This document shows, piece by piece, positions 1 to 64,000 of a stretch of 64,000 bases of DNA. The notes under the pieces are model-generated. The model was not told the origin of the DNA, did no database searches, and worked only from the letters and a program-made list of their open reading frames with translations. The stretch's first letter is position 1; each line of letters starts with the position of its first letter. Source of the DNA: an uncultured Clostridia bacterium (GTDB lineage: Bacteria; Bacillota; Clostridia; Oscillospirales; Ruminococcaceae); the NCBI GenBank assembly GCA_947629905.1, contig CANRFM010000011.1:1-64000 (forward strand), in the 5' to 3' direction. Made by a program: the position numbers and the translations under genes.

Positions 1-1014
1 CTTGACCTGAAAGGCAATTTTTATCCGAAAAAAGAATTTTGTGTAAATCGGTTAAATATCACCTATCATCCTGAAATTCGTGAGGGTGTTTACTATCCCG
101 AAAAATTCCTGCAATTCCTGTATGAATTGCTTTCCCCGGAGGATGTTTTTACGTTGCAGGAGTATTTAGGCTATTTGCTGATACCCTCCACAAAAGGTCA
201 AAAAATGCTATTTCTGATCGGGCAGGGCGGTGAGGGAAAATCCCGGATTGCCATTGTTTTGCGTGAGATTTTCGGGGAGAATATGATTACGGGAAATTTT
301 CAGCGAATAGAGAGCGACCGTTTTTTCCGGTATAATTTGCGGGATAAATTGCTGATGGTGGATGACGATATGCAGATGTCGGCACTGCCCTCCACAGGCT
401 ATATCAAAAACCTTGTAACTGCCGAAATTCCGGTAGATATCGAGGCAAAAGGCAAACAATCGGAGCAATCTTTATTGTACACAAGGCTGCTCTGTTTCGG
501 CAATGGCAGCCCGAAAGCGCTGTATGATAAATCCAAAGGTTTCGTCCGCAGAATGATCATTTTAACGACATTAAATCCCCCCGAGACCCGCAAAAACGAC
601 CCGAATATTGCCGACCAATTTATTGACGAAAAGGAGAAAATATTCTGTTGGATGTATGACGGTCTGCTCCGGCTGATCCAGAATAATTACCATTTTACAA
701 TTTCGGATAAAGCGAAATTAAATGTAAAGGAAACCATGCAGGACAGCTGTAATATTCCGGATTTTTTAGCGGATGCCGACCGGGTGCAGTTTGGGGAAAA
801 ATTGCGTGTGGCATCCTCGGCGCTGTACGAAAGCTATTGTAAATGGTGTGAGGATAATGCGCTGACGGCTTTGAAGAGAGACACGTTTATTATGTGGCTG
901 AAACAAAATGAATCGGCATATTCTATTCAATACGATTTCAATATCCCGAAAGACAGCAAACACGTCCGGGGGTTTAAGGGTATTGCAGTTGTATATAGGG
1001 CAAACGGGTTCTGA
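1..1014 (+). CDS. P4/D5-family phage or plasmid primase-helicase, C-terminal part (5' end outside window)
   Basis: The reading frame is open from base 1, so the TTG start at 127 in the ORF track is only an artefact of the window edge. The visible protein is a superfamily-3 helicase: Walker A GQGGEGKS, Walker B KLLMVDDDM, and a motif-C-like segment LLCFGNGSP ending in the sensor Asn. The region after it (RRMIILTTLNPPE) and the C-terminal winged-helix-like tail match P4-type primases. Such proteins replicate phages, satellites and integrative elements, so this is probably the right edge of an integrated element. It is followed at once by iteron-like DNA, which fits a replication module. The primase domain proper must lie upstream of the window. 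Confidence 0.85.
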   Translation, partial: LDLKGNFYPKKEFCVNRLNITYHPEIREGVYYPEKFLQFLYELLSPEDVFTLQEYLGYLLIPSTKGQKMLFLIGQGGEGKSRIAIVLREIFGENMITGNFQRIESDRFFRYNLRDKLLMVDDDMQMSALPSTGYIKNLVTAEIPVDIEAKGKQSEQSLLYTRLLCFGNGSPKALYDKSKGFVRRMIILTTLNPPETRKNDPNIADQFIDEKEKIFCWMYDGLLRLIQNNYHFTISDKAKLNVKETMQDSCNIPDFLADADRVQFGEKLRVASSALYESYCKWCEDNALTALKRDTFIMWLKQNESAYSIQYDFNIPKDSKHVRGFKGIAVVYRANGF

Positions 1015-1149
1015 GGCGTGTATACGTGTATTTCCCTGTAAATAGCCAAAAGCAGCGTGCGCAGATAGTGTTTGACCTTAAAAACCGTGTATTTTACACA
1101 TCTGCACGTCTGTCACACACTATTGTTACTCGCCTGAAATAGTGAAATA

Positions 1150-1545
1150 TAGCCATTTACACACCTACACGCCTTTTTTCTTTGTTGCTATATATATATA
1201 TTATATTATACCATATTTTCCTGTTCTTGCAGATCCAATACAATATCTGTTTTTCTATGATAACATAGAATGAAAAAATTAAACTGCGAAAATGACAATT
1301 TTGCAATACCCGAAAGGGGGTAGCGTTTCACGACTCCCTTTGACGGAATACAAAACAATATCGAGTTTAACAAATCGTTAAAAGTCATATTTTTCAAAAA
1401 TAATATATCAAGCGGTATACCCTGAATCGGGGTATACTTAGGCTGATGTCGTGAAATGCGATGGCAGGTATAGTATATATATAAGGACAACAAGAAAAAA
1501 AGACGTGTAGGTGTGTATTTCCCTATAAATAGCCAAAACTGATGT
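1150..1545 (-). repeat. copy 1 of a ~400-bp divergent-arm element
   Basis: Read on the minus strand this block carries, in order: an arm with GACGTGTAGGTGTG; a conserved core CAGCCTAAGTATACC; a GTATACCC...GGGTATAC palindrome; a TTTTGTATTCCGTCAAAGGG stretch; a CTTTCGGGTATTG stretch; a strong TATGGTATAATATAATATAT sequence; then AGCAACAAAGAAAAAAGGCG and a second arm. The same order is found on the plus strand at 54880-55290 with many identical stretches. The two arms point away from each other. It sits beside the primase gene, so a replication origin or Rep-binding locus is one possibility; a pair of divergent small RNAs is another. Confidence 0.7.
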
Positions 1546-1549
1546 GTAA

Positions 1550-1593
1550 CAGGGTGCGTACAGGGTGCGTACAGGGTGCGTACAGGGTGTGCA
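1550..1593 (+). repeat. 11-bp iteron array (CAGGGTGCGTA x3 plus one degenerate)
   Basis: Three perfect head-to-tail copies of CAGGGTGCGTA are followed by CAGGGTGTGCA, with no spacers. The unit length of one helical turn and the position near a primase gene suggest protein-binding iterons. It is not a CRISPR array. Confidence 0.75.
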
Positions 1594-1606
1594 AATCTGC
1601 AAAAAC

Positions 1607-1623
1607 GGCGTACAGTGTACGCC
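1607..1623. promoter_or_regulatory. perfect palindrome GGCGTACAGTGTACGCC upstream of spoVT
   Basis: A 17-base palindrome (8+1+8) lies about 90 bases before the spoVT start and directly after the iterons. It contains the GTACA core also seen in the iterons (GCGTACA), so it may be a high-affinity site for the same protein. An operator for spoVT is the alternative. Confidence 0.45.
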
Positions 1624-1712
1624 GCCACGAATATTCTGTAAATTTCGGCAAATACTAACACCGCAGGGAGATACCCGGCAGAATTTCAGTAAAATCATAC
1701 GGAGGTAGTATC

Positions 1713-2249
1713 ATGAAAGCAACAGGCATTGTCAGAAGAATTGACGATTTGGGGCGGGTTGTCATCCCCAAAGAGATCCGCCGCACCATGCGGATCCGGG
1801 AGGGTGACCCCTTAGAAATCTACACAAGCGGTGACGGGGAAGTGATTTTCAAGAAATATTCCGCCATCGGGGAGATGAGCGAAAACGCTTCGCAGGTGGC
1901 AGATATCATGTTCAAGCTTGCCGGATGTCCGGTGGTGGTGTTTGACCGTGACCACGTGGTGGCGACATCGGGCGTGACGAAGAAGGAATTTCAGGAGCGC
2001 CGTGTCTCCCCGGAACTCGAGGAACTCATGGAGTCCCGCAAGCAGTATTTCGCCGAGGGACAGAACAGCACCCTATACCCCGTGGAGGGCGTGGAGCAGA
2101 CCTCCATTGCTGCCATGCCGATCCTCTCCGCCGGGGATGTGACCGGGGCTGTCGCCTTTTTGTCGAGCGGGAACAAGCAGACCGTTTCCGAGCTGCAAAA
2201 ATCCCTCGTCAACGCCGCTGCGCAGTTCCTTGGCAGACAGGTAGAATAG
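1713..2249 (+). CDS. spoVT: stage V sporulation transcriptional regulator SpoVT (AbrB-GAF)
   Basis: The 178-residue product has the usual SpoVT length and layout. Residues 1-50 form a swapped-hairpin AbrB/SpoVT DNA-binding domain (GIVRRIDDLGRVVIPKEIRR, then MRIREGDPLEIY). The remainder is a GAF-like sensor domain. In Bacillus SpoVT is a sigma-G-dependent regulator of late forespore genes. A strong GGAGG ribosome site lies just before the ATG. It is apparently monocistronic, with a palindromic terminator-like element downstream. It is the first core-chromosome gene after the left mobile element. Confidence 0.93.
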   Translation: MKATGIVRRIDDLGRVVIPKEIRRTMRIREGDPLEIYTSGDGEVIFKKYSAIGEMSENASQVADIMFKLAGCPVVVFDRDHVVATSGVTKKEFQERRVSPELEELMESRKQYFAEGQNSTLYPVEGVEQTSIAAMPILSAGDVTGAVAFLSSGNKQTVSELQKSLVNAAAQFLGRQVE

Positions 2250-2267
2250 CTGCGTGACGCTGCATTG

Positions 2268-2302
2268 AAAGGCAGGGGGTGTATCTGGTTCACCCCCTTT
2301 CA
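2268..2302 (+). terminator. terminator-like palindrome after spoVT
   Basis: AGGGGGTG-TATCTGGTT-CACCCCCTTT forms a stem with a T-containing 3' side, between convergent genes. Its reverse complement (GGTGAACCAGATACACC) is closely related to the GTGTGAACCAGATTCACAC palindromes near 54.4-54.8 kb. Confidence 0.7.
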
Positions 2303-2307
2303 AATAA

Positions 2308-3006
2308 TTATATATAAAACTCCTCTAAATCATCCAACCGCAGACAAGCAAGCCGCCCTTTTTCCCAGCAAGCTGCACAGTCAATACAGAAATTATTGTG
2401 GCTCTTGTAAATTTCAGCCTTCCCCCAGATATGCGGTGTGGGGGTATGCCCGGTCACGACAAATATCGAATCGTCCTCAAAATACTGTATCTCCGGGTCG
2501 CTCCGGTCTTGCAGCAGTTCTTCTATCGTGTATTCCCGCAGCTTCTTCCCTTTCCGGAAATTCCCCAACCCCGCATGAACCAGCAAAAACGTGCGCTCCC
2601 CCACATCGATCATTTCATACAGGCTGAATTCCCGCAGATAGGAAAGCACATCGCTGCGCTGCGTCTCCGACAGCCCCAGAAAGCCCTCTACGGTGGGCAT
2701 ACCGCCGTCCTTACACCAACCGAAAATGTGCGATGCCGTTTCCGGGTCAAGCTGTCCGCCGGTCTTTTCTGCGGCTTCTGCCACGGACGTGAGCGCATTC
2801 AGCGCCATAACATCATGGTTGCCGTAGAGCGGGTAAATATTCGGGCGCTGCATCATGTCCAGCAAGATCTCCATCGGCTTACTGCCCCTGTCCACCACAT
2901 CCCCGAGGATGAACAGCTCGTCCTCCTCGGAAAACCGGATGAGCGCCAGCATTTCCCGGTATTTATCGTACATTCCATGTAAGTCCGACATTGCATAAAA
3001 AGCCAT
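2308..3006 (-). CDS. calcineurin-like metallophosphatase (ApaH/PrpE-type serine/threonine phosphatase fold)
   Basis: The product of about 232 residues carries the phosphoprotein-phosphatase metal-site blocks in order: SDLHGMYDKY (D-x-H), LGDVVDRGSKP (GDxxDRG), YGNHDVMAL (GNHD), LLVHAGL and VTGHTPT (late His ligands). Its length matches bacterial diadenosine-tetraphosphatase-like or PrpE-like enzymes; the substrate cannot be read from sequence. The ORF-track start is too early. AGGAGG lies seven bases before the second ATG of ATGGCTATGGCT, so MAFYAMSD is preferred over MAMAFYAM (3012). It is divergent from the TIR gene and convergent with spoVT. Confidence 0.88.
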   Translation of the reverse strand: MAFYAMSDLHGMYDKYREMLALIRFSEEDELFILGDVVDRGSKPMEILLDMMQRPNIYPLYGNHDVMALNALTSVAEAAEKTGGQLDPETASHIFGWCKDGGMPTVEGFLGLSETQRSDVLSYLREFSLYEMIDVGERTFLLVHAGLGNFRKGKKLREYTIEELLQDRSDPEIQYFEDDSIFVVTGHTPTPHIWGKAEIYKSHNNFCIDCAACWEKGRLACLRLDDLEEFYI

Positions 3007-3099
3007 AGCCATACCTCCTGTTCTTTTTTTAGTATAACACAGAATTACAAAAAAATCAAGTACGGCGCAGACCGGACAGCTCATTTTTTACAAAAACTA

Positions 3100-3128
3100 T
3101 TGACAATTTGCACGGATTATGGTATAAT
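3100..3128 (+). promoter_or_regulatory. sigma-A-type promoter for the TIR/TPR gene
   Basis: TTGACA and TATAAT are separated by 17 bases, a consensus match, about 60 bases before the start codon of the TIR protein. Confidence 0.85.
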
Positions 3129-3191
3129 ATACAAAGATTCCTCATTCCATTTCCTGAAACCCCAAACTTTCCCATGTAAGGAGATAGGCAT

Positions 3192-5393
3192 ATGAAGTAT
3201 GTAACCAGAGGCGGCATCATCCCGCAGGGTATCCCCAAAGTCTACGTGACGGGGCACTCCAGCCAATTTATGCAGCATTTTGCGCATATCAAGGAGGATA
3301 TTCTCAAATTCAGCAATTGTGCCGTATTTTATGACCCCGACCCGGAACATCCGGAGGATATTGACCCGAAAGATCCGAAGGGCGTTGAAAAATTCAAATC
3401 GCTGCTGAAATCCATGCAGCTGGTGGTTTTAGTGGTGACGAGGCGTTTTGTCGAGGAGGACACATTCGCCTTTTCGGAGGTCTTTCAGTTTGCAAATGAA
3501 GAAACTATCCCGGTGCTGCCCATTCTCGAAGAAAACGGCATTGAAGCGGCATTTAACGAAAAATGCGGCAATATTCAAATGCTGAATCCATACTCAGAGG
3601 ATCCGACAGAGATCAGCTATGAGGACAAGCTGAAAAAGCGTTTGGATGCCGTGCTGATCGGCGATGAAATGGCTGAAAAAATTCGTGCCGCCTTTGATGC
3701 GTATGTATTTTTGAGTTACCGCAAAAAGGACAGAGAACAGGCGCAGAAGCTGATGCAGCTCATTCACAGCAATGACTTCTGCCGGGATGTGGCGATCTGG
3801 TATGATGAATTTCTGGTGCCGGGTGAGGATTTCAATCAGGCGATTGCTGCTGCCATGAAGAAAAGCGACCTCTTTGCGCTTACCGTGACACCGCACCTGC
3901 TCGAAGAAGGCAATTATGTCATGACAACCGAATATCCGGAAGCAGCCAAAGCCAATATGTCAATTCTGCCGGTGGAACTGGAAGAAACGGACAGCGAAAA
4001 GCTACAGGAAAAATACAGCGAAATTCCTACGATACTCCGTGCGGATGATGCAAATAGACTGAAACGAGCCCTGAAGCAGATATTGGGCTTAGACGATACT
4101 GTGAGAAACAATGACCCGCAGCACATGTTTTTTATCGGGCTTGCATACCTGTCCGGCATTGATGTAGAGGTCAACCGTAAACGTGCCGTGGAGCTGATCA
4201 CTGCGGCGGCGAAACAGGATCTGCCGGAAGCCATGGATAAGCTGGTCAGTATGTACCACGAGGGTGAAGGTGTAGAACGTGACTACCCCACAGCGATCGA
4301 ATGGCAGAAACGCCTTGTGGAATTGAGAGAAAAACAATACCGGCAGTCGAAAAATGTAGATAATGCTTGGAAGTGGATATACGATTTCAATCTGTTGGCG
4401 GAATATACGGAAGAGATCGGGCACTATGAGGAAGCGCTGGAAATATATAAAAATAAACTTACGGCTTTGGATGATATATCACAATTACATTATAAGATGA
4501 TTCTAAACCAATTTATATTGGCACCGGAAGATATGCAAGAATATGTGATGACATGGATCAATATCGGAAAAATATATGGAGTATTAGGAAACCTCCAAGA
4601 GGCAAAAACATGGTGCAAAAAAGCAATTGACTTTACTGAAAAACTGGCAGTACAAAGTGATAATGCCGTGATACAGCATGATTATGCACATTCTTGTTAT
4701 GCGTACGGTGGAATCTGTCAACAACAAGGTAACCTTTCTGCGGCAAAGGAATACTATGAAAAAGCAATTGTCATTTTTGAAAAATTAGCAGCGCAAAGTA
4801 ATTCCGTTGATCCACTGAGATGTCTTGGTTCTTCTTATAACAATCTTGGTAATATTTGTCAAGAGCAGGATAATCTTGCCGATGCAAAAAAATGGTATAA
4901 AAAAGCACTTTCCATTGCTGAAAAAATAGCAGCACAAAGTGATTCTGCTGAGATACAGGGAGACATTGGAGTTTTGTATGGAAAGCTTGGTGATATCTGC
5001 GAAAAACAGGGTGATCATGCCGAGGCAAAGGAATGGTATGAAAAAGCACTTGCCATCAGAGAAAGACTGGCAGCGCAAAGTGATTCTGTTGAGGCACAGA
5101 GAGACCTTTCTGTTTCTTATGACAAGTTGGGCGGTATCTGTGAGGCACAGCATGATCTTGCCGGTGCAAAAGAATGGTATGAAAAAGGACTTGTCATTGA
5201 TGAAAAAATAGCAGCACAAAGTGATTCTGTTCAGGCACAGAAAGACCTTGCTTGGTCTTATAACAAACTGCGTAGTATCTACAACAAGTTTGGTGATAGC
5301 TGTCTGGCACAGGATGATCCTGCCGGTGCAAATAAATGTCTTGAAAAAGCACTTGTCATTTTTAATGAGCTTAAAAGCAAAGGTAATTTATAA
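3192..5393 (+). CDS. tandem TIR domains + Sel1 + TPR repeat protein
   Basis: This 733-residue protein begins with two TIR-like domains. The first (residues 14-112) is divergent: KVYVTGHSS strand, CAVFYDPD, LVVLVVTRRF, then TFAFSEVFQFA with a Glu at 96. The second (168-262) is more typical: AYVFLSYRKKD, IWYDEFLVPGEDF, FALTVTPHLL and NYVMTTEYPEA with Glu 247, where catalytic TIRs place their NADase Glu. Residues 308-375 are Sel1-like (AYLSGIDVEVNRKRAVELI). Residues 395-725 hold TPRs; the last five are 47-residue units starting AAQSDS and containing AKEWYEKAL. AAGGAG precedes the ATG. A DHH phosphoesterase follows 65 bases later. Family knowledge suggests a NAD-cleaving effector or signalling scaffold; substrate and partner are unknown. 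Confidence 0.85.
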   Translation: MKYVTRGGIIPQGIPKVYVTGHSSQFMQHFAHIKEDILKFSNCAVFYDPDPEHPEDIDPKDPKGVEKFKSLLKSMQLVVLVVTRRFVEEDTFAFSEVFQFANEETIPVLPILEENGIEAAFNEKCGNIQMLNPYSEDPTEISYEDKLKKRLDAVLIGDEMAEKIRAAFDAYVFLSYRKKDREQAQKLMQLIHSNDFCRDVAIWYDEFLVPGEDFNQAIAAAMKKSDLFALTVTPHLLEEGNYVMTTEYPEAAKANMSILPVELEETDSEKLQEKYSEIPTILRADDANRLKRALKQILGLDDTVRNNDPQHMFFIGLAYLSGIDVEVNRKRAVELITAAAKQDLPEAMDKLVSMYHEGEGVERDYPTAIEWQKRLVELREKQYRQSKNVDNAWKWIYDFNLLAEYTEEIGHYEEALEIYKNKLTALDDISQLHYKMILNQFILAPEDMQEYVMTWINIGKIYGVLGNLQEAKTWCKKAIDFTEKLAVQSDNAVIQHDYAHSCYAYGGICQQQGNLSAAKEYYEKAIVIFEKLAAQSNSVDPLRCLGSSYNNLGNICQEQDNLADAKKWYKKALSIAEKIAAQSDSAEIQGDIGVLYGKLGDICEKQGDHAEAKEWYEKALAIRERLAAQSDSVEAQRDLSVSYDKLGGICEAQHDLAGAKEWYEKGLVIDEKIAAQSDSVQAQKDLAWSYNKLRSIYNKFGDSCLAQDDPAGANKCLEKALVIFNELKSKGNL
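4640..5365 (+). repeat. coding tandem repeats (~141 bp units) within the TIR/TPR gene
   Basis: About five units with strongly conserved DNA (GCAGC.CAAAGTGATTCTG... and GGTATGAAAAA.CACTT) encode consecutive 47-residue TPR units. The DNA-level similarity suggests recent duplication or gene conversion, so copy number may vary between strains. Confidence 0.75.
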
Positions 5394-5423
5394 TTTTCTA
5401 ATATTATTCCAGAAAGGAAAACG

Positions 5424-5446
5424 TGATCCCGGGACACCGGATCACT
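5424..5446 (+). other. hairpin in the TIR-DHH intergenic gap
   Basis: GTGATCC-CGGGACACC-GGATCAC forms a perfect 7-bp stem just before the DHH start codon. There is no T-run, so it is more likely an RNA-processing or translation-modulating structure, or a weak terminator, than a full stop. Confidence 0.5.
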
Positions 5447-5458
5447 CGGTGAAACATT

Positions 5459-6985
5459 ATGCAGCTGAATGAATTGTTAAAGGCGAAAACGATCGTGGTG
5501 CAGTGCCACAATGACCCCGATGCGGATGCTATTGCAAGCGGCTGGGGGCTGTATCAGTATTTCCACGAAAAGCAGAAAAATGTGCGGCTCATCTATGGCG
5601 GCAGCAAGCCGATCAGCAAGAAAAATCTCCTGCTGATGGTCGATCTGCTGAACATTCCCATCGAATACGTAACCGCACTGGACGAAGAACCGGACTTGCT
5701 CCTGACGGCAGATTGTCAGCCCGGCGAAAGAAATGTGCAGACTTTTGCGGCAAAACAGTATGCCGCTGTCGATCATCACAGGATCCGTGAGGAGGGGCTT
5801 GCTCACCTGTGCGCCTACGAGATCAAGGAAAATTACGGTGCGTGTGCTACGCTTGTCTGGAATCTGCTGTGTGCGGAAAAGGATTTCACCCCAAGCGGAC
5901 AGCTTGCAACGGCGTTATATTATGGGCTGTTTATGGACACCTGCAAATTACAGGAAATTTACCAGCAGGAAGACCGCATTGTGCGCAACAAGCTGGAAAA
6001 ATTATTCGATGAATCCATTCAGAAAAAGCTCATCACCCACAACCTGAATTTGTCAGAGCTTACCATTGTGGGAAAGGCACTGGAAAATGTGACCTACAAT
6101 GAAAAATACCGCTTTGCCATTGCAGAAGCAGAACCCTGCGACCCGAATATTCTGGGCATCATTTCCGACCAGATCAACGAAGTGGACGGCATTGACATTT
6201 GTGTGATCTTTACCCTGCTGCCGATCGGTGCAAAACTGTCTGTCCGCAGCTGTATCGGGCAGGCACAGGCAAATGAAATAGCCCATTACCTTGCAAACGG
6301 CGGCGGACATAAGCAGAAAGCCGGCGGAATGCTCACCAACGGAATGCTCACGAAAAATACAGGCATCACGGAGATCACCGGAGAAGCCGTGACAAGATAT
6401 CTCACCGAAAAGCTGCAAGCCTATTTTGACGATCTGGATATTATCATTGCAGGGCAGAGCAGTTCAATAGACCTGTCGGATGCGCCCATGTATCAGAAGC
6501 GCCGTTACGAGATCGGTTTTGTCCATATGACCGACGTTTACCATGTCGGGGACAAGATCAGGCTCATGACCCTTGAGGGAGATGTGGACAGGGTAGTCGA
6601 TGACAATCTGTACGTGATGATCGGCATTGAGCATGAAGTGTACGATAACACACGGGATTATTTTGAAAGTCACAATGAAATTTGCGACGAACCGTTTTCC
6701 ATTACAGAACAAGAGCTTTCTGACGTGGAAAGGCTGGTCTGCGGCGTGAATACGGATACCAGATCCATCGCAGGACATATCGGAAAATGCTTCCCGAAAA
6801 CCTCTCAGATCCGTGCCGTGCAGGCATCACGCCCCACAAAAATTCTGGCAAAATACGGAAACTGGCTCAGCGGAGAACCGGGAGATTATATCGTTTCCAG
6901 AGCAGAAGACCCCACGGATATGTACATTGTCCAGAAGCGTATTTTTGAAAAGACCTATGAACCTTTGAAGATGTCTGAAACCTGA
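5459..6985 (+). CDS. DHH/DHHA1-family phosphoesterase with a C-terminal extension
   Basis: The N-terminal ~330 residues are a DHH phosphoesterase: motif I CHNDPDADAIASG, motif II TADCQPGE, motif III AVDHHR, and DHHA1 motif GGGHKQKAGG. NrnA/GdpP-type enzymes cut short oligonucleotides or cyclic-dinucleotide products such as pApA. A further 170 residues are not part of the family. They end in PGDYIVSR and IVQKRIFEKTYE, a pattern I have seen in small accessory domains of phage and bacterial proteins but cannot name. No membrane segments or GGDEF/PAS domains are seen, so it is not GdpP. The start has a weak ribosome site. It lies 65 bases after the TIR gene and may share its promoter. Substrate unknown. 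Confidence 0.82.
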   Translation: MQLNELLKAKTIVVQCHNDPDADAIASGWGLYQYFHEKQKNVRLIYGGSKPISKKNLLLMVDLLNIPIEYVTALDEEPDLLLTADCQPGERNVQTFAAKQYAAVDHHRIREEGLAHLCAYEIKENYGACATLVWNLLCAEKDFTPSGQLATALYYGLFMDTCKLQEIYQQEDRIVRNKLEKLFDESIQKKLITHNLNLSELTIVGKALENVTYNEKYRFAIAEAEPCDPNILGIISDQINEVDGIDICVIFTLLPIGAKLSVRSCIGQAQANEIAHYLANGGGHKQKAGGMLTNGMLTKNTGITEITGEAVTRYLTEKLQAYFDDLDIIIAGQSSSIDLSDAPMYQKRRYEIGFVHMTDVYHVGDKIRLMTLEGDVDRVVDDNLYVMIGIEHEVYDNTRDYFESHNEICDEPFSITEQELSDVERLVCGVNTDTRSIAGHIGKCFPKTSQIRAVQASRPTKILAKYGNWLSGEPGDYIVSRAEDPTDMYIVQKRIFEKTYEPLKMSET

Positions 6986-6996
6986 TGCTCCCACTC

Positions 6997-7029
6997 GTAT
7001 CAACCCTCACCTGAAATGAGGGTTGATAC
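6997..7029 (+). terminator. 13-bp perfect stem-loop after the DHH gene
   Basis: GTATCAACCCTCA and TGAGGGTTGATAC pair perfectly around a 7-base loop, 11 bases after the stop codon. No U-tract follows, so it may stabilise the 3' end or act with the next hairpin. Confidence 0.55.
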
Positions 7030-7108
7030 CTCCCCGGAGAATTTGGCAGGATAGCTAATTCCTACTGGTGAATTTAGGCAATATGTACAAAATTTATAGC
7101 TTGCACCT

Positions 7109-7138
7109 CCCCTATTGCCGGAAAGGGGCTTGTTTTTT
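7109..7138 (+). terminator. intrinsic terminator upstream of tRNA-Arg
   Basis: CCCCT-loop-AGGGG is followed by CTTGTTTTTT. The T-run overlaps the -35 region of the tRNA promoter. Confidence 0.6.
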
Positions 7139-7158
7139 CTGCCCGTATGTGATATAAT
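7130..7158 (+). promoter_or_regulatory. promoter of tRNA-Arg(CCT)
   Basis: TTGTTT and TATAAT with 17-base spacing end 11 bases before the first base of the tRNA. Confidence 0.7.
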
Positions 7159-7169
7159 AAAAGTGACAT

Positions 7170-7243
7170 GTTTCCGTAGCTCAGCTGGATAGAGCGGCCG
7201 CCTCCTAAGCGGCAGGTCGGGTGTTCGAATCACCTCGGGAACG
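7170..7243 (+). tRNA. tRNA-Arg (anticodon CCT)
   Basis: A 74-base cloverleaf can be drawn. The acceptor stem is GTTTCCG/CGGGAAC with one G-U pair, the D-arm is GCTC/GAGC, the anticodon stem GCCGC/GCGGC encloses CTCCTAA with anticodon CCT, and the T-arm holds GTTCGAATC. No CCA is encoded. The minus-strand ORF here is the well-known false protein from tRNA DNA (VIRTPDLPLRRR). Confidence 0.96.
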
Positions 7244-7250
7244 CTGCAAA

Positions 7251-7314
7251 AAAGCAGGAACAATCTGTGAGGCTGCCGTTTTGAGACAGTACTGCAGATT
7301 GTTCCTGTTTCGTT
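7251..7314 (+). terminator. bidirectional terminator between tRNA-Arg and the ylbJ-like gene
   Basis: CAGGAACAATCTG pairs with CAGATTGTTCCTG (13 bp). An A-run lies on the left side and TTTCGTTTT on the right, so it can serve the tRNA and the convergent membrane-protein gene. Confidence 0.85.
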
Positions 7315-8292
7315 TTATACTGACTTCTTCCGGCAGAGCATGACCGACATCAGCAACAAGCACAGCCCCGGCAAAATACTTCCGCCATACACAGCAGGGC
7401 GGATCTCCGGCAGAAAAACCTGCTCAGCCCCGAGGAACTGCATCCCGACCGCCGCAAAGACATATGCCATCGCAGCCGCTGCCGCCCGGAATGCCCAGAA
7501 CAGCAGCCACCGCACATTCCCCTCGCAGATCGCAGCCGCCTGCAAATGCACGCAGACTCCCCCGAACGCAAGCAGCGCCGCCGCCCCCGGCAATGAACCG
7601 CCCGCAGCCGTAAATGCAGTCACACAGCTGATCTCCAGCAAACTGCGCAAAACCGGCACATCCGGCAGACCCATGCCATCCAAAATGCCCAGCACTGCCC
7701 CGAATGCCGTTACCATTGCCGTAATTTTCAGCATTGCCGCTGCGGCGCTCTCCACCGCCTCCGTAAAAAACTGCACACCCGCTTTTCGGACAGGAGGATG
7801 AGACATTTCCGCTTTGCGGGGCAGAACCAACGGCGCAAGCAGCAAGTTCGGCAAGCTCACCGAAAGCAGCAGCCAAAGTCCCACTCCGACCGGCTGCTTC
7901 CCGCAAACCGTTCCGAGCAAAAACCCCGGACCGCAGCCCATACACACGCACAAAAGTCTGCTTTCCTCGGCTGCCGTGATACTGCCATCCTCCCGCATCG
8001 TGTGCAGGAGCTGCGCCCCGACCGGATAACCGCCCACCTGCGAAAATAACAGCACTGCCACAAGCCTTGCCTCATACCGTCCGCTGATGAACCGCAGCGG
8101 CTTTGCCAAAAGCCCCGGCAGTCCGATTTTTACGCTGTACGCCGCCAAAATCGAGAACCCATACAGGGACGGCAGCAACACCCGCAAACAGCGCTCCCCT
8201 GCTGTATAAATGCCCGCTGCCGTCTGCGCATGGAACACCACCGCACCGACCGTCAGCACCCCCAAAACCACCGCAAGCCCGATTCGTTTCAT
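7315..8292 (-). CDS. YlbJ-like sporulation integral membrane protein (nucleoside-recognition/Gate domain type)
   Basis: The start is set at ATG 8292 (MKRIGLAVV), preceded by AGGGGTGAT; the ORF track begins 39 codons too early. The 325-residue product is strongly hydrophobic with about eight predicted membrane segments. The signature SQVGGYPVGAQLLHTM, followed by acidic ES-R-L and CGPGFLLGTV, closely resembles the GYPVGAK...SGPLFILG block of YlbJ and SpoIIIAE-like gate-domain proteins. YlbJ is needed for spore cortex formation in Bacillus. It is divergent from yqfC-yqfD, two further sporulation genes, which supports the assignment. Exact orthology is not certain. Confidence 0.72.
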   Translation of the reverse strand: MKRIGLAVVLGVLTVGAVVFHAQTAAGIYTAGERCLRVLLPSLYGFSILAAYSVKIGLPGLLAKPLRFISGRYEARLVAVLLFSQVGGYPVGAQLLHTMREDGSITAAEESRLLCVCMGCGPGFLLGTVCGKQPVGVGLWLLLSVSLPNLLLAPLVLPRKAEMSHPPVRKAGVQFFTEAVESAAAAMLKITAMVTAFGAVLGILDGMGLPDVPVLRSLLEISCVTAFTAAGGSLPGAAALLAFGGVCVHLQAAAICEGNVRWLLFWAFRAAAAAMAYVFAAVGMQFLGAEQVFLPEIRPAVYGGSILPGLCLLLMSVMLCRKKSV

Positions 8293-8384
8293 AGAGATCA
8301 CCCCTACAGCATATGCCCTGCCTGTTGGCTTTATGCCGCATAATCCTGCACTCCTCCGCATACAGTGAAGCAGAGGTGATTTTT

Positions 8385-8648
8385 TTGCGCAAGGGTCTGA
8401 AACGCACATTCATGAGCTGGATGTATCTGGACAGCTACATCAGCCTGCACGGTAACGAATCGCTCCGGCTCGAAAACTGCCGGCGCATTTTAGAATATAA
8501 TGATGTGCTTGTCCGTTTGCAGACACCCGACATGACGGTCGAGGTCTGGGGCACGGGGCTGCGGGTGTTTGATTACAATGACAACAGTGTCCTTGTGACC
8601 GGAAAAATCACCTCCGTCCACCTTTCCGAAAGGAGGAAACGCACGTGA
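8385..8648 (+). CDS. yqfC: sporulation protein YqfC
   Basis: I choose the TTG at 8385 (reading (M)RKGLKRTFMSWMYLDS) because GAGGTGAT lies at normal distance. The ORF-track start overlaps the divergent gene. The 87-residue product has the YqfC pattern: LDSYISLHGNESLRLENC, RRILEYND, LRVFDYNDNSVLVTGKI. In Bacillus yqfC precedes yqfD, and they are conserved together in spore formers. The stop codon overlaps the GTG start of yqfD (GTGA), so the two are translationally coupled. ATG 8412 is a shorter alternative start. Confidence 0.82.
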   Translation: MRKGLKRTFMSWMYLDSYISLHGNESLRLENCRRILEYNDVLVRLQTPDMTVEVWGTGLRVFDYNDNSVLVTGKITSVHLSERRKRT

Positions 8649-9805
8649 ATTTCCGGGAATACTGCGACATTGAAGCCTCCGGCGGCAACCCCTACCCTTT
8701 CATCAATGCCATCCGCCAAAGCCCCGTTGCCTGCGGCAATCAACACTGCCGGGGCAGTATATTCTGCTGCCGGGTCGCACGCTCCGACCTTGAAGCATTG
8801 CAGGAGATCGCCGCCCGCTGCCATATGCAGCTGAACATTCGCCGGAAGCGTTCAGTACTGGGGATGTTCCGGCGCTATCGGTTTCGGGTCGGCTTGGCGG
8901 CGGGTATCCTGTTGGGGGCTGTGCTGCTGTTCTACCAGTCGAATGTCGTTGAAACCATCGAATTACAGGGCAATTCCACGGTTGCCGACAGTGTCATTCT
9001 CAGCATCCTCGAAGAGGAGGGCGTACACCGGGGCGTTTGGATTCCGGATATGGATATGCTGCACCTTGAAAGGCGCTTGCGGGCTGCCGTGCCTGACCTT
9101 GCGTGGGTCGGCATCCGGCACACCGGCAACCGCCTTGTGGTGGAGGTGACAGAAGTCAAGCACGCCCCCGAACTGCTCCACGAGCGCACCCCCTGCAACA
9201 TCATCGCCGCCGAAAATGCCCAGATCACAGACGTTAAGGTGTATGCCGGACATCTGGAGCGCCTGATCGGGGACGGTGTCGCAAAGGGCGACCTGCTTGT
9301 CAGCGGGATGTACACGAACGAACGTGGGCTGATGTCCTATCATCACGCCATTGCCTCAGTGACGGGCATTTTTGAGCGGGAGACAGAGCTGACAGAACCT
9401 TTCACCGTCACGGAGACTGTGCCGACCGGAAATGTCGTCCAACAGAAATGGCTACGCATTTTTGGGCTGAAACTCCCCCTGACATTCCAGCAGCCAGATT
9501 TTACAGAAAGCACCGCAGAGGAAACGGAGACAGCATTCTCCTTTTTAGGCATGACGCTGCCCTGCGGTATTCTTCAGCGTACCACCGCCGAAACCGTCAC
9601 GACGGAAACCACCCGCACCGAAGAAGAAGTCCGCCTTGCCCTGCACGCAGCCGTTGTCCGCTATGAAAAAAATCTGCTCGCCGATGTGACGATACTGAAC
9701 CGGACACTGGACTACACCCCCGGAGAGGACGGCATCACCTGCCACCTGTACTATCGGGTAGAGGGCGAGATCGGGACTGAATCAGACTTCTATATCCAAA
9801 AATAA
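8645..9805 (+). CDS. yqfD: sporulation protein YqfD
   Basis: A 386-residue single-pass membrane protein starting at a GTG that overlaps the yqfC stop. The N-terminal cytoplasmic part has a Cys-rich patch (CGNQHCRGSIFCCRV). The membrane span is at about residues 78-98 (VGLAAGILLGAVLLFYQ). The extracytoplasmic part opens with VVETIELQGNSTVADSVI, which has a POTRA/FtsQ-like feel, and continues with the YqfD blocks GVWIPDMD, LAWVGIRHTGNRLVVEV and GLMSYHHAIASVTGIFERE. YqfD is a mother-cell sporulation protein of unknown biochemical role. Confidence 0.92.
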   Translation: MNFREYCDIEASGGNPYPFINAIRQSPVACGNQHCRGSIFCCRVARSDLEALQEIAARCHMQLNIRRKRSVLGMFRRYRFRVGLAAGILLGAVLLFYQSNVVETIELQGNSTVADSVILSILEEEGVHRGVWIPDMDMLHLERRLRAAVPDLAWVGIRHTGNRLVVEVTEVKHAPELLHERTPCNIIAAENAQITDVKVYAGHLERLIGDGVAKGDLLVSGMYTNERGLMSYHHAIASVTGIFERETELTEPFTVTETVPTGNVVQQKWLRIFGLKLPLTFQQPDFTESTAEETETAFSFLGMTLPCGILQRTTAETVTTETTRTEEEVRLALHAAVVRYEKNLLADVTILNRTLDYTPGEDGITCHLYYRVEGEIGTESDFYIQK

Positions 9806-9834
9806 AACAGGACTGCCGAAGCAGCCCTGTTTTT
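9804..9834 (+). terminator. bidirectional terminator between yqfD and the GH9 gene
   Basis: AAAACAGGACTGC-CGAA-GCAGCCCTGTTTTT has A and T tracts on both sides, suiting the convergent genes. Confidence 0.85.
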
Positions 9835-9846
9835 GAATATCTGTTA

Positions 9847-12800
9847 TTATTGTGCAGCAATCGGGAAATCAGCCTGTGTGAGGATCTCGATAACCAGCTG
9901 CAGAATGTTCAGTGCATCGTAAGGAGCAACTGCACCATCCTGATCAACGTCAGCATTGGTAATACCCTGATCAGTCAGTGTAGCACCGTCAACGTTCATC
10001 AGCATCTGGTTTACAGCGATAACATCAGACAAATTTACAGTACCATTGCAGTCAGCATCGCCCCAGATGATATCGCCTGTTACAGACGGCTTGGTATCAC
10101 TCTCACCCTCTGTCGGAGTGGTGGGCTTGGTCGGCTTCGTTGTAGTGCCGCTGCCATCAGCTTCAGCAGCTTCATCCTGCATGAAGGATGCGATCCATGC
10201 GAGCGGTGCGTTCCAGTTGATGGTAACCTCGTTGGTAGACCATGCTTCGATGGAGTCTACATAGCATCTCTGAGACGGGTTGCTGTCATCGCCCGGAACA
10301 AAGCCCAGTGCACGTACATACGGGTCTTGCAGACCTGCGTTAGGACCACCGGACAGAACGCCGTCAGGAGCCAGAGGCAGAGTCTTGTCAAGTTCGTAAG
10401 ACCAGTATCTGTGGTGCGGGTTCGTCAGCTTGTAAGAACCGTAACCAGAAACGAAGGAGAAGGACAGCGGGTTGCAGCCGAGCAGGTAGTCCAGTGCGGA
10501 AACAACGCCGTTCATGTAGGTCACATCGCCAGTCAGGTCATAAGCATAAGCCATAACGATCGTGTTGTTGATGACCATGGAGTTGGAACCCCACTCATAG
10601 CCTTGGATCATAACACTCTCAGGCAGGTTGTTCGGGTCGTTGTAAGGATCACCGTCATACTTGTAGGGGATACCATAACCCTGTACAGCCTCTTCATCTA
10701 CATAAGCCTGTGCAGCTTCTACGATGGAATCTTCCACAGTCTTCTTCTGCGTATCATCCAGCAGATCTTCATGCAGTGCCAGTGTCAGAGAACCAGCAGA
10801 TGCTGTGTTGCCCCAGTTGAAGGAGGTGAAAGAACCCTTGTTCTCACCGCCGGTGCATCTTGTCGTTACCTTGAAAGCATCCTTGTATTCGGAGAGTTTG
10901 TCAAAATACGTAGAGGCATCCGCATCGCCCATTTCGCTTGCGGAAACGAAGATCTCGCAAGCTGCCCAGTAAGCATCATCCTTGACCTCGGTATCACCGT
11001 AAGGACCACCGCCCTTTGCCTGATACATCGGTGCATAGAGAGAAGTCTCATTCTCCTCTTCCTTGGTAAAGTGAGAGCCCTGTGTCAGGTCAGCCGGATA
11101 ATAGTGTGCCTCATAAGCTGCATATGCCTTCTTTGCTTCATCCAGATAGAATGCAGCCTTTTCAGCATCATAATCCTTCCAAAGTCTTGCTGCCTGTGCT
11201 GCGCAAGCTGCGTAGTTCAGGGTAGCTGCGAACGTCGGCGGCTTTACGATACGAACAGTCTCCCATTCCTTTTCATAGTCCCACGGTCTTGTAGCCAGAC
11301 CAGTCCACTTGTGGTCGTGCAGCTTGTGGTATACCATACCTGCATACTTGCCCCATGTCGGATCATCCGGCTGAACGACCATCTTGGTCATCCAGTCAAG
11401 CTCGTAAGCACACTCATCGAGGATATCCGGGATCTTGTTGCCGTTCTCCGGGATAATGATCGTACCAGAATCATCAGCGAACTTTTCGTTACCTGCATCC
11501 GGATCAACGGTGATCGCTCTCTCGTACATATTCTGGAGCGTCCATACAGAGATACCGCCGTTTACAACGTACTTACCATGGTCACCGGCATCGTACCAGC
11601 CGCCGGATGCAGTCATAGTTCCGGAAGCATAAGTCCCGGTAGCCTCTTCCTTGCTTGCGTACTCATTCTTCCAGATCTTCTGGATAGAAGCCGTATCTGT
11701 CTTGTGACCGCCTTCGTGACCCATGCCTGTGCCCTTGCCGTCAGAGCCGCCGGATGTACAATATTTATCTTCAATATCGATACCGGAACGGTTCTGATAG
11801 AAGTAGTTGACCGCATTGGTCAGCAGGTCATGCGAATCATCGGAATAGATGTTGTCGCCGATGTTGAAATCGAACGATCTCCAATCCTTGCCCTTGATGC
11901 GCAGGAAGTATCTGCCGGGCGTGGTGTAATCGGAGAAGTCGAGCTTGCAGACAGTATCTGCGGAATCCGGATCCTTGAATGCCTTGCCGGACGTTCCCTC
12001 ATAAACGACCTTGTTAGATTTAGAATCCACCAGCTCAAAGTCGTAAGTATCGCCTACGCCGATAGAGATCTTGGTAGCGCCATATACGATGTCGCCTTGG
12101 TTGTCGCCCAGTGTAGCGATCTTAGCCAGATTGGAGTAGTAACCGATCTGGTTTACGGAGATAAAGTTGACAGGCTCACCGTCTACCTGCAATTCCGGAT
12201 GTCCTACTACGCTGTAGTTACGGTCTGTTGCACCGTAGGACTTGCCCGGGTCAGCATCGCAGTCGTCGCAGGTCAGGCACTCGATGGACATATCATCGAA
12301 CCAAAGCTCGTCGCCCTCCTGTGCATTGCCCTCAAACTCGTGACCCATTGCATAGTGGAATGCCCACTCAATGCCTTCCAGATCTTGGGTCGGCTTGAAT
12401 ATGCCCTCATAGGTCTGCCAGTCCGTGGAAAGGATAGCAGCACTGCCGTACTGACCGCCCATGTGCGGACCCATGTGCATATTGCCCTGATTGCCGTCCA
12501 GCTCGAAGTACTCCTCATCGCCCTTGATATTACCGATCTTGGAGCAGAGCTGCATACCGGCTCTCTTTGCCTTTACCTTAAAGCTTACCTTGTACTCATG
12601 ATTTGCCTTGAAATTGAGGTTCCTGCATCTGAACTGCAGATCCCACTTCTCACCGTCGCCGCCCTCCGGCACGAGGACTGTCAGGTGAACTACACCGTTG
12701 TCACCTTCCTTGGTCAGCTCAAACTCCTGCTTTGCAGGACTTGTCTCACAGGTGTGCCACGGAAGCGCCTTGTAATCGAAGGACGTTTCACCAAGCACCT

Positions 12801-12903
12801 GACCTGCTGAAACATCGATCGGCGCAAATTCTGCAGCCATCGGTGCGAGCATTGCCACAGCCATGATCCCGGCTATGACAGCTCTGGAAAATTTCTTATG
12901 CAT
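9847..12903 (-). CDS. secreted cellulosomal GH9 glucanase: CBM4-like + Ig + GH9 + dockerin
   Basis: The 1018-residue protein has a signal peptide (residues 1-33, MAVAMLAPMAAEFA). A CBM4-type jelly roll follows at about 35-210 (DLQFRCRNLNFKANHEYKVSF...ELWFDDM). Next is a CelD_N Ig domain at about 245-350 (FISVNQIGYYSNLAKIATL). The GH9 catalytic domain spans about 355-915, with catalytic-Asp motif GGWYDAGDHGKYV, the His motif NPHHRYW and the general-acid Glu motif NEVTINWNAPLAW. A Thr/Pro linker leads to a type-I dockerin at about 948-1010 with two calcium loops (DADCNGTVNLSDV, DVDQDGAVAPYDA). Family members cut beta-1,4-glucans. GGGAGG precedes the ATG. Confidence 0.96.
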   Translation of the reverse strand: MHKKFSRAVIAGIMAVAMLAPMAAEFAPIDVSAGQVLGETSFDYKALPWHTCETSPAKQEFELTKEGDNGVVHLTVLVPEGGDGEKWDLQFRCRNLNFKANHEYKVSFKVKAKRAGMQLCSKIGNIKGDEEYFELDGNQGNMHMGPHMGGQYGSAAILSTDWQTYEGIFKPTQDLEGIEWAFHYAMGHEFEGNAQEGDELWFDDMSIECLTCDDCDADPGKSYGATDRNYSVVGHPELQVDGEPVNFISVNQIGYYSNLAKIATLGDNQGDIVYGATKISIGVGDTYDFELVDSKSNKVVYEGTSGKAFKDPDSADTVCKLDFSDYTTPGRYFLRIKGKDWRSFDFNIGDNIYSDDSHDLLTNAVNYFYQNRSGIDIEDKYCTSGGSDGKGTGMGHEGGHKTDTASIQKIWKNEYASKEEATGTYASGTMTASGGWYDAGDHGKYVVNGGISVWTLQNMYERAITVDPDAGNEKFADDSGTIIIPENGNKIPDILDECAYELDWMTKMVVQPDDPTWGKYAGMVYHKLHDHKWTGLATRPWDYEKEWETVRIVKPPTFAATLNYAACAAQAARLWKDYDAEKAAFYLDEAKKAYAAYEAHYYPADLTQGSHFTKEEENETSLYAPMYQAKGGGPYGDTEVKDDAYWAACEIFVSASEMGDADASTYFDKLSEYKDAFKVTTRCTGGENKGSFTSFNWGNTASAGSLTLALHEDLLDDTQKKTVEDSIVEAAQAYVDEEAVQGYGIPYKYDGDPYNDPNNLPESVMIQGYEWGSNSMVINNTIVMAYAYDLTGDVTYMNGVVSALDYLLGCNPLSFSFVSGYGSYKLTNPHHRYWSYELDKTLPLAPDGVLSGGPNAGLQDPYVRALGFVPGDDSNPSQRCYVDSIEAWSTNEVTINWNAPLAWIASFMQDEAAEADGSGTTTKPTKPTTPTEGESDTKPSVTGDIIWGDADCNGTVNLSDVIAVNQMLMNVDGATLTDQGITNADVDQDGAVAPYDALNILQLVIEILTQADFPIAAQ

Positions 12904-13031
12904 TTCAGCACCCTCCCTTTAGAAAAATAGGTTTCAGACATACTGTATGCCAGTGCAATACACACAGCATCTCCACGTTCATTGACGAGCAGATATACGT
13001 GGACTGCTGAACAGCCCAACTCATCATATTT

Positions 13032-13060
13032 ATTATATACTATATGCACAAAAAAGTAAA
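13032..13060 (-). promoter_or_regulatory. promoter of the first GH9 gene
   Basis: On the minus strand TTTACT and TATAAT are 17 bases apart. They lie about 130 bases before the start codon, which leaves a long 5' leader with short inverted repeats (CTGTTCAGCAG). Confidence 0.7.
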
Positions 13061-13120
13061 GTGTTTTTTTGAACTTTGGTAAAATTTCCAATACACGGGC
13101 ACAATTTTTGTGCATTATTT

Positions 13121-13158
13121 ACAAACAGCCTCTCCTAAAAGGAAAGGCTGCTTGTTTC
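13121..13158 (-). terminator. terminator of the GH9-CBM3c gene
   Basis: On the minus strand AAACAAGCAGCCT-loop-AGGCTGTTTGT forms a stem with a T-rich end just after the stop codon. Confidence 0.75.
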
Positions 13159-13166
13159 GGAACGCC

Positions 13167-15554
13167 TTACACCGGCAATTCCGGGATAATTTCAATCACA
13201 TAGCACAGGATATTGAGCGCATCCGCAGGAGCAAGCAAGCCATCCCTATCCACATCGCCGTTGTGCTGCTGCTGTTCATCCAGTGTGGTGAGGTTCAGCA
13301 GAAAACGGTTCAGCTCAATGACATCCGCAAGATTGACCTTGCCGTCCACCTCTACGTCGCCATAAACCACATCGCCCGGTACAGGTTCAGTAGCCTCGCC
13401 GCCGGAAGTCGTGTCCTCCGGTTCAACCGGTGCAGGGCGGGTCGGTGTCTCCACGTCCGGCGTTGTGCCGTCCGGCTCGATGCCCCATACCAGCTCATCA
13501 TTCACGTACATGGTAATATGTTCGTTGAGTGAATCGCTGCTCTTGAGGTCGGTAGCTGTTTCGATACCGCCCAGATAGGAGTAGTCATTCGTGGGATCCC
13601 ATGCGCCCGTTGTCGGCTGTCCGTCCACAGCATCCGGAATGGAGACACGGAACTGCACCTCGTCACGGTGTTCACTCTGTCCGGTCGGCTGGATCGCACG
13701 TCCGTCCGGGAACTGGATCAGCGCATAGTAGGTATTGCCTGTCGGGTCGCCGTCATACTTGAAAGGACCGGAAACTTCGGCAAAGCCCTGCTCTCCCTCC
13801 TGATACTGCTGAGAACCGCAGATAATGGAAATATCATCCACGGAAAGCCCAGCCGCCAGCACTTCTGAAACATCGAAATAGTAGCGGTAGGAAACATTCT
13901 TCTCCACTCTTGCCGGCCAAGCCGTATGGTTCATCGCCCAAGCCTTGATCTCCGTGTAGCTGTCGCCGGAACCATTCAGGACGGCTGCGACTTCCCATTC
14001 TGCCCACTTCGGCGTTTCTGTCGGCGGGAAATCTGCCAGCGGTGTTCCGCCGTGGTCGTCGATCATAGCGCAGAGGCAAGCCGTATAGCCCGCATTGTAG
14101 TCGATAGCGACCTCTGTATACTGGTAGTCCGAAACTTTATAGCTGCCGTAACTGCCCGTGTTGTCCGGACCGCCGATCAGTGCGCCGTAAAGGGTATGTG
14201 CATATTCGGTCTGCCAGCCCTCTTCGCCGCCTGTTTCCTGACCGAGTTCGTTCCAGTGGTCGTCATGGATGCCGGAAGCAGTTCTGTGGTGGATGGCAGT
14301 AGGCTGCTTATCGCCCATACCGAGCACATAGCTCATATTTTCCTCATTATCACCGAAGCAGTAGTCCATCTGACTGTCTGCCCATTCGTCAAACTTCTGC
14401 ACCTTTGCAGCATCGTCCTTGAAGATCGTATCGCTGGCAAGCTTTGCCAAGAATGCCGTATTGGTAGCATGGCGCAGGCAGCCCCAGTTGGTGAGGTGAG
14501 AAAGCCCGCCGGGGGTCACTTTTCCCTCAAAGGGTTTCAGCCCGGCAGCTTCGCCCTCATTCATCCAGTAGCGGAGGTGCTTTTCAATATGGTTGATCCA
14601 TTCTTCTTTCCCGGTGATCTGCGCATAGAGGAGTGCCGCAGCCTGTGTCGTATCATCCCATGCAAGCCCCCACGTATATTTCCAGTCGGTAGACTGATTT
14701 TCTTGTGGGAAATTTGGGATATAGTCGCTCTCGATCTTGTCCAGATACGCCTGATCGCCGGTCGCTTTATAGAGCCAGCAAGCAGCATACATACAGTCAT
14801 CGACCCATGTAGAAGTATTGTACATCCCCGACATACCGCCGACATCTTTCGTATCACGGATCGCATCTGCGCCCTCGAAAAGATCTTTTGCGTGCTCAAG
14901 GTATTCCGCTGCCTTGTCAGGGTCGCTGTCTTTGAAGATCATGTACCCCTGTGCAAGCGCCGCTGCGGAAAGGGCAGCAACGGTGGAGTTTTCGATGATG
15001 TCATAGGGACGTTCCCAGTCGTCGTTGTTCAGGTGATGCTTTCTCAGGTAAACTTCGGCGCTGCACCAGATATTATGATCCGTCGAACCCCCCGTAAAGT
15101 CGCCGATCGTGCCGACCATTTTTCCGCCGCCACGGTCTGCGCCAAGGACATAATCCATGCCCCACTGGATGTTGTTCCGGTAAAGCTCACCAAGCCCTGC
15201 GCCGTCTACAGCATCCTGATACTCCATATAGCCCCATGCTAAAATGGACGCACTATAGGCATTTGTCAGGGTGAATTTGAAGTGGTCGCCCGCATCGAAC
15301 CAGCCGCCGGGAACGACATCTGTTTCCTTGCCGTCCTCGTCCACCATAGAATTGGAACGCCATGAGACCTCGTTCCATTCCGGCAGAACGCCCGACTGCT
15401 GCACCTCATAGAAGAACATGGACTTCTGAAGCGCTTCCGCATAGTTGTAGTCTCCCTCTGCCCTGACGGTCAGCGGGACAGCTGCCTGCATGGGTGCGCT
15501 CAGTGCAGCAGCACACACAGCAAGCCCGGCAAGGAATGCCGTCAATTTTTTCAT
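13167..15554 (-). CDS. secreted cellulosomal endoglucanase: GH9 + CBM3c + dockerin
   Basis: The real start is ATG 15554 (MKKLTAFLAG) with GAGGGGAAG upstream; the ORF-track start is 51 codons too early. Residues 1-32 are a signal peptide. GH9 spans about 35-460: GGWFDAGDHFKF near the N-terminus, YVLGMGDKQPTAIHHRTA, and the catalytic-Glu segment TEVAIDYNAGYTACL. A CBM3c-like module follows at about 475-640 (VSYRYYFDVSEVLAAG). GH9-CBM3c pairs are typically processive endoglucanases. A Pro/Thr linker and dockerin (DVEVDGKVNLADV, DVDRDGLLAPADA) end the protein. It lies in tandem with the other GH9 gene but has its own promoter and terminator. Confidence 0.96.
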   Translation of the reverse strand: MKKLTAFLAGLAVCAAALSAPMQAAVPLTVRAEGDYNYAEALQKSMFFYEVQQSGVLPEWNEVSWRSNSMVDEDGKETDVVPGGWFDAGDHFKFTLTNAYSASILAWGYMEYQDAVDGAGLGELYRNNIQWGMDYVLGADRGGGKMVGTIGDFTGGSTDHNIWCSAEVYLRKHHLNNDDWERPYDIIENSTVAALSAAALAQGYMIFKDSDPDKAAEYLEHAKDLFEGADAIRDTKDVGGMSGMYNTSTWVDDCMYAACWLYKATGDQAYLDKIESDYIPNFPQENQSTDWKYTWGLAWDDTTQAAALLYAQITGKEEWINHIEKHLRYWMNEGEAAGLKPFEGKVTPGGLSHLTNWGCLRHATNTAFLAKLASDTIFKDDAAKVQKFDEWADSQMDYCFGDNEENMSYVLGMGDKQPTAIHHRTASGIHDDHWNELGQETGGEEGWQTEYAHTLYGALIGGPDNTGSYGSYKVSDYQYTEVAIDYNAGYTACLCAMIDDHGGTPLADFPPTETPKWAEWEVAAVLNGSGDSYTEIKAWAMNHTAWPARVEKNVSYRYYFDVSEVLAAGLSVDDISIICGSQQYQEGEQGFAEVSGPFKYDGDPTGNTYYALIQFPDGRAIQPTGQSEHRDEVQFRVSIPDAVDGQPTTGAWDPTNDYSYLGGIETATDLKSSDSLNEHITMYVNDELVWGIEPDGTTPDVETPTRPAPVEPEDTTSGGEATEPVPGDVVYGDVEVDGKVNLADVIELNRFLLNLTTLDEQQQHNGDVDRDGLLAPADALNILCYVIEIIPELPV

Positions 15555-15620
15555 AGTATCTTCCCCTCTCTGAAAAGAACAGCTTCGTCCGCCCCCGAAA
15601 GGGCGCATATGTATACTTTT

Positions 15621-15649
15621 ATTGTACACGAAACGGCGTGGTTTGTCAA
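15621..15649 (-). promoter_or_regulatory. promoter of the GH9-CBM3c gene
   Basis: Minus-strand TTGACA and TACAAT with 17-base spacing, about 70 bases before the start. Confidence 0.85.
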
Positions 15650-15727
15650 GTGTTTTAACAAAAATAAACCAGAATGCCCGACAAGATGCAGGATTTTCCA
15701 CGCACACTGTTATTCAGCGCTTACATA

Positions 15728-17110
15728 TCAGGTGTATTCCTCACTGTTTTCGTTGTATGCTTTCCGTGCATTGACAAATGCCACAAGACCTACGATCAGA
15801 AAGAGCAGTACAGCTCCCTCTATGATGAGCGTCATAGCGTGTATCGAAAAGGAGGATTCACCGCATTCTGCGCATTGCTCTTTGACAAGACCGGGAATGA
15901 TGAAGAAATTGAATACCCCGAACATCTTGACCGGCTGCAAGTTGTGTTCCTTGACAGCAAGCGTGACAGTATCATACAGTTCACCGCAGCGTACACAGTA
16001 ACGCTCCGCAGTACCCGTTTCCGTGCAGGTCGGCTCTTTGGTCGTCACCGTTTCACCAGCAACGTGAAACACAAAGGAACCCTGATCACTGACACAGGAG
16101 ATCTCCCACTCACAGATAAAGCCGTAATTCACATAGTAGTCGGATTCCCGGTATTCTGCTCCGATATTGGATTCTGCGACCCACTTTCCGGGTGAAAAGC
16201 TGCCTGAAGCAATGTTCATGGCAGCATGGACAGATTCACCGTCCGGATTATCCGGCTCACCCGGCGACCAATTGCTGTATGTGATGTCTGCTGTGTAACC
16301 GCCGCTGTCCCAGTTCCATTGTTCGCCGGATTCTTTTGCACCGATCCAGTACATATTCTTCTTTTCTTCCATCTGCAAAATGGACTGCGTCAGGAAATCC
16401 TGCTCCTCAGCCGATTCGATAAAGACCAGATGCCCGCCCATTTCCTTACAGAAACTATCCGCTTCTTCCGCTGTCAGGGAGACATGAAAGACCTTGTACA
16501 TATCGTTTCCGAATGTCAGCGTATTATCCGGGAGCGCATGGTCGCCCTCCTCTGTATATTCAATTGTATCTTTCCAATACTCACCGCTGTCCCATTCACA
16601 CAGGTAAGCCGCATCCCCGGAGAAGGCACTGTCGTTCCACCCGCCGTCCGGATATGCCGACAGCAAAAATTGCCCGTACTTCTCATCCAAGCTGCTCGGT
16701 TCACTGTCTGCCCAGTCGGTGTATTCCACCGGCTCATCCGTGACCCATTTCCAGCCCTCTCCTTCCCGGACAAGCCCGAAAAAGATCTGATCATAGCCAG
16801 CGCCGGCATAATTCTGAAATACCGCTTTACTTTCCTCTGCACTTGTCAGCGTTGCCAGATGTCCTCCCCTTGCGGCACAGAGACGCTGTGCTGCTTCCCA
16901 CGAAATCTCCATGGAATTCAGATCCTGATAGAGCATATAATAATGCCCTTCATAGCAGAACGCCTCCTGCGTGATCAGCAATTCTTCCTGCGCACCTACC
17001 GGAACACTATACAGCCACGGCAGGATCCCCGCAGCAGCCAGCCCTGCACACAGGCAGGAAAACACCCGCCGTCCCCCGCAAGCAAGATCTCTGATAAGTC
17101 GATTTTTCAT
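15728..17110 (-). CDS. membrane protein with two C-type-lectin-like domains
   Basis: This 460-residue protein has an N-terminal export signal (FSCLCAGLAAAGILPWLYSV). Two C-type-lectin-like domains follow, at about residues 45-190 (WEAAQRLCAARGGHLATLTS...GGWNDSAFSGDAAYLCEW) and 200-345 (AEEADSFCKEMGGHLVFIES...YWIGAKE...FICEWE). After a Cys-rich stretch (CTETGTAERYCVRCGE) there is a C-terminal membrane span (LIIEGAVLLFLIVGLVAFV) and a short cytoplasmic tail. The start lies four bases after the stop of the preceding GAP1-like gene, so it is the last gene of the GTPase/Hsp70 operon. The second lectin domain keeps an EPDN-like motif (SPGEPDNPDG) compatible with calcium and sugar binding. A role as surface sensor is inferred. 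Confidence 0.82.
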   Translation of the reverse strand: MKNRLIRDLACGGRRVFSCLCAGLAAAGILPWLYSVPVGAQEELLITQEAFCYEGHYYMLYQDLNSMEISWEAAQRLCAARGGHLATLTSAEESKAVFQNYAGAGYDQIFFGLVREGEGWKWVTDEPVEYTDWADSEPSSLDEKYGQFLLSAYPDGGWNDSAFSGDAAYLCEWDSGEYWKDTIEYTEEGDHALPDNTLTFGNDMYKVFHVSLTAEEADSFCKEMGGHLVFIESAEEQDFLTQSILQMEEKKNMYWIGAKESGEQWNWDSGGYTADITYSNWSPGEPDNPDGESVHAAMNIASGSFSPGKWVAESNIGAEYRESDYYVNYGFICEWEISCVSDQGSFVFHVAGETVTTKEPTCTETGTAERYCVRCGELYDTVTLAVKEHNLQPVKMFGVFNFFIIPGLVKEQCAECGESSFSIHAMTLIIEGAVLLFLIVGLVAFVNARKAYNENSEEYT

Positions 17111-17113
17111 ACA

Positions 17114-19894
17114 TCATTCATCCTTTGCCTTTTTTTTGAAGGGAAATCTCGCTTTCATCTTTCCAAGGAATGTGTTGCTATTTTCCTCTTCATACCCCTT
17201 TTCCAGCTCTTTCCGGAGTGTACGGAGGTCGGCATCTGCATCCGACTCACCAAACACCTGTGTCAGCCTCTGCCCAAGTCCGGCATCGTTGAGCGTATCT
17301 TCCAGATCATGGAATTTCAGCCCTTTTTTCAGCAGAATCCTGACTGTTTCGTCGCAGCGCAGCATTCCGGTCAGATGTATCACAGCAAGCAGCTCCGCTG
17401 TCAGCTGTGCTTTTTGTTTTTTCGGTGCTTCCTCTAAGAGTTTTTGAAGCCACTTGGCGGTAATGATATTTTGCGGGCTGGAAAGCTGCTTGGGGTTGGT
17501 AAATGCCACAAGATTCTGATAGGGCAGCACGGCAGTCCCCTCCCGCAGACAGCACTGATACAGGTAGTTCACGATCCGGGAAATGAATACATCTTGTGTC
17601 CTGTTGTCGAGCAGTTCAAACAGAACCGGCTGCCTGTTGCGCATCAAAAATGTCACATCAGACTGTGCTGCATTGAGATGGTTCATCAGGGACAAATTCT
17701 GAATGTCTCCTGCGGCTTCGCTCCCGTTGATACGATCTCCGGCAGCCCGCATCAGCTCTTTCAGTTCCTCCATGCGCTTGGAATCGAGATCATACCAGTT
17801 TTCCATGGAAAAGACAGACTCTTTATAAGCGATCGCCAGATCACCGAGCAATTTCGGCTCTGTCAAACCGCAAACTTTTGCAAAATTGTATACACGATAG
17901 ATATTGGACACCTTTTCCGGCGGTACATCCGGCAGTATGGCATCGAGCAGACAATCAAGCATTTCCTTGTAGTAAGCATCGCAGCCCTGTATACCGGATT
18001 TCAGGATACGGTTGAAAATACCTGTAATGGCATCGAAATCATACGTGTAGTGATCCTGCCGGATCTCCCGGAACAAAAGCTGCATTGCCGGATCCCGCAG
18101 TACTGTCAGTGAGGTGAGAAATTCGCTGTCAGCACTCTGTCCGGAACCTGCTATCACCCCGAATGTGTAGCGGACGATCTCCTCTTTCAGCTCCGGTGCA
18201 GCATCGGAATACAGTGCCTCCAGCAATGCTGCCTGACAGGCGGACGAACCGAACAATTCCACAAAATAGCCGAGCAGATTGCTGCGGTTGCGTTCATCAC
18301 GCAGTATGCTATACAGCAGAGAGCGGAACAATGCTGCCATTCCCGTGTCCGCCCGCAGCCCGGAAGCAGGTAAGCGGCTGCTCCTGATCTGCATGGCAGC
18401 GATCTTTGCCAGCTCCACAATGGCCCACTTCTTCTTTAACATTTCCCGGAGTTTCCGGATCTCCTCTTCCGGCATAAGAGCGCAGATCCGCTCCTCGTAG
18501 GATATGCCCAGACCGGAGCAAAAATCCTTGATCTGCGTACGCAGCGCTACATAATCCGTCTTTTCTCCCGTACACAGCAAATGTTTCAGGCAGCGGAGAA
18601 ATCTGTCACAGACAGCAGTGCGCTCCTGTTCCGGGCTGTTACGATACAAGCGACCTGCCAGACGGAGCATTTCTTCGCTGCCCTCTCCCAGTACGCCCTT
18701 ATCCACCGTCTGCGACATCAGTTTATCCAGAATGGAGCGCATATCTTTTCCGCCGCCATAGCGCCCGGCAAATGCCTCTGCCTCTGCCAGATAGGCAAGA
18801 TTGCCGGGTTCCGGGTACAGGCTGAGCAAGTAGAAGCTATACCCCCGTAGATAGTCATTGTCCAGCTTGCGGTACGTGGTCTTTTCCATGAGGAATTTCT
18901 GATAGTCCCGCAGCTGCTGTAAATCATTGTCAAAGGATGCCTCGATCAGTGCCTGAAACTGGTCACTGCGCATCCCGTTGTCCGCAAAGCTCTCTTTCTC
19001 AAAATCAAACAGTGCCGCATCGCTGCGTGCTGCTTCTGTGGGATAATCATAATTTGTCGCCCGGTCATCTGCCTCATCACCATTGACACTGGGCGTATAC
19101 ACGCCGCAGAACATCACCGGTTCATAAACCGGAGAAACCTGATCGGGACGGGATGCAAGGAACGAATACGTCGTAAAGGAAAACTGCTTTGCCAGCTCCT
19201 CCGGTAACAGCAAAGAAAGCGCAGCGATCCAGTAGATCATGTTCTCTTTCCTGTCACACACCATCAGCTGTCTGGTTTCCTGTGCCTCATCCCCATGATC
19301 CAGTACATACTGGAACATGGAGCAGAGCAGATCCAGTCTGTCTCCCTCATTGATGAAACGAATGACATCCTCCGTAGTGAACGGCAGCGCCTTTGTCATT
19401 CGGGCAGGCTGCGGCAAGAGCGGTGCAATTTCTGCCTGTTTGCAGAAATAATTGGTATCATACGGAACGAACAGCTCCGGGCAGCCATAGTAGGAGAAAG
19501 GATACCCGCTGATCTCACTGCTGTCTGCGGCAAGCAGATTCACAAGGATATTGCCCGGACGGGATTTGCCAATGTCCCGTCCCAGATTTCTTCCGTAGGA
19601 AAATACAGCTTTTTCCGCTCCCCCGATCTGTACGGGCTGATAACTGAAAGTTTCCGGATGGTGCTGCCGGATAGCAGCCTCCTCTTCCGTGTCACGCACA
19701 CTTTCCTCATCGGCAGTACTCCACCACAGTTCCTGATTACGGGGCGGGGCATAGGTCACGGAAACACGCTTCACATCCTGAGAAGCCTGACTGAGTGCTT
19801 CAAATCCCTTGGTAAAGGAATAGTAGCCGAAACCCGTTGTCCCCGTATCACGCCTTGCACGGACACAAGTATAAATCGACTGTTCAATTGGCAT
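17114..19894 (-). CDS. large GAP1-like (GTPase-associated protein 1) protein
   Basis: ATG 19894 (MPIEQSIYTC) is the likely start, with GAGAGGTG in front; the GTG at 19903 lies in that ribosome site. The 926-residue protein has no signal peptide or membrane span. Its first 150 residues (EQSIYTCVRARR, TGFGYYSFTKGF, then VSVTYAPP) look like the N-terminal domain of GTPase-associated protein 1. That family is predicted from comparative genomics to partner dedicated GTPases in conflict systems. The middle and C-terminal parts are mostly helical and unrecognised. Two GTPase genes in the same operon support the reading. The assignment is by eye and needs a profile search. Confidence 0.6.
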   Translation of the reverse strand: MPIEQSIYTCVRARRDTGTTGFGYYSFTKGFEALSQASQDVKRVSVTYAPPRNQELWWSTADEESVRDTEEEAAIRQHHPETFSYQPVQIGGAEKAVFSYGRNLGRDIGKSRPGNILVNLLAADSSEISGYPFSYYGCPELFVPYDTNYFCKQAEIAPLLPQPARMTKALPFTTEDVIRFINEGDRLDLLCSMFQYVLDHGDEAQETRQLMVCDRKENMIYWIAALSLLLPEELAKQFSFTTYSFLASRPDQVSPVYEPVMFCGVYTPSVNGDEADDRATNYDYPTEAARSDAALFDFEKESFADNGMRSDQFQALIEASFDNDLQQLRDYQKFLMEKTTYRKLDNDYLRGYSFYLLSLYPEPGNLAYLAEAEAFAGRYGGGKDMRSILDKLMSQTVDKGVLGEGSEEMLRLAGRLYRNSPEQERTAVCDRFLRCLKHLLCTGEKTDYVALRTQIKDFCSGLGISYEERICALMPEEEIRKLREMLKKKWAIVELAKIAAMQIRSSRLPASGLRADTGMAALFRSLLYSILRDERNRSNLLGYFVELFGSSACQAALLEALYSDAAPELKEEIVRYTFGVIAGSGQSADSEFLTSLTVLRDPAMQLLFREIRQDHYTYDFDAITGIFNRILKSGIQGCDAYYKEMLDCLLDAILPDVPPEKVSNIYRVYNFAKVCGLTEPKLLGDLAIAYKESVFSMENWYDLDSKRMEELKELMRAAGDRINGSEAAGDIQNLSLMNHLNAAQSDVTFLMRNRQPVLFELLDNRTQDVFISRIVNYLYQCCLREGTAVLPYQNLVAFTNPKQLSSPQNIITAKWLQKLLEEAPKKQKAQLTAELLAVIHLTGMLRCDETVRILLKKGLKFHDLEDTLNDAGLGQRLTQVFGESDADADLRTLRKELEKGYEEENSNTFLGKMKARFPFKKKAKDE

Positions 19895-19909
19895 AATTCG
19901 CACCTCTCT

Positions 19910-20734
19910 TTATTCGTTCTTGATGTGGATGCAGTTCAGAAACAGCAGTCCGGCTGCTGCTGAACCTATCGCCAGCCCCGCAGCAGAAAGATAGTCTCCC
20001 ATCTCCGGCATTCTGCCGGTCAGATCACTTAACCGGGACAGTACCCAGAATTTCTCAAAGGGAAAGGAAATATGCTGCACCACCCGCAGATACGTGAATC
20101 CGGACGGCAATGCCAGCACAACGGAAACAGCTGTCAGCATGGCAGCCGTGGTTTGCCGCAGCAGGACGGAAAGCGTTGTACAAAACACTGAAAAACTGAA
20201 CAGCATAAATACTTGTGTCAGCAGCACCGCTGCCAGTTCTCCCGGTGCAATTTCTGTTGACGGGATGCCCGCTGCCGTTGCCGAGACAAGAAAACCAGCC
20301 AGATAGGTCACTGCCAGCAAAAAGGTGAACAGCAGCATGACAAGCAGATAAGACAGATACACAGAACTGCGCCGGCAGCCCTTTGCCACTGCTGCAAAAA
20401 AACCGCCCTGCCGGAATTCCGCTGTGACCGTCCGGGAAATATAGACCGAAAGCAGTACGGTCAGACTGCTGCTGTTCAGAATGCGTGTCAGCAGCTGATT
20501 TGTGTACAGATGTTCCAGCTCGTCACGGGAGCGCATCTGCACCACCAGAAAATTATAATACTGCCCCTGCCGGAACGTTTCCAGCATATCGTCCGACACG
20601 CCTGAAAGCGTTCCGCTGATGTTTTGCAGAAAGATCACCACCGCAGCCGACAGGAGCAGCGCAGACCCGAATATTGCCGCTGCCGCTGCATTGCAGAACG
20701 TTTTCCGGCATTGCAAGGCAAGAAGCTTTCTCAT
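19910..20734 (-). CDS. ABC-2-type transporter permease
   Basis: Starting at ATG 20734 (MRKLLALQCRK) after AAGGAG, the 274-residue product has about six membrane segments: one near residue 25, then a cluster from about 90 to 260. A large extracytoplasmic loop lies between segments 1 and 2, as in ABC-2 permeases. Its start overlaps the ATPase stop (ATGA), so the two are coupled and form one exporter. The GAP1-like gene follows after only 15 bases. The substrate cannot be deduced. Confidence 0.8.
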   Translation of the reverse strand: MRKLLALQCRKTFCNAAAAAIFGSALLLSAAVVIFLQNISGTLSGVSDDMLETFRQGQYYNFLVVQMRSRDELEHLYTNQLLTRILNSSSLTVLLSVYISRTVTAEFRQGGFFAAVAKGCRRSSVYLSYLLVMLLFTFLLAVTYLAGFLVSATAAGIPSTEIAPGELAAVLLTQVFMLFSFSVFCTTLSVLLRQTTAAMLTAVSVVLALPSGFTYLRVVQHISFPFEKFWVLSRLSDLTGRMPEMGDYLSAAGLAIGSAAAGLLFLNCIHIKNE

Positions 20735-21621
20735 GCCGTCTGCTCCTTTCCGCACATATAATACCGCAGGATCTCCTCCGTGTCTGCCTCTGCCTTTTCA
20801 CAAAAGCGAAAGCCCTCCGACAGAACAGGCTGCGACTGAGAGATCACAGCGATCGTGTCCTCATAATAGGGTATCGCACACAATGCCGGATGCTCCTGTT
20901 CCAGCCGGTGTATGCCATCTGACAGCGCATCCACGGCATAGATATACCGGAAAAAACCCCGTTCTTTCAGCGAGCGCATCGTTCCCTCACTGCTCATCCG
21001 ACCTTCACAGATCACGCCAAAATCTGTTGCCAGCCGCACCAGTTCCGGGAGAATGTGACTTGTTACCAGAATCGTTACACCGCCCTTGTGCAGCGTGTGC
21101 AGCAATATCCGCAGATGTTCCATTCCCTGCGGGTCGATCGCATTGAAAGGCTCATCCAGTATCAGAAGCGACGGCGCACCGACAAGCGCACCTGCGATCA
21201 GGATACGCTTGTACATTCCGTCCGAGCAATCCCGCAGCCGCTTGTGCAAATAACCTGTACATTCCGTCATAGCGGCGACTCTTGTGATCTCCGTGGCAGG
21301 ATCAGCGCCGCAAAGCAGACACATCTGCCGCAGATGTTCCTTTCCCCGCAGAGACATATTCCGGCACAGCATCTGCATCACCGCACCAATTCTACGCCGC
21401 TGCGCAAGGAGTTCCTGACTGCCGAACAACCGGATCTCCCCCTGATACTGCGTTTCCAGTCCCAGCAGTACCTTCAGCAATGTGGTCTTACCTGCGCCGT
21501 TATTTCCCACCAGTGCATAGACTGCCCCTTTGCGCACGGACAGACTGATCCCTTTCAGGATAGGTTTGCTGCCAATGCTAAAGTTCAGATCCCGCACTCC
21601 GATCACTTGTTCTTCACTCAT
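20731..21621 (-). CDS. ABC transporter ATP-binding protein
   Basis: A 296-residue ABC ATPase: Walker A GNNGAGKTT, Q-loop VMQMLC, Walker B LLILDEPF, D-loop NAIDPQG and switch His VTSHILPE. The signature is CSDGMYKR instead of LSGGQ-R, keeping only Ser and the second Gly. That is within the range of ABC-2 exporters but weakly conserved. The last ~80 residues resemble the accessory domain of such ATPases. ATG 21621 is preferred to the overlapping GTG at 21624; the ribosome site is weak, so coupling to the GTPase gene 30 bases upstream is likely. Confidence 0.88.
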   Translation of the reverse strand: MSEEQVIGVRDLNFSIGSKPILKGISLSVRKGAVYALVGNNGAGKTTLLKVLLGLETQYQGEIRLFGSQELLAQRRRIGAVMQMLCRNMSLRGKEHLRQMCLLCGADPATEITRVAAMTECTGYLHKRLRDCSDGMYKRILIAGALVGAPSLLILDEPFNAIDPQGMEHLRILLHTLHKGGVTILVTSHILPELVRLATDFGVICEGRMSSEGTMRSLKERGFFRYIYAVDALSDGIHRLEQEHPALCAIPYYEDTIAVISQSQPVLSEGFRFCEKAEADTEEILRYYMCGKEQTA

Positions 21622-21650
21622 CACTAACCACGCAGACTTTCTGGAATCGC

Positions 21651-22817
21651 TCAGACAATGATATGCCGCTGATCCAGCAGCCAGAGGAACGGGTCCTCTA
21701 CCCGCTTGGAAACGATGATCGGCACTTTGCCATTGGCTTCCGGTGCTGCACCAATGGCAGAGACACCAAAGAATTTATATTTCGAGAAATTCTGCTGCAC
21801 TGTCAGGAGGAAGTTTTCGCATCCCCAGTGTGCCAGCAGACCTTCTATCTCTGCGCTGACATTATCGCAGTTGGCAGCATCAAAGCCATTCTTGAAATGC
21901 GGGCTGTCTCCGGTGCTCACAGTGCTTCCCTGACACAGCTCCGGAGAATGTTCGATCAGATCCCACTTGGAAAAAGCAATTGCCAACGGAATGTCAATAA
22001 TGGTTTTCTTTGCCATACGCTTCTGACTGCGAATGACGGATATCAGATTGTTCAAAATATCATCATAGCTCAGGATCGTTTCACCCTCACGCACGTCCGC
22101 CTTGGCGTTTTCCGTTTTCAGGGTGTTGCGTACCGTTTCGATCTGAAGCGGGTCAAGCAGCAGCAAGATCGCAGTAGAGTGCTGGATATATTTTGCGACA
22201 GCATCCATGATCGCCACATCATCAAAATTCTCTCCTGCGGCATCAAAGAAAGTGAATGTGCGGTCTGCGCCGTTCTTGTCCCGGAGGTCGCAGAGCAAAG
22301 GCGTATTGGCGCTCAGGAAATTGTCTTCATCCGTTGGCTGCTGCGTTTTTTCGAGCTTCATGCCCTTGTCAAAATTGGCTTTGAACTTGGACATATACAG
22401 CTTTTCATCGTTCTTTGTCGTATACTTGAACGAACACCCGAATGTATGGATATGGGTGCGAAGCTGCCGCAGCAGTGTGCCGACATAATAGCTCTTCCCT
22501 GCCCCGGGCGCACCCACGATAGAGATGATGATGTTTTCCTTTGTATCCGGCAATGCACTGTGACATTCCGGGCAGATCCGGATGTTCGTCACCTCATTGC
22601 ACTTGTCGCACTGCGCAAAGCCGTTCTTGACCTTGATACGCCCGCCGAGGATGTGCGGCTGCTGCAGCTTGACGGACTGGTGATACTTGAAAAATGCAGG
22701 ATCATCCTCCAGTTTATCCTGTTGTTTGCAAAAATAGGAATTGCATCGCCACTGTACTTTTCCTGCCGGAAAGCGCTGAAAGCAATAGGGGCAGATGATG
22801 GATTTATCAAAAAGCAT
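21651..22817 (-). CDS. cytosolic Zn-ribbon GTPase (Double-GTPase-like)
   Basis: The 388-residue protein opens with a Zn-knuckle pair (CPYCFQ, later WRCNSYFC) and a second ribbon (CDKCNEVTNIRICPECH). The P-loop follows at about residue 102 (GAPGAGKS), then a switch-2/G3 block (FFDAAGENFDD) and a G4-like FSKWDL in place of NKxD. This arrangement matches the Double-GTPase/TRAFAC-clade proteins reported beside GAP1 genes. GAGGAGG precedes the ATG at ideal distance. It sits between the FN3 protein and the ABC genes. A second, membrane-anchored protein of the same general type begins the operon. Confidence 0.78.
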   Translation of the reverse strand: MLFDKSIICPYCFQRFPAGKVQWRCNSYFCKQQDKLEDDPAFFKYHQSVKLQQPHILGGRIKVKNGFAQCDKCNEVTNIRICPECHSALPDTKENIIISIVGAPGAGKSYYVGTLLRQLRTHIHTFGCSFKYTTKNDEKLYMSKFKANFDKGMKLEKTQQPTDEDNFLSANTPLLCDLRDKNGADRTFTFFDAAGENFDDVAIMDAVAKYIQHSTAILLLLDPLQIETVRNTLKTENAKADVREGETILSYDDILNNLISVIRSQKRMAKKTIIDIPLAIAFSKWDLIEHSPELCQGSTVSTGDSPHFKNGFDAANCDNVSAEIEGLLAHWGCENFLLTVQQNFSKYKFFGVSAIGAAPEANGKVPIIVSKRVEDPFLWLLDQRHIIV

Positions 22818-22830
22818 AAATGTTTCCTCC

Positions 22831-25800
22831 TCACAGTTCGGCAGTATGCCCCTCTGCGATCATCAGCTGATAGCATCCGCTCAGGCTCTTGTCTTTCAGG
22901 AACAGTTTCCCGAAGACCCGTTTTTTCTTTACCGTATTTGGCAGCGGGGGCAGTACAAATTCATATCGCTTGGCAGGGGCTGCTCCGGTAGGTTGGATCT
23001 CAAGCAGCTGCTGACCGTCTACCTCCGCTGCCGGTATAAAACCGTCCCGGTAGCAGAGTGTCATTTCCGGCAGTTCAGCCTTTTCCGTAAGTGTCAGGAT
23101 CAGTTTCTTTTTCGATAACAGTCCGCCCTTGGTAAAATAATAGCTGATACCGATCTGCTGTTCCGTTCCATACTTGGCACGGAACACCGTACTATAGCCA
23201 TTCCCGCCCCGCACAAATCCTGCGATCCAGCAAGCGCCGCTGCCTGACGGTACTACAATGCCACGGGAACGATAGTCACGCTCATTGACCGTGAACTTTG
23301 TACCGCCGGCATCACTGACCGTTGACGGGTATCTGTCATCCCGATAGGCGATCGTAAGGATATTGCATCCGGCAGGCCATTTTTCCAGCTCAAGGTGCAG
23401 ATTCATGCCGTCACTCTTGATGGCTTTTACCGCAAGCATTTCAAGATTTTCATAGTAGTCATCGTGTCCGATGACAGCCGTTTCACCACGCACAGAAACC
23501 ACGTAAATATAGCCCTTGCTGTTTTTCTCAGCCTTGAAGCGATACACCCGTGCGCTCTCTTTTGTGACCTTGATCGGCGTCAGTTTCAGTTCATCTGTCA
23601 GCTTCTGTACGGTCGTAATACCGTCATTCGGAATGATAATGCTGCGCTCACTCTGATAAAATGCGATCTCCTCATCCGCATCCGGCTCGGCTTTCAGCTC
23701 CATACGGCAGGTATCCTCGTCCTGTATCAGCGTGAAATCCATGGGCTTGCTGATCTTTATGGGTGATGCCGAAATCGAAAACGGCGGAGAAATACGCTTC
23801 TTTCCGCCTGTCTCCAGTGTCAGGAAGATCTGGTAGTAATACTTCACCCCGACCTGTAAACCCTCATCCGTAAAGCTGTTGGATGTTACATTTTGGACGG
23901 GCGTTCCCTTGCCATATTCTGTCATACCGGGTGTTTCCGAACGGAACACCTCTGCCTGCATTCCGTGAACATCCGTGTCCCATGTGACCCGGATGCTTTT
24001 TTCGTCCGGCAGCACATTGGCTGAACGGATCTCCGGAAAGAGCAGACACGGTTCCGGGGACGTACACAGGGCAGTCTTGCTGCTGCCACGAATTGCAAAC
24101 ACGGCATAGAAATAGGGCACACCAATGTCAGGAGAACGGTCGCAATAGGCTTTTTCACTGGTCTGTGCGAGCTTTCCGTCCTCTGTGCTGACCGGCTTGC
24201 TGTATGCCTTACGAAGGATAACATAGACAGCCGTTTCTTCGGGGTTGCTGCTCTTCCATTCAAGATTGACGCACCCGGCATTCTGCACGGCACTGCATAG
24301 CAGACTGCTGACAGGTTCCGGCTTGATCGAACCCAATTCCCGCACAGCATCCGCATGGTCGGCAACATATTCCGTGACCTTGATGAGCTTCTGGAGACGG
24401 GTGTTGGCATCCTTTGCCTGTGTGGCTTCCCGATACGTTTCATCCGCCTTTTTCAGTGCATCGCTGATCTCTGTCTGTAGCAGTTCATCCTGATAGCCGG
24501 GCGCTGTATTCCGGAGCTGCTGGTAGGTTTTCCGTGCTGCAAAATAGCGCTTCTCACGGATACTTGTCTCCAGCTCTGCCACGATCGTTCCGAATTTCTT
24601 TTTCTGGCTGTCCAGTTCCTGACGAATATCCTTGAGCAGCGGAAAGCCTGCCCAAGCCTTTTCGATTTCCTGTACCTGTGACTCGGCAAATCCGAATTGC
24701 AGACCGGCGATCAGCCGGGAAGCATCCTCACACTTCCGTGCAAGACGGGGGTACTGGTCAAAATTGAAGCCGCAGCAGCTGTTTTTCTCCGCAAAATTGA
24801 CAGGCTTATGACATTTCGGGCAAGTCAGCAGAAACGATCTCCGGCAGACAGGACAGGCATCCGGCACTTTTCCTTCCTTTTTTTCAAAGATGCTGTTACA
24901 GAACGGGCACATACTGTTGAGTGCCACCTTTTGCTGAATGGCGATCTTTTTTTCTTTACAGTAATTTTCCAGAATACTCTCCGCATCATCCCGGTTCTGC
25001 ACAAGCTCCACAATGCGGTTGATGTACACGCCTTTCTGCTCCAGATAGAGCATCTTAGTATCGCTGACATTGCCAATATCATTTTGCAGCTCATCCAAAA
25101 TGGACTTGATTTTTTTATAAAGAAGGTATTTATTATATTCCTGCTGATTCTGCTTGTCACCGGACACAGCAAAATGCACCCGGATGCAGGTGCAGACAGA
25201 CTGCACAGCAGATTTTTCAGCATTCTCTTTTCTGGCTTTCCATGCATCTTCAATAGCAGAGGCAGCAGCTACACAGGCGGCAGCTGCTGTGGTTTCAGAA
25301 AAAACAGTATGCGTATTCACCTGATACCGGTTGAGGAACTGGTAAAAATCTTCGCATCCAAGCTGTACTGCACTCTTGGACGGCGGATTGAAGCTTTTTT
25401 CCCCTTCCTCAGAACGATAGTCCTCCAGTTTCCGGTCAGAACGGGTACGCTTCTCCTCTGCATCCCGGACAGGGATACCCTTGCTCTGAATGATACTGCG
25501 GACAAGGCTTTCATCCACCTTGTATTTCTTGTTTACATCACCCACCCGGATCTTGACAGCATCCTTCATTTTGGCGATCTCATCATTTGTGAGATAGCCC
25601 TTTCCCCGGTTGGCATTGATCATGCTGGTAATTTTTTCTATGATCTTTGCCTTGGCATCCTGATACAGCTTTTCCCATTCTGCGGCATTAGAAATGGCTT
25701 CCCGCACGGGCTTTTCGTATTTTTCCTTCTTATTGCGTTCAGAGGTGCTGGCAGAGGCATTCCATTTTTTCAGTTTCTTTTCCAGCTCATCCATTGCCTC

Positions 25801-25860
25801 CTGACCGCTTACAAACCTGTCGATCGGCAATTCCAGTACAAGATAATAATTCTCGTTCAT
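22831..25860 (-). CDS. large Zn-ribbon / FN3-repeat protein
   Basis: A 1009-residue protein without signal peptide or membrane span. The first ~60 residues (YYLVLELPIDRF...LEKKLKKWNASAS) resemble the helical start of J-domain-like proteins, but no HPD is present. Residues about 325-375 hold Zn ribbons (CPFCNSIF, CPVCRRSF, CPKCHKP). Next comes a helical stretch. From about residue 510 on there are FN3-like beta-sandwich repeats (CVNLEWKSSN, GVPYFYAVFAI, IRVTWDTDVHG, GVKYYYQIFL). It lies between the Hsp70-vWA and GTPase genes, 32 and 13 bases away. An adaptor linking chaperones to a target is a guess. GGGAGAT precedes the ATG. Confidence 0.75.
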   Translation of the reverse strand: MNENYYLVLELPIDRFVSGQEAMDELEKKLKKWNASASTSERNKKEKYEKPVREAISNAAEWEKLYQDAKAKIIEKITSMINANRGKGYLTNDEIAKMKDAVKIRVGDVNKKYKVDESLVRSIIQSKGIPVRDAEEKRTRSDRKLEDYRSEEGEKSFNPPSKSAVQLGCEDFYQFLNRYQVNTHTVFSETTAAAACVAAASAIEDAWKARKENAEKSAVQSVCTCIRVHFAVSGDKQNQQEYNKYLLYKKIKSILDELQNDIGNVSDTKMLYLEQKGVYINRIVELVQNRDDAESILENYCKEKKIAIQQKVALNSMCPFCNSIFEKKEGKVPDACPVCRRSFLLTCPKCHKPVNFAEKNSCCGFNFDQYPRLARKCEDASRLIAGLQFGFAESQVQEIEKAWAGFPLLKDIRQELDSQKKKFGTIVAELETSIREKRYFAARKTYQQLRNTAPGYQDELLQTEISDALKKADETYREATQAKDANTRLQKLIKVTEYVADHADAVRELGSIKPEPVSSLLCSAVQNAGCVNLEWKSSNPEETAVYVILRKAYSKPVSTEDGKLAQTSEKAYCDRSPDIGVPYFYAVFAIRGSSKTALCTSPEPCLLFPEIRSANVLPDEKSIRVTWDTDVHGMQAEVFRSETPGMTEYGKGTPVQNVTSNSFTDEGLQVGVKYYYQIFLTLETGGKKRISPPFSISASPIKISKPMDFTLIQDEDTCRMELKAEPDADEEIAFYQSERSIIIPNDGITTVQKLTDELKLTPIKVTKESARVYRFKAEKNSKGYIYVVSVRGETAVIGHDDYYENLEMLAVKAIKSDGMNLHLELEKWPAGCNILTIAYRDDRYPSTVSDAGGTKFTVNERDYRSRGIVVPSGSGACWIAGFVRGGNGYSTVFRAKYGTEQQIGISYYFTKGGLLSKKKLILTLTEKAELPEMTLCYRDGFIPAAEVDGQQLLEIQPTGAAPAKRYEFVLPPLPNTVKKKRVFGKLFLKDKSLSGCYQLMIAEGHTAEL

Positions 25861-25892
25861 CCATATCTCCCACTTTCCGGTTCAGATCGCTG

Positions 25893-27992
25893 TCAGCCGT
25901 TGATAATACGGGCAATTTTTGAAAGTTTGGAATCCAGCTGAGAAATATCTTCCACAGAAGAAAAATCGGTTCTTGTAGAAATATTCCGCAAAAATTTCTC
26001 ATCCGCAGAGCCAAAGCCAAGTCCGATCACCTCAAATTGCTGCTTCACGAAATTCTTCTTCAAACTCCGTGCCTTGAGACAGCATCTTCCACTCCACAAG
26101 CCATCTGTCATTACCACTGCATACACAAAGGGATCCTTCCTGAATTTCAGCATCAGGTCGTACATGGTCGACAAGGGTTCTGCACCGTTGCAGCCGCCCG
26201 CCAGTCCGGCATCGAGCATATTGATCGCCGCTTCGATTTTTCTGAGATCAGAGGTCGCCTCTGTCACGACCACTACCTCGTCCGCAAAAGCAATTACACC
26301 AATTTTAATCTTTTTCGTGTCAAATTGATGTGCAAAGTTCAGCATGGATTTTTTTGCCAATTTCATTGGTCTGCCCGACATACTGTAAGATACATCCAGC
26401 GCCATATAAATGACACCCTTCTTGGGAACTGTCTTGGTCGTTGACTGGAAATACTCCTCAGGGTTCAGCATGACCCAGCTCATATCCGCCGGAACAGGTT
26501 CTTCCCGGCAGCGAAGCTGCTTGCCGGTTTCCGTTTGCACTGCCTCAATGGCGATCGTACCATTCTGCGTATAGTAGTAACGGATGTCCATATAAGTCAC
26601 GCCGCCGTCTACATAGGCGATCTTGTCGAACACATATTTTTTGGCGATCGTGCAGTCCAGCGGGCACTCCATATCTCCCTGTAATAAATAGATCTCCATC
26701 TCATTATCCGCTTCCCGGCGGCTGACATTCAGCTCACGCCGTTTGGTCACAGATGCCTGAGAGAGAGGCGTATTCCGGGGGATCATCACATCGTTGACAA
26801 AGCGTTTTCCGTCCGCACTCACGGAGATCATTCCCATGGAATGGGCAATGACATCCTGTATCTCCTTTGCGCCGGGCAGTGAGATCTCAGAAGATCCCTT
26901 TCTGCCGAACAGGGTAAGTGTACCCTGTTTCTGCCGTTTCAGGATCTCCGCATGGATCGCAGCACCGATTGCTACAGCCTCATCCGGATGCACGCCGTTC
27001 AGCGGCGGTCTGCCTGTCATTTCCTGTATGTATTCTGAAACCATCCGCATTTTCGTAGAACCGCCCACTAAAATGACACCATCGATGTCCTGCCATGTCA
27101 TGCCAATGTCTTCCAGCAGATACTGAATGGTATCCTTGGTAATGTTCAGCAGGTCTGCTGTACATATCTTGAACAGCTCATTCGTCAGCCGGTATTTGCC
27201 CGTCTGTCCCTCATATTCCATTGTAATGTCTGCATAAGGCGCAGTAGAAAGCGCCCGCTTTGCCTTTTCTGCCTTTACCATGCAGGCGTTGAAAGATTCC
27301 GGATCTTCCAGAAAGGATTCTCCGAATTCCTCTTCAAACTGTTCAGCGACCCAGTTTGTGACAGCTTCATCCCAGTTTTTTCCGCCCAGAAAATGCTTCC
27401 CGGCAGTGCCCCGTACCCGGACTTCCGCATCCGTGATCTCAGCGATCGTCACATCAAATGTACCGCCCCCCAGATCATAGATCAGGATGTTACGCATATC
27501 GCTGCTGCCCCGCAGCCCATAGGCGATCGCCGCAGCTGTCGGCTCATTGAGAATGCCCAGCACCTGTAACCCGGCACGCTTTCCGGCAAGAATGGTGCTG
27601 TTACGTTCCGGATCCTCAAAATATGCCGGCACTGTAATGACAGCATTGTCGATCTTCTGCCCCACGGAATGCTCCGCCTGCCGGATAAGCTCTTTCAGAA
27701 ATCCGGCTGACAGATCTGTGGCAGTATAGTCCTTTCCGCCAAGGCAGACCTTATAATCCGGATGTCCCATTTCCAGCTTATAAAACGAAGCAGTATCCGG
27801 ATTGCCGATCTCCTGCTCCGCTTTGGCAGCTTCACCGATCAGAACATTTCCCCTTGCATCAAACATAACCACAGAGGGTGTCGTGTGCGCCCCCATTTCA
27901 TTTGGAATGATCTTTGGCGAATTGGTTTCAGGATCGATGTATGCAACCACAGAATAAGTCGTGCCAAGGTCAATACCAACTGTCAATCCCAT
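25893..27992 (-). CDS. Hsp70 fused to a von Willebrand factor A domain
   Basis: Residues 1-380 are an intact Hsp70 nucleotide-binding domain: phosphate-1 GIDLGTTYSVV, VPAYFEDPERN, phosphate-2 IYDLGGGTFDVTI, adenosine loop VILVGGSTKMRMV. About 380-510 is a diverged substrate-binding beta region (IPRNTPLSQASVTKR). Instead of the helical lid there is a vWA domain from about 525 (VIYMALDVSYSMSG, with MIDAS D533-S535-S537 and the later VVMTDG block). AAGGAGGGG precedes the ATG. The fusion joins ATP-driven client binding with a metal-dependent protein-interaction domain. It is the fourth gene of the operon, after grpE-like and hsp70 genes. Confidence 0.92.
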   Translation of the reverse strand: MGLTVGIDLGTTYSVVAYIDPETNSPKIIPNEMGAHTTPSVVMFDARGNVLIGEAAKAEQEIGNPDTASFYKLEMGHPDYKVCLGGKDYTATDLSAGFLKELIRQAEHSVGQKIDNAVITVPAYFEDPERNSTILAGKRAGLQVLGILNEPTAAAIAYGLRGSSDMRNILIYDLGGGTFDVTIAEITDAEVRVRGTAGKHFLGGKNWDEAVTNWVAEQFEEEFGESFLEDPESFNACMVKAEKAKRALSTAPYADITMEYEGQTGKYRLTNELFKICTADLLNITKDTIQYLLEDIGMTWQDIDGVILVGGSTKMRMVSEYIQEMTGRPPLNGVHPDEAVAIGAAIHAEILKRQKQGTLTLFGRKGSSEISLPGAKEIQDVIAHSMGMISVSADGKRFVNDVMIPRNTPLSQASVTKRRELNVSRREADNEMEIYLLQGDMECPLDCTIAKKYVFDKIAYVDGGVTYMDIRYYYTQNGTIAIEAVQTETGKQLRCREEPVPADMSWVMLNPEEYFQSTTKTVPKKGVIYMALDVSYSMSGRPMKLAKKSMLNFAHQFDTKKIKIGVIAFADEVVVVTEATSDLRKIEAAINMLDAGLAGGCNGAEPLSTMYDLMLKFRKDPFVYAVVMTDGLWSGRCCLKARSLKKNFVKQQFEVIGLGFGSADEKFLRNISTRTDFSSVEDISQLDSKLSKIARIING

Positions 27993-28041
27993 TGCAGCCC
28001 CTCCTTGTGAAAATCATACGTTTTCCGCAGAACATACAAAA

Positions 28042-28122
28042 CCCCTGCTTTCCTGACCGGCACTGTTGATTACCGACAGGTCTGCCTGCGGATGCAGTTC
28101 CTGCACGTCTTGAAAGCAGGGG
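28042..28122 (-). terminator. attenuator-like long hairpin between the two Hsp70 genes
   Basis: On the minus strand CCCCTGCTTTC pairs perfectly with GAAAGCAGGGG around a 59-base loop, and TTTTGTATG follows. It lies in the only large gap (170 bases) of the operon, so it may reduce read-through after the first three genes. Confidence 0.55.
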
Positions 28123-28162
28123 CTATTCTTCTTTTTGTGCAGCCTGATGTCAGACTGCGGAC

Positions 28163-29782
28163 TTATGCCTGACCGACGGCATCATTTTCAATATCTGCCT
28201 CGATCTCGCAGTGATGTGTCAGATCCACACCACGCACATGGATCATACCATCCAGAGAAATGCTCAGTGTCACCTCGATCGGAGAACCCTTCGGCAGTTC
28301 CGTATGGATCTTCAGCATCGCTGTACCGATTTTCAGATCTTCGTCAATATCATAAAATTCTTCATAGTTGTTGACCTGATAAATATTCAGGTCGATCAGC
28401 TTTGCGCCGTCATCGGAAGTCGGGAATACCTCAGTATGTGTTACCGGAAGCTCTGTATCCTTCTTAATGAGGTTATAGACCTTCGGTTCCCCGTTGTACC
28501 GTACTTCCAGTCCAAGGCTCTTGGTGGCAACCGTCTTGATCGAAATACTGCCGAGTGTGATGCCGGCTTCTGTGTTCTGAAGTGTCTCATATCTTCCGAA
28601 CAGCTCCACCACTTGCTTCTTCTGTTCCGCAGCTTCTTCCGGCGGCAGATCAGCATAGTGATCGTCCGCACTGCCATCCGTATCCGAATTGCCGTCCGTC
28701 CCCGTAATATCAATTATTCTGCTATAGGCATACATAGTAGCGCCCTTGGAAACTGCACTGTTCGGCTCGTTAATGAACAGCTCCATGCCGGGGAAAGCTT
28801 TCTCCAGCGCTGCCTTGACCTGCGGCATATAAGTAGAACCGCCCACCAGCAGCATTTTGTCGATCTGGATGCCACGTTCTGACACACGGTCGAGGACTTT
28901 CTGTGTCAGACTGATCGCCTTATCCATTAAATTGGCTGTACATTGCTCAAATTCCGTCCGGGTGATCTCAATGGCAGCCCGGTGCTGTCTGTCAATGGAT
29001 ACCGGCACAGAAGCTTTCTCCGCACCCGTCAGCATGATTTTTGCCTTTTCAGCATTGATGACAAGTTCCTGCTCGATGTCCGAATCATACTCTTCGTCCC
29101 AGCCGGTCTCTTCCTCGAACTTCATCTTTACCAGATCGATGAGGGCAGCATCCCAGTTTTTACCGCCAAGATCGTGGTCGCCCTCTGTTGTGATGACCTT
29201 GAAGCTGGTACCCTTGCATTCCATTGCTGTAACATCAAATGTACCGCCGCCAAGGTCGAATACGATAATATTCTCCTCATCCTGTGACTTGTTCACACCA
29301 TAATACAGCGCAGCAGCAGTAGGTTCTTCTACAATGCCCAGAACATCCAGACCAGCCTCGATACCAGCAGCCTGCGTTGCTTTCTTCTCCGGGTCGCCAA
29401 AATATGCCGGTACTGTGATAACCACTCTCTTCACAGTGGAATTGGTGTAGTTACCGGCATCGTTTGCCAGTTTTTTCAGAATTTCAGCAGACACAGCGAT
29501 CGGCGTAGTCGTCAGGGACAGATCCGGACCGTAGTTAAACGAAGCATCCTTGCCGATACGTGCCTTGACGAACTGGATCGTTCTGTCTGCGTAGATCTCA
29601 GCTGTGTTTTTTGCGGCTTCACCGACAACAGCATCCCCGTTGTCCTCCAGACGTACTACAGAGGGAGTCGTTGTTCCGCCCTCAATACTCGGACATACGA
29701 CAACCTGTCCATTCTCATCCAGATAGCTGATACAGGAATAGGTCGTTCCCAAGTCAATGCCAAATACATATTTTTCTTCCAT
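28163..29782 (-). CDS. Hsp70 (DnaK-like) chaperone with a short C-terminus
   Basis: ATG 29782 (MEEKYVFGIDLGTTYSC) with AGGAGGT is the start; the ORF track adds 40 false codons. The 539-residue product has the full ATPase domain (VPAYFGDPEKKATQ, EEPTAAALYYG, VFDLGGGTFDVTAM, LLVGGSTYMPQV). The beta substrate-binding part is at about 400-530. It ends soon after HVRGVDLTHH, about 70 residues shorter than DnaK, so the helical lid is largely missing. It follows the GrpE-like gene by 13 bases. Two Hsp70 genes with a private GrpE suggest a dedicated chaperone cycle, not the housekeeping one. Confidence 0.93.
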   Translation of the reverse strand: MEEKYVFGIDLGTTYSCISYLDENGQVVVCPSIEGGTTTPSVVRLEDNGDAVVGEAAKNTAEIYADRTIQFVKARIGKDASFNYGPDLSLTTTPIAVSAEILKKLANDAGNYTNSTVKRVVITVPAYFGDPEKKATQAAGIEAGLDVLGIVEEPTAAALYYGVNKSQDEENIIVFDLGGGTFDVTAMECKGTSFKVITTEGDHDLGGKNWDAALIDLVKMKFEEETGWDEEYDSDIEQELVINAEKAKIMLTGAEKASVPVSIDRQHRAAIEITRTEFEQCTANLMDKAISLTQKVLDRVSERGIQIDKMLLVGGSTYMPQVKAALEKAFPGMELFINEPNSAVSKGATMYAYSRIIDITGTDGNSDTDGSADDHYADLPPEEAAEQKKQVVELFGRYETLQNTEAGITLGSISIKTVATKSLGLEVRYNGEPKVYNLIKKDTELPVTHTEVFPTSDDGAKLIDLNIYQVNNYEEFYDIDEDLKIGTAMLKIHTELPKGSPIEVTLSISLDGMIHVRGVDLTHHCEIEADIENDAVGQA

Positions 29783-29795
29783 TTTGGAATACCTC

Positions 29796-30635
29796 CTAAT
29801 TGAATTTATAGACTGCGACCCTTGCAGGCCGGATGATCTTGTTCTTATAGATATACCCACAGGAACGTGCTTCAGCGATATAGCCGTTCTTGGTACTGTC
29901 ATCCGTGGGGAACGTTTTGACGATCGTGTGACGCAGCGGATCCATAGCCCCGCCCGCTTCAGGACGGAATATCTCTACGCAGCAGTTGGTAAGCGAACCT
30001 TCCAGCATCTGGACATAATAAGAGGCTGTGCTTTGCAGTTCGAGAAGTGTTTTTTCTTCGATCATGTCCTGCAGCTTTTCCTCTTCCGCTGCATCGCCGG
30101 AAGTCTCCTCCGACTGTGCTTCCTGTTTCTGCCGAAGTTTTTCCAGATCTTTCGTGAAGCTGTCAAGATCCCGCAGCATGGAAACATGGATGCTGACAAG
30201 CATGGACACAAACGGTTCAGAAATGGAGCTGTACAGATCTTTCCTGTACTTCTCCAGCTCACTGTTCATGCTTTTCTCGATCTCCTCATGTGCTGCAACG
30301 GCACGGTTCGTCTGCTCGATCCGCCGTGTAAGCTGTGCTGTCACTTCGGAAAGCTTCTGTAACTCTGCCATGACCGCTTCATTCTGCTTTTCAAGCTTCT
30401 GGATCTGCTGCTGCAGTGCACTATCCTCCGGTGCAGGCATCGGCGGCGTTTGTTCAGAAGTGGGCTGCGGCTGTTCGACAGGCGGCTGCGTTTCTTCAAC
30501 AGGCTCTAACGGCTCTGCTAAAACTTCCTGCTCCGGAGACGGCTCTGCTGTGTCTGCGGCATCTGACTGTGCATCCGGCAGCGGAACGATCTCTTCGTCC
30601 TCGTCGCAAAAGATCAGGGGGTCTTTTTCTTCCAT
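29796..30635 (-). CDS. GrpE-like nucleotide exchange factor
   Basis: The 279-residue protein starts with an acidic, Pro-rich segment (residues 1-70). A long coiled coil follows at about 70-135 (LQQQIQKLEKQNEAVMAELQ), then a helical region and a C-terminal beta-wing (AEARSCGYIYKNKIIRPARVAVYK) that matches the GrpE wing contacting Hsp70. It is longer than housekeeping GrpE (about 190-200 residues), and the middle part is unusual. GAGAGGT precedes the ATG. Its position just before hsp70 supports a role as that chaperone's exchange factor. Confidence 0.83.
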   Translation of the reverse strand: MEEKDPLIFCDEDEEIVPLPDAQSDAADTAEPSPEQEVLAEPLEPVEETQPPVEQPQPTSEQTPPMPAPEDSALQQQIQKLEKQNEAVMAELQKLSEVTAQLTRRIEQTNRAVAAHEEIEKSMNSELEKYRKDLYSSISEPFVSMLVSIHVSMLRDLDSFTKDLEKLRQKQEAQSEETSGDAAEEEKLQDMIEEKTLLELQSTASYYVQMLEGSLTNCCVEIFRPEAGGAMDPLRHTIVKTFPTDDSTKNGYIAEARSCGYIYKNKIIRPARVAVYKFN

Positions 30636-30692
30636 GTGTTAAACCTCTCTTTCTATGTCACATTATGCAAAAAGGCAATGCGCCTTGTTCTG

Positions 30693-32555
30693 TCAAGTAT
30701 GCTGCGCAGCTTCCTCAGCATTGCTGGTTTCGATTTCCTGATAGAAAGAGAGATCCTTACGCCCCACTTCCTTTTTCTTGTCATCAATATCCTTGATATT
30801 ATATTCTGTGAACACCTTGTCAAATTTTCTGTCTGCACGGGAGAAAAGCCAGCACACAGCCGCAGATACATTTTCCGGCTGGAATCTGACACCGTGTTTG
30901 CTGCTGCTTGGCACATATCCCATGGAAGAACACGAGAAGTAGTGGACAGTCGTAAAGGCATTGTCGATCGTCATCATAGCATTGCTCTTCCCGTTGAATG
31001 CCATAAATGCCCGGCACAGATAGTCCAGTGTTGTAAACTCATCCGTGAACTGATCCGGGTGCGCCTTCATCAGCTTTTCCACAGCCGGCATACCGATCCG
31101 GTTTTTCAGGGCAGGTGTATCCACCTTGTTGATGCAGACCGCAATTGGTATCGTGAACTTGTTCCCACGTTTGTGCACACCGGGCACTTTTTTCAAGGCA
31201 TCGATCAGCCGGTCAGCAAGCGTTTCCATGTCCATCATGCCAATGCGCATTTCACCTGTTTCATCATTTCCGGCGACAGCCTGCAGGGAGTAAGGATCCA
31301 ACAGGAACACAAGCCCTTCCACATAGGCAAAGTGATCCATCCGATCCTGTGCATTGTCATTCTCAAACACCTCACCCGGCATATCATAGATCTGAATGAT
31401 ACGGGGGTCTGGGAAATTCTGGTGAAGCAAGCTGAATTCAAACACCGTCACATCATACCCTCTTACCGGGTCGGGACGTGTTTCCGGAACGGTACGTACA
31501 CCACGGTAGTATTTTTCTATGTCACTGAATTCCAGCTGTGTTTCCCTTGAGGTGAATTCCGTCTTGATCTTATGTGAGACAGCCATTTCGTTGATAAAAT
31601 TGAACAGGAATGCCGTCTTGAACGTTGTCTTACCGGCATTGACACCGCCAAGCAGTGCCACACCAAGCGGACGTGACTGCCCGGAGATCGCACTTCCGCA
31701 CTTGGGACAGAGGGTCTGGAGCGCTGCCCTTTCGATATCGGAGGGTTTGCATTTGCCATGCACCAGACAGGGCAACAATTCGCCGCAAGTACATTTCCGG
31801 TGGAAGATACCCCATCTGCCGGGGCGGAGTTTTTTGTGCTGTGTATGGCATTTCGGGCAGCAATACACAGGCATCCGGATAACTTCCTGACATTTCCGGT
31901 TGGCACAGCGGGATTCGATCTTATGTGTGCGGTAATAGATCCCGTCTGCCGTCACAACAACGACCCAGAAGATGCAGTAGAACAACAAACTGATCAGGCT
32001 GACAGCAAGGCTGACCACTGCTACAACAACACCGAACGCCGCACCGAATACGCCCATGAGAATGGTTGCTATTATATTGCGGATAGTAATGGCAAATTTC
32101 TTCAGACCACTGTTGAGGGCATTATTCTGCCACATTCCTGAAATATGTTTCCAGACATTCCTGAAAAGATAGCCGATCAGATAAACCGTGCTCACCAACA
32201 ACGGTCCGAACAGAAAGTTACTGTATGAAACAGGCACAACATCTTCGTAAAACTCGCCTGACTTTACGCCGTTTGTGTATGTCTGGACTTTCCAGCTCTT
32301 TCTCTTATCAATGATCGCAAACACAGCCAGAAAAAAGGACTTCATCGCACAATACAGCCCGATCACCGTTCCTGTAACTACCATTACAGTGATCACTACA
32401 GCAGCAATAGCAGCTGCAATAGAAGCAGCAATCCCAACAGCATAAACGGCAACAGTGATCAATATGTTAAGTAAGAAATAGAGCACTATGGCGATCGTCA
32501 TACAGCCACAGCCTTCTCCATCCAGCAAGATCAGCAGACTGCTCATTGTCAACAT
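30693..32555 (-). CDS. membrane-anchored Zn-ribbon GTPase (Double-GTPase-like), first gene of the operon
   Basis: ATG 32555 (MLTMSSLLILL) with GGAGGGG is chosen; the ORF track starts 32 codons early. The 620-residue protein has a membrane half with four to six spans (about 17-80, 115-135 and 160-215). Zn-ribbon clusters follow (CANRKCQ, CCPKCHTQH, KCTCGELLPC, CPKCGSAI). The GTPase domain comes next: P-loop GGVNAGKTT, G3 DMPGEVF, G4 INKVDT. The same ribbon-plus-GTPase design recurs in the sixth gene of the operon. It could recruit the Hsp70/GrpE set to the membrane. A good promoter lies upstream. Confidence 0.8.
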   Translation of the reverse strand: MLTMSSLLILLDGEGCGCMTIAIVLYFLLNILITVAVYAVGIAASIAAAIAAVVITVMVVTGTVIGLYCAMKSFFLAVFAIIDKRKSWKVQTYTNGVKSGEFYEDVVPVSYSNFLFGPLLVSTVYLIGYLFRNVWKHISGMWQNNALNSGLKKFAITIRNIIATILMGVFGAAFGVVVAVVSLAVSLISLLFYCIFWVVVVTADGIYYRTHKIESRCANRKCQEVIRMPVYCCPKCHTQHKKLRPGRWGIFHRKCTCGELLPCLVHGKCKPSDIERAALQTLCPKCGSAISGQSRPLGVALLGGVNAGKTTFKTAFLFNFINEMAVSHKIKTEFTSRETQLEFSDIEKYYRGVRTVPETRPDPVRGYDVTVFEFSLLHQNFPDPRIIQIYDMPGEVFENDNAQDRMDHFAYVEGLVFLLDPYSLQAVAGNDETGEMRIGMMDMETLADRLIDALKKVPGVHKRGNKFTIPIAVCINKVDTPALKNRIGMPAVEKLMKAHPDQFTDEFTTLDYLCRAFMAFNGKSNAMMTIDNAFTTVHYFSCSSMGYVPSSSKHGVRFQPENVSAAVCWLFSRADRKFDKVFTEYNIKDIDDKKKEVGRKDLSFYQEIETSNAEEAAQHT

Positions 32556-32621
32556 TCTTTTCCCCTCCAAAAATAGTAGACCGCAGTCAGCTCCATTATA
32601 ATCCAGCAGCTCTGCTGTTTT

Positions 32622-32651
32622 ATTATAGCATATTTGCAGCATAAAAATCAA
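32622..32651 (-). promoter_or_regulatory. promoter of the ten-gene GTPase/Hsp70 operon
   Basis: Minus-strand TTGATT and TATAAT with 18-base spacing, about 65 bases before the first start codon. CAGCAGAGCTGCTG in the leader can form a short hairpin. Confidence 0.75.
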
Positions 32652-32801
32652 CTTATTTTGTTAAATAATGCTACAAAACTATCAAATTCGGCAAAAAACA
32701 CAATATTTTTCCATCCATTTTGTTGAAACATAACAAAGTGAAGCAATTTCCATTCCGGAAAGGACATTCTTTCCCCGTCTTGAAATTTTTTTGCAAAAGG
32801 C

Positions 32802-32830
32802 TTGACAAACGGAAAACATTGTGGTATAAT
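32802..32830 (+). promoter_or_regulatory. promoter of metY
   Basis: TTGACA and TATAAT with 17-base spacing, followed by a ~57-base leader. Confidence 0.88.
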
Positions 32831-32845
32831 AAAAACATACAAAAC

Positions 32846-32865
32846 AGGTAGGAATACTTACCGGT
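32846..32865 (+). promoter_or_regulatory. inverted repeat in the metY leader, possible operator
   Basis: AGGTAGGAATACTTACCGGT contains GGTA...TACC symmetry just downstream of the -10 box. Sulfur genes in Firmicutes are often controlled by Rrf2-type repressors such as CymR with AT-rich palindromes, so an operator is plausible, but the regulator is not in the window. Confidence 0.4.
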
Positions 32866-32887
32866 AATATTTAAGGAGGAATTTATC

Positions 32888-34171
32888 ATGGAAAGAAAGT
32901 TACATTTTGAGACTTTACAGCTGCACGTAGGACAGGAACAGGCAGACCCGGTTACAGATGCAAGAGCCGTGCCGATCTACGCTTCGACTTCCTATGTGTT
33001 CCACAATTCTCAGCACGCTGCTGACCGCTTTTCGCTGCGGGATGCCGGCAATATCTATGGCAGACTGACCAACCCGACAGAAGACATCTTTGAACAGCGC
33101 ATCGCAGCACTGGAGGGCGGTTCCGGGGCGCTTGCCGTTGCCTCCGGCGCAGCAGCCATTACCTACACATTTCAGGCACTGGCGCAGGCAGGAGAGAACA
33201 TTGTTGCTGCCAAGACGATTTACGGCGGTACATATAACCTGCTGGCACATACGCTCCCGCAGTATGGTATCACAGCCAATTTTGCAGAACCGGATGCTGC
33301 CTCTCTCGCAGCTGCCATCGATGACAAGACCAAGGCGATCTTCGTGGAAACACTCGGCAACCCCAATTCCAATGCCATCGACATCGAAGCCGTTGCGGCA
33401 GTCGCACATCAGCATGGCATCCCGCTTGTCGTGGATTCGACCTTTGCTACACCCTATCTGGTGCGCCCGATCGAGTACGGTGCAGACATCGTGGTGCATT
33501 CTGCCACGAAATTTATCGGCGGACACGGGACAGCCATCGGCGGTGTGATCGTGGACAGCGGCAAATTCGACTGGAAGCAGTCCGGCAGATACCCGTGGAT
33601 CTCCGAGCCGAACCCGTCCTACCACGGCATCAGCTTTGCGGATGCGGTAGGTCCTGTGGCATTTGTGACCTATATCCGGGCAATTCTGCTGCGTGATACA
33701 GGGGCAACGCTTTCGCCGTTCCATGCTTTCCTGTTCCTGCAAGGGCTGGAAACGCTCTCCCTGCGTGTAGAACGCCATGTGGAGAATGCCCTCAAGATCG
33801 TGCAGTACCTGAATGCCCACCCGCAGGTAGAAGCTGTGCATCATCCCTCCCTGCCGAGCGAGCCGACCCATGAGATCTACAAGAAGTATTTCCCGAACGG
33901 CGGCGGTTCGATCTTTACGTTCGAGGTGAAGGGAACGAGAGAGGATGCAATGAAATTCATCGACAATCTGGCGATTTTCTCCCTGCTTGCCAATGTTGCC
34001 GACGTGAAATCGCTTGTCATTCATCCGGCATCGACCACGCACTCCCAGCTCAACGATGAGGAACTTGCCGAGCAGGGCATCAAGCCGAACACCATCCGCC
34101 TGTCGATCGGCACGGAACACGTGGACGACCTGATCGCAGCCCTTGAGGATGCGTTCCAAGCCATTCGCTAA
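32888..34171 (+). CDS. metY: O-acetylhomoserine sulfhydrylase (PLP-dependent)
   Basis: A 427-residue enzyme of the Cys/Met-metabolism PLP family. It has the N-terminal block FETLQLHVGQEQADPVT with IYASTSYVF, YGRLTNPT, the phosphate-binding ASGAAAITY, DSTFATPYL, the Schiff-base lysine block HSATKFIGGHGTAIGG, and C-terminal HPASTTHSQL plus IRLSIGTEH. Length and the HVGQ start fit MetY better than MetB/MetC. It converts O-acetylhomoserine and sulfide to homocysteine and acetate. AAGGAGG precedes the ATG. It is monocistronic, with its own promoter and terminator. Confidence 0.95.
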   Translation: MERKLHFETLQLHVGQEQADPVTDARAVPIYASTSYVFHNSQHAADRFSLRDAGNIYGRLTNPTEDIFEQRIAALEGGSGALAVASGAAAITYTFQALAQAGENIVAAKTIYGGTYNLLAHTLPQYGITANFAEPDAASLAAAIDDKTKAIFVETLGNPNSNAIDIEAVAAVAHQHGIPLVVDSTFATPYLVRPIEYGADIVVHSATKFIGGHGTAIGGVIVDSGKFDWKQSGRYPWISEPNPSYHGISFADAVGPVAFVTYIRAILLRDTGATLSPFHAFLFLQGLETLSLRVERHVENALKIVQYLNAHPQVEAVHHPSLPSEPTHEIYKKYFPNGGGSIFTFEVKGTREDAMKFIDNLAIFSLLANVADVKSLVIHPASTTHSQLNDEELAEQGIKPNTIRLSIGTEHVDDLIAALEDAFQAIR

Positions 34172-34179
34172 TGACAGAA

Positions 34180-34212
34180 AGAACCCCTCCGGTTTTCCGG
34201 AGGGGCTTTGTT
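34180..34212 (+). terminator. terminator between metY and sigK
   Basis: CCCCTCCGG-TTTT-CCGGAGGGG is a perfect 9-bp stem followed by CTTTGTT, between convergent genes. Confidence 0.88.
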
Positions 34213-34896
34213 CTAAAATGGTGTCATGTCATATTTCTCCCGCAGCTTGCCGAGGGCTTTCTTCTCCAGCCGTGAAACGTAAGAGCGGGAAATATTCAGC
34301 TTTTTGGCGACTTCTTTCTGTGTCAGGGGCATATGTCCGTACAGCCCATAGCGGAGCGTGACAATTTCCAGTTCCCGTTCATCCAGACATTCCGTCAGAA
34401 ATTGCCGGAGCTGTTTGGCATGGATCGACAGATCGACCTGTTCTTCCAGATTTGTGCCGTCCTCCAGCGTATCCATCAGTGTGAGAGCATTCCCGTCCTT
34501 GTCGGTCATCGTGGGTTCGTTCATGGAAATATCGCCCATATGCTTTTTCTCCGCCCGGAAGTGCATCAGAATTTCATTTTCCACGCACCTTGCCGCATAG
34601 GTAGAGAATCTTGCCCCTTTCCGGAAATCAAACGTATCCACCGCTTTCATCAACCCGAAAGTACCAATGGAGACGAGTTCCTCCGGGTCTTCCGGAGAGC
34701 TGCGGTATTTTTTGACGATGTGTACCACAAGGCGGAGATTGTGTTCGATAAGCTTGTGCCTTGCCTGCACATTCCCCTGTTCCATCGCCGCAAAGTATGT
34801 AAGCTCTTCCTCCTGCGTGAGCGGTTTCGGAAAGAGAAACGGCGTATCCGCATGGAGTATCCACAAGATCACCTGACTGAGCAATTCTAAAAGCAT
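34213..34896 (-). CDS. sigK: RNA polymerase sporulation sigma factor SigK (intact)
   Basis: ATG 34896 (MLLELLSQVILWIL) with AAAGGGGTG is the start. The 227-residue product begins with a hydrophobic pro-sequence (about 20 residues) typical of pro-SigK. Sigma-70 region 2 follows (NLRLVVHIVKKY, FGLMKAVDTFDFRKGARFSTYAARCVENEILM), then regions 3-4 with the HTH (LTQKEVAKKLNISRSYVSRLEKKAL). Unlike Bacillus subtilis, no skin-type interruption is present. SigK drives late mother-cell genes after SpoIVFB cleavage; a SpoIVFB-like protease is encoded at 60.3 kb. hydE ends 55 bases upstream of its start. Confidence 0.92.
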   Translation of the reverse strand: MLLELLSQVILWILHADTPFLFPKPLTQEEELTYFAAMEQGNVQARHKLIEHNLRLVVHIVKKYRSSPEDPEELVSIGTFGLMKAVDTFDFRKGARFSTYAARCVENEILMHFRAEKKHMGDISMNEPTMTDKDGNALTLMDTLEDGTNLEEQVDLSIHAKQLRQFLTECLDERELEIVTLRYGLYGHMPLTQKEVAKKLNISRSYVSRLEKKALGKLREKYDMTPF

Positions 34897-34951
34897 AGGC
34901 AGCACCCCTTTCGGAACTACTCTATGCCGGAGGGCTTTTCCGCTATGCCAG

Positions 34952-35989
34952 TTATCCGGATCTCCTGAAACATTTTGCATCGCCCCGGCTGCTGACAATG
35001 TGCAGACCGATGCTTTCTACCCGGCGTTCGAGACAGCCTTTGCACTGTGCCGACTCCTCACCGGTGCAGATCTTATTGTCATAGAGCATATACTGCTCCC
35101 GCACAGCGGTAGGCGAAAGATTCGGCATAACGACATTGCCGCCGGTCTGCAATCCCATTTCCCGCCCCAAAGGATGCAGCGTGCCAAGCGCTGTCGTTGC
35201 CGGCAGCAGCACATCCGGGAACATCAGCCGCAGAATACCCAAAAGTCGCAGCGTCAGTTTCAGGTCGCCGGACGGCTTATCCCGAAACGGTGTGTCCTTG
35301 TGCGAAAGGAACGGACCAATGCCGATCATATCCGGCTGCAATTGCTGCAAAAACCGCAGGTCGGCGATCAGGCAGTCTGTTGTCTGAAACGGACTGCCGA
35401 CCATCAGCCCCGCACCGACCTGATAGCCAATGCGTTTGAGGTCAAACAGGCATTGCTGCCGGTGTTCACAGCTCATGTCAGACGGGTGCAGTTTGGCATA
35501 ATGCACCGGGTCAGCCGTTTCATGCCGCAGCAAGTAACGCTCTGCCCCTGCCTCAAAATAGGCAAGATAGCTCTCGTGGGATTTTTCCCCGATAGAAAGT
35601 GTGATCGCACAGTCCGGATAACGGCTGTGGATCGCACTGACGATCGAACAGATGCGTTCGTCCGTAAAATAGGGATCTTCTCCGCCTTGCAGGACAAATG
35701 TCCGGTAGCCAAGCGCATATCCCTCAGCGCAGCAGCCTAAAATTTCCTCTTCGCTCAGGCGATAGCGGCTGATCTCCCGGTTGTCCCGCCGGATACCGCA
35801 GTAAAGGCAATTGTTTTTACAATAATTGGTAAACTCAATCAGTCCCCGCAAATATACATCCGTTCCGTAGTGTTCGAGCCGGACGGCATGGGCAGCGGCT
35901 TTCAGTTCCGCATCATAGGCATCCGTTTCGAGGAGTTCCCGGAACTGCTCATCCGTCAGGTCACGGTTCTGCCGCAGTGCTTTGATCAT
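34952..35989 (-). CDS. hydE: [FeFe]-hydrogenase H-cluster maturase HydE (radical SAM)
   Basis: The start is ATG 35989 (MIKALRQNRDL); the ORF track runs 101 codons too far upstream into hydF. The 345-residue product has the radical-SAM cluster motif CKNNCLYC after RGLIEFTNY, then GIRRDNREISRYRLS, FVLQGGEDPYF, GAERYLLRHETADP, and PNLSPTAVREQYMLYDNK near the end. HydE helps make the dithiolate bridge of the H-cluster. Its start overlaps the 3' end of hydF by 29 bases, so the two are co-translated. Confidence 0.95.
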   Translation of the reverse strand: MIKALRQNRDLTDEQFRELLETDAYDAELKAAAHAVRLEHYGTDVYLRGLIEFTNYCKNNCLYCGIRRDNREISRYRLSEEEILGCCAEGYALGYRTFVLQGGEDPYFTDERICSIVSAIHSRYPDCAITLSIGEKSHESYLAYFEAGAERYLLRHETADPVHYAKLHPSDMSCEHRQQCLFDLKRIGYQVGAGLMVGSPFQTTDCLIADLRFLQQLQPDMIGIGPFLSHKDTPFRDKPSGDLKLTLRLLGILRLMFPDVLLPATTALGTLHPLGREMGLQTGGNVVMPNLSPTAVREQYMLYDNKICTGEESAQCKGCLERRVESIGLHIVSSRGDAKCFRRSG

Positions 35990-37205
35990 GTTCTTCGTCC
36001 TTTCCGTCCAGAATATGCAGCACATCCGGAAATAGCGCCAAACTCCGCCGCAAAATACCGTGGCAGTGTGCGATCGCCGTTCCGTAATTTGTGATCGGAA
36101 CACCCTGTTCCCCGGCGATCCCCTGCCGGAACTGCACTTCCTTCGGCGGCAGCATACACGCCCCGCAGTGCACGACCAGAGCGTATTGGCGCAGATCCCG
36201 TGGAAATTCCGTTCCGCTGCTCCAGCTGAAATCCGGTTCACATCCGGCATGGGCACGGATCCATTTCGGGAGCTTGACCGTGCCGATGTCATTGCACTGG
36301 CGGTGGTGTGTGCAGCCCTCGGAGATCAGAACTTTATCCCCGTCATGCAGCCTGTCCAGTGCAGCCGCACCCCGGACAACGGTCTCTAAATCCCCTTTGT
36401 AGCGGGCAAACAGAATGGAAAAGGAAGTCAGAGGCACGCTTTCCGGAACGATCTTTGCCACGAAGCCAAATGCCTGACTGTCCGTAATGACCATGCGGGG
36501 CGGTGCAGGAAGCTTTTTCAGCGTGAGGGCAAGTTCCGTATCCCGGCAGCAGACAGGTATCGCCCCCTCTTCCAGCGCAGCCCGGATGACCTGCTGCTGG
36601 GGAAGAATGAGCCGTCCTTTGGGGGCAGCCTCATCGATGGGTATGACAAGCACAAGAATGTCCCCCGTGGTGATGAGGTCGGCAAGGAGGGGCTTCGGGT
36701 TGGTTTCAGGGCGCACCTGTCTGGCGATCAGCTCCCGAAGGTCGTTGATGTGCGTGCCGTCCTTGGCGCTGACGCAGATCTCATGCACGGAATCCGTCTC
36801 CGGGATACCAGTCAGATCGGCTTTGTTGTAGACGATGATATAGGGCAGCTTACGCTTCTGAAATTCGGCAAGAAGCTGCTCATCGGCAGGCGCTTTTCCG
36901 GCCGTGCCGTCCACGACAAGTATGGCAATGTCCGTTTTGGCAAGAACGCCCAGTGTCTTTTCCACACGCAAAGCACCAAGCTCACCTTCATCATCGATCC
37001 CGGCAGTATCAATGATCATCACAGGACCAAGCGGCAGCAGCTCCATGGCTTTGTAGACAGGGTCGGTGGTCGTGCCTCTGACCTCGGAGACGACAGAGAG
37101 CGACTGCCCGGTCACGGCATTGACAACGCTCGATTTTCCGGCATTGCGCCGTCCGAAAAAGGCGATATGGATACGCTCAGAAGAGGGGGTGGAATTCAGG
37201 CTCAT
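35961..37205 (-). CDS. hydF: [FeFe]-hydrogenase H-cluster maturation GTPase HydF
   Basis: ATG 37205 (MSLNSTPSSERIH) with AAAGGAGT is the start. The 414-residue protein has a GTPase domain (GRRNAGKSS, RGTTTDP, DTAGIDDEG, YNKADL), a middle dimerisation domain, and a cluster-binding domain with CTHHRQC and HCGACML, the His/Cys set that holds the [4Fe-4S] scaffold. HydF carries the di-iron subcluster to the hydrogenase. Gene order is hydF-hydE; hydG and the hydrogenase itself are not in the window. Confidence 0.96.
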   Translation of the reverse strand: MSLNSTPSSERIHIAFFGRRNAGKSSVVNAVTGQSLSVVSEVRGTTTDPVYKAMELLPLGPVMIIDTAGIDDEGELGALRVEKTLGVLAKTDIAILVVDGTAGKAPADEQLLAEFQKRKLPYIIVYNKADLTGIPETDSVHEICVSAKDGTHINDLRELIARQVRPETNPKPLLADLITTGDILVLVIPIDEAAPKGRLILPQQQVIRAALEEGAIPVCCRDTELALTLKKLPAPPRMVITDSQAFGFVAKIVPESVPLTSFSILFARYKGDLETVVRGAAALDRLHDGDKVLISEGCTHHRQCNDIGTVKLPKWIRAHAGCEPDFSWSSGTEFPRDLRQYALVVHCGACMLPPKEVQFRQGIAGEQGVPITNYGTAIAHCHGILRRSLALFPDVLHILDGKDEEHDQSTAAEP

Positions 37206-37235
37206 AGCAAAAACTCCTTTCAAGGTTGTGCGACA

Positions 37236-37832
37236 TTACGCTTTGATTTTTCTTGCCCTGATATAGCTTTCGAGAAAGTCGGTCGTCTTTTCAATGCCAA
37301 GCCGGCTGGAGTTGATACAAAGATCATAGCCACGTGAATCGCCCCATTTGATGTCGCAATAATAATTATGGTACGCCTTTCTCTTCTTGTCATGCCGCAG
37401 CATGATACCCCGTGCTTCATCCATATTCACGTCACGCAGCGCACACACACGCTCCGCTTTCTTGTCCTCATCCGCAAGCACAAAGATCTTCACAAGCCCC
37501 GGATATTCGGAAAGCACTTCCTCCGCACAGCGACCAACGATGACAAATGCTTCCCCCGCATCCGCCTTTTTGAGAAGATAGTCAAACTGGATCTGCGCCA
37601 CATTTTCTTCCGGGGAACTGGACATACCACGCACCCGGCGTGTCAGCAGACGTTTCGGCACCTCGTCAAATCTGCGCAGCTTGTTCACGTCACCCAGCTT
37701 TTCAGCGGCGATCTCATCGAGCAGATTTCTGTCATAGTACCCGATCTTCAGCCGTCTGGCAAGCTCCTGCGCAATTACCCTGCCGCCGCTTGCATATTCC
37801 CGGCTGACAGAGACGATCAATTGGTTATTCAT
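37236..37832 (-). CDS. cytidylate-kinase-like family protein
   Basis: The start ATG 37832 (MNNQLIVSVSREYASGG) has GGAGGG upstream. The 198-residue product matches the cytidylate-kinase-like family common in Clostridia: SREYASGGRVIAQELARRL replaces a classical P-loop, followed by YYDRNLLDEIA, FVIVGRCAEEVL, VKIFVLAD and KKRKAYHNYYCDIKWGDSRGYDL. Many members are uncharacterised, and true CMP kinase activity should not be assumed. hydF starts 30 bases after its stop, so it may lead the hydF-hydE operon. Confidence 0.85.
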   Translation of the reverse strand: MNNQLIVSVSREYASGGRVIAQELARRLKIGYYDRNLLDEIAAEKLGDVNKLRRFDEVPKRLLTRRVRGMSSSPEENVAQIQFDYLLKKADAGEAFVIVGRCAEEVLSEYPGLVKIFVLADEDKKAERVCALRDVNMDEARGIMLRHDKKRKAYHNYYCDIKWGDSRGYDLCINSSRLGIEKTTDFLESYIRARKIKA

Positions 37833-38065
37833 AGGGATCCCTCCATTCTTTTTTCTATTATAACACATTTTCCTCAGAATTTCAAGCCTTAAAAGAAAGG
37901 AATTTCATCCGAAATATGCAGAAAAGTAAACCGGCTGCCGGACAAACACATGACATTGCTGCAGATCGTCTGAAAGGATCACACACAAGTCTGTCTGCGC
38001 ACCTGATGCATGATCTTTGTGCGGTGCTGCCTTAAAAATATTTCGGACAAATTCCCATAAAGGGG

Positions 38066-38094
38066 TAGACAAACGCAGAATTGTGTGATATAAT
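38066..38094 (+). promoter_or_regulatory. promoter of the GH26 gene
   Basis: TAGACA and TATAAT with 17-base spacing, about 55 bases before the start codon. Confidence 0.75.
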
Positions 38095-38149
38095 GTATAT
38101 ATAAAACGTTTCCCTTTCCGGGAAACCACAGAAAGATGAGGGTAATATC

Positions 38150-40240
38150 ATGAAGAAAATGTTCCGAAAAACCGCTGCCGCTGCACTGGCAGCAACGATG
38201 TGTCTGGCAAGTATGCCGGCAGTCCCCTTCTCTGCCTCCGCTGCCTATGGACTGGGTACGTATGAGGTCGAGGACTTCGAGGGAGTCGATCTGTGGACTT
38301 CCATTTACGAAACAGAAGTACCCGGCTATTCCGGGAACGGCTTCGCCTACCTGACTGCCTCCCCGATCACCTTTGAGGTCGAGGTCGAGGAAGAGGGTAT
38401 GTACGAAATTGACGTGCGTGCCGTGCAGCGCCTGAATCCGGGCGAATCCCGTCTGCAGACCATTGCCGTCAACGGTATCAAGTACACCTACAACATGGGC
38501 TATATGGAGGAATGGACGGACATCAATTTCGGCGTGTTCCGCATGAAAGAGGGCGTGAATGAGATCTCCCTCGTGCCTGAATACGGCTATGCGGCATATG
38601 ATACGATCACGATCAAGGAAGCCGAATTTGAACCGCTGACCGGAACAGCCGAGACCTGCGACCCGGATGCTACCCCGGAAGCCAAGGCACTGCTGAAATA
38701 CCTCAATTCCGTCTACGGGAAGAATATTCTTTCCGGACAGCAGGAGATCTACGGCGGCGGTCATGGGATGCAGACGACTATCCGCTACGATGCCGCAACG
38801 GACACCTGTGTCGATCAGGACGGCAAGACCTATACATTTGACCCGGCGCAGAAGGACACCGCCGACGACGGTTCTACTTTCGTCTGGGAATGCTATGATG
38901 AAGAGGGACAGCGGTACGGCTACGACACGCAGAGCAGAGGTTATACCTTTAATGACTACAACACCGAATGCCGTTATCTCTATGAGCTGACCGGACACTA
39001 TCCGGCGATCCGGGGCTTTGACTTCAACTGCCACAATCCCGGCTTTGCATGGGAGGACGGCGTGACCGACCGCATGATCGACTGGGCGACCAACAAGAAC
39101 GGCATCGTTACCGCAAGCTGGCACTGCACCGTCCCGGTCTCCATGGATGATTTTGAGATCGATGAGGAAGGCAATATCACCAAGATCTCCAATGACTGGC
39201 AGCAGTTCACCTACTCCGAAAAGACCGATTTCCACACTGCCAACTGCATGGTAGAGGGCACGAAGGAATACGTCTTCTATCAGGAAGCGATCAAGCTCGT
39301 TGCCGCAGAGCTTCAGAAATTGCAGGATGCCGGCGTTCCGGTCATCTTCCGTCCCCTGCATGAGGCAGAGGGCAACCCGAGCAATACTGGTATCCCCGCC
39401 GACGGCAGCGGTTCGTGGTTCTGGTGGTCGAAAGAGGGCGCAGAGGTCTATAACCAGCTGTGGAAACTCCTCTACACGACTTTGACAGAAAAATACGGCA
39501 TCCACAACCTCATCTGGGAGCAGAACCTCTATGCTTACTCCGAAGAATCTGCCCTCTGGTACACGGGGGATGAATGGGTGGACATTGTCGGCTTTGACAA
39601 ATACAACACTGTTTACAACCGCCATGACGGTCTGACTTCCGGACCGAACGAAGATGCCGAGAGCAAGATCTTCTGGTCTTTAGTGGACTATGTGGACAAC
39701 AAGAAAATGGTCTCCATGCCGGAGAACAGCACCATTCCAAGTCTTGCCAATCTCCAGATCGAGAACGCTGGCTGGCTGTATTTCTGCACATGGTATGACG
39801 ATCAGGATAAATTCATTTCCGGTGAGAATTATCAGAATGCAGACACGGTAAATGAAATGTTCAACAGTGACTACTGCATCACGCTGGACGAGCTGCCGGA
39901 GGATCTCTACACATGGGACGGCGAGACAACACCCAGTGACACAAAGCCGGCAGATACCACAGAACCGGAAGATACCGATGCACCTGACGTGACAGAAGAA
40001 CCCGTAATACCGGCAGAAGGCGTTTACGGAGATGCAGACGGCGATAAAGTAGTCAATCTGGCAGATGTCATTGCCGTCAACAGATTTCTGATGAATATAG
40101 ATGATCTGGATAAAGCTGTACAGCCGTATCTTGATGTTGATCTGGATGGAGCGATCAAACCGCAGGATGCCCTGTATATCCTGAGCTACGTCATCGAATT
40201 TATCGACACATTGCCGGTCGAGAGCGATCTTCCCCTGTAA
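38150..40240 (+). CDS. secreted cellulosomal beta-mannanase: CBM35-like + GH26 + dockerin
   Basis: A 696-residue protein with a signal peptide (1-32, ending FSASAA). A CBM35-type domain follows at about 34-160 (YEVEDFEGVDLWTSI...GVNEISLVPEYGYAAYDTITI). The GH26 catalytic domain is at about 180-590: NILSGQQEIYG, GIVTASWHCTVP, acid/base Glu in VIFRPLHEAEG, LIWEQNLYAY, GFDKYN, and nucleophile Glu in VSMPENSTIP. A Thr/Pro linker leads to a dockerin (DADGDKVVNLADV, DVDLDGAIKPQDA). GH26 enzymes mostly cleave beta-1,4-mannan. GATGAGGG precedes the ATG. No adjacent sugar-uptake genes are present. Confidence 0.95.
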   Translation: MKKMFRKTAAAALAATMCLASMPAVPFSASAAYGLGTYEVEDFEGVDLWTSIYETEVPGYSGNGFAYLTASPITFEVEVEEEGMYEIDVRAVQRLNPGESRLQTIAVNGIKYTYNMGYMEEWTDINFGVFRMKEGVNEISLVPEYGYAAYDTITIKEAEFEPLTGTAETCDPDATPEAKALLKYLNSVYGKNILSGQQEIYGGGHGMQTTIRYDAATDTCVDQDGKTYTFDPAQKDTADDGSTFVWECYDEEGQRYGYDTQSRGYTFNDYNTECRYLYELTGHYPAIRGFDFNCHNPGFAWEDGVTDRMIDWATNKNGIVTASWHCTVPVSMDDFEIDEEGNITKISNDWQQFTYSEKTDFHTANCMVEGTKEYVFYQEAIKLVAAELQKLQDAGVPVIFRPLHEAEGNPSNTGIPADGSGSWFWWSKEGAEVYNQLWKLLYTTLTEKYGIHNLIWEQNLYAYSEESALWYTGDEWVDIVGFDKYNTVYNRHDGLTSGPNEDAESKIFWSLVDYVDNKKMVSMPENSTIPSLANLQIENAGWLYFCTWYDDQDKFISGENYQNADTVNEMFNSDYCITLDELPEDLYTWDGETTPSDTKPADTTEPEDTDAPDVTEEPVIPAEGVYGDADGDKVVNLADVIAVNRFLMNIDDLDKAVQPYLDVDLDGAIKPQDALYILSYVIEFIDTLPVESDLPL

Positions 40241-40279
40241 CAGGGCTGTATGATCTATCAATTCCGCAGGAGGCTTGCT

Positions 40280-40747
40280 ATGAAAACCATTCAGAGCTTT
40301 ACCATTAACCATGACATACTGGGAAAAGGGATGTATACCTCACGCATAGACGGTGATGCTGTGACCTATGACATCCGCATGAAAATTCCCAACAACCCGG
40401 AAAATGACTACCTCTCCCCTGCTGCGGCGCATACCTTTGAGCATCTGTTTGCAACTTATGTCCGCAACACGCCTGAAAGCGATGCCGTCATCTATGTCGG
40501 TCCGATGGGATGCCTGACGGGGTTCTACTTCGTGGTGCGCAGCAGTATCACGCCGGAAACGGCGATCCGCCTCGTGCAGGAAAGCTGCGCATTCGTGCGG
40601 GATTTTACGGGAGAAATACCCGGCAGCAAGCGCAGGGAATGCGGCAATTACCGGATGCATGACCTGCCTGCCGCAAAGGCTGTGGCTGCTGATATGTGTA
40701 CCGTTCTTGCCGGATGGACCGTCTCCCGGCTCGTGTACCCGGAATGA
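40280..40747 (+). CDS. luxS: S-ribosylhomocysteine lyase LuxS
   Basis: ATG 40280 follows AGGAGG; the ORF track starts 10 codons early. The 155-residue product has the LuxS metal motif HTFEHLF, the block VGPMGCLTGFYF with the catalytic Cys, and ECGNYRMHDL with the third metal ligand. It splits S-ribosylhomocysteine to homocysteine and the AI-2 precursor. Its stop overlaps the start of the next membrane-protein gene (ATGA). The homocysteine product links it to metY elsewhere in the window. Confidence 0.95.
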   Translation: MKTIQSFTINHDILGKGMYTSRIDGDAVTYDIRMKIPNNPENDYLSPAAAHTFEHLFATYVRNTPESDAVIYVGPMGCLTGFYFVVRSSITPETAIRLVQESCAFVRDFTGEIPGSKRRECGNYRMHDLPAAKAVAADMCTVLAGWTVSRLVYPE

Positions 40748-41286
40748 ACCGTGTCAGCTACCGGGTAGCACTCGGCGGCATCGTAGCGGCGTTCTGCCTG
40801 ATCTGTATGTTCCTGACAGGCGTGTTTCCGCTGCTGTATCTGGTGCTGCCGATGCTCTCCGGCGTGCTGCTTTTGGTCGTTGTGGAAGAAGTCAGCACGG
40901 CATGGGCATGGGTGACTTACATTGCGGTCGGGCTGCTGTCACTGTTCGTGACCTACGACAAGGAGGCAGCACTCATCTTTATTATGTTCTTCGGGTGCTA
41001 TCCGATCTTACGCAAATACCTGAACCGGATACGCCCGAAACTGCTGCAAACGGGGGTAAAGCTGCTGTTCTTCAATGTGACAATGGTTGCTTATTTTTAC
41101 CTGAATGTGTATCTCCTCGGCTTGCAGGATATGGTGGAAATGCTGGATGAATTTGGTAAATACGGCGGAGCAGGGCTGTTGGTTCTGCTCAACCCGTTTT
41201 TTCTGATGTATGACTATATGCTGTTCACCGTGCGGGAGCTGTACCGCCTCCGCCTGAAACCCCGCATCACCGGGAAAAGGAGATGA
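40744..41286 (+). CDS. uncharacterised integral membrane protein coupled to luxS
   Basis: The start ATG 40744 overlaps the luxS stop. The 180-residue product has about five or six hydrophobic spans (VALGGIVAAFCLICMFLTGV, LLYLVLPMLSGVLLLVVV, VTYIAVGLLSLFVTYD, ALIFIMFFGCYPIL, KLLFFNVTMVAYFYLNVYLL, AGLLVLLNPFFLMYDYML) and a basic C-terminus (RLKPRITGKRR). I do not recognise a named family; small multispan proteins of this type are frequent in Clostridia. Its stop overlaps the start of the EamA transporter, so luxS and these two genes form one coupled operon. Confidence 0.72.
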   Translation: MNRVSYRVALGGIVAAFCLICMFLTGVFPLLYLVLPMLSGVLLLVVVEEVSTAWAWVTYIAVGLLSLFVTYDKEAALIFIMFFGCYPILRKYLNRIRPKLLQTGVKLLFFNVTMVAYFYLNVYLLGLQDMVEMLDEFGKYGGAGLLVLLNPFFLMYDYMLFTVRELYRLRLKPRITGKRR

Positions 41287-42161
41287 CTGCTGTGCATTCC
41301 CGCAACAAGGGCATTGTGCTGATTATCTGCTCGGCGTTCTGTTTTGCCTGCATGAATGCTTGTGTCCGGCTTTCAGGCGATCTGCCGTCCGTCCAGAAGA
41401 GCTTTTTCCGGAATTTCGTAGCACTGCTGATCGCCGTTGTCCTGTTCGTAAAAGACGGCGCACCGAAACAGCACCTGAAAGGCGCATGGCATTACCTGCT
41501 TTTGCGGGCTGTCTGCGGCACTGTGGGGGTGCTGTGCAATTTTTATGCCATTGATCATCTTTTGCTGTCGGATGCCTCCATGCTGAATAAAATGTCCCCG
41601 TTCTTCACGATCCTGTTTTCATGGCTTTTGCTGAAAGAAAAACTCCGTCCGGCACAGGCAGTAGCGGTGGTGACGGCATTCCTCGGCAGCATGCTGATCG
41701 TCAAGCCGTCCCTTGATTTTTCCGACTTTCAGGCATCCTTTGCCGGGCTGTGCGGCGGGATCGCTGCGGGGGCTGCCTATGCTATGGTGCGCATTTTAGG
41801 GCAGAAAGGCGTGAATAAGACGTTCATCGTGCTGTTCTTTTCGGGATTCTCCTGTGCTGTGACACTGCCGTTTCTGATTTTTGATTTTCACCCGATGACA
41901 TGGGTGCAGGTACTTACGCTTTTAGGGGCAGGTGCTGCGGCAGCGGGCGGACAGTTCTCCATTACAGCTGCCTACTGCTATGCACCGGCAAGGGAAATTT
42001 CCGTGTACGACTACTCGCAGATCCTTTTTGCAGCCGGACTGGGGTTCCTGTGCTTTCAGGAAATTCCCGATAAATGGAGCTTTTTAGGCTATGGCATTAT
42101 CCTTGCGGCAGCGATAGCGGTATACTTTTACAATAAGCGGAGTGCTGCTGACTCCGCTTGA
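41283..42161 (+). CDS. EamA/DMT-superfamily transporter
   Basis: A 292-residue protein with ten hydrophobic segments in two five-span halves, as in the drug/metabolite transporter superfamily. EamA marks include an N-terminal GIVLIICSAFCFACMNACVR, the helix-3/4 block LLSDASMLNKMSPFFTILFSWLLLKEKL, a central AFLGSMLIVKP, and second-half EISVYDYSQILFAAGLGFLCFQEIP. It shares a 4-base overlap with the preceding gene. It likely exports or imports a small metabolite; the substrate is unknown. Confidence 0.88.
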   Translation: MTAVHSRNKGIVLIICSAFCFACMNACVRLSGDLPSVQKSFFRNFVALLIAVVLFVKDGAPKQHLKGAWHYLLLRAVCGTVGVLCNFYAIDHLLLSDASMLNKMSPFFTILFSWLLLKEKLRPAQAVAVVTAFLGSMLIVKPSLDFSDFQASFAGLCGGIAAGAAYAMVRILGQKGVNKTFIVLFFSGFSCAVTLPFLIFDFHPMTWVQVLTLLGAGAAAAGGQFSITAAYCYAPAREISVYDYSQILFAAGLGFLCFQEIPDKWSFLGYGIILAAAIAVYFYNKRSAADSA

Positions 42162-42387
42162 TTTTTTGGATTTCCGATGCTGTAGTTACGATTTAGTTAC
42201 AAAGCTGTATCTGAATTTGTGATGAATATACAAATGGAAATAAAAATATTAGCCGATTTCACTAAAAAACAAGAAAATTTAACGCTTTGTTCATATTGTG
42301 TTCATTAAAATATGTTACTATTTTAATGATACCAAAGTGAACAGGCAGAAAGCTACTGCCAACCAACAACAGAAGGGAAGTTTGTGT

Positions 42388-43473
42388 ATGTCAAACAGAT
42401 TGTTTCAGGGACTGGTTCACCAGATGCGTGACACCATGGATGCTACCATTGGTGTCGTAGACGAAAATGCCACCATCATTGCTTGCAGCGACCTGACCAA
42501 GGTCGGCACGACCAACGAATTTGTTTCCCTCGATCTGAGCGATACCCACGATATTTTTGTGCGGGACGGCTTTACTTATAAACCTTTCGGCGCACACCAG
42601 AAGCCGGATTATGCCGTTTTCGTAGAGGGTACGGATGAAACTGCCTCCAAGTATGCCAGCATCCTTGCCATTACCCTCTCCAATATCAAACAGTATTACG
42701 ACGAGAAGTATGACCGCAACAACTTCATCAAGAACGTTGTCCTCGACAATGTGCTGCCCGGCGACATCGTCATCAAGGCACGGGAACTGCATTTCAATGC
42801 CGAGATCAGCCGTGTCGTACTCCTCATCCGCATTGTATCCTCCAATGACATTTCTGCTTACGATGTCATCCAGAACCTGTTCCCGGACAAGAACAAGGAC
42901 TTCGTGTTCAACATCACGGAATCCGACATCGTTCTCGTCAAGGAGATCAAGAGCAGTGTCGATTCCAAAGACCTTGAGAAACTCGCTCGTTCCATTGCGG
43001 ACACGCTCAGCAGTGAATTTTATACCCGTGTCAATGTCGGCATCGGTACAGCTGTCACCAGCGTGAAAGACCTTGCACGCTCTTTCAAGGAGGCACAGAC
43101 CGCCCTCGAAGTCGGCAAGGTATTCGACACGGATAAGATCATTGTCAGCTATGACAATTTGGGCATTTCCCGCCTGATCTATCATTTGCCGACCACGTTG
43201 TGTGAGACATTCCTGCATGAGGTATTCAAGCGGGGCAGCATCGAGTCTCTCGACCATGAAACGCTGTTCACCATCCAGAAATTCTTCGAGAACAACCTGA
43301 ACGTTTCCGAAACGTCCCGGAAGCTGTTCGTCCACAGAAATACCCTCGTGTACCGCCTTGAGAAGATCAAGAAGCTGACGGGTCTCGACCTGCGGGAATT
43401 CGACCATGCGATCATCTTCAAAATTGCACTCATGGTCAAGCGCTATTTACAGGCAAATCCCACGAAATTCTAA
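42388..43473 (+). CDS. CdaR/PucR-family transcriptional regulator
   Basis: ATG 42388 (MSNRLFQGLVHQM) is preferred; 30 upstream codons in the ORF track lack a ribosome site. The 361-residue product has a CdaR-type sensor domain at the N-terminus (MRDTMDATIGVVDENATIIACSD), a GGDEF-like middle domain (TRVNVGIGTAVTSVKDLARSFKEAQTAL), and a C-terminal PucR HTH (FFENNLNVSETSRKLFVHRNTLVYRLEKIKKLTGLDLREF). Such proteins usually respond to small organic acids. It lies 58 bases before ftsE and could be co-transcribed, which would be an uncommon partner for a division gene. Confidence 0.88.
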   Translation: MSNRLFQGLVHQMRDTMDATIGVVDENATIIACSDLTKVGTTNEFVSLDLSDTHDIFVRDGFTYKPFGAHQKPDYAVFVEGTDETASKYASILAITLSNIKQYYDEKYDRNNFIKNVVLDNVLPGDIVIKARELHFNAEISRVVLLIRIVSSNDISAYDVIQNLFPDKNKDFVFNITESDIVLVKEIKSSVDSKDLEKLARSIADTLSSEFYTRVNVGIGTAVTSVKDLARSFKEAQTALEVGKVFDTDKIIVSYDNLGISRLIYHLPTTLCETFLHEVFKRGSIESLDHETLFTIQKFFENNLNVSETSRKLFVHRNTLVYRLEKIKKLTGLDLREFDHAIIFKIALMVKRYLQANPTKF

Positions 43474-43531
43474 GTCATCTGCCTGTCGTCAGCGACCCTG
43501 ACACAGGCAAATGCTTTGCAAGGAGTCTGCT

Positions 43532-44215
43532 ATGGTAGAATTAAAGGATGTATCCGTCACCTATGCAAGCGGTGTGGATGCGCTCAACCATGTCAGCCTG
43601 AAGATCAATGACGGCGACTTTGCCTTTGTTGTCGGCTCTTCCGGTGCGGGCAAAAGTACGATGATCAAGCTCCTCCTCAAGGAGATCGATGCGACAGAGG
43701 GCGTTGTCATCGTCAACGGCTATAATCTGCGCAAGCTGCGCCGCCGCAAGATCCCGGAACTGCGCCGCACGATCGGCATTGTTTTTCAGGACTTCCGGCT
43801 GATCCCGTCCATGACGGTTTACGAAAATATCGCTTTTGTGCTGCGTGTCATCGATGCGCCGTACAAGTACATACGCAAGCGTGTGCCCTATGTGATCTCA
43901 CTGGTCGGGCTTCAGGCAAAGGCAAATTCTTTCCCACATGAGCTTTCCGGCGGTGAGATGCAGCGTGTTGCCATTGCAAGGGCGCTCGTGAACGATCCCA
44001 AGCTCATTATTGCCGACGAGCCGACCGGAAATATCGACCCGGAGCTGTCCTACGAGATCGTAGAGCTGCTCAAGGGCATCAATGCCTGCGGGACGACTAT
44101 TTTAATGGTCACGCATGAGCATGATCTGGTGCGGCATTTCGGCGGGCGTATCATCAACATCACGCAGGGCGAGATCGTGTTCGATGAAATTTTAGGAGGT
44201 GCCGATGAAGGTTAG
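43532..44215 (+). CDS. ftsE: cell-division ATP-binding protein FtsE
   Basis: ATG 43532 with AAGGAG is the start. The 227-residue ABC ATPase has Walker A GSSGAGKST, IGIVFQDFRLIP, the signature ELSGGEMQRVAIARAL, Walker B LIIADEPTGNIDP and VTHEHDLV. Order and overlap with ftsX, followed by a coiled-coil M23 hydrolase, identify it as FtsE: with FtsX it transmits ATP hydrolysis across the membrane to activate a peptidoglycan hydrolase. Confidence 0.95.
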   Translation: MVELKDVSVTYASGVDALNHVSLKINDGDFAFVVGSSGAGKSTMIKLLLKEIDATEGVVIVNGYNLRKLRRRKIPELRRTIGIVFQDFRLIPSMTVYENIAFVLRVIDAPYKYIRKRVPYVISLVGLQAKANSFPHELSGGEMQRVAIARALVNDPKLIIADEPTGNIDPELSYEIVELLKGINACGTTILMVTHEHDLVRHFGGRIINITQGEIVFDEILGGADEG

Positions 44216-45110
44216 CGGTGTCAGATACCTCGTACAGCAGGGCGTGGACAATGTCTGGAAAAACCGGATGATGGCATTTGCCTCTTTCTGCGTACTGCTG
44301 GTAAGCCTGCTGTTAGTCGGGATCAGTGTGCTTGCCTACTACAACGTCAATTCCATCATCGGCGGCATCGAGGAAAAAAATGAGGTCATTGTCTACTTCA
44401 ATGACAACACAGATGATGAAACGCTCAAAGAGATCGGCAGCAAGCTCCGGGCAATGCCGAATATCTCCGAGGTCGTCTTTTATTCCAAGGAAGAAGCCTA
44501 TGAATCCCTGAAAGCAAGCATGGCAGAATATGAAGTGCTCTTTGATTCCCTCGGGGATGATAACCCCCTTGTCGATGCCTACCGCATCAAGGTGAACAAC
44601 ATCGACGAAATACAGAGCACCATTGCGGAGATCCGGAAACTCGACAATATCTACTCCATCCGTGCGCCGTATGATTTTGTAAACATACTGGTGCAGCTCC
44701 GGACTATTCTGACATGGGTCATGGGGGCGATCATTCTGGCAATGGTCATTGTATCCATGGTCATTATTTCCAACACCACCAAGGCAAGCGTCTATGCCCG
44801 CCGTGAGGAGATCCAGATCATGAAGTATGTCGGTGCGACCGACGCTTTCATCCGGTTTCCGTTCTTCATCGAGGGCATGATCACCGGCTTCTTTGCCGGG
44901 TGCATGGCGCTTGTCATCACATGGCTGGTCTATGATTCTGTTGTCAACATTCTCCAGAATCAGGTTGCTTTGCTGAATATCATCGGTATGGGGAGCATCA
45001 TCCGGTTTGCCGATATTTACATTCCCGTCACGGTGGCATATGTGGTCGGCGGTGCGCTGGTAGGCGCTATCGGCAGTGCCATCAGCACAAGACGGTATAT
45101 CAACGTATAA
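44205..45110 (+). CDS. ftsX: cell-division protein FtsX
   Basis: The ATG at 44205 has AGGAGGT in front; the ORF-track start at 44199 is the GTG inside that site. The 301-residue product has the FtsX layout: first span about 20-45 (MAFASFCVLLVSLLLVGISVL), an extracellular loop with EEKNEVIVYFNDNTDDETLKEI and AMPNISEVVFYSKEEAYE, then three spans after about residue 170 and the conserved TTKASVYARREEIQIMKYVGATDAFIRFPF. It overlaps ftsE by 11 bases. Confidence 0.95.
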   Translation: MKVSGVRYLVQQGVDNVWKNRMMAFASFCVLLVSLLLVGISVLAYYNVNSIIGGIEEKNEVIVYFNDNTDDETLKEIGSKLRAMPNISEVVFYSKEEAYESLKASMAEYEVLFDSLGDDNPLVDAYRIKVNNIDEIQSTIAEIRKLDNIYSIRAPYDFVNILVQLRTILTWVMGAIILAMVIVSMVIISNTTKASVYARREEIQIMKYVGATDAFIRFPFFIEGMITGFFAGCMALVITWLVYDSVVNILQNQVALLNIIGMGSIIRFADIYIPVTVAYVVGGALVGAIGSAISTRRYINV

Positions 45111-45133
45111 GCACAGGAAAGGCGGTCCTACAC

Positions 45134-46552
45134 ATGAAACGTACTGCGGTAAAACGAATAGCTGCCCTCACAGCAGCGATTCTGTGTATCGCCGGTATGA
45201 GCGTTCAGCCCGCTGAAAAGCTGCCCGCCGGGGCAGTCACCATTGCGGAACTGGAAGCCCAGAAAGCCGAAAATAACAAGAAAATTGCCGAATATCAGCA
45301 GCAGCTTGAACAGTTCTCTGCCGATCAGAAAGAAGAAGAAGCCTATCAGGCAGCTTTGCAGGAAAAGATCGATGTGCTGCAAAACAATATGCAGATCATT
45401 GACACGGAGCTCGAAACCATCAAGGAGAATATTTTTCAAATTGACGGGGATATTACCAATATGGAAATGACCATTTCCGAGCAGAAAGTGGAGATCGATC
45501 AGGGACTGGAAGAATTCAAGCTCCGGCTGCGTGCCATGTATGTCAACGGTAACGACAGCCTTGCCTCTGCTTTGGTGGGAGCAACGGATTTTTATGATCT
45601 GCTGTCCAAATATGAGCTGATCTCCTGCGTGGCAAGGCACGATGATGAACTTGTCAATGACCTGAAAGAGGAGCTGAATTCCTACAACCGCAATTTAGAG
45701 ACCCTCGAAGCACAGCGGCAGCAGGAAGAGGATGCCAAGGCGGAACAGGAAGCCAAGCAGGAAGAAGCACGCAGCTCCATGAATGAGCTGAACGCTGCCT
45801 ATGCAGAATCCGAAGCCGAAAAGGCACGTCTCGAACAGGAACAGGCACTCGCCAACCAGTCTATTGAAGACCTGAAAAAGGCGAATGAAGAAGCCGATGC
45901 TGCCGAGGCGGAGATCTATGAGGCGATCCGGAAAGCCGAAGAAGAAGCGAAACGGAAAGCGGAAGAAGAAGCCAAAAAACGTGCTGCCGAGGAAGAAGCC
46001 CGCCGAAAAGCTGCCGAAGCGGCTGCTGCGCAGCAACAGGCACAGCAAAATTCCAGCGGCGGTAATACAGCATCTGCACCGACAACAAGCACACCTGCCG
46101 TTTCTACACCGGCAACCACAGAGGACTATTCCGGTTCTTCGTTCGGGTGGCCGTGTCCGGGGCATTATTACATCTCGTCCGGGTTTGCATGGCGCTGGGG
46201 CAAGCAGCACAAGGGCATTGACATTGCGCAGAGCAACGGCGCTGATGTCGTCGCCTCCCGTTCCGGGACAGTCATCAAGAGCTATAACGGCTGCACTCAC
46301 AATTATGGCAAGAGTGCCAACTGCTGCGGCAACGGGTACGGTAACTATGTCATCATCATGCACGATGACGGGACGTATTCCACGCTGTACGGGCATATGT
46401 CGAGCATTATCGTTTCGGTCGGCACGTATGTGAACAAGGGGCAGACCATCGGGTATGTCGGCTCGACAGGGCATTCTACCGGACCGCACCTGCATTTTGA
46501 GATCCGTAAGAACGGTACTGCCGTCGATCCGAGCGGCTACCTGAATTATTGA
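45134..46552 (+). CDS. PcsB/EnvC-like murein hydrolase: coiled coil + M23 peptidase
   Basis: The 472-residue protein has a signal peptide (1-35) and a long coiled-coil region (about 38-285) of the PcsB/CwlO type (IAELEAQKAENNKKIAEYQQ, then a Glu/Lys/Ala-rich arm). A Ser/Thr/Pro linker leads to an M23 (LytM) domain from about 340 with metal ligands in HKGIDIA and HLHFEIR. It lies 24 bases after ftsX, and FtsEX is known to activate hydrolases of this design, so it is the probable FtsEX effector for septal cell-wall cleavage. The insert NGCTHNYGKSANCCGNGYG is longer and more Cys-rich than usual. Confidence 0.92.
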   Translation: MKRTAVKRIAALTAAILCIAGMSVQPAEKLPAGAVTIAELEAQKAENNKKIAEYQQQLEQFSADQKEEEAYQAALQEKIDVLQNNMQIIDTELETIKENIFQIDGDITNMEMTISEQKVEIDQGLEEFKLRLRAMYVNGNDSLASALVGATDFYDLLSKYELISCVARHDDELVNDLKEELNSYNRNLETLEAQRQQEEDAKAEQEAKQEEARSSMNELNAAYAESEAEKARLEQEQALANQSIEDLKKANEEADAAEAEIYEAIRKAEEEAKRKAEEEAKKRAAEEEARRKAAEAAAAQQQAQQNSSGGNTASAPTTSTPAVSTPATTEDYSGSSFGWPCPGHYYISSGFAWRWGKQHKGIDIAQSNGADVVASRSGTVIKSYNGCTHNYGKSANCCGNGYGNYVIIMHDDGTYSTLYGHMSSIIVSVGTYVNKGQTIGYVGSTGHSTGPHLHFEIRKNGTAVDPSGYLNY

Positions 46553-46570
46553 TCAGACATAAGAGAGGAA

Positions 46571-46647
46571 AAGCAAGAGGCAAGTTCAGAGACCGTATCC
46601 TTGATCAGGGGGCGCAGGTTCTTCTTGCTTCTTGCTTCTGTTTTCTA
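46571..46647 (+). terminator. hairpin between the M23 hydrolase and ctpA
   Basis: AAGCAAGAGGCAAG pairs with CTTGCTTCTTGCTT (14 bp with one G-T pair) around a ~39-base loop, followed by CTGTTTTCT. It is terminator-like but long-looped. Confidence 0.55.
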
Positions 46648-46663
46648 TTGAAAGGAGCCAGCT

Positions 46664-47845
46664 ATGAATCATAAAGTCAGCGTGGGCGTGACGATCAGCA
46701 TTGCGGCGCTCGTCTGTGTGCTCACCTTTATCGTCACCTCTTTTTTCTCCCTGCAAAGCTTCAATGCTCAGGTACAGGCAGTCAAGGAAAAAGCCGAAAA
46801 ATATGACCGTCTCGAAGCGCTTGACACCTATGTCCGGGGGAAATATTACAAGGAGGATTTAGACGAGGACAGCCTCATGGACGGCATCCTGAAAGGCTAT
46901 GTGGCAGGGCTGAATGACCCCTATTCGAGCTACATGACCCCGGAGGAATATCAGGCACGCTTAGACAAGGAATCCGGCACAGGTATCGGCATCGGCGTGA
47001 CCATAACTCAGGCAGAGGACGGCAATATCCTTGTGATCTCTACGGAGGAGGATTCCCCTGCTGAAAAGGCAGGATTGCAAAAAGATGATGTCATCATCGC
47101 CGTAGACGGACAAAATGTGCTTGAGGTCGGCTATGAAACGGCGATCGATGCCGTGCGTGGCGAGGAGGGTACGGATGTCGTTCTGACCGTGCGCCGGAAC
47201 GGTGAGGACAAGGACTACCGCATCACCCGGAAAAGCTACGATGTCCACACGGTACGCTCTGAAATGCTTGGGAATGTGGGCTATATCCGCATCACGGCAT
47301 TCCGGGAGAACACGCCGGAACAGTTTCAGGAAGCACTGGATTCCGTGAAGTCGGCAGGGGCAAAGGCGCTGCTGTTCGACGTGCGGGGCAATGGCGGCGG
47401 CTTGCTGGATTCGCTGGAAGCAATGCTCGACCCCCTGCTCCCGGAGGGTGTCATTGCGACTGCGACCTATCAGGGCAGTGTCACGGAAGACGTGGTAATC
47501 TCCGATGAGGAGGAAACCGACCTGCCGATGGCAGTGCTGATCAATGGCGGCTCGGCGAGTGCGGCAGAGCTGTTTTCCGCTTCCCTGCGGGATTTCAAGG
47601 ATGCAAAACTTGTGGGGGAAAATTCCTACGGCAAGGGCGTGATGCAGGAAACACGCCGCATGGATGACGGCGGCGGGCTGACGATCACGGTGGCGACCTA
47701 TCAGACGACGGTTTCAGAATGCTATGACGGTGTCGGACTTGCGCCGGATGTGGAAGTGGAAGCTGACGAGGACACGGACGTGGAAGCTGCCGACCCGGAC
47801 ACCGACCCGCAGCTTGCCGCTGCACTCCGGGTGCTGGCTGCATAA
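46664..47845 (+). CDS. C-terminal processing peptidase (S41 family, PDZ)
   Basis: A 393-residue protein with an N-terminal membrane anchor (about 8-30), the block GLNDPYSSYMTPEEY, a PDZ domain (about 105-185: AGLQKDDVIIAVDGQNV), and the S41 protease domain with catalytic Ser in NGGSASAAEL and Lys in SYGKGVMQ. The C-terminal tail is acidic (EADEDTDVEAADPDTDP). CtpA/CtpB enzymes trim exported proteins; CtpB activates the SpoIVF complex in Bacillus sporulation. It follows the division cluster and lies ten bases before mscS. Confidence 0.93.
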   Translation: MNHKVSVGVTISIAALVCVLTFIVTSFFSLQSFNAQVQAVKEKAEKYDRLEALDTYVRGKYYKEDLDEDSLMDGILKGYVAGLNDPYSSYMTPEEYQARLDKESGTGIGIGVTITQAEDGNILVISTEEDSPAEKAGLQKDDVIIAVDGQNVLEVGYETAIDAVRGEEGTDVVLTVRRNGEDKDYRITRKSYDVHTVRSEMLGNVGYIRITAFRENTPEQFQEALDSVKSAGAKALLFDVRGNGGGLLDSLEAMLDPLLPEGVIATATYQGSVTEDVVISDEEETDLPMAVLINGGSASAAELFSASLRDFKDAKLVGENSYGKGVMQETRRMDDGGGLTITVATYQTTVSECYDGVGLAPDVEVEADEDTDVEAADPDTDPQLAAALRVLAA

Positions 47846-47855
47846 AGGAGGCACT

Positions 47856-48743
47856 ATGCTGGAATTACAGGCTGCAACAGAGGGAGAATTGGAGGAGGTC
47901 ATCACGGAAGAAGCGGAGCACGTTTCCTCTGTTCTGACAACACTGTTGGACTATGTACGGGGACTTCTGCCGTCACTGGGGGCAGCATTGCTGGTGCTGC
48001 TGATCGGCTTGGTGCTGACAAAAATCGTCATGAAGCTGATCGGACACGGCTTCGACAAGAGCAATGCGGATGCAACGGCGGTCAGCTTTTTGCAGTCCCT
48101 TATCAGCGTAGCACTGTATGTACTGTTGGGTGTCATCGTGCTTTCCGTGCTGCACGTGCCCATGACGAGTATCATCACGGTCATCGGCACAATGGGCATT
48201 GCCATCGGTCTGGCGCTCAAGGACAGCCTGTCTAATGTAGCGGGCGGCTTCATCCTGCTCTTTTCCAAACCCCTGAAAATCGGGGATTTCGTGGAGTTCG
48301 GCGGCGTGACGGGTACGGTGGAAAGTATTGCCATTCTGCAAACCAGACTCCTGCGCCCGGACGGCACGACTGTATTCATCCCGAACGGGAAAATCGCCGA
48401 TGCTATGGTACTTAACTACTCCGGAGACCCAAGGCGGCGGCTGGACATGGACATCAGTATCTCCTACGAGGCAGATGCAGAAAAGGCAAAAGCTGTCATT
48501 CAGGCGATCCTGCAAAAGCACCCTCACGCCTCGAAAGAACCGCAGCCTTTGGTGCGTATCGGCGCACTCGGGGACAGTGCCGTGGTACTGCACGTGCGGG
48601 TGTGGACAGTCCATGCGTTCTACTGGGAGCTGTATTATGACCTGCTGGAACAGGTGAAGGCTGCCTTTGATGCGCAGGGCATCAGTTTCCCCTATCCGCA
48701 GATGGATGTCCACTTAAAGCAAGGCACTCCCCTGCCCCGTTGA
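47856..48743 (+). CDS. small-conductance mechanosensitive channel (MscS family)
   Basis: ATG 47856 follows AAAGGAGG; the ORF track starts 44 codons early inside ctpA. The 295-residue product has three membrane helices (about 38-150). The pore helix and following segment read GTMGIAIGLALKDSLSNVAGGFILLFSKPLKIGDFVEF, the MscS hallmark. The C-terminal cytoplasmic domain has VFIPNGKIADAMVLNYS and ends PYPQMDVHL. It releases solutes on osmotic downshock. Confidence 0.95.
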   Translation: MLELQAATEGELEEVITEEAEHVSSVLTTLLDYVRGLLPSLGAALLVLLIGLVLTKIVMKLIGHGFDKSNADATAVSFLQSLISVALYVLLGVIVLSVLHVPMTSIITVIGTMGIAIGLALKDSLSNVAGGFILLFSKPLKIGDFVEFGGVTGTVESIAILQTRLLRPDGTTVFIPNGKIADAMVLNYSGDPRRRLDMDISISYEADAEKAKAVIQAILQKHPHASKEPQPLVRIGALGDSAVVLHVRVWTVHAFYWELYYDLLEQVKAAFDAQGISFPYPQMDVHLKQGTPLPR

Positions 48744-48807
48744 CGGATTTGTGCAAAATAATGATTTTCAACATAAAAAATTTGGCAGGTAAATTTTAGT
48801 TCACGCC

Positions 48808-48836
48808 TTGCAAAATGCGGGGAAATATGGTATAAT
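48808..48836 (+). promoter_or_regulatory. promoter of rpsB-tsf
   Basis: TTGCAA and TATAAT with 17-base spacing; the leader to rpsB is about 105 bases and may carry autoregulation by S2, though no clear known motif is seen. Confidence 0.8.
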
Positions 48837-48947
48837 TAAAAAGATTTCGCACGTCTGTTTTGGCACGGCAAGGTGCCGGTTTTCCGGTTGTCAGGTGCTT
48901 TCCACAGGCGGAGGATTCAAAACCAAACATTTTCAGGAGGAAATATC

Positions 48948-49691
48948 ATGAGCGTAGTATCCATGAAACAGCTTCTCGAAGCAGGTGTTCACTTCGGACA
49001 CCAGACCAGACGGTGGAACCCCAAAATGGCTCCCTACATCTTTACAGAGCGCAATGGTATCTATATCATTGACCTGCAAAAGACCGTCAAGAAACTGGAG
49101 GAGGCATACCTGTTCGTCCGTGACCTCTCCGCAGAGGGCAAGGAAGTGCTTTTCGTCGGCACAAAGAAGCAGGCAAGCGATTCTATCCGTGAAGAGGCTA
49201 CCCGTGCAGGCGCACACTTTGTCAATGCACGCTGGCTGGGCGGTATGATGACGAACTTCAAGACCATTCAGAGACGGATCCAGAGACTGGAACATCTGCA
49301 CCAGATGGCAGAGGACGGCACTTTCGCACTGCTGCCCAAGAAAGAAGTGGTCAAGCTCAATCTCGAGATCGAGCGTTTGGAGAAGTTCCTCGGCGGTATC
49401 AAGAACATGAAGCACCTCCCCGGTGCGCTGTTCATCGTTGACCCCCGCAAGGAGAAGATCGCCGTTGCCGAGGCAAAGAAGCTGCACATCCCGATCGTTG
49501 CGATCGTAGATACCAACTGCGATCCGGACGAAGTGGACTATGTCATTCCGGGTAATGACGATGCGATCCGTGCTGTCAAGCTGATCGCCGGCACGATCGC
49601 CAATGCGATCATCGAGGGCAGACAGGGTGCTGATGAAGAAGCTGCCGAAGCTGAGGCTGCTGCCAAGGACGAGGAAGAAGCTGCTGAATAA
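48948..49691 (+). CDS. rpsB: 30S ribosomal protein S2
   Basis: ATG 48948 with CAGGAGG is the start; upstream codons in the track are leader. The 247-residue protein has [62 protein letters not shown] and [13 protein letters not shown], all S2 hallmarks. The C-terminal Ala/Glu-rich tail ([19 protein letters not shown]) is a common extension in Clostridia. It is followed by tsf after 30 bases. Confidence 0.98.
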
Positions 49692-49721
49692 CGATAATTT
49701 GAGTGAAATGAGGAATGAAGA

Positions 49722-50648
49722 ATGGCTAAAATTTCTGTTCAGGAGATCAACGAGCTGCGTCAGATGACCGGTGCAGGCATGATGGACTGCAAGCGTGCAC
49801 TGACAGAGGCTGAGGGAGATAAAGACAAGGCTGTACAGATCCTGCGTGAAAAGGGTCTGGCTACACAGGCAAAGAAAGCCGGCAGAGTTGCTGCCGAGGG
49901 TCTGGCACTTGCGGTTGTCAATGCAGATCACACGGTAGGTGCTGTGGTGGAAGTCAATATTGAAACTGACTTCGCTGCCAAGAACCCGAAGTTCAAGGAA
50001 TTTGTAGAAGCAGTCGCTATGACGGTTATCGAAAAAGACCCGGCAGATGTAGAAGCACTGAGTGCAGCAACCATCAGCGGCGGCACAACAACCGTTGCCG
50101 AGGCATTGCAGGAACTGTTCCTGTCCATCCGTGAGAACATGAAGATCCGCCGCTTTGCAAGACTGACAGGCGATGCCGTAGCTGCTTACGTGCATCAGGG
50201 CGGTCAGGCAGGTGCTTTAGTTTCTGCCAAGACCGAAGCAGGCGCCAACGAGGCTGTTCTTGAGGCACTGAAAGACTGCAATTTCCAGGTGGCTGCGATG
50301 CATCCGGAATATCTGGTGCGTGAGGACGTACCGCAGAGCCGTGTGGATGAAGAGTGGGAGATCGTCCTCAAGCAGATGGAGGAAGACCCGAAGCTCGCTT
50401 CCAAGCCCGAACAGGCAAAGAAGCACATCGCAGAGGGCAAGGTTGGCAAGATGTATTCCGAAATCTGCCTGATGGAGCAGACCTTTGTCAAGGACAACAA
50501 GATGACTGTCAAGCAGTATGTCGATAGCAAGGCAAAGGAAGCCGGCGCACCGATCGAAGTAACAGGCTTTGTATGCTTCGAGTTGGGCGAGGGCATTGAG
50601 AAAAAGGCTGATGATTTCGCCGCAGAAGTCGCAAGCATGATCGGCTAA
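49722..50648 (+). CDS. tsf: translation elongation factor Ts
   Basis: A 308-residue protein with the N-terminal UBA-like domain and signature ELRQMTGAGMMDCKRAL, then EKGLATQAKKAGRVAAEGL, the core dimerisation domain, and PEYLVREDVP. EF-Ts exchanges GDP for GTP on EF-Tu. It is co-transcribed with rpsB in the universal order and ends at a strong terminator. Its ribosome site (GAGGAATGAAG) is modest. Confidence 0.98.
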   Translation: MAKISVQEINELRQMTGAGMMDCKRALTEAEGDKDKAVQILREKGLATQAKKAGRVAAEGLALAVVNADHTVGAVVEVNIETDFAAKNPKFKEFVEAVAMTVIEKDPADVEALSAATISGGTTTVAEALQELFLSIRENMKIRRFARLTGDAVAAYVHQGGQAGALVSAKTEAGANEAVLEALKDCNFQVAAMHPEYLVREDVPQSRVDEEWEIVLKQMEEDPKLASKPEQAKKHIAEGKVGKMYSEICLMEQTFVKDNKMTVKQYVDSKAKEAGAPIEVTGFVCFELGEGIEKKADDFAAEVASMIG

Positions 50649-50655
50649 AATCAAA

Positions 50656-50697
50656 AATAACCGTCCTGTACACCATGGTGTATGGGGCGGTTTTTCT
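50656..50697 (+). terminator. terminator of rpsB-tsf
   Basis: AACCGTCC-TGTACACC-AT-GGTGTATGGGGCGGTTTTT forms an extended GC-rich stem with T5, eight bases after the stop. Confidence 0.9.
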
Positions 50698-50751
50698 GCG
50701 CCCTGCTGAAAAGAGGGTGCTTTTTTTATAAAATTTCAGAAAAAATCTGGC

Positions 50752-50784
50752 TTTAAGATTTCTTTAAGAAATCAGCCGTATAAT
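50752..50784 (+). promoter_or_regulatory. promoter with TTTAAG direct repeats before the beta-helix surface protein
   Basis: TATAAT lies at 50779-50784. Upstream, CTTTAAGATTTCTTTAAGAAATC contains two CTTTAAGA units 11 bases apart and an overlapping 17-base palindrome, in the place of a -35 box. Direct hexamers one helical turn apart are typical sites for OmpR/PhoB-type response regulators, so an activated promoter is likely. Confidence 0.5.
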
Positions 50785-50836
50785 ACAAATGATCCCACAG
50801 AGATCAGACAGTCGGCTGCGGGTTCGCCGCACGGGC

Positions 50837-50860
50837 TGTGCAGTCGACTGCACATTTTTA
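50837..50860 (+). promoter_or_regulatory. leader hairpin TGTGCAGTCGACTGCACA followed by a T-run
   Basis: A perfect 18-base palindrome followed by TTTTTA sits between the promoter and the start codon. The preceding ACAGTCGGCTGCGG could pair with the palindrome's CGACTG half, giving two exclusive folds. A leader attenuator is possible. Confidence 0.4.
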
Positions 50861-50899
50861 CTTTACTGATCATAATTCCGACAGAAAGGGGAAATTTGT

Positions 50900-53800
50900 A
50901 TGAAAAAGCACCTCATCCGGCGCAGTTTTGCTGTCATGATGACCGCTGCCCTGTGTGTTTCACTGCCGCCGGTCATGACTTCCTGCGCCAAAACAATAGC
51001 CGGAGATGTTACAGACGATGGTACCGTCAGCGTGGAGGACGTTGTACTGCTTCAGCGCTTCCTGCTGGGGAATGGCACACTGAAAAACGCAGCCAATGCC
51101 GATTTGCAAAATGACAGCGTTGTGGACGTTTTCGACCTTGCGCTGCTGAAAAACAGTCTCCTGTCCGTACCGGCTGCCGATACCATTTATATTCATCTTC
51201 AGGACAATGCGATCACCGTGGAGGGCGATGAGAATGGCGTGGTACAGATCAACGGCACAACCGCAGTCATCACAAAATCCGGCGTTTACTGCGTGGACGG
51301 CAGCCTGACAGACGGGCAGATCTACGTGGAAACAGCCGCCGATGACACTGCTGATGTGGAACTCATTCTCTCCGGTGTGACCATGACAAACAGCACCAAA
51401 TCGGCAATTTACACCTCTGCTGCTTCCGGGGCGGACAAGACGAAAATCACCTTACAGGGCAAGAACAGTATCACCGATACTGCTGCCACAGCCTACACAG
51501 AAACCGTGGACGGCAAGGAAAAGACCCTCGGTGTCATTTTCTCGAACAATAAGCTCACCTTCACCCGCAGCAGTTCCGGTTCTCTGAACATGGCAAGCTC
51601 TATGAACCATGCTGTAAGCTGCGAAAAGAAAATCAGCCTGAACGGCGGCAGCCTTTCCATTAACACAGCCGACCCGACTACGGATGCCGTTACCGAATGC
51701 GATGCCGATGCGATCCATTCCGACAAGGCAATCGAAATTGAGGGCGGTACGCTTGAAATTGATGCTTCCGGGGACGGTCTCCAGAGCGATGAGAACATCC
51801 TCATGACAGACGGCACGGTCAGCATCAAGGCGGGCAAGGATGCCGTGCAGGCAGTCACGGAAATTGCGGTTTCAGGCGGCAAGCTGACGGCTTCCGGCGA
51901 CCGGGGCTTCCGGCTCGATGCGGACGGTGCGCTGAATATCACAGGCGGCACAGTCGTTGCTACGGCGACCGATTATCAGGTAGACGGCAATGAAGCCATC
52001 ACGTTCACCGGTACACAGGCAGTCATGCTCTTCGATATGGCGGAAGAGTGGAAAAAGGACAGCGCCATTTCTGTCGGCACAAAGACCTATCCGGTCAACA
52101 AGAAATATGACTATGTGCTGATTTCAGACAGCAGCCTGAGCAGCGCTGAAACCTATCCGGTCTACATCGGCGGCGCACAGGCAATGCATGACGGCGATGC
52201 AGCGGGCAATTTCAAGAACACCAGAACGGTGACTTCCTATCAGGGGGTTGCGCTTCTGGAAGGCGGCGGCACGCTGGTTGCCGGGAATACCGTTGCTTCT
52301 CTGGAATTTGGAACGAGCGGCGTAACGCTCTATGATGCTTCCGGGAATGCCGTAGATGCCGCAGCGGCGGATAATCTCACCGTTACCGACAGCACCTATG
52401 TGACCGTTACCAAGGCAAGTGTCCTCTCCGTCAGCGGTGAGTGCAGCAACGGGCAAATTCGGGTGCTTACCGACAACACTGCCGAGCCAAATGCCGTGGT
52501 AGAGCTTGATTTGAACGGCTTGACGCTTTCCAATCCCACAGCTGCACCGATATTTGTGGAAAATGTCGGGGATGAAGCTGTTATTTCCGCACAGAACGGT
52601 ACAGTAAATACCATTTCGGACGGCACAAGCCATACGGACACAGACACCAATTCCGAGGGCGTGACGGAGACGGTCAATGGAGCGATTTATGCGAAAGATG
52701 ACCTGAAACTCAAGGGCAAGGGTACGCTCATCGTCAACGGCAACACCGAGGACGGCATCGTCTGCAAGAATGACCTGAAACTCTATAACGGCACGATTGA
52801 AGTTCATGCAGTAGATGACGGTATCCGGGGCAATGATTCCGTGCGTATCGGCAACCCGGATGACACCGACTACAGCAAGCTTAACGTTACTGTCAAGACG
52901 AATAACGGCACTTCCGGCGGTGACGGTATCAAGTCCTCCTCCACGGAGACCGGAAAGGGCTATGTTACGATCAACGGCGGTACGGTGACGATCGATGCCT
53001 ATGCGGACGGCATTCAGGCTGAACAGAGCGTTACCCTCAACGGCGGTACAGTCAATATTACTACCTACGAGACAAGCACTTACGGCGGCAGCGGCACTTC
53101 TTCCGGTTCGTCAACGCCTTGGGGCGGCGGCATGGGCGGTATGGGCGGTATGCAGGAAGGCAATGCCAACAAGACCGACATCAGCGCCAAAGGCATCAAG
53201 GCTGTCGGACTGTACGACACGACCGGCACAACATGGCAAAGCGGCGGCGATATTGCGATCAACGGCGGTACGCTGACCGTGGATTCCTCGGATGACTGCA
53301 TCCATGCTGGCGGCAATGTCACGCTGACAGGCGGCTTGCTGAAATTAGCTTCGGCGGATGATGCGGTTCATGCCGACCACGATGTTACAATTGGGCAGGG
53401 CACGGCAAACACCTTCGATGATGTGGTTGTGCTGATTTCAACAGCCTACGAGGGCATTGAGGGCATGAATATCACGCAGAACAGCGGTTCTGTTGTCTCA
53501 AACACGACTGACGACGGCTACAATGCCGCAGGCGGCTCGGATGGTTCGGGCAATATGGGCGGCGGACCCGGCGGAGGCTGGGGACAAGGCGGCTTTGGCG
53601 GCGGCGGTAACTATTCGCTCACGATCAACGGCGGCTTTGCCCGTGTAAATGTAACAGACGGCGACCATGACGGCTTCGATTCCAACGGTACGCTGACCAT
53701 TGCGGGCGGCTATCTGGTCTCCAACGGTTCGGATGCCTTTGATGCGGAAAGCACCATGACCTATTCCGGCGGTATCTTTGTGGAAGATACCGGGAACAGC

Positions 53801-54208
53801 GGTATGGGTGGCATGGGCGGCATGGGCGGCGGTACGCTCACGACCGACACAACTGCATCCGGTTCGGTAGCAGCCGGGGAGCGCATCACGCTTTGCGGCA
53901 GTGACGGCACTGTCCTCATCAGCTTCATCGCTGACAAGCAGGTCTCCAACATCAAGGCAGGTACGGGCGCTTCGGGCGTGAAGGTCTACACAGGCGGCAC
54001 GCTGAGCGGTACGACCTACTTCCAGACCGAGGATGACACGCAGCTTGCGGGCTTTGGCGGAACGCTTTCCGGCGGTACAGCCATGGCAGCCGGAAGCAGC
54101 ACCGGCGGAAATTGGTTCGGGCGGCGGCAGCGTGACGCTGCACCCGTTGCACCTCCCGATGCGGCTGCGCAGCAAAGGTCGGCTTACTCGGATGGTAGTG
54201 AAATTTAA
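50900..54208 (+). CDS. large beta-helix carbohydrate-binding surface protein with N-terminal dockerin-like module
   Basis: The 1102-residue protein starts with an export signal ending PPVMTSCAK, possibly a lipobox. A dockerin-like duplicated loop module follows at about 34-92 (DVTDDGTVSVEDVVLLQRFLL, DSVVDVFDLALLKNSL). The rest is two copies of the Cthe_2159-like carbohydrate-binding beta-helix family (formerly DUF4353), at about 95-440 and 485-1080, full of short repeats (DGLQSDENILMTDGTVSI, INGGTVTIDAYADGIQAEQSV) and Gly/Met-rich loops (GGMGGMGGM). Cthe_2159 binds polygalacturonate. The last ~30 residues (RRQRDAAPVAPPDAAAQQRSAYSDGSEI) are unlike the rest, and the stop lies in a repeat that recurs 128 bases on, so the 3' end may be rearranged. 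Confidence 0.82.
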   Translation: MKKHLIRRSFAVMMTAALCVSLPPVMTSCAKTIAGDVTDDGTVSVEDVVLLQRFLLGNGTLKNAANADLQNDSVVDVFDLALLKNSLLSVPAADTIYIHLQDNAITVEGDENGVVQINGTTAVITKSGVYCVDGSLTDGQIYVETAADDTADVELILSGVTMTNSTKSAIYTSAASGADKTKITLQGKNSITDTAATAYTETVDGKEKTLGVIFSNNKLTFTRSSSGSLNMASSMNHAVSCEKKISLNGGSLSINTADPTTDAVTECDADAIHSDKAIEIEGGTLEIDASGDGLQSDENILMTDGTVSIKAGKDAVQAVTEIAVSGGKLTASGDRGFRLDADGALNITGGTVVATATDYQVDGNEAITFTGTQAVMLFDMAEEWKKDSAISVGTKTYPVNKKYDYVLISDSSLSSAETYPVYIGGAQAMHDGDAAGNFKNTRTVTSYQGVALLEGGGTLVAGNTVASLEFGTSGVTLYDASGNAVDAAAADNLTVTDSTYVTVTKASVLSVSGECSNGQIRVLTDNTAEPNAVVELDLNGLTLSNPTAAPIFVENVGDEAVISAQNGTVNTISDGTSHTDTDTNSEGVTETVNGAIYAKDDLKLKGKGTLIVNGNTEDGIVCKNDLKLYNGTIEVHAVDDGIRGNDSVRIGNPDDTDYSKLNVTVKTNNGTSGGDGIKSSSTETGKGYVTINGGTVTIDAYADGIQAEQSVTLNGGTVNITTYETSTYGGSGTSSGSSTPWGGGMGGMGGMQEGNANKTDISAKGIKAVGLYDTTGTTWQSGGDIAINGGTLTVDSSDDCIHAGGNVTLTGGLLKLASADDAVHADHDVTIGQGTANTFDDVVVLISTAYEGIEGMNITQNSGSVVSNTTDDGYNAAGGSDGSGNMGGGPGGGWGQGGFGGGGNYSLTINGGFARVNVTDGDHDGFDSNGTLTIAGGYLVSNGSDAFDAESTMTYSGGIFVEDTGNSGMGGMGGMGGGTLTTDTTASGSVAAGERITLCGSDGTVLISFIADKQVSNIKAGTGASGVKVYTGGTLSGTTYFQTEDDTQLAGFGGTLSGGTAMAAGSSTGGNWFGRRQRDAAPVAPPDAAAQQRSAYSDGSEI

Positions 54209-54345
54209 GATGATCTGACCGGTTGATACCTTTATCTTCCCTGAGAGCAGTCGCCCTTTGCGCCGTCAGGCGCATTGGGCGACACAACGGAGGCGGCAGC
54301 CTGCCGCCGGCTTACTCGGACAGTAGTGTAATTTAAGAAGATTTG
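54181..54345 (+). repeat. direct repeat pair with GC-rich hairpins at the 3' end of the surface-protein gene
   Basis: GGCTTACTCGGATGGTAGTGAAATTTAAGA (54181) recurs as GGCTTACTCGGACAGTAGTGTAATTTAAGA (54309). Between them are two strong hairpins, GTCGCCC...GGGCGAC with inner GCGCC/GGCGC, and GGCGGCAG-CCTGCCGCC. The first copy contains the stop codon of the preceding gene. Confidence 0.75.
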
Positions 54346-54370
54346 AGTGACTGAAAGAGCAATAGAGTGA

Positions 54371-54400
54371 GAAGGGTGTGAACCAGATTCACACCCTTTC
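54371..54400 (+). repeat. palindromic repeat AAGGGTGTGAACCAGATTCACACCCTT, copy 1
   Basis: Identical over 30 bases to the copy at 54519-54548. The stem GGGTGTGAA/TTCACACCC encloses a CCAGA loop. Confidence 0.85.
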
Positions 54401-54406
54401 AGGCTG

Positions 54407-54492
54407 TCAAAAAAGTCTGAAATCATGTTTTTTGCCCTCAAAAAATAGCTCGAAAATGGCTATTCTACGTTAGCCGATTCCGACTTTTTTCA
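54407..54492. repeat. small inverted-repeat element with AAAAAAGTC ends
   Basis: AAAAAAGTCTGAAATC at the left and GATTCCGACTTTTTT at the right are near-complementary. Inside, AATAGC...GCTATT forms a second hairpin. It resembles a miniature non-autonomous element, but no target-site duplication was identified. Confidence 0.45.
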
Positions 54493-54518
54493 TTCAAAAG
54501 GGGGTTTTTTTACAAGCT

Positions 54519-54548
54519 GAAGGGTGTGAACCAGATTCACACCCTTTC
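54519..54548 (+). repeat. palindromic repeat, copy 2
   Basis: Same 30 bases as copy 1, 148 bases downstream. Confidence 0.85.
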
Positions 54549-54757
54549 TCTTTATGGCAGCAAAGGGCAGCGTGGTCTCACCTGTCGGTTCGGTCGGTGC
54601 TTCTGCTTCGCAGAGGTGTCCACCGGACACCCGCACCGCTGCACCCGTTTTGACCCCTCTGTCACTTCGTGACATCTCCCCTTTCAGGGGAGATTTTGCC
54701 CGACAGAAAATGCAATTCAGGTAGATGAGGTCGGTAAAATCGACCCCACCGGGGAGC

Positions 54758-54786
54758 AGGGGTATGAACCAGATTCACACCCTTTC
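54758..54786 (+). repeat. palindromic repeat, copy 3 (variant)
   Basis: AGGGGTATGAACCAGATTCACACCCTTTC differs at two positions in the left arm. A looser relative lies at 55081-55109 (AAGGGTGTTCATCAGAGTTACACCCTTTC), inside the divergent-arm element. Confidence 0.75.
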
Positions 54787-54879
54787 ATACGCAATGAAAC
54801 GGCTATAGCAAGCCCAAAAGACACCACGACACCTGAAAAGCAAGTTGTCCTTTATAGCTTTATAGTATACTGCCGTACC

Positions 54880-55290
54880 ATGCACACCCTTGGCACACCA
54901 TCCGTACACGCCTGTTTTGGCTATGTATAGGCTTTGCACGTCTGCACGTCTTTTTATTGAGTTGCTATTATATTATATATATTATTCTATACCTGCCGTC
55001 GCATTTCACGACATCAGCCTAAGTATACCCTAATTCAGGGTATACCACACTGTTTTATTATGTAGTTTTGTATTCTGTCAAAGGGTGTTCATCAGAGTTA
55101 CACCCTTTCAGATATTGTAAAACTGTCATTTTAACAGTTTTAATAGAAATACAGATATTATATTTACATAAATGGAAAAATATGGTATAATATAATATAT
55201 ATAATAGCAACAAAGAAAAAAGACGTGCAGACGTGCAAAGCCTATACATAGCCAAAACAGGCGTGTACGGATGGTGTGCCAAGGATGTGC
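54880..55290 (+). repeat. copy 2 of the ~400-bp divergent-arm element
   Basis: Two ~85-base arms are near-identical inverted copies: GACGTGCAGACGTGCAAAGC, CTATACATAGCCAAAACAGG, CGTGTACGGATGGTGTGCCA (minus strand 54965 to 54880, plus strand 55210 to 55290). Between them lie CATTTCACGACATCAGCCTA, the GTATACCCTAATTCAGGGTATAC palindrome, a CAAAGGGTG...CACCCTTTC hairpin and TATGGTATAATATAATATAT. Order and many stretches match 1150-1545 on the other strand. No primase lies beside this copy. Confidence 0.75.
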
Positions 55291-55300
55291 AGTATAATAT

Positions 55301-55330
55301 AAGGGGGTCGCATCCTGCTACCCCCTTTAT
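55301..55330 (-). terminator. terminator of dapF-dapL
   Basis: On the minus strand AAAGGGGGT-loop-ACCCCCTTATATTATA lies a few bases after the dapL stop. Confidence 0.75.
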
Positions 55331-55332
55331 AC

Positions 55333-56562
55333 TTAGGCTTGTATCATCTTTTTCAGCCGCTGCATGGCTTCCTTCGTGTTCTCCCGGTCACCGAATGCCG
55401 TGAGCCGGAACCAGCCGTCACCGTTCTTGCCGAATCCTGCGCCCGGTGTGCCGACCACAGCAATTTCAGACAGCATCTTGTCAAAGAAACTCCAGCTATC
55501 CATATTGTCCGGACACTTGAACCAGATGTACGGCGAATTGATGCCGCCCGTGAACGCAATGCCCAGCTCCGTGAGCGTTTCAGCCATGATGCGGGCATTT
55601 TCCTGATAGTAGGCGATGTTCTCCCGTATCTGCTTCTGCCCCTCCGGCGTGAATACTGCCTCGGCAGCACGCTGTACGGGATAGGACACACCGTTGAACT
55701 TCGAGCCCTCTCGCCTGTTCCAGAGCTGTTTCAGGCTGACTTCCGTGCCGTCGGAGGCTGTCGCTTTCAGCTCGGACGGCACGACCGTATAACCGCAGCG
55801 CACACCCGTGAAACCTGCCGTCTTGGAGAGGGAGCACATCTCAATGGCAACTTCCTTTGCGCCCTCTATCTGGTAAATGCTCCGGGGCAGCTCCGGCTCG
55901 CTGACGAAAGATTCATAGGCAGCATCAAACAAGATCACAGCCCCGTGTGCCTTGGCATAGGCGATCCATTCGGCAAGCTGTTCTTTCGTGTAGACCGAAC
56001 CCGTGGGATTATTCGGGGAGCAGAGGTAGATGATGTCCGGGAATACCTGCTTCCCGTCCAGTGCATAACCGTCCGCAGAGGGCATTGCTGCAAAGCCGTT
56101 GGCTTCGTTGGAATCGGCATAGACAATTTTTCTGCCGCTCATCAGGTTAGAATCCACATAGACCGGATATGCCGGGTCTGTCACCAGCACAATATTATCA
56201 TCCCCGAAAATGTCCACCAGATTGCCGCAGTCAGACTTTGCGCCGTCGTTGATGCGAATGTCATCTGCCGGCACATCTGCCCCGAAACTCCGGTAATACC
56301 CGGCAACCGCTTCCCGGAGGAAGTCATAGCCCGCACCGCTGTCCTCGTAGCCCCGGAACGTCTCCTTGACACCCATTTCGGCAGCGGCTTTCTGCATCGC
56401 CTCCACCACCACAGGCGCAAGCGGCAGTGTCACATCGCCGATACCCATGCGGATGAGTTTTGCCTCGGGGTTGGCTGCCTGAAAGGCTTTTACCTTTTCG
56501 GCAATGCGGATAAAGAGGTAATTTTTTTCCAGTTTCAGATAATTTTCATTGACCTTGATCAT
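55333..56562 (-). CDS. dapL: LL-diaminopimelate aminotransferase
   Basis: A 409-residue class-I/II PLP aminotransferase with the DapL pattern: NENYLKLEKNYLFIRIAEKV, LIRMGIGDVTLPL, FRGYEDSGAGYDFLREA, VTDPAYPVYVDSN, YLCSPNNPTGSVYT, the PLP-lysine block SLSKTAGFTGVRCGY, and GFGKNGDGWFRLTAFG. It makes LL-DAP directly from tetrahydrodipicolinate, bypassing the succinylase and acetylase routes to lysine and peptidoglycan. AAGGAG precedes the ATG. It follows dapF by one base. Confidence 0.97.
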   Translation of the reverse strand: MIKVNENYLKLEKNYLFIRIAEKVKAFQAANPEAKLIRMGIGDVTLPLAPVVVEAMQKAAAEMGVKETFRGYEDSGAGYDFLREAVAGYYRSFGADVPADDIRINDGAKSDCGNLVDIFGDDNIVLVTDPAYPVYVDSNLMSGRKIVYADSNEANGFAAMPSADGYALDGKQVFPDIIYLCSPNNPTGSVYTKEQLAEWIAYAKAHGAVILFDAAYESFVSEPELPRSIYQIEGAKEVAIEMCSLSKTAGFTGVRCGYTVVPSELKATASDGTEVSLKQLWNRREGSKFNGVSYPVQRAAEAVFTPEGQKQIRENIAYYQENARIMAETLTELGIAFTGGINSPYIWFKCPDNMDSWSFFDKMLSEIAVVGTPGAGFGKNGDGWFRLTAFGDRENTKEAMQRLKKMIQA

Positions 56563-56563
56563 C

Positions 56564-57445
56564 TTAACAGCTCCTTACAAAATGAATTTCATGTTCCATC
56601 CGGGAAAGGTCGATCTCCCCGTCAAACACGTGTGTTGCCGTTCCGGTCATCATCACCGTGCCGTCCGGCTTGTAGAGAATGCGCAGGTCGCCGCCCCGCA
56701 GCTTGACGGTGATTTCTTCGCCCTGCTGACAGAAGCCGTTCAGCACGGCAGCCACGGCTACTGCACAAGCCCCCGTCCCGCAGGCAAGGGTCTCCCCGCT
56801 GCCACGCTCCCAGACACGCATAGAGAGCGTGTGCGCATTCAGCACCTTGACGAATTCCGTATTGATGCGCTCCGGAAACAGCGGATGATGCTCGAACCAC
56901 GGTCCGACCGCCGCAAGGTCGATCTCCATCGGGTCTTGTTCCGTGAACACCACGCAGTGCGGATTGCCCATAGAGATACAGGTGACGGTATAGGTCTGCC
57001 CCTCTACCGTAAGGGATTGCTTCACGAACTGTTCGCCCTCTGCCAGTACGGGGATGTCCTGCGGTTTCAGGATCGCCTTGCCCATATCGACCGTTGCGCT
57101 GACTGCCTTGCCGTTCTCGATCTGAAGCGTTATGTACTTGATGCCGGACTTCGTCTCCACGGAAAGCGTGGGGCTCTGGACAATGCCGTGTTCGTAGGCA
57201 TACTTGCCCACGCAGCGGATACCGTTGCCGCACATCATGCCCTCTGAACCGTCCGCATTGAACATCCGCATCCGGCAGTCCGCCTGATCGGACGGCAGGA
57301 TCAGGATCAGCCCGTCTCCCCCGATGCCGAACCGCCTGTCACTGACAGCCACAGCCACTGCACGAGGGTCGGCGGGCAGCTTCTCCGCAAAGCAGTTGAC
57401 GTAGATATAGTCATTGCCGATGCCGTGCATCTTGCTGAATTTCAT
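56564..57445 (-). CDS. dapF: diaminopimelate epimerase
   Basis: ATG 57445 (MKFSKMHGIGNDYIYVN) with AAAGGATG is the start; the ORF track has 12 extra codons. The 293-residue protein has both catalytic Cys blocks, SEGMMCGNGIRCVGKY and LACGTGACAVAVA, plus GNPHCVVF. DapF converts LL- to meso-diaminopimelate, the step after DapL, and the two genes are adjacent in pathway-reversed order in one operon. Confidence 0.97.
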   Translation of the reverse strand: MKFSKMHGIGNDYIYVNCFAEKLPADPRAVAVAVSDRRFGIGGDGLILILPSDQADCRMRMFNADGSEGMMCGNGIRCVGKYAYEHGIVQSPTLSVETKSGIKYITLQIENGKAVSATVDMGKAILKPQDIPVLAEGEQFVKQSLTVEGQTYTVTCISMGNPHCVVFTEQDPMEIDLAAVGPWFEHHPLFPERINTEFVKVLNAHTLSMRVWERGSGETLACGTGACAVAVAAVLNGFCQQGEEITVKLRGGDLRILYKPDGTVMMTGTATHVFDGEIDLSRMEHEIHFVRSC

Positions 57446-57638
57446 GCACATCATCCTTTCGCTGAATTGCAGACCATGCAAGACCTGCTCTTTCTATTAT
57501 AAACCATTCCCGCCGAAAAAGCAAGGGGGAGCAGCATTTTTTATACAATTCCTGCCGGACAAATCCCTGTTACATCCGTCAAATTGCATGAATATCGTAC
57601 AAGTATATGTACAAAATTAACAAAAAATTTGTAACCTC

Positions 57639-57667
57639 TTGCAGTATTTGTATATTTGTGCTATAAT
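57639..57667 (+). promoter_or_regulatory. promoter of the Zn-ribbon/Sel1 gene
   Basis: TTGCAG and TATAAT with 17-base spacing, about 60 bases before the start codon. Confidence 0.8.
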
Positions 57668-57727
57668 AAAATAAGATAATTTCGCCGGTCGCAGATCAGC
57701 TGCACCGCAACAAAAGGAGTAACGAAT

Positions 57728-58684
57728 ATGGCTGCAAAGGTTTGTTATGTGTGCGGCAAAAAGCTGCATGGAAATGGCGTGAGCTGCACCAACTGCGGTG
57801 CACATCAGTGGCGTGAGGGTACCGACAAAATGGGCGTGGAGCAGCTCAAGGAATATGCGGATGAGGAATTCCGTCAGGGCAAGCTCGGCACAAGTGAAGC
57901 ACATACCCAGCACACAGAAAAGGCAATGTTCCTCTATTCCATTATCGCCGGACGTATCAGTGATATGGCACCCCGTCTCGAAGATATTGACACAATGGAA
58001 CGCTGCGTGCATATGCTCGACTATATCCTCATGCAGGAGCGCCGTGCCGGTTTCAGCGGGGATGAAAGACGGCAGGCACGCTATAAAGATTTGATGGATC
58101 GCATTTCCAACGCAAAGGACAATCTGCTCTATGACCGCATTGAGAAGTCCCGCAAGCGTGATGAGGAGAATGCTGCCCCTGCCGCTGCACAGGCTGCGCC
58201 CTCTGTACCGGATAAGCTCGATGAACTGGTAGACTATGCGATCTTCACGGTTTCCGAAATGGATGAAATGGGTACATGGACATTCCTCGGCAAGCCGAGA
58301 AGCAAGAACTACATGATCAGTATGTTCAGCTTCCTGCGTGAGATCAAGGATCAGATCCCGACCCTCGAACAGAAAGAGCGGGAAGTCCTGCTGCACGTGA
58401 TGTTTCAGGTTGCTGACAGCTATGAGAAAGGCACGTATCCTTTCCCGCAGGATCCGACACGTGCCATTGACTGGCACATGGAGGCTGCCAACAGAGGTCT
58501 GGTGCTCAGTCAGCTTGCCATCGGGGATATTTACCTCAAGGGCAGCGGCGGTATGCGCCCGCAGCTCGAAAAGGCGCTCGAATGGTACGAAAAAGCACTC
58601 GCTGCCAACAGCTCCCCGAAAATCAACGAATACGCAGAGGCTGCGATCGAACACATTCGCTATACCATGCGCACAGGCGGTTGA
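57728..58684 (+). CDS. Zn-ribbon protein with Sel1-like repeats
   Basis: The 318-residue protein begins with a four-Cys ribbon (CYVCGKKLHGNGVSCTNCG). A helical region follows, then an Ala/Pro hinge (AAPAAAQAAPSVPDK, about 155-170) and a C-terminal TPR/Sel1-like segment (DPTRAIDWHMEAANRGLVLSQLAIGDIYLKGSGG, KALEWYEKALAA). No signal or membrane span is seen. The Zn-ribbon plus Sel1 pattern echoes domains of the TIR protein and the GTPase operon, though it is not linked to either. Ribosome site AAAGGAG lies before the ATG. Function unknown; protein-protein scaffolding is likely. Confidence 0.78.
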   Translation: MAAKVCYVCGKKLHGNGVSCTNCGAHQWREGTDKMGVEQLKEYADEEFRQGKLGTSEAHTQHTEKAMFLYSIIAGRISDMAPRLEDIDTMERCVHMLDYILMQERRAGFSGDERRQARYKDLMDRISNAKDNLLYDRIEKSRKRDEENAAPAAAQAAPSVPDKLDELVDYAIFTVSEMDEMGTWTFLGKPRSKNYMISMFSFLREIKDQIPTLEQKEREVLLHVMFQVADSYEKGTYPFPQDPTRAIDWHMEAANRGLVLSQLAIGDIYLKGSGGMRPQLEKALEWYEKALAANSSPKINEYAEAAIEHIRYTMRTGG

Positions 58685-58691
58685 TACATTA

Positions 58692-58724
58692 CCCGGTACA
58701 GAAAAAACTGTACCGGGTTTTTGT
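58692..58724 (+). terminator. terminator of the Zn-ribbon/Sel1 gene
   Basis: CCCGGTACAG-AAAAAA-CTGTACCGGG is a perfect 10-bp stem followed by TTTTTGTGTTTTT. Confidence 0.93.
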
Positions 58725-58737
58725 GTTTTTGCGGCAT

Positions 58738-58768
58738 GAAAAACCCCCTCTGCTTTGAGAGGGGGCAG
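58738..58768 (-). terminator. terminator of the SipW-like gene
   Basis: On the minus strand CCCCCTCT-CAAAGC-AGAGGGGG is followed by TTTTTCAT, just after the stop of the leftward gene. Confidence 0.88.
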
Positions 58769-58771
58769 TCT

Positions 58772-59905
58772 TTATAGCTTGTTCTTTTCCTTTTCCAGTA
58801 CAGCGATCAGGTCGTCGATCGAATCGGTTTTCGCAATTTCAGGATTGATCTTTCTGCCCTCTTTGGCGGCACGCAGTTCTCCGGGGTTCAGAATGTCGTC
58901 AATATTCGGTGCCGATGTCCTTGCTGCCGCAGGAATGGCAGAGGCAGCAGGTTTTGGTGCGGGTGCAGGTGCGGGCGGTGTAGGCGGTGTCGACTGTACC
59001 GGCTTTGCAGGCTTGGGGGCAGGGGCATCCGGGGTTTTCTCATGTGTCGGGACGTAGGCAGGTTTTTCCGGGGGTGTCTCCGGCTTCTTGGCTGCCTTTT
59101 GTTCGGCTGCCTCACGCTGCACACGCTCAATATCCTCCTGCTGCACCTTCTTGAATTTCATGGTGCGCTCCTGTACGGCTTTCTGGTAGGGGGAATTTTC
59201 GTTGACAGGCTTTTCAGTAAAGTTCCCCTGCAGGGCGGATTTCTTCTTTTCTATCGATGCCATCGTTCCGGCAGTAGACTGTTCCGGGTCAAAGAGCGGG
59301 CTCTGCTTCTTGGCAGTTTTCCGGAGCATCTGATCGGTCTCTTCCTCGTCAAACTGGAAGTCCTCGTCATCAAAATCATCCTGACTGCTTTTTGCGATCT
59401 TCACAAGCAGCATAATGATCAAAATCACGCACGGCACGACAAGCAGCAGCATCAACCCGGCAACCGATGTAGCAAATGTCACATAGGCATACAGCTCCTT
59501 GCTGGCACGGGTACATATCGCAAAGATATTTTCACGGGGGATACTCAGCTCATTACCCTGCTCCACAGCCGTTCCGGGGAAATAGCTTGTCGAGCCGTCC
59601 TCATTCACGGTGATCTGGTAAATATCCCGCAGCGCAACATGGTTGTCCGCCAGATAGCACAGCACCTTTGCACCGGGGGAAAGGCTTGTATTGGGGGAAT
59701 TTTTAGCGAAAACAAGAGAGTTTTGCGGAATATCCGGCTCCATGTCGGTCTCTTCGTGCAGATACAGGTAATAGCCGAACACTTCCGGGATACGGTCTCC
59801 TGAAAAAATCACATTCACGGTCACAGTCGCTGCCACAACAAGCAGCAATACAATGACGACCAGCACGGCAAAGACAGAGCCTGCTTTTTTCTTGGGTGTA
59901 CTCAT
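58772..59905 (-). CDS. membrane protein with a signal-peptidase-I/SipW-like domain and Pro-rich tail
   Basis: ATG 59905 (MSTPKKKAGSVFAV) with AAGGAG is the start; the ORF track starts 197 codons too early. The 377-residue protein has a first membrane span (about 11-35), then a region resembling the SipW/S24-S26 fold (VFGYYLYLHEETDMEPDIPQNSLVFAKNSP, HVALRDIYQIT), and a second span (about 165-190). The cytoplasmic tail is long, charged and Pro/Ala-rich (about 195-377). The usual catalytic S-M-P motif reads DMEPDIP, with no Ser at the active position, so protease activity is doubtful. A SipW-related scaffold is the alternative. Confidence 0.65.
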   Translation of the reverse strand: MSTPKKKAGSVFAVLVVIVLLLVVAATVTVNVIFSGDRIPEVFGYYLYLHEETDMEPDIPQNSLVFAKNSPNTSLSPGAKVLCYLADNHVALRDIYQITVNEDGSTSYFPGTAVEQGNELSIPRENIFAICTRASKELYAYVTFATSVAGLMLLLVVPCVILIIMLLVKIAKSSQDDFDDEDFQFDEEETDQMLRKTAKKQSPLFDPEQSTAGTMASIEKKKSALQGNFTEKPVNENSPYQKAVQERTMKFKKVQQEDIERVQREAAEQKAAKKPETPPEKPAYVPTHEKTPDAPAPKPAKPVQSTPPTPPAPAPAPKPAASAIPAAARTSAPNIDDILNPGELRAAKEGRKINPEIAKTDSIDDLIAVLEKEKNKL

Positions 59906-60065
59906 GTGCGTTCTCCTTCCGGTTTTTCTGATGACATTTACTATTATAACACAAGCCGCTGCATTTTGCAAGTGCTTTCCGAAAAAAATATGGAAATCTC
60001 TCTTCCCTTTTCTGCCGGCATTTTTTCCGGTCTCCCCGCATAGGATGCAGCAAGGGGGGAGAAAC

Positions 60066-60347
60066 ATGGAAGAAGCAATGGTAGAGATACCCGGAACAGA
60101 GGCGGAAAACGGCTGGCAGCCCCCCGTTGTGAAGGCTGCCCCTGAAGCACCGCCCTGCCCGGCGGCGGATGTGTTTTTCATGCAGTATGCAGTCTGTATC
60201 CTGTTGCTGACGGCGGTTCTGGTGCTGCGTGTGCTGGATGCGGGTACATTCGGGAACACGCTCGAGACGTTCCGGAACCATACCGCCTGTCCGGACGAGC
60301 CGTGGGTCACGGGGCTGTTCCGGTACATAGGCAGCCTGTGGAGCTGA
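60066..60347 (+). CDS. small single-span membrane protein upstream of the SpoIVFB-like protease
   Basis: ATG 60066 follows AAGGGGGGAG. The 93-residue product has an acidic N-terminus, one membrane span (about 40-60, MQYAVCILLLTAVLVLRVL), and a short extracytoplasmic tail ending GLFRYIGSLWS. It overlaps the next gene by ten bases. By position it could be a reduced SpoIVFA-type partner of the protease, but it lacks the LytM domain of SpoIVFA, and sequence alone does not prove this. The ORF-track version adds an unsupported upstream stretch. Confidence 0.6.
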   Translation: MEEAMVEIPGTEAENGWQPPVVKAAPEAPPCPAADVFFMQYAVCILLLTAVLVLRVLDAGTFGNTLETFRNHTACPDEPWVTGLFRYIGSLWS

Positions 60348-60883
60348 AATGCGGAAACTGCCGGATCGTCGTGGATTTCGGGTTTCCGGCAATGGCGGCT
60401 GTGATGCTGCTCTGGGGGCAGGAAATGCTCCGGCAGATGTTCTGGGTGTGCGTGCTTCATGAATTGGGGCACGCACTTGCCATGCGGCTGACCCATGCGG
60501 GGATACGGGAGATACGCCTGTATGCGGCAGGTATGCAGATGCGCACGAATACGGTCTTGTTAAGCAGTCAGGCGCTGACAGCGGTCTACCTCAGCGGTCC
60601 TGCTGTCAATCTTTGCATGGCTGCCTTGCTGCACGGCACGGAGACGGGGCTGCTGCATTTGTGTATGGGGGTGTTCAATCTGCTGCCGTTCCGGGTACTG
60701 GACGGCGGTGCTGCGCTGCGGTGCGTACTGGAGCAGAGCCCGAAGCTGCTGCGTATGCTGAACTGCTTTTGTATTCTGTTGGCAGCAGGGCTTGCGGGGG
60801 CTGCGTTGGCGGTCGGGCTGCGCAATCCGGCGGTATACTGTATGGCTGTCTACCTTGCGGTCTGTGAAATTTGTGCAGAATAA
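60338..60883 (+). CDS. site-2 protease, SpoIVFB-like (M50 family)
   Basis: I choose GTG 60338 (VELKCGNCRIVVDFGF); GTG 60302 is possible. The 181-residue product is a compact M50 membrane protease: Zn motif HELGH in VCVLHELGHALAMR, the Gly-rich block LSGPAVNLCMAALL, and NLLPFRVLDGGAALRCVLE, which supplies the third ligand (Asp in LDGG). SpoIVFB cleaves pro-SigK in the mother cell; an intact pro-SigK gene lies at 34.2 kb. The C-terminal CBS domain of B. subtilis SpoIVFB is absent. It is coupled to the small membrane gene in front. Confidence 0.82.
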   Translation: MELKCGNCRIVVDFGFPAMAAVMLLWGQEMLRQMFWVCVLHELGHALAMRLTHAGIREIRLYAAGMQMRTNTVLLSSQALTAVYLSGPAVNLCMAALLHGTETGLLHLCMGVFNLLPFRVLDGGAALRCVLEQSPKLLRMLNCFCILLAAGLAGAALAVGLRNPAVYCMAVYLAVCEICAE

Positions 60884-60934
60884 CTAAAAACAGCCTGTTG
60901 AAATATCATATTTCCTAAAAATTGCTGTATTCCA

Positions 60935-60963
60935 TTGCAAAATGTATGATTCAATGGTATAAT
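60935..60963 (+). promoter_or_regulatory. promoter of the EF-G-like gene
   Basis: TTGCAA and TATAAT with 17-base spacing, about 65 bases before the start. Confidence 0.8.
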
Positions 60964-61028
60964 AACAATATGGGGCTTTCGTGTGAAAGACCGCAGACCG
61001 TGAAATCTCAACAAAGGAGCAAACCACT

Positions 61029-63104
61029 ATGAACCAATTCCATGCAGGCAATATCCGGAATATTGCCATCGCCGGACATCACAGCTCCGGTAAGACCTCA
61101 CTCGCCGAAGCACTGCTCTATCGGGCAAAGGCTTCCGACCGTTTCGGAAAAATTGCCGACGGCACGACCGTCTGTGACTATGACCCCGAAGAGATCCGCC
61201 GCAAGGGTACGATCTCGACAACACTGGCAGGTTTTGCCTATGAGGGCAACTGGATCAATCTGCTCGACACGCCGGGTATTCTCGACTTTGCCGGGGAGCA
61301 GCTTTCAGGCATTACGGCTGCCGATACGGTGCTCATTACCGTTTCCGCAAAATCCGGTGTAAGTGTCGGCACGAAAAAAGCCTACGCCGCTGCCAAGGCA
61401 CTCGGCAAGTCTGCCATGTTTGCCATCACCAAAATCGATGATAAGGATGCCAATTTCTATAATGTACTCACGCAGCTCAAGACCGTGTTCGGTCCTACCG
61501 TCTGCCCGGTCGTTGTGCCTGTGCTGAAAAATCACGAGATCGGCTCGTTCGTGAACCTGATCGAAATGCAGGCATATGCCTACGACAAGTCCGGCAACGC
61601 TGTACCGCAGGAACTGCCTGCCGAAATTTCCGATGACAAGGAATACCGTCTGGAAGGTCTGAAAGCTGCCATTTCCGAAGCCGTTGCCGAAACGGATGAA
61701 GCCCTCATGGAGAAATTCTTCGAGGGTGAGGAATTCACGCAGAAGGAGCTGACCGACGGCATCCATGCTGGTATGAACAGCGGACTGATCACGCCTGTGG
61801 TCTGCACATCTGCCTTTACACTGGCGGGCGTGGATATGCTCCTGAAAGAGTTTGGCTTGCTCGTTCCGGCTGCCAATGAAGTTGCTCCGGCACAAGCTGT
61901 CTGCCATGACGAACTGGAAGAAATTCCCTGTGACCCCGATGCGCCTTTGGCTGCGCTCGTGTGCAAGACGGTCGCTGACCCGTTTGTGGGCAAGATGTCC
62001 TACCTGAAGATCCTCTCCGGGAAGATCTCTTCCGACTCTGCCGTTGTCAATTCGAGAACGGGCGCAGAGGAGAAGCTCGGCAAGCTCTACACGTTGCTCG
62101 GCAAAAAGCAGACCGAGATCAAGTCCGCCGAAGCCGGGGACATCATTGCCGCTGTCAAGATCTCAGCGCTGACAGGCGATACGCTCTGTGCGCCGTCAAG
62201 AGTTGCCGCTGCCCTGATGCCGGCATTCCCGAAGCCGTGCTATTCCATGGCTGTCCGGGCAAAGCAGCAGGGCGATGAGAGCAAGATCGCATCCGGGATG
62301 CAGCGCCTTGTGGAGGAAGACCCGACTTTGACCTACACGCAGGACCCGCAGACCAAGGAAATGCTGCTCAGCGGTCTGGGCGAACAGCATCTTGAAATTG
62401 CAGTTTCCAAACTCTCCGCCAAATTCGGCGCAGAGGTGAAGCTCTCCAAGCCGCAGGTCGCTTACCGGGAGACCATCCGCAAGAAGGTACAGGCAGAGGG
62501 CAAGCACAAGAAGCAGTCCGGCGGTCACGGGCAGTATGGTCACGTGATCATGTCCTTTGAGCCGTGCGTGAGTGATACGCTTGTGTTTGAGGAAAAGGTG
62601 TTCGGCGGTTCCGTGCCGAAGAACTACTTCCCCGCAGTCGAAAAGGGCTTGCAGGAGTGCGTGCAGAAGGGCGTTCTGGCTGGCTGTCCGGTAGTCGGAC
62701 TGAAAGCGATCTTGCTGGACGGTTCGTATCATCCGGTCGATTCCTCGGAAATGGCATTCAAGATGGCAGCTTCCATTGCCTACCGGGAGGGAATGCGTGC
62801 GGCAGACCCTGTCATGCTTGAACCGATCGGAACGCTTAACGTCACAGCACCGGATGAAAATACCGGAGACATCATGGGTGAGCTGAACAAGCGCCGTGGC
62901 AGAGTGCTCGGTATGGAGCCTGCCGGCAAGGGTGAAACGACCATCACCGCCGAAGTGCCTATGCGGGAGATGCAGGACTTTGCGCTGTACCTGCGGCAGA
63001 CAGCAAGGGGCATGGGCAGTTTCACGCTGGAATTTCTGCGGTATGAGCCGCTTCCGGCTAATCTGCTGACTGAAGTCATTGCTTCTTTGGCTGCGAATGC
63101 GTAA
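61029..63104 (+). CDS. elongation factor G-like translational GTPase (EF-G paralogue)
   Basis: The 691-residue protein has the five-domain EF-G layout: G1 AGHHSSGKTS, RRKGTISTT (switch I), G3 LLDTPGILDFAGE, G4 TKID (canonical EF-G has NKxD), domain III with SGLGEQHLEIAVSKL, domain IV with GGHGQYGHVIMSFEP, and domain V ending in TLEFLRYEPLP. The Thr in G4 and the divergent N-terminus mark the EF-G-like paralogue group found in Clostridia, as opposed to housekeeping fusA, which usually lies in the str operon. AAAGGAG precedes the ATG. It stands alone between its promoter and terminator. Confidence 0.9.
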   Translation: MNQFHAGNIRNIAIAGHHSSGKTSLAEALLYRAKASDRFGKIADGTTVCDYDPEEIRRKGTISTTLAGFAYEGNWINLLDTPGILDFAGEQLSGITAADTVLITVSAKSGVSVGTKKAYAAAKALGKSAMFAITKIDDKDANFYNVLTQLKTVFGPTVCPVVVPVLKNHEIGSFVNLIEMQAYAYDKSGNAVPQELPAEISDDKEYRLEGLKAAISEAVAETDEALMEKFFEGEEFTQKELTDGIHAGMNSGLITPVVCTSAFTLAGVDMLLKEFGLLVPAANEVAPAQAVCHDELEEIPCDPDAPLAALVCKTVADPFVGKMSYLKILSGKISSDSAVVNSRTGAEEKLGKLYTLLGKKQTEIKSAEAGDIIAAVKISALTGDTLCAPSRVAAALMPAFPKPCYSMAVRAKQQGDESKIASGMQRLVEEDPTLTYTQDPQTKEMLLSGLGEQHLEIAVSKLSAKFGAEVKLSKPQVAYRETIRKKVQAEGKHKKQSGGHGQYGHVIMSFEPCVSDTLVFEEKVFGGSVPKNYFPAVEKGLQECVQKGVLAGCPVVGLKAILLDGSYHPVDSSEMAFKMAASIAYREGMRAADPVMLEPIGTLNVTAPDENTGDIMGELNKRRGRVLGMEPAGKGETTITAEVPMREMQDFALYLRQTARGMGSFTLEFLRYEPLPANLLTEVIASLAANA

Positions 63105-63110
63105 CAACAG

Positions 63111-63146
63111 ACCCTCCTCCGGCATGGAGGAGGGTGATTTTTGTCT
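63111..63146 (+). terminator. terminator of the EF-G-like gene
   Basis: ACCCTCCTCC-GGCAT-GGAGGAGGGT is a perfect 10-bp stem followed by GATTTTTGT. Confidence 0.92.
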
Positions 63147-63162
63147 GTATGCCGCATGGGGC

Positions 63163-63191
63163 TTGACAAATCCGGAAAAATCATGTATACT
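63163..63191 (+). promoter_or_regulatory. promoter of rnpB
   Basis: TTGACA and TATACT with 17-base spacing, nine bases before the predicted RNA 5' end. Confidence 0.88.
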
Positions 63192-63199
63192 ATACTATA

Positions 63200-63548
63200 G
63201 TGAGCAGACTATGCGGCAGCGGGAACGTTTTCAGGTTCACGAGGAAAGTCCGGGCATCACAGAGCAGGATAGCTGCTAACGGCAGCCGAGGGCGACCTTA
63301 GGGCAAGTGCAACAGAAAAGAGACTTCTGCCCCTGCGGCGGTAAAGGTGGAATGGTGAGGTAAGAGCTCACCGGAGTGCAGGAGACTGCACTGCCGTGTA
63401 AACCCTATCCGATGCAACGCCTATTGGTGCTGCCCGTCTTAACGCTGGCTCGGCGGACGGTACAGCAATGGCGGCTCAAGCGGTACGGCGACATACCGCT
63501 CAGATAAATTGCCGCACACGACAGAACCCGGCTTATCGGTCTGGTCAC
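63200..63548 (+). ncRNA. rnpB: RNase P RNA (bacterial class A-like)
   Basis: About 349 bases. P1 is formed by GTGAGCAGAC at the 5' end and GTCTGGTCAC at the 3' end with one mismatch. The universally conserved parts are present: GAGGAAAGTCCGGGC near the start (P4 5' strand region), GGTAAGAGCTCACC, and ACAGAACCCGGCTTA near the end (P4 3' strand region). It processes tRNA 5' leaders. Promoter and terminator frame it exactly. Minus-strand ORFs across it are false. Confidence 0.95.
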
Positions 63549-63578
63549 GGCTGGCAGCGGAAGCTGTCAGCCTTTTTT
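63548..63578 (+). terminator. terminator of rnpB
   Basis: GGCTGGCAGC-GGAA-GCTGTCAGCC is followed by TTTTTT. Confidence 0.92.
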
Positions 63579-63592
63579 CACAGGAGGCATAT

Positions 63593-64000
63593 ATGAAAGC
63601 ATTACGGCTGTGCTGCCTTGCGGCGGCTATGGTTTTCTGTCTGACAGGGTGCAGCGGCACACAGACAAATTCCGAAAATACGCAGGAGACCCTTGTTGTG
63701 TATCAGGCACTTCCCCTGCCGGATCTGTCTGTCAAGATCCCGGACACCTTTACAGCAACATCCTCGGCGCATTATGAAGAATACTATATCTGTGACGATG
63801 CCAGTATCATCATCACGGAGGACACCGCCGGAGCGCCCTACACTTCTGCCTATGACTATGCGATCTCGGCTTTGGTGCAGTACGAAGACATGGCACATTC
63901 GGTCACGGATACCAAGAATGATGTGGTCTATGCAGGCAAGTATGCGGTACAGACACTGGAATTTACCTATACCCTCGATCAGGAGGATGCGTATCCGCTG
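63593..64000 (+). CDS. lipoprotein, 5' part (gene runs off the window)
   Basis: ATG 63593 follows CAGGAGG. It is absent from the ORF track because no stop occurs before the window end. The visible 136 residues start with a lipoprotein signal (RLCCLAAAMVFCLTGC, lipobox LTGC), then a Ser/Thr/Asn spacer and a domain starting LPDLSVKIPDTFTATSS with EEYYICDDASIIITED. I do not recognise the family. The domain looks like small extracytoplasmic lipoproteins with a PsbP-like beta fold, but this is only an impression. Confidence 0.8.
   Translation, partial: MKALRLCCLAAAMVFCLTGCSGTQTNSENTQETLVVYQALPLPDLSVKIPDTFTATSSAHYEEYYICDDASIIITEDTAGAPYTSAYDYAISALVQYEDMAHSVTDTKNDVVYAGKYAVQTLEFTYTLDQEDAYPL

Follow-up and report, generated by a model that had tools for sequence, protein, structure and literature searches.

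We have found that the last gene of a predicted GAP1-N2/HSP70 double-GTPase (DO-GTPase) operon from an uncultured Clostridia bacterium of the Ruminococcaceae, a relative of Ruminococcus of the gut type, encodes a membrane-anchored protein with two C-type-lectin-like domains (CTLDs). The stretch of DNA analyzed, 64,000 nucleotides long, is referred to here as the window. The operon is a known kind of predicted system, and its lectin-bearing form is a new, clade-specific variant. We think it fairly likely (a probability of about 0.6) that the lectin is the outward-facing ligand-binding component of this variant and that it feeds the GTPase/GAP1 switch. The gene's linkage to the operon across the clade carries most of the argument, and the evidence that it belongs there is good.

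Results

The lectin gene (15728-17110, minus strand) encodes a protein of 460 aa that matches the Pfam family Lectin_C (1.4e-27 for the whole protein; 2.4e-14 and 1.4e-12 for the two matching stretches), with orthologues at loci L035, L036, L042, L043, L044 and L046 and a partial one at L110. From its N terminus the protein comprises a putative signal peptide region (residues 1-42, 16985-17110), which is a hydrophobic helix in the structural model and is present in all orthologues, CTLD1 (residues 50-174, 16589-16963), CTLD2 (residues 196-336, 16103-16525), a neck (residues 337-424, 15839-16102) and a C-terminal transmembrane helix (residues 425-450, 15761-15838) followed by a 10-aa tail, all on the minus strand. 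Both CTLDs are delimited by Lectin_C matches, the alignment and the model, and have invariant cysteines (C78/C171 in CTLD1 and C221/C333 in CTLD2). The neck, seen in the alignment, the model and a class-wide search, carries the conserved cysteines C339, C362, C372xxC375 and C413xxC416, and its repeat is of a type that the search found to be common in large clostridial surface proteins. An AlphaFold model built from the seven orthologues (mean pLDDT 69.9, pTM 0.62) predicts, at moderate confidence, two regions that resemble CTLDs, a neck rich in beta structure and a helix spanning residues 425-454, where all orthologues have a hydrophobic stretch. The two CTLDs, cysteine-containing neck and C-terminal membrane anchor described in a first-pass annotation of the sequence are thus borne out by two Lectin_C matches, six conserved neck cysteines and the model helix. 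Judging from hydrophobicity and the model, we infer that the protein is exported, with the CTLDs outside the cell and a single membrane helix leading to a short inner tail. A search of the whole of the window's own genome found no independent lectin elsewhere, these two CTLDs being its only Lectin_C matches.

The CTLD fold is supported by Lectin_C, the model and a Foldseek search, in which animal CTLDs rank first (TMt ~0.7-0.8 for single-CTLD structures), as they also do in a sequence-profile search. The best profile and fold matches are the animal tandem-CTLD receptors (Endo180/uPARAP, the mannose receptor, DEC-205 and PLA2R), which share with the window lectin CTLDs in a row and a C-terminal membrane helix. 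Unlike these receptors, however, the lectin has no CysR or FN2 domains; the receptors match it only locally (whole-chain TM ~0.25), the likeness is limited to the CTLD fold, and the profile and fold comparison gave no evidence of a common origin of the two architectures.

The operon runs on the minus strand from 32651 to 15728. Its first gene, at which there is a promoter-like site (32651-32622), encodes a membrane DO-GTPase with hydrophobic N-terminal segments (30693-32651; PF19993, 1.6e-9). There follow genes for a GrpE-like nucleotide exchange factor (29796-30635; PF01025, 1e-11), a DnaK-like HSP70 (28163-29902; PF00012, 7.9e-89), an HSP70 with a C-terminal vWA domain (25893-27992; PF00012, 1e-101, and PF00092, 1.6e-12), a large, variable, zinc-ribbon-like protein of 1009 aa (22831-25860), a zinc-ribbon DO-GTPase (21651-22817; PF19975, 2.3e-13, and PF19993, 1.5e-10, above cut-off), an optional ABC ATPase (20731-21624; PF00005, 3e-25), an optional ABC permease-like membrane protein (19910-20755), GAP1 (17114-19903, likely start ATG 19894) and, lastly, the lectin. 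The permease-like protein is hydrophobic, has no significant Pfam match and has orthologues only at L035, L042, L046 and L047. GAP1 has both a GAP1-N2 domain (PF20014, 8.1e-9, 36.1 bits) and a GAP1-M domain (PF20013, 5.4e-6, 26.9 bits), each above the curated cut-off of 24 bits.

With two DO-GTPases, GAP1-N2 and GAP1-M encoded downstream of a GTPase, and HSP70 and GrpE, the operon is of the GAP1-N2 DO-GTPase type, for which a role in conflict is predicted. In particular it resembles the HSP70/GrpE theme among the GAP1-N2 double-GTPase systems described by Kaur, Burroughs, Iyer and Aravind in 2020 (eLife e52696, PMC7159879), where, in the parts of the paper considered here, a zinc-ribbon DO-GTPase, a membrane DO-GTPase, GAP1-N2 and GAP1-M, HSP70 twice and GrpE likewise make up one operon. 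The window's operon differs in having an ABC pair and, downstream of GAP1, a lectin-like membrane protein, neither of which is named in those parts, and in carrying a vWA domain on its second HSP70. We note that the HSP70-vWA fusion, which the same parts do not name either, is also found at L036 and in many distant systems. The 1009-aa protein occupies the position of the FNIII-repeat component, which in the HSP70 theme as described there is fused to DnaJ or TPR; it is orthologous to the gene in the same slot of other systems and had no Pfam match to FN3 or DnaJ domains. PADLOC models did not match the lectin, GAP1 or the GTPases. Adjoining the operon are two dockerin-bearing GH9 cellulase genes (9847-15707, minus strand) with a promoter-like site at 15649-15621, as is usual for cellulose-degrading Ruminococcus.

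The GAP1 stop codon (TGA, 17116-17114) and the lectin start codon (ATG, from 17110) are separated by 3 nt and lie in the same reading frame, so the start lies four bases after the stop, as first annotated. Among the orthologous operons this gap is 1 nt at L035 and L042, 3 nt in the window, 10 nt at L046, 45 nt at L036, 426 nt at L044 and 1005 nt at L043. The idea that the lectin is translationally tied to GAP1 is therefore in keeping with the five short gaps but not with the two long ones; co-transcription is likely in the five operons with gaps of 45 nt or less, whereas at L043 and L044 the lectin may be transcribed separately. A simple promoter scan of the 3' part of GAP1 (17114-18200), where an independent promoter would have spoken against the coupling, found nothing promoter-like on the minus strand; this is weak evidence. 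The 1005-nt stretch at L043 (7967-8971) contains no clear gene.

The ABC pair, an exporter that the first-pass annotation had paired with the lectin, does not follow it. The pair is present in the window and at L035, L042, L046 and L047 and absent from L036, L043 and L044; lectin without ABC genes occurs at the last three loci and ABC genes without lectin at L047. The two thus vary independently, and we reject the transporter as an obligatory partner of the lectin.

Across genomes, the lectin keeps close company with one branch of these systems. A survey of 249 family genomes found Lectin_C in 21, a close GAP1 in three and a distant GAP1 in a fourth, and in 3 of the 3 with a close GAP1 a double-CTLD gene lies directly after it. 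A GTPase-alignment scan of genome contigs yielded 48 loci, which were annotated with profiles from the window and three relatives; we defined the clade, which is one of Ruminococcus, as those operons whose GTPase is ~48% or more identical to that of the window, and eight of these (among them the window, L036 and L035, which is the same as L045) have a resolved slot after GAP1. The lectin lies directly after GAP1 in seven of the eight, versus none of ~31 more distant systems (Fisher p ~6e-7, computed with 30 distant systems and ignoring relatedness). Homologous operons consistently lacking the gene would have argued against its membership; this is true of the ~31 distant systems but not within the clade, and the lectin is thus a clade-specific addition rather than a core part. 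Since six related clusters have the same gene in this position, it is probably the outward-facing part of the cluster.

The only resolved clade operon without the lectin is L047, which lies inside the clade in the GTPase tree (with rough supports), pointing to loss or replacement. The contig of L048 ends before the slot, and in the same genome an orthologous lectin is found at the end of a contig (L110, where the contig stops inside the gene); among the loci searched, L110 is also the only CTLD locus outside the lectin-bearing operons matched by a profile of the neck and membrane region. In the GAP1 tree a single branch separates the lectin-bearing operons from the others (rough support 69/87), requiring one change, and GAP1 and lectin diverge together: their pairwise identities are correlated across the seven operons (r=0.91, label-permutation p=0.0002), as would be expected for co-inheritance; simple vertical co-inheritance would also give such a correlation. 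Order-wide GAP1 and class-wide lectin searches found no further orthologues among the genomes drawn, the class-wide lectin search having matched stretches of CTLD or the neck repeat found in large surface proteins. Two candidates were set aside: L038 (G055), a double-CTLD protein of similar size with a C-terminal hydrophobic helix, is not an orthologue, since it lacks a neck and the 293 bases available upstream contain no reading frame for GAP1, and L065, a protein with Ig repeats and a single CTLD that is encoded upstream of a distant system, has no neck and was excluded from the counts. At L049 (7851-11682; Ruminococcus sp. Phil11) the large protein, GTPase and GAP1 of a clade system are in pieces, suggesting recent loss.

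The lectin-bearing operons, of which our sample is small (seven, partly from metagenome-assembled genomes), lie at five or more chromosomal sites, flanked by GH9 genes, guaB, uvrB, an MGT-type glycosyltransferase gene or, at L036, unrelated genes; L035 shares its site with L042, and L043 with L044. Three sampled genus-mates of the window have no GAP1, so the unit, lectin included, is patchy and probably mobile or often lost. These data bear on whether the lectin is a passenger, that is, an ordinary surface lectin caught by chance at the end of the operon and co-inherited ever since. Although it stands last in the operon, does not occur in the distant systems and lies 426-1005 nt from GAP1 in two operons, it has been kept in 7/8 operons across GAP1 identities down to ~30% and across those several sites, and in the genomes sampled no copy with a resolved location lies outside the operon. 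We already disfavour the passenger explanation and consider it very improbable.

A canonical C-type lectin calcium site (site 2) combines EPN or QPD with a WND-type motif, with some exceptions (PMC12842671). CTLD2 of the window lectin has EPDN, which had been annotated as a sugar/calcium motif, but carries WVAE (in the context KWVAE) at the WND position. Among the orthologues, W-x-A-[E/Q] stands in place of WND in CTLD2 in 8/8 (seven full, including the window, and the partial L110), such that W.D is found in 0/8, while EP.N is present in 4/7 full orthologues and missing in 4/8 when L110 is included; W.D is retained by most other CTLDs of related genomes. Canonical calcium-dependent sugar binding by CTLD2 is therefore doubtful. 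The EPDN itself is there, but with WND gone from CTLD2 of every orthologue we reject sugar binding as a general feature read from it. CTLD1 of the window lectin has EPS and WND, a pair that is not conserved: among the seven full orthologues, both motifs are complete only at L046, and at L035 and L042 CTLD1 is degenerate and lacks the loop. The alignment indicates that the canonical site of CTLD2 has probably given way to a different but conserved sequence, and the ligand may be something other than a sugar.

The long loop of CTLD1 is the least conserved folded part of the protein (its mean identity is 25%, as against 40% in the core of CTLD1). Such variability would suit a decoy or adhesin, an effector that binds phage, competitor or host molecules at the surface and blocks or tethers them, sending no signal inward, while the GTPase/HSP70 module merely controls its export, assembly or amount. 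There is a precedent in the parts of PMC7159879 considered here, where CTLD-fold (FGS) proteins of related systems are called effectors and decoy binding is proposed for them, and chaperones together with an optional ABC transporter would fit a role in assembly. However, three operons have the lectin without the transporter, many HSP70 systems have no surface lectin at all, and HSP70 and GrpE, being cytosolic, are not likely to work on a protein once it is outside the cell. On these grounds we regard a decoy or adhesin as unlikely.

At L047 (15640-17968) the lectin slot holds, 21 nt after GAP1, the gene for a protein that is anchored in the membrane and combines three SLH domains with an NADase-translocation F5/8C-type domain, followed by a gene for a Peptidase_M15 (D-Ala-D-Ala dipeptidase) lipoprotein; it is possible that this represents exchange of a surface module. 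In the distant system at L083 the gene for an SLH protein starts 14 nt beyond GAP1, and in 13 distant loci the gene after GAP1 encodes a membrane GTPase, with other genes there in some distant loci. This pattern, drawn from few cases, suggests that the position tends to hold a membrane or surface part. A different arrangement is seen in distant HSP70-type systems at L085 (14493-17993) and, similarly, at L060, L067, L081, L082 and L086, where GAP1 is followed by a protein of ~1150 aa, the L085 copy of which matches HerA/FtsK-like ATPases (DUF87), and then by smaller genes of ~140-200 aa; this protein is possibly another module of those systems.

The SLH proteins at L047 and L083 and the neighbouring peptidase also raise the possibility that the CTLDs recognize the wall of the cell itself or a structural partner, and that the system senses the status of the envelope and answers envelope stress, not invaders. 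DO-GTPases have been associated with membrane-related stress (PMC11237479), and the NCBIfam model nearest to the window's ABC ATPase is of the lantibiotic-protection type, though its score is far below the cut-off. Yet the very patchy distribution of the system (4/249 family genomes) is more like that of a conflict system than of a housekeeping stress response, and we find an envelope sensor improbable.

Discussion

The reading we prefer, an outward-facing ligand-binding component, would work as follows. The lectin would be expressed from a single operon together with GAP1, two GTPases (of which one is membrane-bound) and the HSP70/GrpE chaperones, and exported, with its two CTLDs displayed outside on the cysteine-containing neck and held by the single C-terminal membrane helix. 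The CTLDs would bind a surface or incoming ligand, which could be a cell-wall glycan, a phage or competitor surface, or a host or feed glycan; binding would be passed inward through the membrane, by a putative contact, to the membrane GTPase/GAP1 switch, which would in turn engage the chaperone module. Counting against such a role are the absence of the lectin from most GAP1-N2/HSP70 systems, the poor conservation of its sugar/calcium motifs and the degenerate CTLD1 of two orthologues.

Membrane segments and extracellular ligand-binding domains are a theme of GAP1-N2 systems in the parts of PMC7159879 considered here, which name, for example, SH3, PEGA and cadherin domains, and FGS domains too. 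The word "lectin" occurs three times in that paper, and these parts name no Lectin_C protein in GAP1-N2 systems; nor did a search of open-licence papers find any on a lectin in GAP1-N2/HSP70 systems or any experimental test of such a system. The closest parallels described there are the FGS effectors of VMAP-ternary and planctomycete GAP1-N2 systems, which are C-type-lectin-fold proteins of the same general class of systems. FGS is, however, another branch of the fold, whereas the window lectin belongs to Pfam Lectin_C, has its domains in tandem and is predicted to be exported and membrane-anchored. It is conceivable, though we hold it doubtful, that a bacterial tandem C-type-lectin-like receptor signalling across the membrane to a GTPase/GAP1/HSP70 switch amounts to a lectin-receptor surveillance pathway in a gut bacterium. 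Such a pathway would resemble in its working, without any shared descent, the animal lectin receptors that act on immune switches inside the cell.

For GAP1-N2/HSP70 double-GTPase systems, whose predicted role is immune-like and which have no known trigger, the lectin is a concrete candidate for the input. That a lectin and an SLH and F5/8C-type protein are found in the same slot suggests that the input module is exchanged at this position. Given a dedicated outward-facing protein tied to one clade, and a slot in which it is swapped for another, what these systems sense becomes testable.
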